Assembly: GCA_016936615.1 (NCBI GenBank)
Contig: JAFGXN010000033.1
Span: 1-39,197, forward strand
Reading direction: 5' to 3'
From: Spirochaetales bacterium
GTDB taxonomy: Bacteria > Spirochaetota > Spirochaetia > JAFGXN01
Length of the DNA stretch: 39,197 nucleotides
How positions within the stretch are numbered: the stretch's first letter is position 1; each line of letters starts with the position of its first letter. This document shows positions 1 to 39,197 of this stretch, one piece after another. The notes beneath the pieces are model-generated. The model worked only from the letters and a program-made list of their open reading frames with translations, had not been told where the DNA came from and did not search any database. The translations under genes were made by a program, and so were the position numbers.

Positions 1-365
1 AAAAATTAAAACCATCAAGCTGCTTCCCCCAATTATAAATAATGTCGCCAGAAAAGTCTCAGCAAGAACCCCAGCCAGAATTGAAAAAAAAATCGATACA
101 AGGATCATCGAGAAAATTGCAAACTTAAATCGCCCCAAATCACAAACCATGGTGATTTTTGAACCTTTTCCTGTATGAGAAACAGAAAATCTAATACGAT
201 AAATCCACTGAAACTTGTCAAAATTAAGAAAAGACGACTTAATCAACAAATCTATCTGATTATCCGACTTGTAAAATCAATAACAAGACCTTTCAATAAA
301 ACTTGAATAGTAGAAAAGAATCCATCCACATCCATTCTATAATCGACATCCCGCTCATGCTTCAT
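1..365 (-). pseudogene. Membrane protein gene, frameshifted and cut by the window edge
   Basis: A start ATG at 365-363 has a strong Shine-Dalgarno (GAGGG, about 5 bases upstream), but its frame stops at 252-254 after 37 codons. The -1 frame is open from about base 278 to base 1, with no good start of its own, and reads like a real protein: a soluble stretch containing FLNFDKFQWIYRIRFSV and then two hydrophobic segments. Restoring one T in the run of four at 273-276 (minus strand) joins the two parts as LVID-FYKSDNQIDLLIKSS. I therefore read this as one gene with a one-base deletion, encoding a small membrane protein of unknown function whose C-terminus lies outside the window. It starts 21 bases after the stop of the lipoprotein gene upstream, so they are probably cotranscribed. 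A sequencing error in the short homopolymer is the main alternative. Confidence 0.6.
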
Positions 366-386
366 ACTAACCCTCAATAGTTAACC

Positions 387-1511
387 TCAATTCTTGTTAT
401 CGTTTTTCTTTATTTCTTTTGAAATCATTCTGACAACTGAATTGCTATCAATTAATACACTAGATCCAAAATTAAAATCAGAAGTATCTGTGTTTTCTTC
501 AAGAAAAACATAATCTATATAATCAAACACTACAAATTTCTTACCACCAGTAATCTTAAAATGCAACTCTTCAACTATTTCATCAAAATTATTTTCATTA
601 CACTTTAAATAGACTTGCAAACCTAAGCTATTTGAAAACAACACATCACTATAAACTACAAGCGACAACTCAAAATCATCAAAAATCTCATAATTACCAT
701 ACATTAGATTCATAAAGCTAAGAAGATCCATATCGCTAGTTATTTCTTTATAAAAATCGACCTCTTTAATTTTTGAGGCATACGAATTCATCAACCTGTA
801 ATTTTCCAAAAGAATATCTCTCTTCAAATAGTGATATGGGAATTTTATCATACGATAACAAATATCAAAAATGAAATACGCCTCTTCTATTCGTTGATCA
901 TCAATTGCAGATGAAAAAAGATCCATCCACTGCTTAATATTTTTACCATCTTTCAAGTAAGCAGCCACCACAACATTTCGTATAACAAACTCACTATCCG
1001 ATGTAAGATGAAAAAGAATATAATCAATATTATCATCAAAAGAACAACTTAGAAAAACACCGACATCTCCTTTTGCGAATAAATTATCCAAAATAAAAAG
1101 AGAATCAACTCCACTAAGTGGAGAATCCAAATAATCAAACTTATTATCTAGAACCTTAAAAGCATATTCAAATTTTATCTCAACCCCAGGAATACTTACA
1201 GTTGATGTTATAGTATTAGAAAAAAATCTTCGCAGATCTCTAATCTCTCCGTTTTTTGAATCCTCAATAAAAGAATATATATCATCCAAAAAGCTTAAAT
1301 CCTCTTCAGAAATTTCATCGATACATTCTTTTCCATTTTTCCCATAAAACTCAGAATCTGCAATCTGTTTATACTTATCATCATCCACAACCAGCGGATA
1401 CCCGCTCACTGGTCGCTCAAAAACTGTTGACCGGTTATAATCTACAGGTTTTAGATCTGTGCAACATAAAACAAAAAAGATGCAGAATAGAGTGATAATA
1501 GCTTTTCTCAC
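387..1511 (-). CDS. Putative lipoprotein of unknown function
   Basis: I do not recognise this 374-residue protein. The longest frame begins at 1523, but that ATG is part of the ribosome-binding site: GGAGG is followed by TTTTT and then GTG at 1511, so the start is the GTG. The N-terminus then reads M-R-K followed by a hydrophobic stretch ending in VLCC, a relaxed spirochaete-style lipobox with the lipidated Cys at 16 or 17. The rest is acidic, rich in Asp, Phe, Ser and Tyr, has no further membrane segment, and shows no motif I can name. It is probably anchored in the inner or outer membrane facing the periplasm. It sits in an AT-rich group of unknown minus-strand genes and directly precedes the frameshifted membrane-protein gene. 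Confidence 0.75.
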   Translation of the reverse strand: MRKAIITLFCIFFVLCCTDLKPVDYNRSTVFERPVSGYPLVVDDDKYKQIADSEFYGKNGKECIDEISEEDLSFLDDIYSFIEDSKNGEIRDLRRFFSNTITSTVSIPGVEIKFEYAFKVLDNKFDYLDSPLSGVDSLFILDNLFAKGDVGVFLSCSFDDNIDYILFHLTSDSEFVIRNVVVAAYLKDGKNIKQWMDLFSSAIDDQRIEEAYFIFDICYRMIKFPYHYLKRDILLENYRLMNSYASKIKEVDFYKEITSDMDLLSFMNLMYGNYEIFDDFELSLVVYSDVLFSNSLGLQVYLKCNENNFDEIVEELHFKITGGKKFVVFDYIDYVFLEENTDTSDFNFGSSVLIDSNSVVRMISKEIKKNDNKN

Positions 1512-1598
1512 AAAAACCTCCATATAAAGAACAGAATAAACTATCTTTTAAATTTTGTCTAATAAAACGCTAATATTTAGTCTATCTTCTTTTTATGA

Positions 1599-1623
1599 TA
1601 TTCTTGCCCACATGACAAGAATA
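1599..1623. repeat. Short inverted repeat in the 1512-1719 intergenic gap
   Basis: TATTCTTG at 1599-1606 and CAAGAATA at 1616-1623 form an 8-bp stem with a 9-base loop. No T-tract follows on either strand, so it is not a convincing terminator for the membrane-protein gene that ends at 1720. It lies between two genes read on the minus strand. The surrounding 208-base gap otherwise shows only short, unsupported reading frames. Confidence 0.4.
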
Positions 1624-1719
1624 AAGAAAAGCTATAAACAACAAATAGAAAATCATGATATACCAAAAATCAGCAAGAACCAAGAAAATTTGTCACAATT
1701 AAATCAATTATTCTAAAGA

Positions 1720-2379
1720 TTATTCCTTGTCACAAACATTTTTACTAGTTTCTGGAAGGGCCGCATCTCGGCGATGATAAAATAAAGAGTGCCCCCATAG
1801 AATTATTTTATTTAACCCAAAAAAAATGGCACAAATAAACCAACAAAGAACAGGATGATAGAAAAAAATAAAAATTACAGAGTTAAATTTCGAGAATAAT
1901 ACATACTTTGATTTTGTAGAATTCCAAAAGTCATCCGAAAATTCATCTTTAGCTAGAAGATCTCCAGTCACTGAATATGTATACTTTTTACTAAACCTTC
2001 TAGATAGAACAACAATATTATTATCACTTAAATAGACTTTAGAAGTTCCTCCATCAGTGATAATATTAAAACCATATTTAAACTCCATATTATTATCATA
2101 AACCTGAATTCTTCCAAACATTTTTGATGCAACAAAATAATTAGAACCACTATCAAGAGCAGATCCTCTGTAAATAGGAACCTCATAACTATCTGGGAAT
2201 TTATAAATCCCAGACACAGAAAAAAATGAAAAAATGAACATTGAACAAGCAAATAAAATTACAAGATTATTTAAAAAATACAAAGGCATAAACACCAAAC
2301 TAATTTTCTTATAATCTGAATAAGTAAAACAAAAAGTAACCAAAATTACAATAAATAAAATAACTAATAATATATTCAC
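1720..2379 (-). CDS. Unknown membrane protein with three predicted transmembrane segments
   Basis: 219 residues, not recognised. It starts at a GTG (2379) preceded by GGGGGA with about 8 bases of spacing. Residues 1-19 and about 30-57 are strongly hydrophobic. They are followed by a soluble domain of about 100 residues (roughly 60-165) rich in Tyr, Ser and Asp that reads like short beta strands (YFVASKMFGRIQVYDNN, IVVLSRRF), then a third hydrophobic segment at about 165-190 and a basic tail (HRRDAALPETS). The middle domain is probably periplasmic; repeated strand-turn units such as VYDNNMEF and TYSVTGDLL resemble single blades of beta-propeller proteins, but this is weak. It lies 37 bases downstream of the leucine-rich-repeat gene, in the same direction. 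Confidence 0.7.
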   Translation of the reverse strand: MNILLVILFIVILVTFCFTYSDYKKISLVFMPLYFLNNLVILFACSMFIFSFFSVSGIYKFPDSYEVPIYRGSALDSGSNYFVASKMFGRIQVYDNNMEFKYGFNIITDGGTSKVYLSDNNIVVLSRRFSKKYTYSVTGDLLAKDEFSDDFWNSTKSKYVLFSKFNSVIFIFFYHPVLCWFICAIFFGLNKIILWGHSLFYHRRDAALPETSKNVCDKE

Positions 2380-2392
2380 AATTCAAATCCCC

Positions 2393-2427
2393 CGAGAGCT
2401 AACGTTCAAAAATCCTTCAAACTCTCG
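2393..2427. repeat. Inverted repeat across the end of the LRR gene
   Basis: CGAGAG at 2393-2398 and CTCTCG at 2422-2427 are perfect inverted copies separated by 23 bases. The stop codon of the leucine-rich-repeat gene (2417-2419) lies inside, and the 3' arm on the minus strand is next to the GGGGGA ribosome-binding site of the following gene. Pairing would place a hairpin just before that start, which could couple or dampen its translation. There is no T-tract, so it is not an ordinary terminator. Confidence 0.35.
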
Positions 2428-3442
2428 CAAAATACGGCAAATGCAAAAACCTCACAAACTCAACCTTTTTAACAATTATTCCAAAAGTATCATCGTAAAA
2501 CAAATTATTAATGAAAAAAAGTTGATTTTGGCTAACAAAAATCAAACAAAAAGGCTTGTTATTAAAGACATTAAGAGAATTTAAAGAATAGCAAGGCGAA
2601 ATATCAAGAGATTGAAGCATAGTACTACTGCACTCAATTTCAACCAAATTTACATTACTTGATAAATCCAGCGCCTCAATCGGATTATGAGAGCAGGAAA
2701 GACGACGTAGCTTTTTATTAGCCGACAAATCAATTCTTTTCAGATGATTCTTTTCAGCCACTAAATACTCCAAGTTAACAAGAGAATCTAGAGATATTTC
2801 TTCAATTTTATTATTATAAAAAAGAAAATCCTTCAAGAACAAAGAATTTTTTACCTCTAATCTAATAATTTTATTGGAAGAACAATTAACTCTCACCAAC
2901 TTAGAATTATCAGTAAGAACTAAAGACTCTAATCGATTTAAATAGCAATCAAGAATCTCCAGAGAAATATTCTCCTGCAGATTTAGAACTTTCAATTGGT
3001 TTTCCTCACAAAATAAAATCCTGAGTTGGCTCAAATTATTAACCTTTAAATCAACCAACCGATTAGAATAACAGTGCAAAATCTCAAGCATTACATTATT
3101 TGATAAATCTAGCGAAGTTAATGAATTATAAGAACAATACAACTCTTTCAATTTTAAATTGTTTGATAAATCCAAAGACTCAAGTTGATTTCCTGAACAT
3201 TCTAAAATCTCTAAATCAGTAAAAAATTCAATCCCATCCAGAGATCTGATATTCAAGCCTCTAAGATCTAACTCTTTAATTTCTGTGAGGTCGTTTGACG
3301 AAATTTCAGAATTTCCAACACCTAGAATAATTCGAATTTTTTCCTCAAATAATGAATCTTTGAACTTTACTGCCTGAACATTTTCGACCGCAAACGTATT
3401 GAAACTACAAAAGCAACATATCAAAAATAATAATCTCTTCAT
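2417..3442 (-). CDS. Exported leucine-rich-repeat protein
   Basis: 341 residues. The longest frame begins at 3463, but ATG at 3442 has GGAG with 5 bases of spacing and is followed directly by a signal peptide (MKRLLFLICCFCSFNTFA, likely cut after Ala18), so I use it. After a starter unit (LDLRGLNIRSLDGIEFFTD) there are eleven consecutive units of exactly 21 residues of the form LxxLxCSxNxLxxLDLSxNxx, running from about residue 80 to 310 with no insertion. A poorly conserved tail follows (YDDTFGIIVKKVEFVRF). The Cys and Asn ladders are typical of bacterial LRR proteins used for protein binding. No membrane anchor or sorting signal is visible, so the product is probably periplasmic, surface-associated or secreted. 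An extended -10 box lies about 120 bases upstream. Confidence 0.85.
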   Translation of the reverse strand: MKRLLFLICCFCSFNTFAVENVQAVKFKDSLFEEKIRIILGVGNSEISSNDLTEIKELDLRGLNIRSLDGIEFFTDLEILECSGNQLESLDLSNNLKLKELYCSYNSLTSLDLSNNVMLEILHCYSNRLVDLKVNNLSQLRILFCEENQLKVLNLQENISLEILDCYLNRLESLVLTDNSKLVRVNCSSNKIIRLEVKNSLFLKDFLFYNNKIEEISLDSLVNLEYLVAEKNHLKRIDLSANKKLRRLSCSHNPIEALDLSSNVNLVEIECSSTMLQSLDISPCYSLNSLNVFNNKPFCLIFVSQNQLFFINNLFYDDTFGIIVKKVEFVRFLHLPYFARV

Positions 3443-3491
3443 TTTAACTCCAACACACCACACTACAATTTTCCCCTAACAAAATCCCAAT

Positions 3492-3632
3492 TTATAACCA
3501 GTGGGCAACATACAGAAGATACTCGCCATTCCTAAGCCCCCACGCCTTGATCCTGCTTATTATAGCATTAAATTTCAATTTTTTGAACAAGTTTATTTTT
3601 CCACCTAAAAAAATAAATTGAGGTAAATTCAC
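3492..3632 (-). CDS. Possible small ORF of 46 codons or gene remnant
   Basis: An open frame on the minus strand runs from an in-frame TAG near 3680 to TAA at 3492-3494. GTG at 3632 is a possible start, without a clear ribosome-binding site. The predicted peptide begins MNLPQFIFLGGKINLF and ends AWGLRNGEYLLYVAHWL, that is, a hydrophobic start, a lysine-rich middle and an aromatic C-terminus. The second half is encoded by DNA noticeably richer in G+C than its surroundings, with codon choices (GGC, GCG, CTG, GCC) unlike the adjacent genes. This suggests either a short conserved gene, the 3' end of a decayed gene, or a non-coding element that happens to be open. The -10 box for the LRR gene lies inside it. 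Function unknown. Confidence 0.3.
   Translation of the reverse strand: MNLPQFIFLGGKINLFKKLKFNAIISRIKAWGLRNGEYLLYVAHWL
3559..3567 (-). promoter_or_regulatory. Extended -10 promoter element upstream of the LRR gene
   Basis: Read on the minus strand this is TGCTATAAT, a perfect extended -10 hexamer. The best -35 candidate (TTCAAA, 18 bases upstream) is weak, as is common for extended -10 promoters. Transcription would start near 3552 and give a leader of about 110 bases before the ATG at 3442. Confidence 0.5.
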
Positions 3633-3752
3633 TCTGTAACTGATTGATAAATATACAAATATAAGAAATAATAAAATAACATTTTCCTAGATTTTGCACA
3701 CAAAATTTAGCAGATTTGTAAAGACTATCACTAGAGCTAACACTGAGGAACT

Positions 3753-4934
3753 ATGAAAAAAAGAACAGGACTACTACAAATACTACAAAGCAAATGGCAT
3801 ATTTGTCATGCGAGTAAGAAAAAAAATAAAATTCATTTTACATTTATCGCCCATCCGCGAACACTTGATGATGTATTTGTTGCGATACCTGTCCTGAAGA
3901 TTTTTCCTGAAAATATAACAAAGAAAATATTAAAAAAAACATGGCCTCTTCTCACATCCACCATGGAGACAGAATTGCAGACACCTGATGGGGCTAAGAT
4001 TAATGGACGTTTTATTACTATCCCTGCGACACCAGATATGCTTTTTCGCGATTTGAGATATGCAAGAGCACAGATAAATGATGCTGTAACCTTGAGCAAG
4101 AATATTGGCGCAAATGTAGTTGGTCTTGGGGCGCTACTTCCTCCGGTTGTAGGTGGTGGACGTTTCATAAAAAAAGACGATGAGATCAATGTGACGACGG
4201 GGTATTCGCTAAGTACTCACATTGTGATGAAAAATATTGAATACCTTGCAAATATCCTCGATGTTAATTTATCAAATTCATCAATTGGAATTATCGGGGC
4301 TAACCAGAAAACTGCGCGATTTGTAGCCCTCGAGCTGAATCACAAGGTTAAGAATATCTATTTATATGATAGAATATGTAATATTAAAAAATTACAACAG
4401 ACAAATCCTAATTTTATAATGGAAAAAGATCAATCAAACGACAATGAAGATCCTGTCGTTATGAATTTTCCAGACAGGCTTGACGAGGTTGATATTATAT
4501 TAAACTTTACTAGCCACGCAGATTTGACTGTAACCTCAGAACATGTAAAACAGGGATGCATCATTATTGACGACACTCAGCCCCACGGGATTAGCAAAGA
4601 ACTTGCAAACCAGAGACCTGATATTATTGTTGTCGATGGCGGACTAGCAACTCTGCCAGGATTTAATCCTCACTTTAATTTTGGACTCATGCGCAAAGAA
4701 GAGATGTGGGGCTGCCTTGGCGAGACAATTTTGCTATCATGGCTGCAACAGCACGGCTACAATCAGGAAGATGCAGACTACGAAAAAAATCCATCTGGTG
4801 CAGGAGCGCTAATTGCTATGGCTTTTGACCAGATGGGCTTCGAGATTGCACAACCCCGAAGCTTTAGCAAAATTCCCTTGGATGAAACATATATTCACAG
4901 AATAAAAAAAACTAGAAAACTTGTACTTTGCTAA
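3753..4934 (+). CDS. Acyl-ACP/acyl-CoA reductase-like dehydrogenase (AAR / COG5322 family)
   Basis: 393 residues, preceded by GAGGA. The order of motifs resembles cyanobacterial long-chain acyl-ACP reductase, the NADPH enzyme that makes fatty aldehydes. These are a substrate-domain block with DGAKINGRFITIP and MLFRDLRYARAQI (about 79-109), VVGLGALLPPVV (122-133), TTGYSLSTHIV (148-158), a Rossmann fold with GIIGANQKTARF (179-190), a DDTQPHG turn (273-279), VDGGLATLPG (294-303), and EMWGCLGETILLSW (317-330). In the last block Cys321 aligns with the acyl-accepting cysteine of AAR (FACFAEAMLLEF in Synechococcus, recalled). The nucleotide loop is degenerate: Thr replaces the third glycine. A roughly 50-residue N-terminal extension is present. 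Family members are often labelled predicted amino-acid or shikimate dehydrogenase. The substrate here is unproven, and no aldehyde decarbonylase or other partner is adjacent. Confidence 0.7.
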   Translation: MKKRTGLLQILQSKWHICHASKKKNKIHFTFIAHPRTLDDVFVAIPVLKIFPENITKKILKKTWPLLTSTMETELQTPDGAKINGRFITIPATPDMLFRDLRYARAQINDAVTLSKNIGANVVGLGALLPPVVGGGRFIKKDDEINVTTGYSLSTHIVMKNIEYLANILDVNLSNSSIGIIGANQKTARFVALELNHKVKNIYLYDRICNIKKLQQTNPNFIMEKDQSNDNEDPVVMNFPDRLDEVDIILNFTSHADLTVTSEHVKQGCIIIDDTQPHGISKELANQRPDIIVVDGGLATLPGFNPHFNFGLMRKEEMWGCLGETILLSWLQQHGYNQEDADYEKNPSGAGALIAMAFDQMGFEIAQPRSFSKIPLDETYIHRIKKTRKLVLC

Positions 4935-5112
4935 AGTATTGAATAGAAACATTAGTCAACAAGGGAAATGATTAGAAAATATACAACGAACAATTTATAA
5001 ATTTCATTTTGATATATAAATAAACCATTTCTTAATTTTAATAAATAACATTCAGCTACAAATATTTGATTTTTCTTTATTATCTTCGAGAATTATAGGC
5101 AGGAGAACTATT

Positions 5113-5871
5113 TTGAAAAGATTACTATTTGTTTTTATCAGCATTTTCTGTATAGGATCAGTATTTGGACAACTACGTTTTGTGGCAGCAGACAATGCAA
5201 AACCTTTGTTCTGGGTTGAAGACAGTGAATACAAAGGATTATATGCTGACGTCCTTTACGAAGTATTAAATAAAAAGCTTAAAATTCCCTACACAATCGA
5301 GGCTTTTCCATGGGAAAGAGCTCAGCAAATGGTTGAACATGGGGAAGCAGATGCAATGATTACTATAAATACTCCACAAAGACTTAATTATAGCAAAGCG
5401 AACCAGATTCCATTGTTAACATCTAAAATAAGTCTTTTCATAAAAAAAGGAAGAGATGATCTTTACTTTAACCTACTTTCCGTAAAATCCTACAAGGATT
5501 TAAAGCCTTATCAAATTATAGGTCTTATAGGTGACAGCAAACTAAAAGACTACCTTATTGAAGATGAATACAAAATTTACAGAGTAAACAATCATCTTTC
5601 AATACTTCAAATGCTATTTTCAGAAAGGGCTGATATATGGATACACTCAGTATCTGGAGCCCAGACAATTATAAAGCAATATGGTTATGAAGATAAAATA
5701 ATCAATGTTCCTATAACCCTTCAAATAGAAAACTTTCACCTATTAATCTCAAGGAAGTCAAAATACCTCTATATACTCACAGATTTCGATTTAGCACTCA
5801 AGGAAATTAAAGAAAGCGGCCTATTTGCAAGGATTTTAGAAAAATATGGAATTCCAGAAAATAGTTTATAG
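5113..5871 (+). CDS. Periplasmic solute-binding protein, family 3 type
   Basis: 252 residues starting at TTG, with AGGAGA 7 bases upstream. A signal peptide (MKRLLFVFISIFCIGSVFG) is followed by the family-3 pattern: a first strand with RFVAADNAKPLFWVE, then YKGLYADVLYEVL (domain 1), PWERAQQMVEHGEADAMI (about 77-94, the usual site of the helix-strand that lines the pocket), TPQRLNYSK, and a second lobe (YQIIGLIGDSKLKDYL, SERADIWIHSVSG). It lacks the lipobox that many spirochaete binding proteins carry. No permease or ATPase gene is adjacent, so it may feed a transporter encoded elsewhere or serve as a soluble sensor. The ligand is probably a small polar amino-acid-like molecule, as in the family, but this is not determinable here. 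A terminator follows at 5959-5999. Confidence 0.8.
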   Translation: MKRLLFVFISIFCIGSVFGQLRFVAADNAKPLFWVEDSEYKGLYADVLYEVLNKKLKIPYTIEAFPWERAQQMVEHGEADAMITINTPQRLNYSKANQIPLLTSKISLFIKKGRDDLYFNLLSVKSYKDLKPYQIIGLIGDSKLKDYLIEDEYKIYRVNNHLSILQMLFSERADIWIHSVSGAQTIIKQYGYEDKIINVPITLQIENFHLLISRKSKYLYILTDFDLALKEIKESGLFARILEKYGIPENSL

Positions 5872-5958
5872 GTGAACATATACAATAATCAACTAAACTC
5901 AAGTGTAGAATTAAATATTCGTCTATTATATTGTAAATATTACATGCAAAAGCAAAAA

Positions 5959-5999
5959 AAAAAGCAGATTCCATAACTTGATCATAGAATCTGCTTTTT
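5959..5999. terminator. Bidirectional intrinsic terminator
   Basis: AAAAAGCAGATTC (5959-5971) and GAATCTGCTTTTT (5987-5999) form a 13-bp stem with a 15-base loop. On the plus strand five T end the stem. On the minus strand the stem is followed by an uninterrupted run of about ten T (5954-5963). It sits between convergent genes and can end both the solute-binding-protein and esterase transcripts. Confidence 0.9.
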
Positions 6000-6027
6000 A
6001 CAACCTGATAGAATTATACTAAAAATG

Positions 6028-7314
6028 TTAATTTCTCTCTATGGCACTTTTAAAGGCATCTGCAATATCATCAATTAGCATTCGCGACTCAGGCTTAGCG
6101 CCTTCCACATCATCTCCTCCGATACTATCCATAAATCCGTGTGTCTGACCATTATATCTGATAAATCCTGTCTTAACACCAGAATCTGCGAGCCGATTTG
6201 CATACAACACATTCGAATAGATTAAAGGATCAAATTCACCACAAACAATAAGAGTTTCAGGCATGCCAGCGAGAGATTCAGCTAATAATGGTGACATATA
6301 CGGATTTTTGCAATTTTCAGGATCTCCCAAAATCCATAGATCACGACGAATCTTCGAACTATACATCCTGTGAACCATTCCCACGAGCAATTTACGATGA
6401 AAAAGCTGAGATGATTTTTTTAATTTAAAAAATGAGGTCTTCGCAAAATAATCTTTAGTAAAATTCTTCGACTCCATCGAACCAATAACAACAGCTGGAT
6501 AAATCAACCCTTGAAAAGAGATTTTTGGTCCCTGTTGATCTCGAGCCATCATAGCAACTGCAGTAGAGAGATGCCCCCCTGCACTATCCCCAACAGTTCC
6601 TATTATCTTGCTATCACCACCATACTTGCTAGCATTGGCTTCTGCCCAGATTAGAGCAGCATATGAATCCTCAAAAAAAACAGGAAAAGGATATTCTGGA
6701 CCCATACGATATTCGACAGAGATAACTAATGCATTTGCAGCTTCAGCCAGATAACGTGCAGGCTTATCAACGTTAGCAATAGATCCACTAGTCCAGCCTC
6801 CGCCGTGATAAAACATTATAACAGGAAGATTGTCTCCTTTTGGTCGATAGATGCGAATAGGAATAGTATCTGAACTCTCTTCTGTGTATAAAAAGGCTTT
6901 CTTCTCTGCAGAAAGACTCGCATAGCTATCCTTCCTAATTGCATACCACTGATTGTTCTCTTTTTTCACTGGAATAATTAAATCTATTTCCTCTATCTCT
7001 GTAGTTGTAATATCAGTAGCATTTTTAAAGCCAACCCCCATGCGACTATCAATTACCATCTCAAGCTCATTTGCTGGCTTCGGCATAGATGACATCTGTT
7101 TCAGAAATTTGTTTATACCAGTTACGATTCGCTGATCAATCACGCCACCAGGATTATTATTTATACCTTGTTCTTCCCTGTACTCTACTCCACTATTCAG
7201 ACCAATTGGATTAGCACCGCTAGAAGAGTCTTCAGAAACACAACCACAAATTATCAATAGAAAAAGAGCAATTAAAGTTGTAATTCCTATTGATTTTAAA
7301 AAACTTAATTTCAT
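6028..7314 (-). CDS. Lipoprotein esterase/lipase, hormone-sensitive-lipase (family IV) type
   Basis: 428 residues with an AGGAG ribosome-binding site. The signal peptide ends in IICGC, so Cys25 should be lipidated and the enzyme anchored in the periplasm or at the surface. Residues 26-150 form a linker and cap-like region. The alpha/beta-hydrolase domain then shows HGGGW (170-174, oxyanion hole), GDSAGG (242-247, nucleophile Ser244), CGEFDPL with Asp362 and GQTHGF with His392, so the full catalytic triad is present. Family members hydrolyse short- and medium-chain acyl esters or carboxylesters. The gene is alone. A -10 box (TATAAT on the minus strand, 7360-7355) lies about 40 bases upstream of the start, and the terminator at 5959-5999 ends it. 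The natural substrate is unknown. Confidence 0.9.
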   Translation of the reverse strand: MKLSFLKSIGITTLIALFLLIICGCVSEDSSSGANPIGLNSGVEYREEQGINNNPGGVIDQRIVTGINKFLKQMSSMPKPANELEMVIDSRMGVGFKNATDITTTEIEEIDLIIPVKKENNQWYAIRKDSYASLSAEKKAFLYTEESSDTIPIRIYRPKGDNLPVIMFYHGGGWTSGSIANVDKPARYLAEAANALVISVEYRMGPEYPFPVFFEDSYAALIWAEANASKYGGDSKIIGTVGDSAGGHLSTAVAMMARDQQGPKISFQGLIYPAVVIGSMESKNFTKDYFAKTSFFKLKKSSQLFHRKLLVGMVHRMYSSKIRRDLWILGDPENCKNPYMSPLLAESLAGMPETLIVCGEFDPLIYSNVLYANRLADSGVKTGFIRYNGQTHGFMDSIGGDDVEGAKPESRMLIDDIADAFKSAIERN

Positions 7315-7402
7315 TTCATTCTCCTTAATGTATAAGTTAAAGACCTAGAACATTATTATACACTAATACTTTAATAAAAGGATTTTTATTTTAAAGATAA
7401 AG

Positions 7403-7427
7403 AAAAAAATTAGCTTTATTCTGCTAA
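7403..7427 (-). terminator. Weak intrinsic terminator of the flagellar rod operon
   Basis: On the minus strand TTAGC (7427-7423), an 8-base loop and GCTAA (7414-7410) are followed by seven T (7409-7403). The stem is only 5 bp, but the position, just after the stop of the last flagellar gene and before the esterase promoter, fits a terminator. Confidence 0.5.
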
Positions 7428-7444
7428 ATAATTTAAAAAAGAGT

Positions 7445-7813
7445 TTATTTTAATGAATTCTTAATTTCTTCAGGTGACCTAGCATTAAGCAGCGGACTGT
7501 ACTGGTCAAAAATTTTCTGAGCAAGACCAAATGAATTGGTCTCTGTGATTTTCTCTGAATAGGATTTGTAGAGCATATCTTCAAAGACCTTCTGGCTCTG
7601 ATTTTCAGGCAGCAAATCGGATTTTTCAACAGTCTTCTTCATAGAATCAAGCATCATCTTCACAAAGATTGACTCGAAATCTTTGCAAGCTTCCATCAAT
7701 CTCTCTTTCTGGACATCATCTCTATCAAATACCTCTGCACTTGACTTGAGGCTTGAACTTTTTTGTGAAAAAACTGCTGGATCTGTCATTCCATTCAAAC
7801 TATCTACTGCCAT
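7445..7813 (-). CDS. flgJ: Flagellar rod-binding protein (FlgJ N-terminal type)
   Basis: 122 residues carrying only the rod-binding domain: KERLMEACKDFESIFVKMMLDSMKKTV (about 36-62), then LPENQSQKVFEDMLYKSYSEKI and a helix containing NSFGLAQKIFDQ. This is the pattern of the N-terminal half of FlgJ, which caps and assists rod polymerisation in the periplasm. The peptidoglycan-hydrolase half found in enterobacterial FlgJ is absent, as in spirochaetes and many other lineages where a separate hydrolase opens the wall. There is no signal peptide, as expected for export by the flagellar type III apparatus. It is the last gene of the operon, 12 bases after flgG. Confidence 0.9.
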   Translation of the reverse strand: MAVDSLNGMTDPAVFSQKSSSLKSSAEVFDRDDVQKERLMEACKDFESIFVKMMLDSMKKTVEKSDLLPENQSQKVFEDMLYKSYSEKITETNSFGLAQKIFDQYSPLLNARSPEEIKNSLK

Positions 7814-7825
7814 AATTTTTACCTA

Positions 7826-8620
7826 CTACCTTCTTAAGTTATTTGCAATACCAAGCATTGTATCTGAGGTCTGTATCGCCTTTGAGTTAAGCTCGTATGC
7901 ACGCTGAGCTGTAATCATATTTACCATCTCGCTGACTAATTGTACATTACTCATCTCCAAAAATCTATGCTCGGTTGAGCCAAATCCGTTTAAACCTGGA
8001 GTTCCTGCAATCGGCTGACCAGATGCGCCAGTAACTTTGAACAGATTCTGACCTACAGCCTGAAGACCTGCTGGGTTGACAAATCTGTGAATCTCCAACT
8101 GACCAATATCAATCGCCTCATTCATTCCTGCAACTTGAACAGAGACACGACCATTCTTAGAAATTGACAAAGTCTCATTGATTGCACCTTCTGGAAGAAT
8201 CAACTCAGGCATAAGTCTGTGTCCGTCAGAAGTTACAAACTGTCTCTGATTATCTAATTTAAAAGCTCCATTTCTCGTATACGCTAATGAGCCGTCCGGA
8301 GTAAGAATCCGAAAGAACCCCTCGCCTGCGATTGCCATATCAAAGACATTGTTAGTATTCTGCAATGAACCCTGCTCAAACATCCTCTGACTCGCCGCAA
8401 CTCGCACACCATGCCCAACCTGCAGCCCAGTCGGCTCGACTGTCTCGTCAGTCGCTGGAGTACCAGCAATCCGCGAGTTCTGATAAACTAAATCCTCAAA
8501 ATCAGCCCTCACCTTTTTAAAACCTGCTGTATTTACATTCGACAAATTGTTCGAAATCGTATCAATATTAAACTGCTGACCTGTCATGCCACTAGCAGAG
8601 GTCCATAATGCTCTCATCAT
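7826..8620 (-). CDS. flgG: Flagellar basal-body distal rod protein FlgG
   Basis: 264 residues, the usual length. The N-terminal rod signature MRALWTSASGMTGQQFNIDTISNNLSNVNTAGFKK carries the conserved ASGM...NNLSNVNTxGF motif, followed by the D1 domain with the G-EGFF and YTRNGAF segments (about 104-122). The C-terminal helix has EMVNMITAQRAYELNSKAIQTSDTML. Both terminal coiled segments are complete. FlgG forms the distal rod that crosses the periplasm of the flagellar motor; in spirochaetes this drives periplasmic flagella. It lies between flgF (12-base gap) and the rod-binding gene (12-base gap) in one operon. Confidence 0.97.
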   Translation of the reverse strand: MMRALWTSASGMTGQQFNIDTISNNLSNVNTAGFKKVRADFEDLVYQNSRIAGTPATDETVEPTGLQVGHGVRVAASQRMFEQGSLQNTNNVFDMAIAGEGFFRILTPDGSLAYTRNGAFKLDNQRQFVTSDGHRLMPELILPEGAINETLSISKNGRVSVQVAGMNEAIDIGQLEIHRFVNPAGLQAVGQNLFKVTGASGQPIAGTPGLNGFGSTEHRFLEMSNVQLVSEMVNMITAQRAYELNSKAIQTSDTMLGIANNLRR

Positions 8621-8632
8621 AATAAACTCCTA

Positions 8633-9445
8633 TTAAATTCTCATTCCATCCTGCAACAACTTGCCGGTCATATCATCATGCGTCTTCAAGGCCTTCTGAT
8701 TTGCCTCATACGCCCTGTTTACCTGAATCATCTTAACCATCTCTTCGACAGGGTTAACATTCGAACCTTCGATTATTCCATTAAGAATCTTTGTAGACGA
8801 ACCAAGATCCGCATCATAGGCAGGACCTGAAATCTCAGTTTCAAGCCATAAAGACTGACCCTGCTTCTTCAAATATCTTTCATTATCAAAATTCACAACT
8901 TTCAGCTGATCCACCAGCTCCCAGCTATCAAAATCTCTAGGATCTGTAAGTTGATAAATATTACCAAACTCATCAGACTTCATCATATTATCATTTAATT
9001 TAATAACACCATTTTTACCAAGTACGGGAAGACCTTCCTGAGTAACCAGAATACCATTAACATCTTTTGTAAATGCACCATTTCTAGTATATCTCTCACC
9101 CCTGTCAGTATTAACTGAAAAGAAGCCTTTACCATCGATAGCAAAATCAAAATTATTATTTGTAGTCTTTAAATAACCTTTTTCAAACTTAGTATAAATC
9201 TCATTAAGCTCAGTACCTGAACCCATCTTACCGACAACAGGAGCCATATCTATCGAACCAAAAGGAAATCGCACAACACCATCATCATTGAATCTTCGAA
9301 TCAACATCTCAGGAAAAGACTTACTTATCGCCTCATCCTTCTTGTAACCATTCAAATCAACATTTGCCATGTTATTCGACACAACATCCATCTTATGCAT
9401 TTGTAATGTCATTCCGCTTGCAGCAGTATACATACCTCTTAACAT
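8633..9445 (-). CDS. flgF: Flagellar basal-body proximal rod protein FlgF
   Basis: 270 residues. It begins MLRGMYTAASGMTLQMHKMDVVSNNMANVDLNGYKK and ends with NPVEEMVKMIQVNRAYEANQKALKTHDDM, the paired rod/hook-family helices. The central D1 region contains FDFAIDGKGFFSV and YTRNGAF. It precedes flgG, the order expected for flgF/flgG (flhO/flhP in Gram-positives), which is why I assign FlgF rather than a second FlgG. It makes part of the proximal rod and is exported by the flagellar type III apparatus. The ribosome-binding site GGAGGAAC is unusually strong but lies at the base of a small hairpin (9453-9470). It is the first gene of the three-gene operon. Confidence 0.93.
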   Translation of the reverse strand: MLRGMYTAASGMTLQMHKMDVVSNNMANVDLNGYKKDEAISKSFPEMLIRRFNDDGVVRFPFGSIDMAPVVGKMGSGTELNEIYTKFEKGYLKTTNNNFDFAIDGKGFFSVNTDRGERYTRNGAFTKDVNGILVTQEGLPVLGKNGVIKLNDNMMKSDEFGNIYQLTDPRDFDSWELVDQLKVVNFDNERYLKKQGQSLWLETEISGPAYDADLGSSTKILNGIIEGSNVNPVEEMVKMIQVNRAYEANQKALKTHDDMTGKLLQDGMRI

Positions 9446-9446
9446 A

Positions 9447-9470
9447 GTTCCTCCGATATTTACTTATCGG
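9447..9470 (-). promoter_or_regulatory. Hairpin overlapping the flgF ribosome-binding site
   Basis: On the minus strand CCGATA AGTAAA TATCGG (9470-9453) is a perfect 6-bp stem with a 6-base loop, running directly into the Shine-Dalgarno GGAGG (the final GG of the stem is the first GG of GGAGG). If folded in mRNA it would partly hide the flgF ribosome-binding site. The arms could alternatively be a DNA operator; the sequence alone does not decide. Confidence 0.4.
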
Positions 9471-9530
9471 CAATTTTCAAAATTATTTAATGGATGAAAA
9501 AAAATTATCCTTTTTTTAGTGAACAAAGGT

Positions 9531-9536
9531 TATAAT
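9531..9536 (+). promoter_or_regulatory. -10 box of the acyltransferase-ligase operon
   Basis: TATAAT is perfect, but no good -35 lies 16-18 bases upstream, where the sequence is a T-run. Transcription would begin near 9543, well after the first in-frame ATG of the long reading frame (9535). This supports the start at 9724. Confidence 0.45.
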
Positions 9537-9542
9537 GACACA

Positions 9543-9723
9543 ATACAACTCTCTTCTCATCTGTGTTTTTCAAGCGTATCAGGCAGTGCAAACCTCTGCC
9601 TCCCTTTGCTCATTTTTAAAAAAAATAAAAAAAAGTATCTATTTTTCGAAAAAAACATTTATTTTTTTTCAAATTCATCTTAATCTAGAATATGAATTTA
9701 AATTGATTTTTAATGGAGTTTAT
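9543..9723 (+). other. Long untranslated leader of the acyltransferase gene
   Basis: About 180 bases between the predicted transcription start and the ATG. It contains a hairpin, AGGCAG and CTGCCT with a 9-base loop near 9582-9602, followed some 10 bases later by TTTTT, and then long A and T runs including ATTTTTCGAAAAA. The leader is open in the frame of the gene, but its translation (very Lys/Phe-rich, no family match) looks accidental. It could hold an attenuator, though no known riboswitch class is recognisable. Confidence 0.35.
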
Positions 9724-10644
9724 ATGATACTAAAATACAGACCAGACGGAACCTACATCAAACAGAAAGGCTTTTTCAGGCTTATGCCTTACATTATGCC
9801 TACACGAAGCGAATCAACCATCTTCTTTGAGCAAGAGATTGATATTACAAACAGCCTAGCCCTTATCGAAAGGCTTAATCAAGAATCTAACCACAAGATA
9901 ACTTTTTTCCACGTATATATGGCTTCTTGCATCAGAACAATTGTTAATCGCCCAAAACTTAACAGATTTGTAAACAATTATAGGTATTTTCAACGTAATA
10001 ATATCTCTATGAATTTCGTTGCAAAGAAAGAACTAACTGATGAAGCTGAAGAGATAAACGTTACAATGAAATTTTCACCATATGACACCCTCCTCGAAGT
10101 CTCAGAGAAGATCCACAATGAGGTCTACAAGGCTAAATCACCAAAAGGCAATGTCAACCAGAGAGATGTGGATTTATTATCAAAGATTCCCCACCCTATA
10201 CTAAAGTTCACAATGGGGTTACTTAAATTCTGCAATAAATACAATATAATACCTAAAGCAATGGTAGAAAACCTACCATTCTTCACAACTGCATTTATCG
10301 CAAATATTGGATCTATCGGAATTGATGCCCCTTTTCATCACAACTTTGAGCTTGGAACAATTGGACTTTTCATAGCAATTGGAAAAATAAGAGACAAAGA
10401 GGTAAAGCTAGCTGATGGAAGTTACCAAAATAGAAAGGTTGTAACTGTCAACTATACTCACGATGATCGCGTTGTCGATGGAGTATACTGTGCTAAAGCC
10501 TTAAAGATGATAAAAGATGATATACAGAACCCTGAGAAACTTCTAGAAAAAATTGAATTAACAGATAAACAACTAGAATATTTGAAGCTAAAAGATTTTC
10601 CACCAAAATCAAAATCTAAAAAGAAGAAATCGGAGAAAAAATGA
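9724..10644 (+). CDS. E2-like acyltransferase (2-oxoacid dehydrogenase acyltransferase / CAT fold), atypical active site
   Basis: 306 residues from ATG 9724, which has GGAG with 5 bases of spacing; the open frame extends to 9535 but has no such site. The protein matches the catalytic domain of dihydrolipoamide acyltransferases and chloramphenicol acetyltransferase: ITFFHVYMASCIRTIVNRPKLNRF in the N-terminal half, FTTAFIANIGSIGIDAPFHHNFELGTIGLFIAIGKI in the core, then VNYTHDDRVVDGVYCAKAL. It has no lipoyl or peripheral-subunit-binding domain, so it is not a standard complex subunit. The canonical HxxxDG motif is altered: Asp248 occupies the His position (DRVVDG) and a His sits two residues earlier (His246). 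The C-terminus is Lys-rich. Its stop overlaps the start of the acyl-CoA ligase by 4 bases, so the two are translationally coupled and probably act on one acyl chain. Confidence 0.8.
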   Translation: MILKYRPDGTYIKQKGFFRLMPYIMPTRSESTIFFEQEIDITNSLALIERLNQESNHKITFFHVYMASCIRTIVNRPKLNRFVNNYRYFQRNNISMNFVAKKELTDEAEEINVTMKFSPYDTLLEVSEKIHNEVYKAKSPKGNVNQRDVDLLSKIPHPILKFTMGLLKFCNKYNIIPKAMVENLPFFTTAFIANIGSIGIDAPFHHNFELGTIGLFIAIGKIRDKEVKLADGSYQNRKVVTVNYTHDDRVVDGVYCAKALKMIKDDIQNPEKLLEKIELTDKQLEYLKLKDFPPKSKSKKKKSEKK

Positions 10645-12449
10645 AGTCTAAGCTAAGCAAAAAGATGCCGTGGTTGAAATTCTATGGAGATACTCCTGCC
10701 CACCTAGATTATAAAGAGTCTAGCATGTGTGAATGGGTTGAAGAGACAGCTAATAGATTCCCGACACTAAATGCAATCGAATATTTTGGAAAATCATTTT
10801 CATATTCATTTTTAATTAAAGAGATTAACAAATGCGCTAGTGCTCTAATAGGCCTTGGTATAAAGAAAGGGGAAAAAGTTTCAATCTGCCTACCAAATAT
10901 TCCTCAAGCTGTAATTATGTTCTATGCACTTAACAAAATTGGTGCAGTTTCATGCATGATACATCCTCTTTCAGGCGCCCAAGAGATTGAAGAATATCTC
11001 GAAATGACTGAGAGCAAGGGAATCATTGTCTTAGACCTTCTCTTTGAAAAAGTGAGAAGCAATCTAAAACGCTCAAATATCAAGCATATTTTCATCTGCT
11101 CACTCGATGACTACATGAATAATGTAAAAGGTTCTGTTGTAAAGCTGAAAGTCCGCAAGAAGATGCCAAAGATTCCATTTGAGAACAAGAAAATTGTCAG
11201 ATGGAAAAACATACAAGGTCTAGCATCAAAAGAGGTTCAAACTGTCAAGATGACCACGACCGACACTGCGACAATCCTCTTCAGTGGAGGAACAACTGGT
11301 AAATCTAAAGGGATTATGCTCTCGAATTTAAACTTTAATGCACTATCTGAACAGGTTTCAGTTCAATTGCCAAAGGGAAAAGAGCTAGCACCTGGAGACA
11401 GTGTCTTAGCGATTCTGCCAATCTTCCACGGCTTCGGGCTGGCTGTCTGCGTACATGGCTTTCTAACACATGCAGGAAAGGTCATACTCATACCAAGATT
11501 TGATGCTGAGTTAATGATTAAGCGAATGAAAAAAGATTGTCCAGCTGTTATTGCTGGCGTACCTACTCTCTTTGAGGCCTTAATCCGCAACAAGAAGATT
11601 CTCAAAGCTGATCTCTCCAATCTGCGTGGAGTCTTTGGCGGAGGCGACAAGGTTCCAGCCTCTATAAAATCTGAAGTAGATAAAATTTTGAAGAAGTGTG
11701 GAAGTACCACAAATCTGCGTGAAGGTTATGGACTTACCGAAACTGTGACGGTCTGCACTCTTATGCCAGAGAATACCTACAAGCAAGGTTCAATCGGTAT
11801 TCCGATATCTGACATGTATGCGAAGATTGTCGAAGTTGGAACTACTAACGAATTAAACCCTAACTGTGAAGGAGAAATCTGCATATCTGGACCTACAGTA
11901 ATGCTTGGCTACCTGAATGAAGAAAAAGAGACAAAGAGTATTTTAAAAATTCACGATGATGGGCTTACCTGGGTTCATACTGGTGATATTGGCTACATGG
12001 ATAAAGATGGATTTATCTTTTTCAAACTAAGGCAAAAGCGAATGATTAAGGTATCTGGAATTAGTGTATACCCGACACAGACTGAAGAACTACTTTACTC
12101 GCATCCAGATGTTGAATCTGCATGTTGTATTGGAATTCCTGACACCTACAAGATGAACATAATGAAAGCCTTTATCGTACTCAAGGATAAACAAAAGGCA
12201 AGCGATGAGATGAAATCTGAAATTATCACATATCTTCGCCAGCGTATCAACAACTGGAGTGTTCCAAAGGTTATTGAATTCAGAGACGATCTGCCAAAGA
12301 CCAAGGTAGGTAAAATCGACTTTACACGGCTTGAGAAAGAGGAGATAGAGAGTATGTTACAACTTGAGGATCATAAGCTAACTCTAACATCAGAAAAGAT
12401 TGCAGATAGTGTTCAAGAGATAAAATTCAGAGAATCTCACCAGGAATAA
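10641..12449 (+). CDS. Acyl-CoA synthetase (AMP-forming), FadD-like
   Basis: 602 residues of the ANL superfamily. Motifs in order are the phosphate loop LFSGGTTGKSKG (213-224), IFHGFGL (261-267), GYGLTE (362-367), HTGDIGYMDKDG (446-457), the hinge region KLRQKRMIKVSGISVYP (462-478) and the C-terminal catalytic lysine in PKTKVGKID (Lys558). All catalytic elements are intact. The enzyme should activate a carboxylic acid, probably a fatty acid, to its CoA thioester via an acyl-adenylate. It is cytoplasmic. It overlaps the E2-like acyltransferase by ATGA, which suggests that the acyl-CoA (or acyl-AMP) is handed to that protein. Chain length cannot be told from sequence. It is followed after 60 bases by bioA, but a separate promoter there argues against one operon. 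Confidence 0.9.
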   Translation: MKSKLSKKMPWLKFYGDTPAHLDYKESSMCEWVEETANRFPTLNAIEYFGKSFSYSFLIKEINKCASALIGLGIKKGEKVSICLPNIPQAVIMFYALNKIGAVSCMIHPLSGAQEIEEYLEMTESKGIIVLDLLFEKVRSNLKRSNIKHIFICSLDDYMNNVKGSVVKLKVRKKMPKIPFENKKIVRWKNIQGLASKEVQTVKMTTTDTATILFSGGTTGKSKGIMLSNLNFNALSEQVSVQLPKGKELAPGDSVLAILPIFHGFGLAVCVHGFLTHAGKVILIPRFDAELMIKRMKKDCPAVIAGVPTLFEALIRNKKILKADLSNLRGVFGGGDKVPASIKSEVDKILKKCGSTTNLREGYGLTETVTVCTLMPENTYKQGSIGIPISDMYAKIVEVGTTNELNPNCEGEICISGPTVMLGYLNEEKETKSILKIHDDGLTWVHTGDIGYMDKDGFIFFKLRQKRMIKVSGISVYPTQTEELLYSHPDVESACCIGIPDTYKMNIMKAFIVLKDKQKASDEMKSEIITYLRQRINNWSVPKVIEFRDDLPKTKVGKIDFTRLEKEEIESMLQLEDHKLTLTSEKIADSVQEIKFRESHQE

Positions 12450-12497
12450 TTTTTAGTTTTTCAAAGTCAAGGTCACGACTTTTATCATTTTTTTTTA

Positions 12498-12503
12498 TAT
12501 AAT
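12498..12503 (+). promoter_or_regulatory. -10 box immediately before bioA (possible leaderless transcript)
   Basis: TATAAT ends 6 bases before the bioA ATG, so transcription would begin at or next to the A of the start codon. No Shine-Dalgarno is present in front of bioA, in contrast to most genes here. The -35 region is poor. No convincing two-armed BirA operator is visible, though TGTAAC overlaps the start. Confidence 0.4.
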
Positions 12504-12509
12504 GTAACA

Positions 12510-13796
12510 ATGAATGATTTATCTGACTTTGACTTAAAACATATATGGCACCCCTACACCTCGATGACTCAACCGCTTCGATGTGTAACTGTTAAATCTG
12601 CTTCAGGCTCAAGGCTTGAACTCGACGATGGCAGATCTATTGTCGACGGAATGTCTTCGTGGTGGTGCATGGTTCACGGCTACAACAACCCCCGCCTCAA
12701 TCAAGCAATCACCGACCAACTTAAATCTATGGCTCACGTGATGTTCGGAGGAATAACACACGAGCCAGCAATCAAGCTCTGCAAGAAATTAATCGAGATA
12801 ACCCCGCCCTCTTTACAACACTGTTTCCTCTGCGACTCAGGCTCAGTCTCTGTCGAGGCTGCGATGAAGATGGCGATCCAATATCAGTATGCCAGGGGCA
12901 AAGGGAAAAAGAACAAGTTCCTGACATTTCGCAATGGCTACCACGGCGATACATTCAACGCCATGAGTGTCTGCGACCCTGTTACCGGGATGCATCAAAT
13001 TTTTTCCCATACACTTCCTAAAAACTACTTTGTCTCCCGCCCTGAATGCGGGTTTGCCAGCCAGTGGAGTAAGCACTACATCGAGGAATTTGCACGAACA
13101 ATCAAGCGCCACCACAGGAAGATATGCGCTGTCATACTTGAGCCAATTGTGCAGGGTGCTGGCGGAATGAACTTCTACCACCCTGAATATCTGCGACAGA
13201 TCCGGGCTCTATGCGACAAATATGATCTGCTCTTAATTGCTGATGAGATTGCGACAGGCTTTGGCCGTACTGGCAAATTATTTGCCTGTGAGTGGGCAGG
13301 AATCGAACCAGATATAATGTGTGTCGGAAAGGCTCTTACAGGCGGCTACATGACTGGTGCTGCAGTACTGACAAGCTCTAAGGTAGCACGGGGGATCTCC
13401 GCTGACGGTGGAGTCTTTATGCACGGCCCGACCTTCATGGGCAATCCGCTAATGTGTGCTGTTGCACTTGCAAGCATCCAATTGCTCGAAGAAAATAATT
13501 GGCAGCAACAGGTCGCAGCTATCGAAGAGCAACTCAGACGAGAACTTAGTTCTGCTGCCGAGCTTGAATATGTACAAGAGGTTCGTGTCTTCGGTGCAAT
13601 TGGTGTGATTGAACTAAAAGATCAAGTTGATATGCAGACGATACAACCGCTATTTGTCGAGAACGGCATCTGGATCCGCCCATTTGGCAAGCTAGTCTAC
13701 ATCATGCCACCATTTGTTATCTCTACTGAGGAGCTAGATTTTCTGTGCAAGCAACTATTGACAACACTGAATGAGTACTACAAACAAGGAGAGTAA
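12510..13796 (+). CDS. bioA: Adenosylmethionine-8-amino-7-oxononanoate aminotransferase
   Basis: 428 residues, the length of E. coli BioA. BioA makes 7,8-diaminopelargonate from KAPA using S-adenosylmethionine as amino donor, the third-last step of biotin synthesis. The N-terminal signature HIWHPYTSMTQP, SSWWCMVHGYNNP (Trp51-Trp52 at the substrate pocket), DSGSVSVEAAMKMAIQY (PLP phosphate loop), GYHGDT, ADEIATGFGRTG with Asp245, the PLP lysine Lys274 in VGKALTGG, and the carboxylate-binding Arg390 region (IWIRPFGKLVYIMPPF) are all present. It is directly followed by bioD with one base between them. bioF and bioB are not in the window. Base composition is visibly richer in G+C than the neighbours, which may mean a different origin. 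Confidence 0.97.
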   Translation: MNDLSDFDLKHIWHPYTSMTQPLRCVTVKSASGSRLELDDGRSIVDGMSSWWCMVHGYNNPRLNQAITDQLKSMAHVMFGGITHEPAIKLCKKLIEITPPSLQHCFLCDSGSVSVEAAMKMAIQYQYARGKGKKNKFLTFRNGYHGDTFNAMSVCDPVTGMHQIFSHTLPKNYFVSRPECGFASQWSKHYIEEFARTIKRHHRKICAVILEPIVQGAGGMNFYHPEYLRQIRALCDKYDLLLIADEIATGFGRTGKLFACEWAGIEPDIMCVGKALTGGYMTGAAVLTSSKVARGISADGGVFMHGPTFMGNPLMCAVALASIQLLEENNWQQQVAAIEEQLRRELSSAAELEYVQEVRVFGAIGVIELKDQVDMQTIQPLFVENGIWIRPFGKLVYIMPPFVISTEELDFLCKQLLTTLNEYYKQGE

Positions 13797-13797
13797 A

Positions 13798-14466
13798 ATG
13801 GGGAAAAAATTTTTTATAACTGGAACTGATACTGACATTGGCAAGAGCTACGCAACAGGGCTTATGCTTAAATTTTTACATGAGAAAAAGATTACCGCAA
13901 TCACACAAAAGCCAATTCAGACTGGCGATAGCGGATTTAGCGAAGATATTCAGACCCACTACGATATTGCGGGGCTCTCACTTCCGCCCGATACTCTCTG
14001 GAAACTCCAGAATCCATACATCTTCTCACTTCCAGCCTCGCCCCACCTAAGCAGTCGCATCGAAGGGGTGGAGATTGACACTGAGAGATGCCTTGAAGCA
14101 GCAGAGCAACTTGCAGCTACCCACCAGGTAGTTCTAATCGAAGGCGCAGGCGGACTCATGGTACCGATGAACCAGACCACTCTGACCTGCGATTTTATCC
14201 AGCGCCACAACCTACCGACAATATTAGTCACCTCGCCTAAGCTAGGAAGCATCAACCACACGCTAATGAGTCTTTTTCTTATAAAAAAATTGAAATTAGA
14301 TCTTAAAGCTCTAATCTACAACAAGAGTGTAGACTCTGACCCTGAGATAACAAAAGACTCCCTGAACTATTTCAGAGAGTATCTTTCTAATAACTTTAAG
14401 GATGTCGCAGTTATCGAAATTGAAAAAAACCAGGACTCCGCAGATTTTGGTTTTCTTATAGAATAG
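13798..14466 (+). CDS. bioD: Dethiobiotin synthetase
   Basis: 222 residues from ATG 13798, which follows AGGAGAG and lies one base after the bioA stop. The longer frame from 13771 would overlap bioA and has no ribosome-binding site. BioD closes the ureido ring of dethiobiotin from diaminopelargonate, CO2 and ATP. The P-loop GTDTDIGKS (9-17), catalytic Lys38 in QKPIQTG, the acidic EGAGGLMVP motif (115-123), and TILVTSPKLGSINHT (141-155) show an intact enzyme. The C-terminal purine-recognition region is shorter and less typical. It is cotranscribed with bioA. The gene ends 3 bases before the convergent lipoprotein gene, leaving no room for a separate terminator. Confidence 0.95.
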   Translation: MGKKFFITGTDTDIGKSYATGLMLKFLHEKKITAITQKPIQTGDSGFSEDIQTHYDIAGLSLPPDTLWKLQNPYIFSLPASPHLSSRIEGVEIDTERCLEAAEQLAATHQVVLIEGAGGLMVPMNQTTLTCDFIQRHNLPTILVTSPKLGSINHTLMSLFLIKKLKLDLKALIYNKSVDSDPEITKDSLNYFREYLSNNFKDVAVIEIEKNQDSADFGFLIE

Positions 14467-14469
14467 AAG

Positions 14470-15006
14470 CTAGAACAGAAATGGAACAACAGCTCCATTA
14501 CAAAGCTCAGTTTGACTCTGGGAAGGGGGAGTAAAATCACTCTCCTCAATTAAATCATAACTACCACTTGTATTTTGCAACCTTATCGCCTTGCCTCTCA
14601 TGCGCATGTCAAAGACAACCTCACCTTTTGAACCATTTAATCTCAGTTCACCTCGGCGCTGATTAAACTTAAGCTTGTTTTCGATAACTGTTGCCTTGCT
14701 AAAATCAAAAGAGTAAGATTTTCCGTCAAGACTCCACGATACCTCACTAAGGGTTGTATCGTAGATGACATATTGCCTTATCACACCTTCAGCCATCTCA
14801 ACATAGACCTCGTAATCGATGACTTCCTTCACCCCATCGATCTCTACAACTATGTTTGCCTCTGAAATCTTTCGAGGAAGACTTGCTGAGAAGCTTGAAA
14901 TCTTAAAGACCTTTTGATCAATCTCAGCTGGAACAGCATCCACGAAGGTATTATCACATGAAAACAACAAAATAAGTGTAAGAACTACTACGAATTTAAT
15001 CTTCAT
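14470..15006 (-). CDS. Small putative lipoprotein of unknown function
   Basis: 178 residues, not recognised, with a GGGGG ribosome-binding site. The signal peptide ends in LLFSC, so Cys17 should be lipidated. The mature part alternates short beta-like strands (VVEIDGVKEVIDYEVYVEMAEGV, YSFDFSKATVIENKLKFN, GELRLNGSKGEVVFDM), suggesting a compact beta sandwich or lipocalin-like fold, but no family motif is visible. It lies upstream of nothing obvious: the EAL-domain gene on the same strand ends 75 bases before it and may be cotranscribed. It faces bioD convergently. Confidence 0.75.
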   Translation of the reverse strand: MKIKFVVVLTLILLFSCDNTFVDAVPAEIDQKVFKISSFSASLPRKISEANIVVEIDGVKEVIDYEVYVEMAEGVIRQYVIYDTTLSEVSWSLDGKSYSFDFSKATVIENKLKFNQRRGELRLNGSKGEVVFDMRMRGKAIRLQNTSGSYDLIEESDFTPPSQSQTELCNGAVVPFLF

Positions 15007-15081
15007 TTATCCCCCATGAAAAAATGTTAGCATGTAATGCGCAGTTTGGAAAGCTTCAATTAGAGATTTTTGACATTTTTC

Positions 15082-17763
15082 TTATTTTTTTAGAAAAAAC
15101 TTACCAACAAACTCTGATGCATCAATAGGGCAGCTGTAATAAAAGCCTTGCACCGAGTGGCAGCCTATATCAGATAAAAATTTTAATTGTTCTAACGTCT
15201 CAACTCCTTCAGCAATAACCTCAAGATTCAAAACTCGTGTCATATCAACAATTATCCGCGCGACAATTCCATCATCTGACTCAGGATAACCCATAATAAA
15301 CGACCTATCAATCTTTATTCTATCCAGTGGAAAATCTTTGATATAACTCAATGAAGAATATCCAGTACCAAAATCATCTAAGGCGATAGTAATTCCCCTA
15401 TCTTTAAGCTCGTTTAACTTTTTGACAACATACTCTCTATTGTTTACCAGAACACCCTCAGTTATTTCAAATTCTAGGTTCTCAGCCTTAACGCCAGTCT
15501 CTTTAATTAAGAAATCAACCTTCTGAATAAAATACTTTTCGTTAAATTGATGTGGCGAGATATTCACAGACATTCTAAACTTATCAGAGAGATATTCTCC
15601 CCACTCCACAACCTGCTCAAACGACCTACGCATTACCCAATCCCCAATATCATTTATCAAACCACTATTTTCAGCTAAAGGAATAAAGATTCCAGGAGAG
15701 ACAAATCCTATCTTCTTATGATTCCACCTGATCAAAGCCTCACAACCAGTCAACTTCTCACCCTCAATCCTAATCTGAGGTTGGAATTTTAATGCAAACT
15801 CTTTGTCACTTATAGATTCTCTCAAATAAGACTCAAGCCTTATCAAATTAACAGAGTTGTCTAACTGTTTTGCCTTATAAAATTTAAATTTATTTGGGCC
15901 TTTCTCAGTGGAAGCCTTTAATGCGACATGAGCATTCTTTAATATTAGATCTGTATTTGAACCATCCTCTGGAAAAACAGAAATTCCTGCATTGCATTTA
16001 AGATACATTGTCTCATCATGAACACGAATTGGCTGCTTCAAATAGTCAAATATATTTAAAACTATAAAATAGAAATCATTCCTAGTTCTTCTTGGAGACA
16101 AAAGTATTCCAAATGTATCACCTTCAAGCCTGGCTATCATTGTTGTAGATCTACACGCTGAATTCAAGGTCTCAGACGCTATCTTCAAGAAATCAGAACC
16201 AAATGACTGCCCATATGTCTCAAGAGATTTCTTATAATCATTTATTGAAACAACAATTACAGCGCAAAGCTGATTCTCCTTCCCTGCCTCAAGCATTAAC
16301 TCTTTCAACCTATTTCTAAAAAGATATGCATTTGGTAATCCAGTTAAAGAATCATAATTCTCCAGCATCTTAGCCTGCTGCTCTTTTAGTTTTAGAATTT
16401 CTAAATCCTCAAAAATCCCTATATAACCATCAACTTTTCTACCATTATTTATAGCCCTAACTGTCAAGAGGCATGGTCTGGTTCCTCCATCAGGAAGGTC
16501 TAAGCTTATTTCGCCTTTCCAAAATGAGTACTCCTCGACACTTATCTTCAATTGATTAAAGAACTCATCCTTGTTTTCAACCGAGTGAATAATATCTATA
16601 GATTGGTTTACAATTTTTTCAACCTCAATCTTGCCATACATGTATAGAAATGAATCATTTGCATAAATTATCGAATACTGACTATTAGCTATGATAATAC
16701 CCTCGCCAGCATTCTTAAAGATCTCACTTGCTATCATCAACTCTCGGTTTGCAATTCCACGAATATAGTTAAGATATCCAATGAAAAAGAGAAGAGCTAG
16801 AATAATAATAACAGAGAAGACTATTACAACAATAATATTTATGTAATTTGAGCGAGCTGTCGCAACATATGGATCTAAATCAAAGAACAAGCGGAAATAT
16901 GCAAGATTCTCTGTCTTTTTCTCATCATAGAAAGGAATAATATCAAGATCCAGATAGGGGATATTTGAATTTACCGCAACCTCATAACTTAAATAATTTT
17001 TTTCTTTAAATCTACGGTTCAACACCATCTTGTTTGTCTTCTTAGAAAAATCATCGATGGTGAAGATTTCAGTCTCAAATGGGATATATCCCCAAGAGTA
17101 GCGCGGATCATGCTTTCCATTTAATAACTGTATTCCAACAGCATTATACTCTCTCTCTGTGAAATAGAAATATTTCATAAACTGCTCACCACGAACAGTA
17201 AAAAGCACTACTGAATCACCATCTTTTCTAGCACAAACAAAGACTCCATCCTCTGAGAATCCAGCAGGGTTATTTGCCTCTTTTTTCAGATAAAAGAGGT
17301 CTGATAGATACAATAAGCTTTGCTTCTCTCCTCTTTCAGATAAATCTTGAAATACTGAGATTGCAAACTCTTTAAACCTATCATTCTCTGAAAATTCATC
17401 ATAGTAGCTATGAAGCAGAGAAAAATACCCATCCTTATTTAATAGAGAGATTCCTGCATAGAGATCACGAGACTCCAAAAATGATGGCAAGTTATTAAAG
17501 AGTGATTCCATATCCTTAATCTGATGACTTCTCGAGTGGACAAAATCGATATCACTTTTAATATTAAAAAAATTACTAACAATCATCTCTTGAAGTACTA
17601 GCGAGCTCTTTTCTAGTTGATTAAAGACCTTAATATTTAACTTTTCAGAAGAGACTGAGATATGGAAATATGCAAAAAAAGATGCAAAGGCTATTGCAAA
17701 GACAAAAATAACTAGATAAATGTAAAATTGTATGCTTTTAAAAAATTCTAGTCTAACAAACAT
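15082..17763 (-). CDS. Membrane sensor with PAS, degenerate GGDEF and intact EAL domains (c-di-GMP phosphodiesterase)
   Basis: 893 residues from ATG 17763, preceded by GGTGG with 4 bases of spacing; a GTG 39 bases upstream is the longer alternative. Order: transmembrane segment (about 14-35), periplasmic sensor of about 270 residues (cache-like), second transmembrane segment (about 308-332), PAS (about 337-455, FKNAGEGIIIANSQYSIIYA), GGDEF (about 470-632) and EAL (about 642-887). The GGDEF signature reads EGDTF, so diguanylate cyclase activity is probably lost and the domain may bind GTP allosterically. The EAL domain keeps CEALIRW, NISPHQF, FEITEG, DDFGTGYSS, KIDRSF, AEGVE and QGFYYS, all metal and catalytic positions. 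It should hydrolyse c-di-GMP in response to a periplasmic signal. Confidence 0.93.
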   Translation of the reverse strand: MFVRLEFFKSIQFYIYLVIFVFAIAFASFFAYFHISVSSEKLNIKVFNQLEKSSLVLQEMIVSNFFNIKSDIDFVHSRSHQIKDMESLFNNLPSFLESRDLYAGISLLNKDGYFSLLHSYYDEFSENDRFKEFAISVFQDLSERGEKQSLLYLSDLFYLKKEANNPAGFSEDGVFVCARKDGDSVVLFTVRGEQFMKYFYFTEREYNAVGIQLLNGKHDPRYSWGYIPFETEIFTIDDFSKKTNKMVLNRRFKEKNYLSYEVAVNSNIPYLDLDIIPFYDEKKTENLAYFRLFFDLDPYVATARSNYINIIVVIVFSVIIILALLFFIGYLNYIRGIANRELMIASEIFKNAGEGIIIANSQYSIIYANDSFLYMYGKIEVEKIVNQSIDIIHSVENKDEFFNQLKISVEEYSFWKGEISLDLPDGGTRPCLLTVRAINNGRKVDGYIGIFEDLEILKLKEQQAKMLENYDSLTGLPNAYLFRNRLKELMLEAGKENQLCAVIVVSINDYKKSLETYGQSFGSDFLKIASETLNSACRSTTMIARLEGDTFGILLSPRRTRNDFYFIVLNIFDYLKQPIRVHDETMYLKCNAGISVFPEDGSNTDLILKNAHVALKASTEKGPNKFKFYKAKQLDNSVNLIRLESYLRESISDKEFALKFQPQIRIEGEKLTGCEALIRWNHKKIGFVSPGIFIPLAENSGLINDIGDWVMRRSFEQVVEWGEYLSDKFRMSVNISPHQFNEKYFIQKVDFLIKETGVKAENLEFEITEGVLVNNREYVVKKLNELKDRGITIALDDFGTGYSSLSYIKDFPLDRIKIDRSFIMGYPESDDGIVARIIVDMTRVLNLEVIAEGVETLEQLKFLSDIGCHSVQGFYYSCPIDASEFVGKFFLKK

Positions 17764-17840
17764 TATACCACCATAACATAATTCTAAACAATTTTTTTCC
17801 ACTCTTCAATTTTTTCATTTCTTTAAAAAAATAATTTTCC

Positions 17841-17870
17841 TTGACTTAAAACTTGCTTAAAAGATATAAT
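17841..17870 (+). promoter_or_regulatory. Sigma70-type promoter of manC-sbcD-sbcC
   Basis: TTGACT (17841-17846), an 18-base spacer and TATAAT (17865-17870) make the clearest vegetative promoter of the window. Transcription should begin near 17877, giving a very short leader that holds AAGGAG (17878-17883) 6 bases before the manC ATG. Confidence 0.8.
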
Positions 17871-17889
17871 CATCTATAAGGAGTAAAAA

Positions 17890-18936
17890 ATGTCAACTGA
17901 TATAATAATTTTAGCTGGTGGAATTGGATCTCGTCTTTGGCCTGTATCTAGCCCTGAACAACCTAAGCAATTTTTCAAACCTTTTGGAAATGAGAGTATG
18001 TTACAAACTACAGTCAAGCGAGGTCTAAAGATTGCTGGTGATGGAAAGATATTAATTGTTACTAATCAAAGTATGGTTGAACTGATGCAGGAAGATTTGC
18101 ATGATTTACTCAAGAATAACCCCAATATACTGATACTACCTGAGCCTGCACGAAAGAATACTACAGCAGCTATTCTTTTTTCTGTATATGTTCTAAACAG
18201 GCTGAGTAATCCAGATTTCCCTGCACTCGTGATGCCTTCTGACCACTTTATAGAGCTCTCTAATTTTATCAAAGACATGCAGATTGCAAAAGAGCTTATA
18301 AACTCCCGAAAAAAGGAGATTATCCTTTTTGGAATAAAGCCTACCGAGCCTGACACAAACTTTGGATATATTAAGGCAGACAAACATAACTCCTCTTCAA
18401 GTTTTTGCGAAATTCTTGCTTTCAAAGAGAAGCCAAACTATGAGACAGCTTTAGAATATTATGAATCTTCACAATATTTTTGGAATGCGGGAATTTTCTT
18501 TTTTTCTAAGAAAAAGATTATCGAAGAGGCTCAGACTCATACTCCAGAGATAAATAGCTTCTTTGCGGAAAAACATCCCGAAGATGAGGTTGAACTTGAT
18601 GGAAACCTAATCAAACTGACAAAGAACTTTCCTAGCCAAGATTTCCTACAATTAAAGAGTAGTCCAATAGATAAGGAAATTATGGAGAAGGCTGAGGGGC
18701 TTGCAATGATTGAGGCAAGTTTCAACTGGTCTGATGCCGGAACTTGGAAAGAGATGTCAGAGTTTCTTAAGTCTTCGGGTGTCAATAATATTGAAAAAGA
18801 GATCAAAGGTTCTGGCAATTTTGCCTTATCCTCAGCTCCAGTAACATTCTGCGGGGTTGAAGACCTAATAGTGGTGGTTACTAATGAGGGCATATTGGTA
18901 ACCAACAAGGATTCATCACATCTGATACAAAAATAA
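17890..18936 (+). CDS. manC: Mannose-1-phosphate guanylyltransferase
   Basis: 348 residues. The enzyme makes GDP-mannose from GTP and mannose 1-phosphate for envelope glycans. The nucleotidyltransferase signature LAGGIGSRLWPVS (8-20) with QPKQF, then PEPARKNTTAAI, MPSDHF, FGYIKA, FKEKP, WNAGIFFF and SFNWSDAGTW are all present. The length matches the monofunctional type; the C-terminal cupin isomerase domain of bifunctional ManC is missing. It is the first gene after a strong promoter and lies 10 bases before sbcD, an unexpected pairing of a sugar-nucleotide enzyme with a DNA-repair nuclease. Confidence 0.93.
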   Translation: MSTDIIILAGGIGSRLWPVSSPEQPKQFFKPFGNESMLQTTVKRGLKIAGDGKILIVTNQSMVELMQEDLHDLLKNNPNILILPEPARKNTTAAILFSVYVLNRLSNPDFPALVMPSDHFIELSNFIKDMQIAKELINSRKKEIILFGIKPTEPDTNFGYIKADKHNSSSSFCEILAFKEKPNYETALEYYESSQYFWNAGIFFFSKKKIIEEAQTHTPEINSFFAEKHPEDEVELDGNLIKLTKNFPSQDFLQLKSSPIDKEIMEKAEGLAMIEASFNWSDAGTWKEMSEFLKSSGVNNIEKEIKGSGNFALSSAPVTFCGVEDLIVVVTNEGILVTNKDSSHLIQK

Positions 18937-18946
18937 CGGGGTTATA

Positions 18947-20194
18947 GTGAATATTTTACACACATCTGATTGGCATATTGGCCGACTTCTCAATGGAAAA
19001 AGACGTTATCAAGAGTTCGAGGGGTTTTTCTCATGGCTTCTAGAAACTTTAGATAGAGAAAAAATCGATATACTCTTGGTAGCTGGGGATATTTTTGACA
19101 ATGCAAATCCGAGCAACCAAGCTCTCGAACTGTACTACAACTTTCTGGCTAAAGCAGCACAGGGCTATTGCAAAAATATTATAATAACTGCGGGAAATCA
19201 CGATTCCCCTTCTGTGCTAAATGCTCCAAAAGAGCTATTAAAATTTTTCAACATATCTGTAATCGGAAATATCACAGAGTCTGAAGAGGATGAAGTTGTT
19301 GTCGTCTCTAAGGAGAATACTCCCCAAGCAATTATCTGCGCTGTCCCCTTTCTACGAGAGCGAGATGTAAGAGAGAGTCAAGCTGGCGAGAGCTGCGACG
19401 ACAAGATCAAGAATTTAATCGAAGGAATTGAGCAACACTACAGTAAGGTTAACTTTTTTGCAGAAAAGAAAAAACAAGAATTAAATTGCAATATACCGAT
19501 TATCTCAATGGGACATCTTTTTATTGCTGGTAGCAAACTTGCCCAAAATGAGCAGGACAAAGAGCTCTATGTCGGGAATCTACTCAGAGTGGGTGCTAAT
19601 ATCTTCCCGGAATCAATTGACTATGTGGCTCTAGGCCACCTTCATGTTTGTCAAACTGTAGATAAGAAAGACTTTATTAGATACTCTGGTTCACCAATAG
19701 CCATGGACTTTGGAGAAGCAAAGATTGATAGAAAAGTTCTCAAGATTAGCTTCGAAGACAAAGAGAAGGTTGTTTCCGAGATTAAGGTTCCGACCTTCCA
19801 GAGACTTGAGAAGATTGAGGGCGATGTAAAGGCGATTATCAAGAAGATAGAAGAGCTAGCTGATTTAAACCAGAGTATTTGGCTTGAGATTGAGTATACT
19901 GGAACAAAGATTGTTACAGAGTTGAAAAACACAATCGATGATTATACAAAGGATACAAACCTTGAGGTGTTGCGTATCAAGAACCGATCTCTAGTTCAAA
20001 GTATTTTAGATGATAATGAGTATCAGTCGCTTGAAGAGCTTGAGGCTGATGAAATTTTTGAGAAGAGACTTGAAAAATCTGAGTTAGATGATGAAGAAAA
20101 GAAGATTATCACTGAGACCTACAAAGAATTACTTGTTATTATCGAAGAAAAAAAGTTAACTGGAGATGAGCCAAATGAAAATACTGAAGCTTAG
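18947..20194 (+). CDS. sbcD: Exonuclease SbcCD nuclease subunit
   Basis: 415 residues starting at GTG, with GGGG upstream. The calcineurin-like phosphoesterase motifs are complete: HTSDWHIGR (5-13), AGDIFDNANPS (46-56), AGNHDSP (82-88), SMGHLFIAGSKLAQNEQ and VALGHLHVCQ. These bind the two manganese ions of an Mre11-type nuclease. With SbcC it cleaves hairpins, palindromes and blocked DNA ends. The C-terminal capping region is rich in Glu and Lys. Its stop overlaps the sbcC start by 20 bases, so the two subunits are translationally coupled. Confidence 0.97.
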   Translation: MNILHTSDWHIGRLLNGKRRYQEFEGFFSWLLETLDREKIDILLVAGDIFDNANPSNQALELYYNFLAKAAQGYCKNIIITAGNHDSPSVLNAPKELLKFFNISVIGNITESEEDEVVVVSKENTPQAIICAVPFLRERDVRESQAGESCDDKIKNLIEGIEQHYSKVNFFAEKKKQELNCNIPIISMGHLFIAGSKLAQNEQDKELYVGNLLRVGANIFPESIDYVALGHLHVCQTVDKKDFIRYSGSPIAMDFGEAKIDRKVLKISFEDKEKVVSEIKVPTFQRLEKIEGDVKAIIKKIEELADLNQSIWLEIEYTGTKIVTELKNTIDDYTKDTNLEVLRIKNRSLVQSILDDNEYQSLEELEADEIFEKRLEKSELDDEEKKIITETYKELLVIIEEKKLTGDEPNENTEA

Positions 20195-23100
20195 ATTTAA
20201 AAATCTTAACTCTCTTTACGGCGAGTGGTCAATAGATTTCACAAATTCAAGATATACAGAAGAGGGAATTTTCTTAATTTCTGGACCTACTGGATCTGGA
20301 AAGACTACGATTCTCGATGCAATTTGCCTTGCTCTATACGGAATGACTCCGAGACTTGAGAAGATTTCTAAGAGTGGTAATGAGATTATGTCAAAAGGCA
20401 CAGCTGAATGTTTTGCGGAAGTAGAATTCCAGACAACCTCAGGTCAATTTCGAAGCTTCTGGTCGCAATCTCGCGTAAAAAAATCTTCTACTGGAGGGTT
20501 TGCTGATGCAAAACATGAGATTGCCTCGTACAACCCCCAACAAAAAGAGTACAAAATTTTAAACTCGAAGAAAAAAGATGTAGCAAAGACAATTGAAGAG
20601 ACTACAGGGATGAATTTCACTAGGTTTAAGCGGTCAATTATGCTTGCACAGGGGGATTTTTCTGGATTTTTGATGGCTAATGCCAACGACAAGGCGCCTA
20701 TCCTTGAACAGATAACTGGAACTGAGATCTATGGAGAGATTTCTGTAGCAGCATACTACAAACACAAAGAAGAAAAGCAAAGGCTCGAAGAGTTGCGTGT
20801 AGCACGTAAGGAGATTGAAATTCTCGATGCAGACTCAGAGGCAGAAATTGAAGAGCAAATTAAAGGATTAGCAAAAGAAAAAAACAGCTCAAAGCAGAAT
20901 CTTGATCAGCTTAACGAGCAGATTTCGAGGGTCACAAGAATAGAAGAGCTGAATAAGGAGCTAGCTGCGACTCAAGAAGCATTTGAGAATCTAAAAAAGA
21001 ATGAGTTAAAAATCAAAGAACAAAGGCAACTACTTGAAAATGCTAAAAGAGCAGACGCATTTGATAGCGAGATAAATGAGATAAAAATTTTAAAAGAGAA
21101 CATAGTTAAAGGGCTAGCTGAATCAAAGCAAACTGAAGAGCTTATTCCTAGAACAGAAGCTTTAATCAATTCTTTTGCCCAAGAAATTGAGACCTTTAAA
21201 CAGAGCAAAGAGTCGGAGTCGAAGCTGCTAAGCGATCTTGAGAATCTAGTAGAGAAGGTAAAAATTCTTGATGAACAAATTAGACTTAAAAGCAAGGATT
21301 TTTCTACACTAAATGAAGAAAAGAGAGCTGCTATTGCAGAACTAGAGGATAGTAATACTAATTTAACTGAGATTAACAATAAACTTGACCAAACAAGAGA
21401 TATTAAAGCTAGTTCCAGCAAATATCTATCAGAAAATATCGATGACAAGGAGATCAGCTCTGAGTTTAGGCTTCTCTCTGAAAAGATAACAAATGCAAAT
21501 TTGCGCAATAAAGAGATTACCTGTGCGAAAGAGGATTTAGAAGAATTAAAACTTGAAAAAGTTAAGATCTCTTCACAAATTGTAGATATTTCGAATAAAA
21601 TTAAGCAACAAGAGACAGCTCTTCAAAATACAAAATTAGACAAAGAGCAGTCACAAGCTAAAGCCAACAAGGTACTCGGTGGATCTACTAAAGAGGAGCT
21701 TACCAGCGAGATCACCAGGCTAAAGGATATACACTACTCAGTCGATGCAAATCTTGAACTATCTCAGCAGAGAGCTCTCCTAGAAGATGGTCAGCCGTGC
21801 CCACTGTGCGGCTCTCTTAGCCATCCACTCACGGCTGAAGAATCAGAGCTCAAGCGCCAGAAGGAAGAGTTAAGGCTCAAAATTGAAAAGTGTCAAGCAA
21901 TTATCAACGAAGTAGCAGATCTCGAGAAATTAATGCTGGAGTTTGATTCTGCTAGCAATAGAGAACAAAATATATTGTTGGATCTTCAGCGAGAGCAGAA
22001 AAGCCTCGAAGAGAAAGCCAACTCCAACGCAGAAAAATCTCTAGCCGCAGAGAAGTCTCTCCAAAAGCTTAATGATGAAAAATTAGCACTAGATAGCTAT
22101 TTAGAACCATTAATAGAGCGATATAATTCTAGCCCCAGTAATCTGCTCGAGATTTTGCAAAAGAGGATAGCTGAATATACTAGACAAGAGAAGATTCACC
22201 AGGAGAACAGAGAGTTGTCTCTGAAGCTTGAAGGTGAGAAAGAGAGATTTACCGAGAAGATTGAGTCAACCAAGAAGCGAATCGAAGAAATTTCCAACAA
22301 ACTTGAGATTCTTGGCCTTGAGAAAATTATCCAAGACCGTAAGAATCTTTTCGGAGATAAAGATCCTGAGATAGAATTGACAACAGCCAAAACAAAGCTT
22401 TCTTCAATAGATAAGAAAATCGAAGAGACTAGCCAGGAGAAAGGAAAACGAGAACGCGAATTAGAAGGTTTCCTTGCAACTATAAAGATTATAAAAAAGT
22501 CCACTAACGACAATATCCAAAGATTGAAAAGTCTTGAAGAAGAAATCTCAACTAAATTAATAGAGAATGGCTTCTCAGATATTGAGAATCTTCTCAGTGC
22601 CAAGCTTACAAAATCTCAACAAGACGAGATTCTCAAAGATATTGATCAGCATAAGACCCAACAAACTAGATTAGAGACGCAAATAAATGAAAAAGAACTA
22701 TCAATTGAAAATATCAAAAGAAGTCTTTTGTCTGACAAAGATCTACCAGTACTACAAGGGGAAAAACTCCTAATCGAAGAAAAAATTGAATCATGTGAAC
22801 GTGAAATTTCAAATCTCCAAAGCAAACTCTCTATAAATGAGAACCAGCAAGAAAAGGCTCGGGAGCTATCTGTAAGAATTGAGAACCAGTCAAAAGAGAC
22901 CGAGAAGTGGGCAAAGCTTTCAGAGCTTATTGGATCTGCAAAAGGGGATAAGTTCAGAATCTTTGCACAAAAGATAACATTTGATGCGATGATTCACCAA
23001 GCTAACCAGCAATTAAAGAAGATGTCTGACAGATTTCTGCTTATCAGCAATCCTGATCCTGAAAAGGCTCTGGAATTTAGCGTAATTGATAACTACCAGG

Positions 23101-23453
23101 CAGGAGAAATCCGCTCGACAAAGAATCTCTCCGGTGGTGAGACCTTCCTGATTAGTCTCTCATTAGCACTTGGATTATCAAAGATGTCAAGTCGCAAGGT
23201 TAAGGTAGATTCTTTATTCCTCGATGAGGGATTTGGAACTCTTGATGAAGATGCTCTTGAAATGGCGATTGAGACTCTCTCGAATCTGAAACAGGATGAG
23301 AAGACAATAGGAATTATCTCCCATGTTGCTACTTTAAAGGAAAGGATTAATAATCAGATAAAGGTTACAACTGTAAATAATGGAAAGAGCAAACTCTCAG
23401 GACCAGGTTGTGTCTACTGCGGATCTAGTAGTCAGACAGATACTCTATTATAG
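20175..23453 (+). CDS. sbcC: Exonuclease SbcCD ATPase subunit
   Basis: 1,092 residues from ATG 20175, which has GGAG at a workable spacing; the upstream ATG at 20166 abuts that GGAG directly. N-terminal Walker [10 protein letters not shown] (37-45), Q-loop region [11 protein letters not shown], two long coiled-coil arms rich in Glu, Lys and Leu, the zinc-hook CPLC (Cys542, Cys545) in the middle, then the ABC signature LSGGE (985-989) and Walker [12 protein letters not shown] (1014-1024). This is the Rad50-like ATPase that clamps DNA and regulates SbcD. The extreme C-terminus is odd: it carries a second CxxC (Cys1079, Cys1082) in a tail that overlaps the 3' end of the convergent kinase gene by 29 bases. 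Confidence 0.97.
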
Positions 23454-25662
23454 ATTGATAATCGTAGCTTGAGAGAAACTCAAGCAGCTTATCTCTAACA
23501 TCTTCTTCTTGTAGTTGCTGAGCAATCTTAAGTATCTCTTTTTTACTGCCTAGCCTTGCTAACTCAATTAATTGATCAACACAATCAGCAATCGCAAGAA
23601 GATTATCGCTAAGTTCAGCAGATTGTTCTGTTACCTGCTCAGCGGTTTGTTCTAGTGTAGCTGCAGAACCAGGCAAATCAAGATTGTTGGGGCTATCCTC
23701 ATCTAAGACCTGAATTCCTAGCCTAAGAGAAATTGCATAAAGAATATCTTCAAGCTCCGCAAGACTAAGAGGCTTATGCAAGAAAAAATCTGCACCAGCT
23801 GCAAAAACCTCATCAATCTCCTCTTTAAAAACACTTGCACTAATAATAGTAATAATAATATCGTCATCTTCCCTTATCGCCTTCATTTTCTCCATTGTCT
23901 GAAAGCCATCAAGTCCTGGCATCTTCCGATCTAGAAAGACTAATTCATACTTTTTCTTCTCAAACTCAACTATTGAAGCAGCACCGCTATCAAAGATTGA
24001 AATATTTTTAAAACCCAGATTATGGAGTAATTCTTCCAAAAAATTGCGATTATTAAGCGAATCATCAACAACCATCACATTCAGTTCCAAGAACTTATCT
24101 AAGAACTTATGCTTATCTCTCACTGCTGAATGCTGATTATCTGCAACAATAAAAGACTCGCACTCTTTTGCAGTAATTGTTGCTGTGAACCTACTACCTT
24201 CGCTCTTATTACTACTTACTACAATATCACCACCTAACAACCTAGCGAATTCCCGACTTATTGAAAGTCCTAATCCTGACCCTTCACTCGCAGTGATTCC
24301 TTCATCAGTCTGTTCGAAAATTCTAAAAATTTTCTCATAATCTTCTTCTGCAATTCCACTTCCAGTATCTTCAACCACCATATCCAATCGTTCTTCCTGA
24401 AAGAAAATAGAAATCGCTACGCCACCCTTCTCGGTAAATTTTATCGCATTTCCAATTAGATTTATCAATATTTGACGTATTTTGCCTTCATCAGAGAATA
24501 TACACTTTGGAACATTGTTACTATCAACCCTTAAATACAAACCTTTTTGTTCTGCTTTAATCTTAAACATATCTATCAGATTATCTAGCATGTGACAAAA
24601 ATCAAACTGCGACAAGTTTTTTTTAATTTGACCAAACTCAATTTTTGACATTTCCAGCACATCATTTATCAGACTCAAAAGATGTTCACCACTAGAATTT
24701 ATAACCGCTAGCTTCTCTCTCTGCGTGGCAAGAAGATTGCCCTCTAAGATCAACAACTGAGAATAACCTAAAATTGCATTCAAAGGAGTACGCAATTCAT
24801 GGCTCATATTAGCAAGAAACTCTGTCTTGGCTTTGCTATTAAACTCAGCAAATTCCTTAGCTTTTTGCAACTCTTCGGTTCGTTGCTCAACAATCATTTC
24901 AAGATGATTCTTATAATCGTTTAAAATTTTCTCAGCAGTCTCTTTTTTCGATATCTCTTTCTTAAGCTTTAGATTTAAATTCCTCAGCGACTCTTCGCGG
25001 GAGTGAATTTTCACCGACATATCTTGAATATCATTCATAATAGGCAAAAATTCCTTGCTATAAACTTGAAAGCCAATATCGTGATAATCTCCCGAACTAA
25101 TCTTCTTTATATCCATGCTCAAAGAGTTAACAACATTTTTGATAAGCAAGCGAATTAAAACAATAGTAATAAAAAGAAGAATTCCCAAAGAGATAAAAGA
25201 GGTTAAGACACTAAAAATAATGTACTTTTGTGTATTAGCAACAATCTTCTGATTACTGAATACAACTTCGACCTCTCCAATGACTTTTTCCGAAAAATAT
25301 AAAAAAAAGCTGTCAGTAAGATAAGCCTCTTCGAGAACAACTCCATAGCTCATTTCTCGACCATAACTCATCTCCTCCTGATTATAGACCTCTTTAATTT
25401 GAATAAAAGCAACATCTTCATCCTTAACAAGAGCATTACAAATATTGTCAATCATCTCATAACTAAAACTCCAAAGAGGATCTTTAATACTCTCTTGCAA
25501 ATATTTCCGATATTCCAAAATTTTTGCATCTAGTGAGTCTTTCTCTCGTGAAATCTGTGCGTTAAGATTTATAACTGTCAAAACAATCATCAATGGCAGT
25601 GTTATAACCAGAACAGCAAGAATCAACATATTTGTTAAAGATAACTTAGATAAACCTTTCAT
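23425..25662 (-). CDS. Membrane-bound hybrid sensor histidine kinase with receiver domain
   Basis: 745 residues. Transmembrane segment (about 12-32), periplasmic domain of about 110 residues, second transmembrane segment (about 147-172), HAMP-like linker, coiled coil (about 215-270), HisKA with SHELRTPLN (His288), ATPase with N-box Asn405, G1 EDTGSGI (431-437) and G2 GSGLGLS (461-467), then a receiver with Asp578 (FLDRKMPG) and Lys630. After a Glu/Gln/Ala-rich linker a helical C-terminal domain of about 75 residues follows ([19 protein letters not shown]) that resembles tails of other hybrid kinases but has no clear HPt histidine. The intact H and D sites indicate a phosphorelay to an unlinked HPt or regulator. 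It is the last gene of the 15-kb minus-strand run, 45 bases after the beta-helix lipoprotein, and overlaps sbcC tail to tail. Confidence 0.93.
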
Positions 25663-25707
25663 CTATACTCTCTACTTAATTATAGTTTAAAATTTTGAAA
25701 AATGAAA

Positions 25708-26913
25708 TTAATCAGATAAAAGATTTAAAACTGTCGCTGGCGCCCCAATACTGAGGCCAGATCCATCATAGGCTCCAATACTATCTCCATCCTTTCCACT
25801 TCCAATCAAAGCAGAACTAGAAGACAACTCATAATACCCTTTTGCCTTATCTAAAAAACCACTCGATTCATAACTACAATTAGAACCAAGCACAGGATTT
25901 GTCGAATCACTTACAACTCCATCAAAATTGATGTAATCAATCTCAGGATTTATACTAGCACCTGATTCTATAAAAAGACCATATGAACAATCAAATATCG
26001 CTGTATCTAACAAAATAAACTTAGTAGCACTAGCCGAAGCTTTAACATTAATTGCATAATCACCAATTTGCTGAGGAATAGAAAAACCTTCGTAAATCCA
26101 CCGCTTCGATTGAATCTGAGCATTCAAATTACAATGACTAATAAAGATATCGCTCGATGATGACGGCTCATTTACCATTATTGGCCAAGTAGTATCAACA
26201 ACAATGCAATTCTCAAAGACAAATTCCGCATGTCCATTCAAATTTGGCCCTGCCTGAGATCCAGAGATAAATGTCTGGCGAACAGTCAACAGACCTGGAT
26301 CATGTGTATCGATAGCCTCATGACCACAATCTTTTATTGTAACAGATTTTATATCTGACTGACACTCAGAGTTATAAGGTATCTGAATATTTATACCACT
26401 AGCCCAAGTATGAGCAACTACTGAATTATGAACATTCAATCCCTCATGATTTGGCATTGTTCCAATACCATCGCGACACCAACTAACGCAAGTGTAATCA
26501 AAATAGCCCTTTTTTACAGTAAAACCAATCCAATTATCATAAAAAGGCTCTTCGGCTGAACTTTTAAAAACAATTGGCTTATCAAATGTACCTCGACATG
26601 ATATCTCTCCTAAGACTAGAAAAGTAATTCTACTTTTTTCAAACTCTTCAGTATACATAGGATCATCAGCTGTCAAATTATCAGCCTCCCCAAGATGTGA
26701 CATCTGCGCTACATCTTGCCTAGCCATTACAGTGATAACACTGCCAGGTTCTATTGTTAAAAGTACGCCCTCAGCAACAACGATATCACCTGTAACAGTA
26801 ATTTCTCCCGACCAAACAGTATCTTTCTCAATAAACCCATTTGCGTCATTTAGATCCATCCCACACGAAACAAAAACAATTAAAATAGATATTAAAAATA
26901 TTTTTTTTCCCAT
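25708..26913 (-). CDS. Right-handed parallel beta-helix lipoprotein
   Basis: 401 residues from ATG 26913, with GGAG and 5 bases of spacing; a longer frame from 26940 has no such site and would run into the upstream gene. The signal peptide ends in VFVSC, so Cys17 is the lipidation site. The mature protein begins with VWSGEITVTGDIVVAEGVLLTIEPGSVI, the usual cap and first coils of pectate-lyase-like beta-helix proteins, and continues with repeated short strands containing asparagine and cysteine (GLNVHNSVVAHT, HAEFVFENCIVV, IFISHCNLNA, KFILLDTAIFDC). It ends DSIGAYDGSG, typical of these folds. No acidic catalytic cluster can be assigned. It is probably a surface or periplasmic binding or structural lipoprotein. 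It lies 10 bases after the 461-residue outer-membrane candidate. Confidence 0.85.
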   Translation of the reverse strand: MGKKIFLISILIVFVSCGMDLNDANGFIEKDTVWSGEITVTGDIVVAEGVLLTIEPGSVITVMARQDVAQMSHLGEADNLTADDPMYTEEFEKSRITFLVLGEISCRGTFDKPIVFKSSAEEPFYDNWIGFTVKKGYFDYTCVSWCRDGIGTMPNHEGLNVHNSVVAHTWASGINIQIPYNSECQSDIKSVTIKDCGHEAIDTHDPGLLTVRQTFISGSQAGPNLNGHAEFVFENCIVVDTTWPIMVNEPSSSSDIFISHCNLNAQIQSKRWIYEGFSIPQQIGDYAINVKASASATKFILLDTAIFDCSYGLFIESGASINPEIDYINFDGVVSDSTNPVLGSNCSYESSGFLDKAKGYYELSSSSALIGSGKDGDSIGAYDGSGLSIGAPATVLNLLSD

Positions 26914-26923
26914 AATAACTCCG

Positions 26924-28309
26924 CTAAAATCTATAACCAATATCTAACACGAAAGAAGACTGAAAATATGCTCCATTTGAAGAAAAAAACGGTCGAAGAA
27001 CTATCAAAGGTCGTAAAACTACATTCTTATGTGGATTGATAACAACACCAGCTGAAACAGAGAGAAAACCACCCGTATCCATTATGAAAGTATTTTCCTC
27101 ACCTGAAACATATCTATCCCATTGAAGAAAGACTCCTCCACCAAATCTGAAATGAAAATTAAACATCGAGATGAATTTTGTATTGTAAAAAAATTCATTC
27201 CCTATAAAAAGATAGTGGGATTGGTCTGGCATCTCTTCTCCTTCTCCAAGCTTGATTACCCCATGACCATTGTACTCCACCGAGAAAGCATATCCTAACT
27301 GACTGAGTAATGGAATCTTCCCCCCAAAATCTGTCTCAAATATAAACCCAGCAGAAGTGATAATCGACGGTTGATCAATAGAATCCATAGGGAAAATTCC
27401 ATAAAAAAATGGCCACCTGAAGACTAAATTAACAGAACTTGAGATATTTCGCTCAGGATCTAACTCTTTTTTTTCAAGAGAGAGAACACGAAAGAGAATC
27501 TTCGAACAATCTCGCCCCGAAGGATTAATAATTCTTATCTTATAATAACCACTTTTTGCCTCTTTAAAGTCTGCCCAGAAGTTTAGCTCTTTTTTTGAGA
27601 CAATATTAATATTAGAGACAAGTACTGTTCCATTTTTGCCAGTAATTTCAACCTTAGCACCTTTCTCAAATCCATTTCCTTTAATTGAAAAAAGAGGAAT
27701 TATCTCCTGTTCGTAGACCCTCTTAGGATTAATCTTCAAAATTATTGGAAGACTTTTTCTAACAAACTCCAATCCTCCTGTCAAAATATCTGACTTGCCA
27801 GATGGATTTTCAACATAAATATCGTAAATACCAGATTTAAACCCCTTAGTGTTAAAACGACAAAGATAATCATTCCCCTCGGAACTTATTATATCAGCCT
27901 CAGCCGAATTCCTCTCATTTTGTATAAAAACCTTACCTCCACTCTCAAAATCATAAATTGAGAGTAGAAACTCAATTTCGTCTTCTCCAACATAATAGAG
28001 ATCTGCCTCAGAAAAAATTATGATCGGGGGCTTACCTATAATTACTTCAAGTCGAATCCACTCAGTCTGGGCAGCAGGTTTTAAAAATCTATTTAAAACT
28101 GTAATCTGATACCTATAAATCCCTGGAAGAAGAATAACTTCTAGATAACTATTCTGAGTCTCCTGTTCAAGGACAACCTCTCCGGCTGAATTTTGAATCA
28201 CAATTCTGTATGAGTATGCATTTGGAACAGGCTCCCACTCTATCCGATTAGTTGCATAGCTAGTCGCAAACAGGAGAAGCAGTAATGTAATAATAAATTT
28301 ATCTTTCAT
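26924..28309 (-). CDS. Exported FN3-like / IPT-like protein with C-terminal beta-barrel (paralogue B)
   Basis: 461 residues. A signal peptide (cut about after Ala19) is followed by a fibronectin-III-like domain (RIEWEPVPNAYSYRIVIQN ... LLPGIYRYQITVLNRF, about 20-90). Two Ig-like or IPT/TIG-like modules come next, with SGIYDIYVENPSGK and KGNGFEKGAKVEITG as diagnostic stretches, up to about residue 285. The last 170 residues alternate aromatic and polar residues and end in IGYRF, a terminal Phe typical of outer-membrane barrels. The domain order and many residues match the protein encoded just upstream, so they are tandem paralogues. Start and stop overlap that gene by 4 bases. I infer an outer-membrane protein with a periplasmic multi-domain arm that could contact the FN3-like repeats of the FecR protein. 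Confidence 0.75.
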   Translation of the reverse strand: MKDKFIITLLLLLFATSYATNRIEWEPVPNAYSYRIVIQNSAGEVVLEQETQNSYLEVILLPGIYRYQITVLNRFLKPAAQTEWIRLEVIIGKPPIIIFSEADLYYVGEDEIEFLLSIYDFESGGKVFIQNERNSAEADIISSEGNDYLCRFNTKGFKSGIYDIYVENPSGKSDILTGGLEFVRKSLPIILKINPKRVYEQEIIPLFSIKGNGFEKGAKVEITGKNGTVLVSNINIVSKKELNFWADFKEAKSGYYKIRIINPSGRDCSKILFRVLSLEKKELDPERNISSSVNLVFRWPFFYGIFPMDSIDQPSIITSAGFIFETDFGGKIPLLSQLGYAFSVEYNGHGVIKLGEGEEMPDQSHYLFIGNEFFYNTKFISMFNFHFRFGGGVFLQWDRYVSGEENTFIMDTGGFLSVSAGVVINPHKNVVLRPLIVLRPFFSSNGAYFQSSFVLDIGYRF

Positions 28310-29760
28310 TTTATGCTCACCCCCAATCCCGCAAAACTAGTTATCACAAGGTCTATACGATTATTTGGATAAAAAAGTGGTCTAACCCCAACACCAAAAT
28401 TAAAAAAAACTTTTTTCTTGGTTCTAATTATCATATCTGCCCCAAAATTAAAATACGGAACAGCAGTCTGATAGCCTGTATAGTCGTCAAGAAATGGAGT
28501 ATCACCCAATTTCATATTTAAGATACAAACCCCAAAACCAGCCTTAAAAGAAAAATCCAGAGGAATATCAAGTTGAGTCTTATAAAAAAGGTTAGCACCA
28601 ATCATTCCAAAAAGAAAAGGATTATATGTTGCAGTTTCTTCACCATAGATAGTATCATTTAAAAAGAATGAGAATAGAAAATCAAGCTGCACTCCTAAAT
28701 CTTTAACAAAAGGCTTATCATGAAAGACCTTGTTGCCAAATCCAAAATCAGCTGTCATACCAAATCCAGTTACTGAATGAAAAAACTTATCGCCACGAGC
28801 AAGCCCAGTATCACCCTCAGGTGCTGTAACTCGCTTATCTAATCGCATATTAGCAAAAACATAGTTAAATGAAATTTCAAAGATATTGCTAATTACATAT
28901 GAGTTCACAGTAAAGGCTTTAGCTAGTACAGACTCAAGCCCAGAAGGATTTATAACAACCAGATCATATACACCAGAATTAGCAAACCTAAGATTAAAAT
29001 CAACAGAAAGATTCAGCTCACTTACCTTTTTTGTATAATCAGCTCTAATGGTGTAGAACTCATTTCTGAGTAGTACCTGAGCACCATCTTTAAAATTCTT
29101 GCCAAGGATGCTTACGCCACGGTAGGTCTCAGAAATATAGCCGCTATTCTGAGATAGCGACTCTACCTCCGGTTGCAAAGCCTTTTCTAAAACAAAGATT
29201 CCGCGGCTAATTGAAAATAGTCCAGAAGGATCCTCAACAAGCAGAGAGTAACTTTTTTCATAATCGAATTCCCCAGATGTATCAAAGGATATCTGAATAT
29301 CACCATTATCTAACCTAGTCCACTTTGCCTCGATAATCCTAGAATCACTCTCATCTGCAAGAAAAATCTTAGATTCTTCCTGCATATTATTGATAACAGC
29401 TTTAAACTTAAAATCTCCAATACCAGTATAAATTTTGTTTGCCGATACTGATTTTATAATCGGCTTCAAAGCTACTTTTACAGTTAAATTTTGCCAAGGA
29501 GTCTCTGCAGCCTTTTTCTGAAATTTGTTCAGAACAATTACCTTAAACTGATAGCTACCTGGAAAGAGTGTTAAAATTATAAAATTCTTCTCAACTTTTT
29601 CCTCTACAATAGTAATACCATCTTTCTGCAAGACAAAGATATAGGCTGCAGCACCTTCGACTGGATCCCAATCAATCTGCCTAGTAAAATCAAGGCTTTG
29701 TGAAAAGCCAACAGCAGAGAGACAAATAAAGATCCAGACAAGTACTATTCTACTGTGCAT
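28306..29760 (-). CDS. Exported FN3-like / IPT-like protein with C-terminal beta-barrel (paralogue A)
   Basis: 484 residues, with GGAG 7 bases upstream. A signal peptide (cut near Ser20-Gln21) is followed by the FN3-like unit QIDWDPVEGAAAYIFVLQK ... LFPGSYQFKVIVLNKFQKKAAETPW, Ig-like or IPT-like modules (YSLLVEDPSGL, ILGKNFKDGAQVLLRN, SGVYDLVVINPSGLES), and a C-terminal region of about 190 residues that looks like an eight- to twelve-strand barrel (FEISFNYVFANM, GMTADFGFGNK, GMIGANLFYKTQLD, FNFGVGVRPLFY). It ends VSIK rather than in an aromatic residue. It is homologous over its whole length to the next gene but clearly diverged. It overlaps the FecR gene by 11 bases and the second paralogue by 4, so all three should be made together. 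Confidence 0.75.
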   Translation of the reverse strand: MHSRIVLVWIFICLSAVGFSQSLDFTRQIDWDPVEGAAAYIFVLQKDGITIVEEKVEKNFIILTLFPGSYQFKVIVLNKFQKKAAETPWQNLTVKVALKPIIKSVSANKIYTGIGDFKFKAVINNMQEESKIFLADESDSRIIEAKWTRLDNGDIQISFDTSGEFDYEKSYSLLVEDPSGLFSISRGIFVLEKALQPEVESLSQNSGYISETYRGVSILGKNFKDGAQVLLRNEFYTIRADYTKKVSELNLSVDFNLRFANSGVYDLVVINPSGLESVLAKAFTVNSYVISNIFEISFNYVFANMRLDKRVTAPEGDTGLARGDKFFHSVTGFGMTADFGFGNKVFHDKPFVKDLGVQLDFLFSFFLNDTIYGEETATYNPFLFGMIGANLFYKTQLDIPLDFSFKAGFGVCILNMKLGDTPFLDDYTGYQTAVPYFNFGADMIIRTKKKVFFNFGVGVRPLFYPNNRIDLVITSFAGLGVSIK

Positions 29761-32700
29761 AAATTGTCTCCGGCGATGTTATTTCAGGTGCTATAATCTG
29801 ATTTTCCAGGAATAGAGTGAATTTGACACGCATAGGCTCCCCAACAATCAGCAAATCCTTAACGCCAGGATCCTGAAAAGCAGTTACCTCTAAGTAGAAC
29901 TCACTAACATCAAGCAATTCTAACTTCGTAAATGAGTATCTAGTATCACGGATATTATCCTCTTGAAAAATTATACTCTTACCATCAGCAGCAAAAATTC
30001 TGATCCGATAATATTCAGCACCAACAACCCTGCGCCACTGAAAATTCAGCAGATTGAGCGTATCCACAGCAATTCTCTGTTCAGCCTTCGGAAATACTGG
30101 CTCTGCAGCAAGCAACTTTGGCAAATCCCCGACAACTAGAGCCCTAACTTCGGAGACCACAAAGCTCATCTTCTTATCACTTATACCTTTTACTCGCCAA
30201 AAATATCTTCCAGGCTGAATATTTTCTAATTTATAAGAGTTACTACTTGATCTGTAGATTGCAGCAATCTCGTTGAATTCGGAATCTTTTGCAATCTCCA
30301 ACCAGTAATAATCAATTCCATTTATAGGTTGCCAAGAAAATAACAATCCTGCCTTGTAAATATCAAGCAAGCCAGTAGTAATTTGGCTACGAGGACCTTG
30401 AAGAAGTAAAGGTTCAAAGGTTGTACCTGTAGCTTCCACCTCTTTCTCAACAATCTTCTCGACAGGTACTTCAACAATCTTCTCAACCTCAACTATTTTC
30501 TCAACCTCAACAATCTTCTCGACTGGAACCTCTACGATCTTTTCAACTTCGACAATCTTCTCGACCGGAACCTCTACGATTTTCTCAACTTCAACTATCG
30601 TCTCAGAATTAGTAACCTCTCGCTTTGCAACAGAGAAACTAACATTCTCAGACTGAGAACTAACTAGTCGCCCATCAGGATATCTCTTCTCAGCAATAAT
30701 TTGAAGACGGTAACCACCCTCAGCAAGATTCAACCCAGGCTTAAAGATATAAAAGTTATCTTTCGTTGTCTCAGCAAGGACTATCACTCCATCACTCTTA
30801 GTCAAGACAACTTTATAACTCTCAGCAGCAGGATCAGCTGTCCAATTTACCTTGTAAGAGGACAACATATAATCGTAGACAACCGAATTCGGTAGTGGTG
30901 AAAAAATTTCAGGTTTTTTCAAAAGTGAAACTGCATAAAAATCCGAAGTCTTGCTGCGTTGATAGACATATCCATCCTGACTAACAAACTCAACATACCA
31001 ATAATATCGTCCTGAATCAGGTATGAAAAAGTCAATATCCTTACTTTTGGTTGTCAGAGCTGCTACAGGTTTGGTCAAAGAAGAATCACTGAACAGGCTT
31101 ACACGAAATAGCCCAGAATAACTAGAATCCCACTTCAGGTTAACATTTCCGGATGAGACAAACTCGACAATTCCACCCTGCTTTGGCAGACTAGGAGTAA
31201 GCGAACCACTCGGTGCAGTTACAATAAATGAGAAAGGCAGAGAGGTCACAACAAGATTGTTCGAAGAATCAAGTGCACCAACCTTCCAGCTATAACTTCC
31301 AGGCTCTAATCTCCTCGGAAAGGTTATAGAATTATCCAAAGTTCTAATACTCATCACAGGATTAGTAAAATTATTATCTTTTCCTAGAATAAATAGATAA
31401 GCTGAAGCATTTGCTGCAACCTGCCACTTAAATTCAATTTGCTGATCTATCTCCAATACTGAAATTCTCTGATTTGCACGTGGAGAGGTCAGCTCAGGTC
31501 GTGAAACTTCGATTTTATCTTGAGAGATTGTAAACGAAGCCACAGAAGAATCAGGTAGTGCACGATTCTTTGAGTCAAATGCGCGAACCCGATAATAGTA
31601 CTTTGCAGGTGTCAGCCCTTTTACATTGGCACTCTTTCCACTTGAAAAAACAGTCCTCTCTATAATCTTAAAATCAGGATCAGTTGAAATATCTATATAA
31701 AAGTTTGAAACAACTGCAGGTTGCTCCCAAGAGAAGGTTAATCCAGTATCTTTTATGCTAATCTCACTAAAAACAGTATTATTCTCTGGCAACTTTAGAA
31801 TACTAGGAGTGTAACGAACTATGTTTGAAATTGTAAATTGCTGGGTTGTTGCAGGGCTCTGCTTCAAAATTTTGTTATTTGCATCGCTGATAACTGCTGT
31901 TAGCCTAGCAGAATAAACTCCACGAGAAGTGAATTGCGAGGCGGGAATCTCAAAACTTGTCGAATCAATATTATTTTTTACAAAAACCTCAGTTCCAGAT
32001 TGGTTCAAAATAGATAAATTATACCGTGTAGCATCAAGAACACTTGACCACCGCACTAGTAAGGTCTCTCCACTCACAAGCTCTACAGAACTACCTTGCT
32101 GCGGATCTAACACAACAGGGCTCTCAAGTGGAACAGAGACAACTAACCTTCGTGCATCGCTCTCGAATTTTACAGACCCTTTTTCATATATGACCTTCCA
32201 GAAATAGACTCCAGAATTTGGAATAATAACTGTCTTATTCAGATCTGAAACTAAGGAGTCATAATATGGCTGAGAATCAGGAGATTTAGCAAAAACCTGA
32301 ATCCTAAAGTTACTCTTATCAAGATTGCTAGCCCATCTAAAGTTTACAGGTGAAAACTTCTCAATTTCAAGATTTTCATCTACCTTAGGATAGACTAGAC
32401 TGATATTCCCTTCGATTTTCTTTATCTCAAAGCTGTTAATAATCTTATTTGAGATAAGGTTATTTTCAAAATCAATCCCATCAACTGTCCAAAAATATGT
32501 TCCAGGATTTGAAAATCCAGTAAGCAAAAAACTACTACTACTCAATCTCTTTTCAGAGATAATAGTCCTAAAATCTCGACTATCTGAAATTTTCAATATA
32601 TACTCTTTAATCTCTCGGTCAGGCGACCAATTAAATCTTATTCCAGATTGAATATCAAGGGTAGAAAAGCCATTGTTATCAGGATAGATTAATTTCGGAG

Positions 32701-33961
32701 CCCTGATCTGCTGCTTAATTGCTAGTGAAAAGCTTCCAACATCGCTACTACCCTTGCTCTCAAGACCAAGAATTGGATAGACAGGTGTAACTCTCCAGAA
32801 CAACTTCCCAACCTTGTTCTTAAAATTCTTCGAGCTATTAAGATCAAAATTCAGATATGCACCTCTAACATTATCAAACTTCTCGACATTTCCAGAGAAA
32901 TTTTCATTATCTGAGACTTCAACAAGATATGAATCAGCATAAAATGACTGTCTCCATGAAAATCTAACCAATGGAGGGGTATTTCTATATTCAAAAAGCA
33001 AATTTGATGTTGGAGAAATAAGAGTAACCTTATCCTCCTGCAAAATTGAGACTACTCGTGGAATACTATATTCGATTAAATCATCCTTCTGAGTCTTGAT
33101 ACGCCAGAACCAGTTACCAGCCTCGAGTCGAAGCCCAATACTATCACGACCCTTCGCATCGAACTCACGCGAATCAGAAAAGTCCCGTGATGCTGATATC
33201 TCTAGCACGGTTGAACTAGGCGCCTCTTCTATCTTCCATTTAAAGAGAAGCTCTTGTGATTTAGAAAAAGTTACAATATACTGCCTGTCAGCAGGTAAAA
33301 GTGGCATTGCCTGAATTTTCGCCTTTTTCAAATCTAAGGCAGCGAAATCAACCTCAGATCCCTTCTTACCAGCCTCAATATTTATCGCTTGATTAGCCCC
33401 TATAGATTGTTGGGTTCCGCCTATTGCTAATTTCGCATCTCCCTCAGCAACAGAGACACTAACATCTCCACTCTCACTACGTCCTACATTAACCGAAGCT
33501 GAAGAGAACTCTACAACTCTGTCGCCAGAGACAACCCGAAGTGAACCTTGATCCTCATCTTCGCCCTCGCTTGAAACTCTGTTAGCAGCAATCAACCCCG
33601 AGACCAGCTCGACACTCTTCTCTTTAGCCAGCCAGTCTAACACAAGGTAGGTATTCTCTTCAAGATTGATCTTAGTGCCGTCTAGCATCTCAATTGTAGC
33701 ACTAACTCCACTCCCGGTTCTAATTGAATCGAGGTTATAGATAGGCGCCTTACCGTCGATGGTCTCCCAAATATTGATACTCGCATACTTTCTTCGAATT
33801 GAGTCATTTGAATATACAATCGAACCAATAATCTGCCCATCAACATTCTCAACAGTTGCATTAAGCTGACGATACAACATATAACTAGAAGAGGCTATTA
33901 TGGCAACAAATATTGAACCAAGAATAAAATCCTTTATATTTTGACTATTCAATAATTTCAT
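29750..33961 (-). CDS. Giant membrane-anchored FecR-domain protein with about eleven FN3-like repeats
   Basis: 1,403 residues from ATG 33961 (GGAAG, 6 bases of spacing); the ATG six codons upstream has no clear site. The gene starts within the cyclase gene (17-base overlap). A cytoplasmic stub and one transmembrane segment (about 11-30) are followed by a FecR domain (about 75-200: IRTGSGVSATIEMLDGTKIN, SVSVAEGDAKLAI, SIGANQAINIE). Then come about eleven units of 90-100 residues with the pattern P-x5-FxW-x7-Y-x-(L/I)-x-(I/V)-(S)-x(D) ... YFWRV, which resemble fibronectin-III or carbohydrate-binding modules. Between units 9 and 10 is a charged linker of repeated VEKIVEVP (about 1119-1175). In iron signalling FecR is a periplasmic anti-sigma regulator; here there is no sigma factor or TonB receptor, so the domain probably has a structural or sensing role. 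The protein is long enough to reach far across the periplasm. Confidence 0.85.
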   Translation of the reverse strand: MKLLNSQNIKDFILGSIFVAIIASSSYMLYRQLNATVENVDGQIIGSIVYSNDSIRRKYASINIWETIDGKAPIYNLDSIRTGSGVSATIEMLDGTKINLEENTYLVLDWLAKEKSVELVSGLIAANRVSSEGEDEDQGSLRVVSGDRVVEFSSASVNVGRSESGDVSVSVAEGDAKLAIGGTQQSIGANQAINIEAGKKGSEVDFAALDLKKAKIQAMPLLPADRQYIVTFSKSQELLFKWKIEEAPSSTVLEISASRDFSDSREFDAKGRDSIGLRLEAGNWFWRIKTQKDDLIEYSIPRVVSILQEDKVTLISPTSNLLFEYRNTPPLVRFSWRQSFYADSYLVEVSDNENFSGNVEKFDNVRGAYLNFDLNSSKNFKNKVGKLFWRVTPVYPILGLESKGSSDVGSFSLAIKQQIRAPKLIYPDNNGFSTLDIQSGIRFNWSPDREIKEYILKISDSRDFRTIISEKRLSSSSFLLTGFSNPGTYFWTVDGIDFENNLISNKIINSFEIKKIEGNISLVYPKVDENLEIEKFSPVNFRWASNLDKSNFRIQVFAKSPDSQPYYDSLVSDLNKTVIIPNSGVYFWKVIYEKGSVKFESDARRLVVSVPLESPVVLDPQQGSSVELVSGETLLVRWSSVLDATRYNLSILNQSGTEVFVKNNIDSTSFEIPASQFTSRGVYSARLTAVISDANNKILKQSPATTQQFTISNIVRYTPSILKLPENNTVFSEISIKDTGLTFSWEQPAVVSNFYIDISTDPDFKIIERTVFSSGKSANVKGLTPAKYYYRVRAFDSKNRALPDSSVASFTISQDKIEVSRPELTSPRANQRISVLEIDQQIEFKWQVAANASAYLFILGKDNNFTNPVMSIRTLDNSITFPRRLEPGSYSWKVGALDSSNNLVVTSLPFSFIVTAPSGSLTPSLPKQGGIVEFVSSGNVNLKWDSSYSGLFRVSLFSDSSLTKPVAALTTKSKDIDFFIPDSGRYYWYVEFVSQDGYVYQRSKTSDFYAVSLLKKPEIFSPLPNSVVYDYMLSSYKVNWTADPAAESYKVVLTKSDGVIVLAETTKDNFYIFKPGLNLAEGGYRLQIIAEKRYPDGRLVSSQSENVSFSVAKREVTNSETIVEVEKIVEVPVEKIVEVEKIVEVPVEKIVEVEKIVEVEKIVEVPVEKIVEKEVEATGTTFEPLLLQGPRSQITTGLLDIYKAGLLFSWQPINGIDYYWLEIAKDSEFNEIAAIYRSSSNSYKLENIQPGRYFWRVKGISDKKMSFVVSEVRALVVGDLPKLLAAEPVFPKAEQRIAVDTLNLLNFQWRRVVGAEYYRIRIFAADGKSIIFQEDNIRDTRYSFTKLELLDVSEFYLEVTAFQDPGVKDLLIVGEPMRVKFTLFLENQIIAPEITSPETIYAQ
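30435..30605 (-). repeat. In-frame tandem repeat coding for a VEKIVEVP linker
   Basis: A set of short in-frame repeats encodes VEKIVEVPVEKIVE-type sequence. Two adjacent 42-base units (30510-30551 and 30552-30593) are nearly identical, differing by a few synonymous changes, and the rest is degenerate. Length changes in multiples of 42 bases would keep the frame and lengthen or shorten the linker. The encoded alternating charged/hydrophobic stretch is probably an extended rod or coiled segment between FN3-like units. Confidence 0.85.
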
Positions 33962-36881
33962 ACTTTTCTTCCGATTCATCCAGATTTAAATCATTTATAT
34001 TATCGAATTTACCTTCGATACCAACTAAGGCTCTTAATTCAGATAGAGATTTCGGCGCATCAGGATCATCAAGTCGTCCAAGCACAGCATATATCTGTTG
34101 AGGCTCTGTCTTACCTTTTACCTTAATCTTATTCATAGGAACCAACCTGAAGGTATCTTTGACCTCATCTGCTGTAGCCTGAGAGATTAATATATCAGTT
34201 CCCATTGGCTTATTTAGGGCTTCAATTCTTGAAGCAAGATTCACAGCATCGCCTATAACTGTATACTCCATCTTCTCAGAAGAACCAATCTGCCCAGCTA
34301 GGACATTACCAGTGTTTATTCCACAACCAATCTTAATAATCGGCTTCTTATCACCACCACGATTCTCATTAAATTCCAACAAGGCCTGTCTCATCATCAA
34401 CACACCATTAACAGCATTCTCAGCATCATTGCCGCTAGAGATTGGAGTACCCCAAACCGCCATAATTGCATCACCAATATACTTATCTACAACACCCTTT
34501 GATTGGTTGACACATGCAACCATCCTTGTCATATAATCATTTAAAAATTCCACAACCTCATCTGGTGCAAGCTTCTCGGAAATAGCAGTAAAAGACCTAA
34601 TGTCTGAGAAGAAGATAGAGGCCTTCTTTATCTCGCCTCCAAGCTTGATTTCCCCCTTCGAAGCAAGATCTGCAATATTCTTATTAACAAATTTACCAAA
34701 AGCACTCTTAATCCTCTCTCTTTCTTTAAGACCTTGACCCATCTCGATAAATGACTCAGTCAAGACACCAACCTCATCGTGACTTCGAGCCCTCAACTCG
34801 ACATCATAATTACCATCCTGTATCTGTTTCGAAGCAAAAACTAATGCTCGAAGAGGATCTGAAATTGAACGAGAAAATAAGAGAACTATCAGACCAACAA
34901 CACCAACAGTAAACAAAACAATCAATACAAATATCCAAATTGCCAAGTCTAAGAAGGCTAAGGCCTTATCTCTCTCAAACTCTGTAATTACTGCTAGCCT
35001 TCCAAAATTTATTTTATTATAGCTGCCAATATACTTAGTCATGACTTCAAGAGGTTCTTCACCCTCTTCACCCTCAAAGACAACAAGCCGTTCATACTCT
35101 TCCTGTGAATAAGTTGCTCCCTGACCCTGACTTCCGATAAAAGAGTTAACAATAAATCTATCTTTATAGTTTTTATTAAGAATAAGCTGCTCAACATCTG
35201 GATGAACAATAATCTCACCCTTGTCATTAACAATATATCTCTCGGAATATGATTTTTTACCTGTTTGAATTGTCTTCACAAAGATATTCGAGATATCGAC
35301 AAAGACAACTAGAGAAGTCTTCTTATTAGCAACAATATAGGTAGGAGATGCAAAACCAATAACTGGTTTGCCAAGATGTGATGATACGTTAAAGACCGAA
35401 ACAGATCCATTTGCAGCATCCTCAATCTCCACTTGTCTAACTGTAAGAATATTTCTAACATTCTCCTCTGAGACACCAAACTGACCTAACATCTGCCTAT
35501 TAAAAAATTCATAATCTGTATCAGGAATAGCCACATAGACAACGCTTCCATTTTTTCCAAAATAATTTTCAACATACTCGCTAAGGCGACCATCAATAAT
35601 CTTATTACTTCCGATTATCAGGTTCTCTGCATTTCCCCGAATAGTCTCAAGCTGGTCCTCGACCTTACTCGCTAGGACACTGCTAATACCCTGGTTTGAA
35701 TCCTCTATCGTCATCATAATATTATCTCTGAAAAAGATAGTCGCAATTACTCCAATCGCAGAAAGAGACGAGATAATCATAATAGTAAAAAAGAGAATTA
35801 ACTTAGAACCGATAGAAAATTTAACTTTTTTCCCAGCTAACTGAACCTTTCTAATCTCATGCCTAGACTTCTTCTTAGTAGAATCAATAAATCGATCAAC
35901 TTCAGTCATTACTGTATTCTTGACAACCTCAGAGACCTCTTCTTTTACCATCTTGACAACAGTCTCCTGAATCTCCTCACGAACTGCTACCTTTACACTA
36001 TTTTTTAAAGATTTCTTAAACTCTTCCATCTTTGAATCTGTAAGCCCTACGCCTCCTGACTGACTAGACGCAGCAGATTGAACAGCAGGAGTCTTCACAA
36101 TCTCAGCTAACTCTGCCTTAGGCTTATAAAGCTCTTTCAATAATTTTCCTGAAATACCCTTATCCTTCAAATAATCAAGACTAGGTCTATCAGTCTTTAA
36201 AAGAAGATAATATGGCAGACCAGGATTATCCCCAAGTAGATCTTTATTCTCTACCTCAAGTGATCCATGCAGTAAAAGAACATCCTCTGCCACTAATTTA
36301 TCAATCTCAGTAAATAACCAGTCGTATCGATTCTCAAATTCAAAAAAATCAATGATTATAATAGAAAGAAACTCATTCTTAGCGCATTTATTCAATATAT
36401 TTGATGGAATATTCACCCCAATCTGCTGATTTTGATCCTTTGAAAACTTCAATTTCCGAATCTGTGGTCGAAATATAAACTCATTTCTATTCTCAGTAAA
36501 ATACTGCAACAACTCGTCTACAGAGATATCAGTCTTCAACGACTCGACATTCTTATCAGAGGCAAACCACATACGAGCCAGCATAATCTCAATCTTCTGA
36601 ATCAGCAATCCAAGCATTCCTCCAAGCTCTTCAGAGATAAAAAGCGAAGATTTCATCAGCTCATCAATAAGAGGATGACCAAATGAAGCTAAATTTGCAA
36701 TATCTAATAGATCACAAGCAGATGAAAAATATAAAATACGGTTAAAATCCTTCTTAATTGATTTAAACTCATACTCTGAGATCTTTCTACCTGAAGATTT
36801 TACAAAAACCTTCAGATTATTCAAAGAATCTCTAATTCTATCAACATAACTATCTACAATCAAAACTGTTTTATCTTCCAT
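33945..36881 (-). CDS. Transmembrane class III adenylate cyclase with large N-terminal cytoplasmic region, cache sensor and HAMP
   Basis: 978 residues. Residues 1-255 form an unrecognised, probably helical-then-mixed cytoplasmic domain. Residues about 281-335 form a long amphipathic, Lys/Glu/Val-rich helix that suggests oligomerisation. The remaining parts are transmembrane segment 1 (about 358-384), a periplasmic double-cache-like sensor (385-640), transmembrane segment 2 (about 645-670), HAMP (671-723) and the cyclase domain (about 750-935). The metal-binding Asp760 (FFSDIRSF) and Asp804 (KYIGDAIM), the purine-specifying Lys800 and Thr874 (EYTVIGD), Asn881 and Arg885 (VNLASR) are intact, the pattern of class IIIb adenylate cyclases. 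It should make cAMP on a periplasmic signal. The ATG has AGGAG at a long spacing. Its stop overlaps the FecR-protein start, so the two are coupled. Confidence 0.93.
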   Translation of the reverse strand: MEDKTVLIVDSYVDRIRDSLNNLKVFVKSSGRKISEYEFKSIKKDFNRILYFSSACDLLDIANLASFGHPLIDELMKSSLFISEELGGMLGLLIQKIEIMLARMWFASDKNVESLKTDISVDELLQYFTENRNEFIFRPQIRKLKFSKDQNQQIGVNIPSNILNKCAKNEFLSIIIIDFFEFENRYDWLFTEIDKLVAEDVLLLHGSLEVENKDLLGDNPGLPYYLLLKTDRPSLDYLKDKGISGKLLKELYKPKAELAEIVKTPAVQSAASSQSGGVGLTDSKMEEFKKSLKNSVKVAVREEIQETVVKMVKEEVSEVVKNTVMTEVDRFIDSTKKKSRHEIRKVQLAGKKVKFSIGSKLILFFTIMIISSLSAIGVIATIFFRDNIMMTIEDSNQGISSVLASKVEDQLETIRGNAENLIIGSNKIIDGRLSEYVENYFGKNGSVVYVAIPDTDYEFFNRQMLGQFGVSEENVRNILTVRQVEIEDAANGSVSVFNVSSHLGKPVIGFASPTYIVANKKTSLVVFVDISNIFVKTIQTGKKSYSERYIVNDKGEIIVHPDVEQLILNKNYKDRFIVNSFIGSQGQGATYSQEEYERLVVFEGEEGEEPLEVMTKYIGSYNKINFGRLAVITEFERDKALAFLDLAIWIFVLIVLFTVGVVGLIVLLFSRSISDPLRALVFASKQIQDGNYDVELRARSHDEVGVLTESFIEMGQGLKERERIKSAFGKFVNKNIADLASKGEIKLGGEIKKASIFFSDIRSFTAISEKLAPDEVVEFLNDYMTRMVACVNQSKGVVDKYIGDAIMAVWGTPISSGNDAENAVNGVLMMRQALLEFNENRGGDKKPIIKIGCGINTGNVLAGQIGSSEKMEYTVIGDAVNLASRIEALNKPMGTDILISQATADEVKDTFRLVPMNKIKVKGKTEPQQIYAVLGRLDDPDAPKSLSELRALVGIEGKFDNINDLNLDESEEKYEIIE

Positions 36882-36905
36882 AAAAGCTCAAACTCCTAAT
36901 TTATA

Positions 36906-38270
36906 TTATTTGTAATTAATACTTGAACGTGCTACCCTAAATCCTACATCGGCAGAAAAGGCTGTTTTATTAAATGACATCCTCTGACCCGGTTGTAGGT
37001 ATATTAAATCTTCCATATAACAGCTCCCCCCCTTGATAACCTTAGCTTCATTATTATTAGTTAAAATGCCAGCGCCACCGCCATAGTCAAAAGAATAGCT
37101 ATCAGCAACCCACTCAAAGACATTTCCACTCATATCATATATTCCCAGAGAATTTGACTTCTTCTGACCCACAATTACTAGTCGATAATTTGCCAAGGCA
37201 CTAGGTCGATCTGCAAAATTACTATAATTAGAAGAATTCCAAGAGTATTCATCCTCTTGCCCTGCAGAAGATGCGCCTGAAACAAAAGAAGAAACATTAA
37301 AGTCAGTGCCATTGTATCGCGCAGCCCCCTCCCACTCTTTCTCTGTAGGCAATCTATACCCATTCTTTGTTAGATCATAGACTTCAGAACTAAATGAAAA
37401 AGGCTGTTCCAATCCATTTTTTATATTTAATAACCAGCAAAAGGTCATTGCACCAAAATATGTCACTCCTACTGCTGGATAATCATTATATCCAGAAAGT
37501 AATCTTAAAAAATACTTTTTATACCCATCCTCCTCAGCATAATCAGCATAGAGAGGGGTATTTGAACTAGAAAAATCAATTAGTAACTTATTAGAATCTA
37601 AGACAGAATACAAGGCACCATCATTTGTGAAATAAAGGAATCCATTCTCAAGTCCCCAATTATAGACATTAAAAAGCTCTATATTTGTAATCTCATGAGA
37701 AGAAAGATAAAATTCGTCGTAAGAGACACTAGTACCACCAATTTGATAAGATCCTCCAGGAACATTTACTAATTTATTGACAGACGACCCTTCATTTATC
37801 ACAACAGAGGAGGTTGTCTCAAAGACGACAATATAATCCTTAAAATTACCAGTACCTGAGAATATACGGAAAAATTGCTTTGTCGCTATAGATTCAGTCT
37901 CATAATCATAAACACACCCAGTAAAGTTAATAGGCACACTATAATCATCTATCTTCGAACCAAGACTAAGCGACTCAGAATTATTGACCAGAGTAACAGG
38001 ACTTCCAGAGACAGAAGAGTCTTCCGGTTTAATAGACACAGAACTAAGAACCGCATCTGGATTGACCTTAAAGACTATCGCACCAATGCGGGGATCGAGT
38101 CCATAGCGAGAAGGGGCTATCTCATAAATATCAGCAATATAAGTTGTAAGTGAACCACTGACATCAACAGAGATAGTAACATTATGAATTTGCTTATCAT
38201 AAGCACCTTCACACGATAATAATAAGAAAAATATAAATAACAACAAATTTAATACAGTTTTTTTAATCAT
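36906..38270 (-). CDS. SUMF1/FGE-fold lipoprotein, probably non-catalytic
   Basis: 454 residues. The signal peptide ends in FLLLSC, so Cys20 should be lipidated. Residues about 28-160 look like an Ig-like or beta-sandwich region. From about 167 the formylglycine-generating-enzyme fold appears: VNVPGGSYQIGG, FYLSSHEITNIEF-like (FYLSSHEITNIELFNVY), YPAVGVTYFGAMTFC, YRLPTEKEWEGAARYNG, IYDMSGNVFEWVADSY, KVIKGGSCYM and DVGFRVAR. The region where true FGE has two copper-binding cysteines (GGSxxCxxxxC) has only Cys417, right after GGS, and no second Cys, so sulfatase-activating chemistry is unlikely. Many bacterial members bind sugars or serve as envelope components. It is the first gene of the run containing the adenylate cyclase and has no Shine-Dalgarno sequence. 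Confidence 0.85.
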   Translation of the reverse strand: MIKKTVLNLLLFIFFLLLSCEGAYDKQIHNVTISVDVSGSLTTYIADIYEIAPSRYGLDPRIGAIVFKVNPDAVLSSVSIKPEDSSVSGSPVTLVNNSESLSLGSKIDDYSVPINFTGCVYDYETESIATKQFFRIFSGTGNFKDYIVVFETTSSVVINEGSSVNKLVNVPGGSYQIGGTSVSYDEFYLSSHEITNIELFNVYNWGLENGFLYFTNDGALYSVLDSNKLLIDFSSSNTPLYADYAEEDGYKKYFLRLLSGYNDYPAVGVTYFGAMTFCWLLNIKNGLEQPFSFSSEVYDLTKNGYRLPTEKEWEGAARYNGTDFNVSSFVSGASSAGQEDEYSWNSSNYSNFADRPSALANYRLVIVGQKKSNSLGIYDMSGNVFEWVADSYSFDYGGGAGILTNNNEAKVIKGGSCYMEDLIYLQPGQRMSFNKTAFSADVGFRVARSSINYK

Positions 38271-38279
38271 GCTAGGAAT

Positions 38280-38308
38280 ATTTTATATTATTTTTACAAA
38301 TATATCAA
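38280..38308 (-). promoter_or_regulatory. Promoter of the SUMF1-cyclase-FecR gene run
   Basis: On the minus strand TTGATA (38308-38303), a 17-base spacer and TAAAAT (38285-38280) fit a vegetative promoter. The start of transcription would be within about 3 bases of the ATG at 38270, which agrees with the lack of a ribosome-binding site there. Confidence 0.5.
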
Positions 38309-38334
38309 TTTTTTTTTAATAAAATGTAAGAAAG

Positions 38335-38376
38335 ATGGTGGAAAAAACTGATCTATCTGATAAAGTATTGCTATGA
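38335..38376 (+). other. Possible short upstream ORF coupled to the deacetylase gene
   Basis: ATG at 38335 opens a 13-codon frame (MVEKTDLSDKVLL) that ends in a TGA overlapping the deacetylase ATG as ATGA. The deacetylase start itself has no Shine-Dalgarno sequence and two in-frame stops just upstream. Reinitiation from this leader ORF could supply its translation. The leader has only a weak purine stretch in front of it, so the call is tentative. Confidence 0.3.
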
Positions 38377-39053
38377 CAGGATTATTCAAATTAGCACTTA
38401 CCCTAGTTATTCTCGCCAACACCAACAATCTTGATTACACCACCGACACGCAGCCCATTATAAATGTATCAACATCAGAGAAGGTTCTGTTTCTAACAAT
38501 TGATGATGGAAATGATCCAGACCCTAGATTGATTGACTTTTTACTTAATTCAAAAATAAGAGGAACTGCTTTCATAAATGGCAACATTATCGACAAGAAC
38601 ATTGAGTGGATAAAGGCTCTCTCCGCCGCAGATTGGGATATTGCGGGTCACAGTTACAACCACAAGGCACTAACGACAATGAGCGAGACTGAACTAAAGA
38701 TAGATACAATCTACACCTCTACAGCGATATTCCTAGCAACAGGACAATTTAATTTTTTCCTAAGACCTCCTTACGGAATCTACAACTCCACCACCAGCGC
38801 AATCTTAGCAGGGCAAGGCTACAAGATAATCAACTTTGAGAGACAAAACTCGACTGCGGATTTCATTGATTCAATAAAACTAGAGACAAAGTGGAGTAGA
38901 ATTGATAACTTCTTAGAGAAGGCCCAGGGTGGCGAGATTATCCTTGCCCACTTCGGCGCGAAGGACTCCTACCAGACAGTCAAATACACGGTCGAGCAAG
39001 CGCTAGCGCAAGGTTTTCGATTTGAAAAAATCTCAAATTATATAAAAAAATAA
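38373..39053 (+). CDS. Small exported polysaccharide deacetylase (NodB-type, CE4)
   Basis: 226 residues. An N-terminal hydrophobic segment (about 5-15) acts as a signal peptide or membrane anchor. The NodB motifs follow: TIDDG (42-46, catalytic base Asp44 and metal ligand Asp45), HSYNH (His93 and His97, metal ligands), RPPYG (131-135), and LAHFG with His193. All catalytic residues are present, so it should remove N-acetyl (or other acyl) groups from a glycan in the periplasm, most likely peptidoglycan or an amino-sugar polymer. It is short for the family and has no additional domains. It is transcribed away from the SUMF1-cyclase run and shares its 102-base upstream region. Confidence 0.88.
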   Translation: MTGLFKLALTLVILANTNNLDYTTDTQPIINVSTSEKVLFLTIDDGNDPDPRLIDFLLNSKIRGTAFINGNIIDKNIEWIKALSAADWDIAGHSYNHKALTTMSETELKIDTIYTSTAIFLATGQFNFFLRPPYGIYNSTTSAILAGQGYKIINFERQNSTADFIDSIKLETKWSRIDNFLEKAQGGEIILAHFGAKDSYQTVKYTVEQALAQGFRFEKISNYIKK

Positions 39054-39071
39054 ATTTTATACCAAAACTAA

Positions 39072-39102
39072 TTGACATTTTTTCTACTTTCAGGCATATT
39101 AT
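39072..39102 (+). promoter_or_regulatory. Promoter of tRNA-Asp
   Basis: TTGACA (39072-39077) is a perfect -35 hexamer. The -10 is either CATATT (17-base spacing) or TATTAT (39097-39102, 19-base spacing). The predicted start lies a few bases before the mature tRNA. Confidence 0.6.
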
Positions 39103-39111
39103 TTATACAAA

Positions 39112-39185
39112 GCGGGTGTAGCGAAGCTGGTTATCGCACCGGCCTGTCAAGCCGGGGATCGCGGGTTCAAGTCCCGTCGCTCGCG
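39112..39185 (+). tRNA. tRNA-Asp (anticodon GTC)
   Basis: The cloverleaf folds completely. Acceptor stem GCGGGTG (39112-39118) with CGCTCGC (39178-39184), G-T pairs included; D-stem GCGA/TCGC; anticodon stem CCGGC/GCCGG with loop CTGTCAA and anticodon GTC (39146-39148); T-stem GCGGG/CCCGT with loop TTCAAGT; discriminator G39185, as required for aspartate tRNA. The 3' CCA is not encoded, so it must be added by a nucleotidyltransferase. The window ends 12 bases later. Confidence 0.95.
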
Positions 39186-39197
39186 AAGACTGAGAGA

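Follow-up and report, generated by a model that had tools for sequence, protein, structure and literature searches.

A lipoyl-free E2-like protein family with an acidic residue at the catalytic-histidine position, and its recurrent pairing with an acyl-CoA ligase

We analyzed a contig of 39,197 nucleotides (JAFGXN010000033.1, hereafter the window) from a Spirochaetales bacterium, in which a stand-alone E2-like protein (P0001) is encoded just upstream of an AMP-forming acyl-CoA ligase (P0002). P0001 belongs to a family spanning bacteria and Asgard archaea, where an acidic residue has replaced the catalytic His of the HxxxDG motif and where pairing with the same type of ligase is recurrent. The family is an altered variant within the known E2/CAT fold family. 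The reading that we favor, with a probability of about 0.5, is a two-step acylation module: the ligase would produce acyl-CoA, from which the E2-like protein would acylate a lipid or glycolipid, and a His-His pair (HH) would take over the function of HxxxDG.

The gene pair

The features that matter for the analysis are the following.

9724..10644, + strand: stand-alone E2/CAT-fold acyltransferase-like protein of 306 aa (P0001); translation, PF00198 match, AlphaFold pLDDT of 93, Foldseek matches to E2 cores, GGAG at 9715-9718
10336..10341, + strand: codons of the His205-His206 loop, candidate relocated catalytic His; kept in 129 of 129 distinct members and exclusive with the motif His
10456..10482, + strand: codons of the altered motif T245-H-D-D-R-V-V-D-G253 (canonical xxDHRxxDG), with D248 at the catalytic-His column; translation and alignments
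10641..12449, + strand: AMP-forming acyl-CoA ligase of 602 aa, probably specific for fatty acids (P0002); PF00501 at 256 bits, PF13193 at 69 bits, FadD-like best matches, intact motifs, ATGA overlap with the upstream gene

Five bases before each of the two starts there is a GGAG (at 10632-10635 for the ligase). A longer reading frame for the acyltransferase, from 9535, is unsupported: we preferred 9724 because the homologues begin at MxxxRxDG, as does the protein started there. PF00198 is the only Pfam match of P0001 (53.4 bits, for a cut-off of 23), and the scan found neither lipoyl nor peripheral-subunit-binding domains. The first-pass annotation had described an E2-like protein free of lipoyl domains that overlaps a complete AMP-forming ligase by ATGA, which agrees with these results, the ligase having both of its domains. 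Its wording "fused by overlap" has to be corrected, as these are two separate overlapping genes.

The ligase has intact SGGTTG, GYGLTE, and PKTKVGKID motifs. Like the FadD-type long-chain-fatty-acid--CoA ligases of the ANL superfamily, it has full AMP-binding and C-terminal domains, the P-loop, GYGLTE, and the catalytic Lys motif. Unlike assigned FadD types, it falls below every NCBIfam equivalog cut-off shown; the best matches are long-chain ligases, far under the cut-off (377 of the 705 bits needed). Its putative substrate is a fatty acid, probably long-chain. Another ligase, in locus L187 (G000:C152, 52-2640), shares a single frame with a carrier-protein-like stretch and an alpha-oxoamine-synthase (BioF/KBL-like) domain, whose product may be an aminoketone or a sphingoid-like lipid.

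Distribution of the family

The family is present in 129 of the 395 sampled Spirochaetota-class genomes (60 relatives by sequence search, 395 genomes by profile search). In a scan of named genomes we found 80 loci, mostly in metagenome bins, from Spirochaetota, Myxococcota, Bacillota, Promethearchaeota (Lokiarchaeota, Harpocratesius), Atribacterota, Thermotogota, Aminicenantes, Cloacimonadota, and others. In genome contigs, a single-protein query gave no matches and the loci came from an alignment query. A search of plasmid sequences gave no family match, and our literature searches found no description of the family. Unless stated otherwise, the conservation and neighborhood counts given below rest on 129 distinct members or loci. 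One locus (L072, 3072-5345) encodes the family domain in a frame of 757 aa with some 470 upstream residues that have no Pfam match, possibly a fusion.

An E2 core probably outside the dehydrogenase complexes

The AlphaFold2 monomer of P0001, computed with 52 sequences, has a mean pLDDT of 93 and a pTM of 0.90. When it was compared with the PDB using Foldseek, the top 50 matches were all E2-type cores or complexes containing them (E ~1e-13, target TM up to 0.81). By this model, P0001 has the E2 catalytic-core fold. It shares with the 2-oxoacid dehydrogenase E2 cores (PF00198; E2p, E2o, E2b) the fold, the overall alignment, the D-x-R frame, and the xxDG end of the motif. However, it lacks the lipoyl and subunit-binding domains and has a long additional helical segment at ~144-183, and in its family Asp or Glu stands for the catalytic His and HH replaces the IIN of the IINPP loop.

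Since the Pfam match is to the E2 dehydrogenase domain only, proteins of this family are easily taken for dehydrogenase subunits. P0001 is very probably no such subunit: a search of the genome (~94% complete) found no lipoyl-bearing PF00198 protein, which makes a role in a ketoacid dehydrogenase very unlikely, and we rejected this assignment.

Two other types of proteins are relevant for comparison. CAT and the PapA/condensation-type acyltransferases, of the same superfamily, are stand-alone enzymes that transfer acyl groups from acyl-CoA to small molecules or lipids, which is the mode proposed here for P0001. They retain HxxxDG, whereas P0001 has DxxxDG and the motif His is never present in its family. 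A sequence search of solved structures gave no match to this type at E <= 1. PapA enzymes work together with FadD ligases and MmpL transporters; our literature searches found no paper uniting PapA, FadD, MmpL, and HXXXDG. The other type is human PDHX (E3-binding protein, or protein X), which like P0001 combines the fold of an E2 core with the lack of a catalytic His. Protein X, however, bears a lipoyl domain and assembles with the PDH E2, neither of which applies in the present genome. The matches of P0001 among solved structures include E3BP (6h60).

A second lipoyl-free E2-like type was found in locus L001 (G000:C105, 1021-1965). This protein of 314 aa keeps the His, has DHRALDFAD for DHRxxDG, and lacks the HH loop.

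Loss of the motif histidine

Residues 245-253 of P0001 read T245-H246-D247-D248-R249-V250-V251-D252-G253. The aligned residues of canonical E2 are D-H-R (as in TYDHRIIDG or LSCDHRVIDG), with D248 in the column of the catalytic His and H246 two residues earlier, as the first-pass annotation had seen. The genome has a second copy of the family, 50% identical to P0001 and without a ligase, that reads THDDKVADG. Across the 129 members, column 248 is Glu in 97, Asp in 31, and a gap in one, never His. Of the 128 members whose motif can be read, all have D247 and 127 have R249; column 252 is Asp or Glu. K101 and S197 are each found in 128 of the 129, and the column of the oxyanion Ser (193) is Ala in 85. 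A sequencing error at D248 is ruled out by the paralogue and by the presence of Asp or Glu in 128/128 readable members; no homologue in the family has a normal HxxxDG. The loss of the catalytic His is thus a hallmark of the whole family, neither a private oddity nor a sequence error.

The suggestion that H246, the shifted His, might serve as a base did not survive the family-wide alignment, which shows conservation of the acid and not of H246. Column 246 is mostly Leu, Phe, Ile, or Val, and has His in only two of the 129 members. As these are the two paralogues of the present genome, H246 is no conserved base.

The active site of E. coli E2p lies between subunits: one side carries S551, the other H603' and D607', and D602' and R604' form a conserved salt bridge (PMC8421416). 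In the present family, the residues equivalent to this salt bridge are retained (D247, at the end of strand 234-247 in the model, and R249) and the His is lost.

The His-His loop

A better catalytic candidate than H246, by sequence conservation, is a pair of His overlooked in the earlier annotation. H205-H206 is present in all 129 distinct members. Among the E2-type proteins compared, the 140 with the HH loop (a count that includes one protein with the loop HHLT, assigned by eye) all lack the motif His, and the 11 with the motif His all lack HH. This exclusivity goes back to one or a few changes in evolution and should not be counted as 140 independent events. The pattern used in the named-genome scan contained HH, which biases its conservation among L035-L114; as a check against this bias, HH is also kept in the loci found by profile and by sequence search.

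In a profile-profile alignment, H206 matches the Asn that is invariant in the canonical IINPP loop. In the AlphaFold2 model, HH is part of the loop that connects helix 195-198 to strand 215-228. Because this loop comes after the strand equivalent to that of S551, we expect it on the wall of the channel opposite to the motif.

Genomic neighborhood

A ligase of the same family lies directly downstream, on the same strand, in 17 of the 129 distinct loci, in several cases overlapping, and it is never upstream. These 17 loci belong to at least four phyla (spirochaetes, Atribacterota, Thermotogota, and a Propionibacteriaceae bin). Chance would give roughly half a case per 129 loci, a rough estimate that assumes one gene per kilobase and the 11 AMP-binding matches of the 3.26-Mb genome. 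Mapped on the tree, the pairing changes 9-10 times, with at least 4 changes forced by well-supported branches. The distances between paired ligases correlate with those between their acyltransferases (r 0.81, permutation p 1e-4), a value to which shared descent contributes. The stand-alone module with an acyl-CoA ligase partner that was first proposed from the present locus is thus supported by its recurrence in other genomes.

A glycosyltransferase resembling diglucosyl-diacylglycerol synthase (PF06925/PF04101, PRK13609) is directly upstream in 7 loci, two of which have the full order glycosyltransferase-E2-ligase; a search of the present genome found no PF06925 glycosyltransferase. In L100, L104, L111, L146, and L147, of a Treponema/Breznakiellaceae-type clade, the lipid glycosyltransferase is directly upstream and there is no ligase. 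An MMPL/HAE3-type transporter precedes the E2-like gene in one spirochaete, and an Abhydrolase_3 esterase in one. Neither ligase nor glycosyltransferase adjoins the gene in 107 of the 129 loci. Other recurrent neighbors (leucyl-tRNA synthetase in Clostridia, a DEAD helicase, and a spore-photoproduct-lyase-like protein) look like vertical synteny and were set aside as functional links.

A possible acylation module and its alternatives

In the module that we favor, the ligase would convert a fatty acid, probably long-chain, to acyl-CoA using ATP and CoA. We expect the E2-like protein to be a trimer of the CAT/E2 type, in which the active site sits in the channel between subunits; it would then pass the acyl group to an acceptor and release CoA. 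The most likely acceptor would be a lipid or glycolipid hydroxyl. An acid takes the place of the His within the retained D-x-R frame, and the HH loop, expected on another wall of the channel, would provide the imidazole. We more tentatively propose a relocation of the catalytic imidazole, from the HxxxDG of one subunit to the HH loop expected across the same intersubunit channel, in a ligase-fed lipid or glycolipid acyltransferase that would be a widespread, undescribed branch of E2/CAT.

Published work on E. coli E2o bears on the loss of the His. A 54-fold loss results from either His375Ala or Asp374Ala, His375Trp is ~60% active, and the pH profiles are unchanged; its authors argue that His375 is no acid-base catalyst and that both residues act through hydrogen bonding (PMC5986005). 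The loss in CAT His195Ala is far larger than that in E2o His375Ala (PMC5986005). E2o tolerates the loss of its His, and acyl transfer without a motif His is therefore possible; a hydroxyl acceptor probably needs another base. A lipid or glycolipid is the probable acceptor given the links to glycosyltransferases and MMPL and the analogy with PapA/FadD/MmpL, although in the present genome, which lacks the PF06925 glycosyltransferase, the acceptor is a guess. Against the module we count the loci without either partner, the frequent Ala at column 193, and the few events behind the exclusivity of HH.

The first-pass annotation had also considered an acyl-CoA-binding pseudoenzyme, which stands as the main rival: a dead E2 core would bind acyl-CoA and hold or regulate the ligase, or hand acyl-CoA on, much as protein X/E3BP plays a structural role in PDH complexes. 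While the family-wide absence of the catalytic His, the Ala in most oxyanion Ser columns, and the E3BP among the fold matches are in line with it, position 248 is held as Glu or Asp instead of drifting, and D247, R249, K101, S197, and HH are near-invariant across bacteria and archaea. Besides, most members have no adjoining ligase to scaffold. These observations weaken the claim, and we find it doubtful.

A further alternative is that the acid at 248 is itself the base or hydrogen-bond partner at the old position of the His, with HH serving only in structure or acceptor binding. The presence of Glu or Asp in every readable motif and the hydrogen-bonding role of His375 and Asp374 in E2o (PMC5986005) fit this idea, but Asp and Glu differ in reach, and two further members, beyond the set of 129, have Lys at 248 whereas HH is never lost. 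We regard it as improbable.

Finally, the ligase could make pimeloyl-CoA for biotin synthesis and the E2-like protein pass the pimeloyl on, as an Aminotran_3 bioA-like protein (12510-13796, + strand) directly follows the ligase, an AAA_26 dethiobiotin-synthetase (bioD)-like protein (13771-14466, + strand) comes next, and bioB is elsewhere in the genome; yet these bioA/bioD-like genes share no cluster with the neighbors at other loci, the GC content of 12510-14466 is ~44% vs 38% around, and an assignment of the ligase to PimA would require 705.6 bits whereas it reaches 235, which leaves this unlikely explanation with hardly any weight.

The E2/CAT/condensation-domain superfamily is defined by its catalytic signature, HxxxDG. 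With no His in this motif, an acid kept in its place, and an invariant HH at another site, the present family would offer a natural test of the mobility of catalytic residues, and it bears on the published question of an acid-base role for the E2 His. If the reading of lipid acylation by the ligase-fed E2-like protein is true, these proteins are candidates for the enzymes that acylate membrane lipids in spirochaetes. Acylated glycolipids do occur in spirochaetes, among them the acylated cholesteryl galactoside of Borrelia, whose acyltransferase has yet to be identified (PMC8168883); our data give no indication of the HH family in Borrelia.

Other genes of the window

A LipP1-like Abhydrolase_3 lipase is encoded at 6028-7314 (- strand), with flagellar-type genes between it and the pair; in locus L113, a similar lipase is directly upstream of the pair. 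Further along the window, a protein of 1409 aa (29750-33979, - strand) with no Pfam match at E <= 1e-8 adjoins a protein of 978 aa (33945-36881, - strand) that has an adenylate/guanylate cyclase domain.

Follow-up and report, generated by a model that had tools for sequence, protein, structure and literature searches.

A conserved adenylate cyclase, FecR/FN3 rod and outer-membrane barrel unit of spirochaetes as a candidate trans-envelope receptor

Which genes of a tightly packed run belong together, and could their products carry a signal across the envelope? The question arises from seven genes in the window, a 39,197-nucleotide contig (JAFGXN010000033.1) of a Spirochaetales bacterium. The original prediction took all seven as one machine sensing envelope stress or adhesion, in which a FecR/FN3 rod connects an inner-membrane cyclase to outer-membrane barrels. 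We find that three of the families, designated CYC (cyclase), FECR (rod) and BAR (barrel, present here as BAR1 and BAR2), form the conserved core of the run.

The gene run and its conserved core

All seven consecutive minus-strand open reading frames were found where the original prediction had placed them, and their identities agree with the products it named. The close spacing is likewise borne out, with no gap above 45 bases between any of the seven genes. From the coordinates, a gap of 24 bases separates the SUMF1-like gene from CYC; CYC and FECR overlap by 35, or by 17 if FECR starts at the ATG at 33961 (relatives L043-L047 overlap by exactly 17); FECR and BAR1 overlap by 11, and BAR1 and BAR2 by 4. 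BAR2 overlaps the beta-helix gene by 17 only with a TTG start of the latter; if that gene begins at the ATG at 26913, the start that agrees with the lipobox, the two are 10 bases apart. The beta-helix and kinase genes are 45 bases apart. Two lipoboxes (LLSC and FVSC) are visible in the run. Promoter and terminator scans of the run gave no more signals than shuffled sequences and did not locate operon boundaries.

Conservation was counted with family-specific criteria. CYC was called at 370 bits or more, the next-best cyclase scoring 317. PF04773 alone matches 236/296 genomes and is therefore too broad for counting, so a family-specific FECR profile was used, and FN3-only partial matches in four genomes (G302, G320, G337 and G348) were excluded. 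Of 148 genomes from the class, 32 contain both CYC and FECR and none has just one of them; FECR lies directly downstream of 42 of the 46 CYC copies. The Fisher p for this co-occurrence (3e-33) ignores phylogeny, and we rely instead on joint gains and losses within families: presence varies inside at least eight families, always jointly. An independent search from CYC across 84,980 genomes placed FECR next to 115 of 132 distinct CYC genes, overlapping in 95. The other 17 comprise five truncated or contig-end genes, a single fusion, and cyclases from other phyla; three of the latter have the triad in a different order. BAR is next in 89/104 cassettes (76 overlapping) and was not detected in 15/104.

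The association also survives rearrangement. CYC and FECR are fused in one Treponema (L083, 1596 aa), and in Bdellovibrionota the order is FECR-BAR-CYC in two loci (L178, L183), while in a third (L180) BAR and FECR flank CYC on either side from the opposite strand. Where cassettes are paralogous, pairing was correct in 23/26 informative triplets, with a Mantel r of 0.62 against a permutation maximum of 0.13. CYC, FECR and BAR, the last doubled here, are therefore one evolutionary unit found in spirochaetes including T. pallidum. Further rods of the FECR type in Bdellovibrionota adjoin phosphatase-output proteins built on dCache-HAMP, their dCache being similar to the one in CYC, and related rods lie beside phosphatase or kinase signalling proteins.

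The predicted link between cyclase, rod and barrels is thus upheld by conserved order across Spirochaetota, perfect CYC/FECR co-occurrence in the 148 genomes, the fusion and the Bdellovibrionota orders. Conserved gene order extends, however, to this core only: apart from BAR, no neighbouring family turns up in over 10 of the 115 neighbourhoods. The SUMF1/sulfatase-like lipoprotein (36906..38270, minus strand; FGE-sulfatase/SUMF1 Pfam, E 5e-29), the beta-helix lipoprotein (25708..26940, minus strand, likely start 26913; E 8e-5, below the curated cut-off; no homologue among the ORFs of relatives) and the hybrid histidine kinase (23425..25662, minus strand; Pfam) are local additions, adjacent to the core. 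Since these three are not conserved neighbours, the seven-gene unit is rejected.

Predicted architecture of the three components

The topologies and folds of the core proteins are predicted with good confidence. CYC (33945..36881, minus strand; 978 aa) is a putative inner-membrane receptor adenylate cyclase by Pfam and TM prediction, with matches to Guanylate_cyc, HAMP and, weakly, dCache (E 1e-4). Two TMs are visible in its sequence. The predicted layout runs from a cytosolic N-terminal region of ~345 aa, which has no Pfam or PDB match, through a TM at ~353-371, a dCache at ~392-605, a second TM at ~650-668 and a HAMP at 668-719 to a class IIIb catalytic domain at 751-931 (PF00211; 34089..34631, minus strand). 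Among solved structures this domain is closest to bacterial adenylate cyclases, CyaB for example. Across the window's sequence and those of 70 relatives, the metal-binding Asp760/Asp804 as well as Lys800, Asn881 and Arg885 are invariant (71/71), and Thr874 is kept in 69/71. By these residues the class IIIb active site is complete, and CYC is predicted to make cAMP. The genome that the window comes from encodes six class III cyclases, of which CYC is one.

FECR (29750..33979, minus strand; 1409 aa; PF04773; the ATG at 33961 being the likelier start) carries one TM visible in its sequence and a FecR domain at residues 84-182 (33434..33730, minus strand; PF04773, E 4e-8). AF2 models residues 1-830 (mean pLDDT 88) as a TM helix at 12-40, a FecR beta domain at 50-201 and six Ig/FN3-like domains at 224-819, which Foldseek matches to Ig/FN3 chains of titin, Robo2 and contactin. 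FECR is therefore modelled as one inner-membrane helix that leads into a FecR domain and then an Ig/FN3 chain. Comparison with BAR-linked relatives reveals a conserved C-terminal tail, ETIYAQ (29753..29770, minus strand), with an aromatic residue at position -3: Y/F occupies this position in 59/85 BAR-linked relatives and falls within the last six residues in 75/85, and the count in a control window is 7/89. Two FECRs from cassettes without a detected BAR end in LysM (L159, L169). Given these LysM ends and the 15/104 cassettes in which BAR is undetected, not every rod has to extend to a barrel, a point against a receptor that always needs all three parts.

BAR1 (28306..29760, minus strand; 484 aa) and its tandem paralogue BAR2 (26924..28309, minus strand; 461 aa, with a barrel-type C-terminal Phe) both have signal peptides and are about 25% identical; tandem BARs recur in some relatives (e.g., L049, L052, L124). 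In the AF2 model of BAR1 (pLDDT 87), an FN3 domain at 26-94 and two Ig/IPT-like domains reaching ~286 precede eight antiparallel strands at 291-483 that close into a barrel, with Foldseek matches to NspA, Ail and OmpX (TM up to 0.69, to NspA). BAR1 is thus modelled as FN3/Ig arms on a plugless eight-strand barrel of the OmpX/NspA/OmpA type. Sequence divergence is very high in the barrel part, which has no Pfam match in either protein. NCBIfam NF047756, the LIC11435 family of Leptospira, matches only the N-terminal FN3/Ig region (BAR2, E 4e-31; BAR1, E 1e-15). We reject membership proper in that family, since the scores of 108 and 57 bits fall well short of its curated cut-off of 380, a value reached in none of the 296 sampled genomes, and the barrel part is unmatched.

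A candidate receptor and its rivals

We consider it fairly probable that CYC, FECR and BAR form a three-component trans-envelope receptor, in which a ligand or contact at BAR would act through FECR on CYC and change cAMP. BAR would sit in the outer membrane with its loops outside and its FN3/Ig arms in the periplasm. FECR, anchored beside CYC by its N-terminal helix, would cross the periplasm as an FN3 rod, its short conserved tail probably docking on the BAR arms. Binding at the outer loops could then shift or pull FECR, and this movement would alter the state of the dCache-HAMP receptor and hence cAMP output, to be read by CRP-type proteins. The originally proposed rod and barrels are supported as far as the models go, the one as an inner-membrane-anchored Ig/FN3 chain, the others as outer-membrane barrels; the physical contacts, like signal direction, ligand and effect on cAMP, are our inference. 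For the envelope-stress role no support was found, and sensing of a surface ligand or of adhesion fits better.

Other readings of the locus differ in how much of the evidence they accommodate. dCache domains usually bind small ligands, and the dCache of CYC could sense one by itself, which counts against a three-part receptor. CYC might accordingly respond alone to a periplasmic small molecule, with FECR and BAR merely keeping it at a set place or distance within the envelope, or adjusting its gain, and some cassettes do keep CYC-FECR without a detected BAR. This is rather unlikely, as FECR is never apart from CYC in the 148 genomes and FECR-BAR is almost as tight, which exceeds the need of a tether, and as genomes with several cassettes keep each pair together. 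An Ig/FN3 chain with a barrel is built of typical structural parts, and the LysM ends would also suit a tether between the inner and outer membranes that passes no signal, the cyclase sharing the operon by chance. The rod's strict pairing with a single receptor-type cyclase where a genome has several, the fusion with a cyclase, and the phosphatase and kinase neighbours of related rods in Bdellovibrionota make such a tether improbable.

Concerted action of all seven genes, which their close spacing might suggest, is highly improbable, given that three of them are not conserved neighbours. Conserved gene order can outlast by descent, and the arrangement might in principle carry no functional link at all; with presence and absence coupled across many families, a different order in Bdellovibrionota, a fused CYC-FECR and no other conserved neighbour, we regard this as extremely improbable.

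Our preferred reading, the three-component receptor, bears on T. pallidum, for which, to our knowledge, few regulators are known and the route by which it notices its host is largely unknown. Its TP0485-TP0484-TP0483 genes (L073) are the CYC, FECR and BAR families in the same order with overlapping ORFs, so the parallel drawn in the original prediction proved correct. Unlike the window, T. pallidum has a shorter rod, one BAR and no SUMF1, beta-helix or kinase neighbours. The TP0485 unit holds the only class III cyclase of this genome, in which a CRP-like protein is present and no CYTH was found. TP0484 carries a FecR annotation (PMC4403809). TP0483 is a reported fibronectin/laminin binder of disputed outer-membrane location, and its mapped fibronectin-binding peptide (residues 316-333; PMC10118025) falls between predicted strands 5 and 6, a predicted outer loop. 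Action at tpr promoters has been reported for the CRP homologue TP0262 (PMC7864442, PMC3656149). No paper was found that treats the three proteins as one system, and none among the papers searched describes CYC-FECR-BAR as such.

More tentatively, these proteins may represent a class of modular trans-envelope receptors not described before, each combining a barrel with a FecR/FN3 rod and a dCache-HAMP receptor; the output would be a cyclase in spirochaetes and a phosphatase or kinase in Bdellovibrionota. In T. pallidum, fibronectin or laminin contact at TP0483 would then act through cAMP and TP0262 on surface-antigen expression. If so, the adaptor role of the FecR domain would extend beyond sigma factors to second-messenger receptors, the reported adhesin TP0483 would gain a sensory role, and how these bacteria notice host contact would become directly testable.

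Comparison with known signalling systems

FecA-FecR-FecI and PupB-PupR-PupI share with the present unit an outer-membrane barrel, an inner-membrane protein whose FecR domain lies in the periplasm and a cytosolic output, and with them an outside-to-inside relay logic. FECR has the FecR-type feature, a periplasmic FecR domain (PF04773, 84-182) on a single-TM protein (TM 12-40). Unlike in FecA-FecR-FecI, the output here is a cyclase and a long FN3 rod is added. No anti-sigma domain precedes the FECR TM, where at most ~17 residues lie without such a Pfam match, and no ECF sigma factor was found among the scanned neighbouring window genes or as a recurrent neighbour in the 115 cassettes; FecI-type sigma regulation is therefore rejected. 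In place of a TonB-dependent 22-strand transducer with plug and signalling domain, BAR1 is modelled with eight strands and no plug, and has no TonB-receptor Pfam match.

Campylobacterota CHASE2-adenylate cyclase clusters include a FecR-domain outer-membrane protein, a phosphodiesterase and a TPR protein (PMC9239204), and, as a precedent for a barrel acting on cyclases, the S. meliloti NsrA barrel raises cAMP via the CHASE2 receptor cyclases CyaD1/CyaD2/CyaK on sensing an outside signal (PMC13001267). The window's genome also contains, at a separate locus, a cluster of similar appearance (L123). Common to these systems and ours is a class III receptor cyclase tied to FecR-domain and/or outer-membrane barrel proteins. 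They differ in gene set, in having no FN3 rod triad and in their CHASE2 sensor; Pfam finds no CHASE2 on CYC, whose sensor region matches dCache and precedes a HAMP, and the run holds no phosphodiesterase or TPR protein, nor does either recur as a neighbour. In sum, CYC-FECR-BAR departs from both FecA-FecR-FecI signalling and the CHASE2-cyclase clusters in their defining features, while resembling each in the parts it brings together.

The seven-gene run and its conserved core

The window corresponds to contig C136 in a 3.26 Mb draft genome from the class Spirochaetia, to which T. pallidum-, Treponema- and Borrelia-like genomes also belong. ORF calls recover all seven minus-strand genes of the original prediction (23425-38270), and domain searches agree with the domain content assigned to them. 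The predicted gaps and overlaps also stand, except that the overlap between the second outer-membrane barrel gene (BAR2) and the beta-helix lipoprotein gene hinges on a TTG start; if the lipoprotein starts at the ATG at 26913, which its lipoprotein signal fits, the genes are separated by a gap of 10 bases. The 3' ends of the kinase gene and the convergent sbcC (20166-23453, plus strand) share 29 bases (23425-23453).

The proposal that the seven genes form a unit did not hold. We surveyed 80 regions around matches to the FecR/FN3 rod (FECR) or to the LIC11435 family, comparing their ORFs with the window proteins. Only the adenylate cyclase (CYC), FECR and the barrel (BAR) are kept, while the remaining three window genes are not recurrent; the order cyclase-FECR-BAR, on one strand and mostly with overlapping ORFs, was seen in most regions. 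Because FECR and BAR starting points biased this survey, a second was begun from the cyclase, using an alignment (A1) of its dCache-HAMP-catalytic part searched against 84,980 species genomes. Across all loci retrieved, FECR lies directly downstream in 115 of 132 distinct cyclase-family genes, with overlap in 95 of these pairs. The other 17 include one fusion (locus L083), five truncated or contig-end genes (L151, L161, L162, L179, L191) and, for the remainder, cyclases from other phyla, three of which (L178, L180, L183) carry the triad in a different order. BAR, counted only for the 104 cassettes with 1.2 kb or more of sequence downstream of FECR, comes next in 89 and overlaps FECR in 76. Clustering of flanking ORFs from the 115 neighbourhoods returned no further family present in more than 10. 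In some Treponema genomes (L080, L090-L092, L132 and others), large SUMF1-like lipoproteins recur close to the cassette at variable positions.

Profile searches of 148 genomes of the class found 46 copies of the cyclase family (370 bits or more; next-best cyclase 317 bits). These copies are spread over 32 genomes, and the FECR family is confined to the identical set of 32. At least eight families (f1, f3, f6, f9, f16, f68, f70, f71) contain both carriers and non-carriers, and CYC and FECR were therefore gained or lost jointly. Two close relatives from the window's own family (G185 and G267, 1.9-2.0 Mb) are without both. FECR adjoins CYC for 42 of the 46 copies; the non-adjacent copies lie at contig ends or on short fragments, and in one (G308) FECR is 0.65 kb away by profile match. 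Distance matrices of cyclase and FECR correlate with r 0.62 (permutation maximum 0.13), partly from shared species history, an effect of which within-genome comparisons are free: in multi-cassette genomes, cyclase and FECR agree in 23 of 26 informative triplets, matched pairs being kept.

Architecture of the parts and the FECR tail

CYC has two transmembrane helices, a dCache domain, a HAMP domain and a catalytic domain in which every class IIIb residue is conserved. Its cytosolic N-terminal domain (residues 1-345; window 35847-36881) is common only to close relatives and a few related families, and gave no match in Pfam or PDB. The FECR model (residues 1-830, mean pLDDT 88) comprises a transmembrane helix (12-40), a FecR domain and six Ig/FN3-like domains; counted from sequence, the whole protein has about eleven, and a tandem charged VEKIVEV/PVEKIVE-type repeat forms a rod linker near residue 1150 (window ~30450-30600). 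FECR relatives have fewer such domains, the T. pallidum ORF being 671 aa. The model of the first barrel protein, BAR1 (mean pLDDT 87), shows a signal peptide, an FN3 domain, two Ig/IPT-like domains and eight barrel strands, and its barrel part gave structure matches to NspA (TM 0.69) and to Ail and OmpX (0.64).

BAR-linked FECRs carry a short tail beyond the final FN3 domain. Of 85 such tails, 59 place a Tyr/Phe at precisely position -3 and 75 have one among the six C-terminal residues, against 7 of 89 for a control window immediately upstream. As the rows are related sequences, these counts are descriptive only, and the telling feature is the constant distance from the C-terminus. Of 15 FECRs for which no BAR was detected, seven have an aromatic at the tail, and two of these seven terminate in a LysM domain instead. 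The tail probably serves as a docking site for BAR. The LysM C-termini (L159:6011-7540, L169:11843-13255) look as if the far anchor were peptidoglycan in place of a barrel.

A putative relay and its alternatives

The reading we favour, and consider probable, is a relay in which BAR would signal through FECR to CYC and thereby to cAMP. In L083, a complete contig from a Treponema-family genome, cyclase and FECR form a single 1596-aa ORF with both halves intact, in agreement with the predicted topology, since the cyclase C-terminus and FECR N-terminus are both cytosolic; a sequencing error of one base could likewise create such a fusion. In Bdellovibrionota, two loci (L178, L183) have the order FECR-BAR-CYC, in L180 CYC is flanked on either side by BAR and FECR, both on the opposite strand, and one genome has a FECR-BAR pair (L208) separate from CYC (L177). 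Gene order is therefore more than mere inheritance.

Some Bdellovibrionota FecR/FN3 rods adjoin dCache-HAMP-SpoIIE phosphatases (L209, L211), which suggests that FECR is partnered with the receptor part of CYC and not the catalytic part, although the rods beside phosphatase or kinase receptors come from few loci in two genomes. The dCache domains of these phosphatases score 44-49 bits against the CYC-dCache profile (background matches at most 25), and a dCache-HAMP kinase from the L210 region, which holds another rod, has a dCache scoring 60 bits; L209 and L211 may have the same receptor kind with other outputs. The L211 rod also overlaps a kinase gene, and a PAS-Hpt-ATPase kinase is among the L209/L211 neighbours. 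Separately, L210:6648-9014 (plus strand) encodes a 788-aa protein that combines FecR and FN3 domains with, by eye, a barrel-like C-terminal stretch ending YRIGFEF, a possible FecR-barrel fusion. As an alternative to the relay, the cyclase may sense through its own dCache, with FECR and BAR as positioning parts, which we consider unlikely; a tether without signalling is improbable.

Treponema pallidum and known systems

The parallel with T. pallidum drawn in the original prediction is borne out: in genome G056 (single contig, 1,139,633 bases) the cassette is TP0485-TP0484-TP0483, and the barrel ORF from residue 48 is 374 aa, matching the literature length. TPASS_0484 carries a FecR annotation (PMC4403809). 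TP0483 is a fibronectin-binding protein that also reacts with laminin through residues 179-374; its peptide 316-333 blocks the fibronectin binding, and whether the protein sits in the outer membrane is contested (PMC10118025). In an alignment to the BAR1 model, 316-333 falls between strands 5 and 6, its final residues reaching into strand 6, and would be an outer loop provided the arms are periplasmic. A genome search for class III and CYTH (class IV) proteins found one class III cyclase, inside the cassette, and no CYTH protein. A CRP-like protein at 274.5 kb is in keeping with TP0262, which reportedly binds and modulates tpr promoters (PMC7864442, PMC3656149). The cassette cyclase may supply cAMP for TP0262.

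The triad is widespread and, as far as found, unrecognised, since no description of it as a system was found in the literature searched, subscription journals being mostly outside its reach. Its logic is like that of FecA-FecR-FecI, but it has neither an anti-sigma domain nor a sigma factor, and no TonB-dependent transducer.

The window's own genome holds a second FecR neighbourhood of a different type (L123, C58:1-13803), with a likeness to the CHASE2/FecR clusters of Campylobacterota: a cyclase with, by eye, a CHASE2-like N-terminal region (2468-5233, minus strand), then, on the plus strand, a divergent small secreted protein (5314-5790), an outer-membrane barrel (5787-7316) and a 217-aa FecR-domain protein (7334-7987).

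Gene clusters described in Campylobacterota combine a FecR-domain outer-membrane protein and a CHASE2 cyclase (PMC9239204). Sensing of a plant protein by S. meliloti runs through NsrA, an outer-membrane barrel, together with CHASE2 cyclases, and raises cAMP (PMC13001267). Of the precedents for barrel-to-cyclase signalling, these CHASE2 systems come closest, although they differ from the triad in both sensor and parts.
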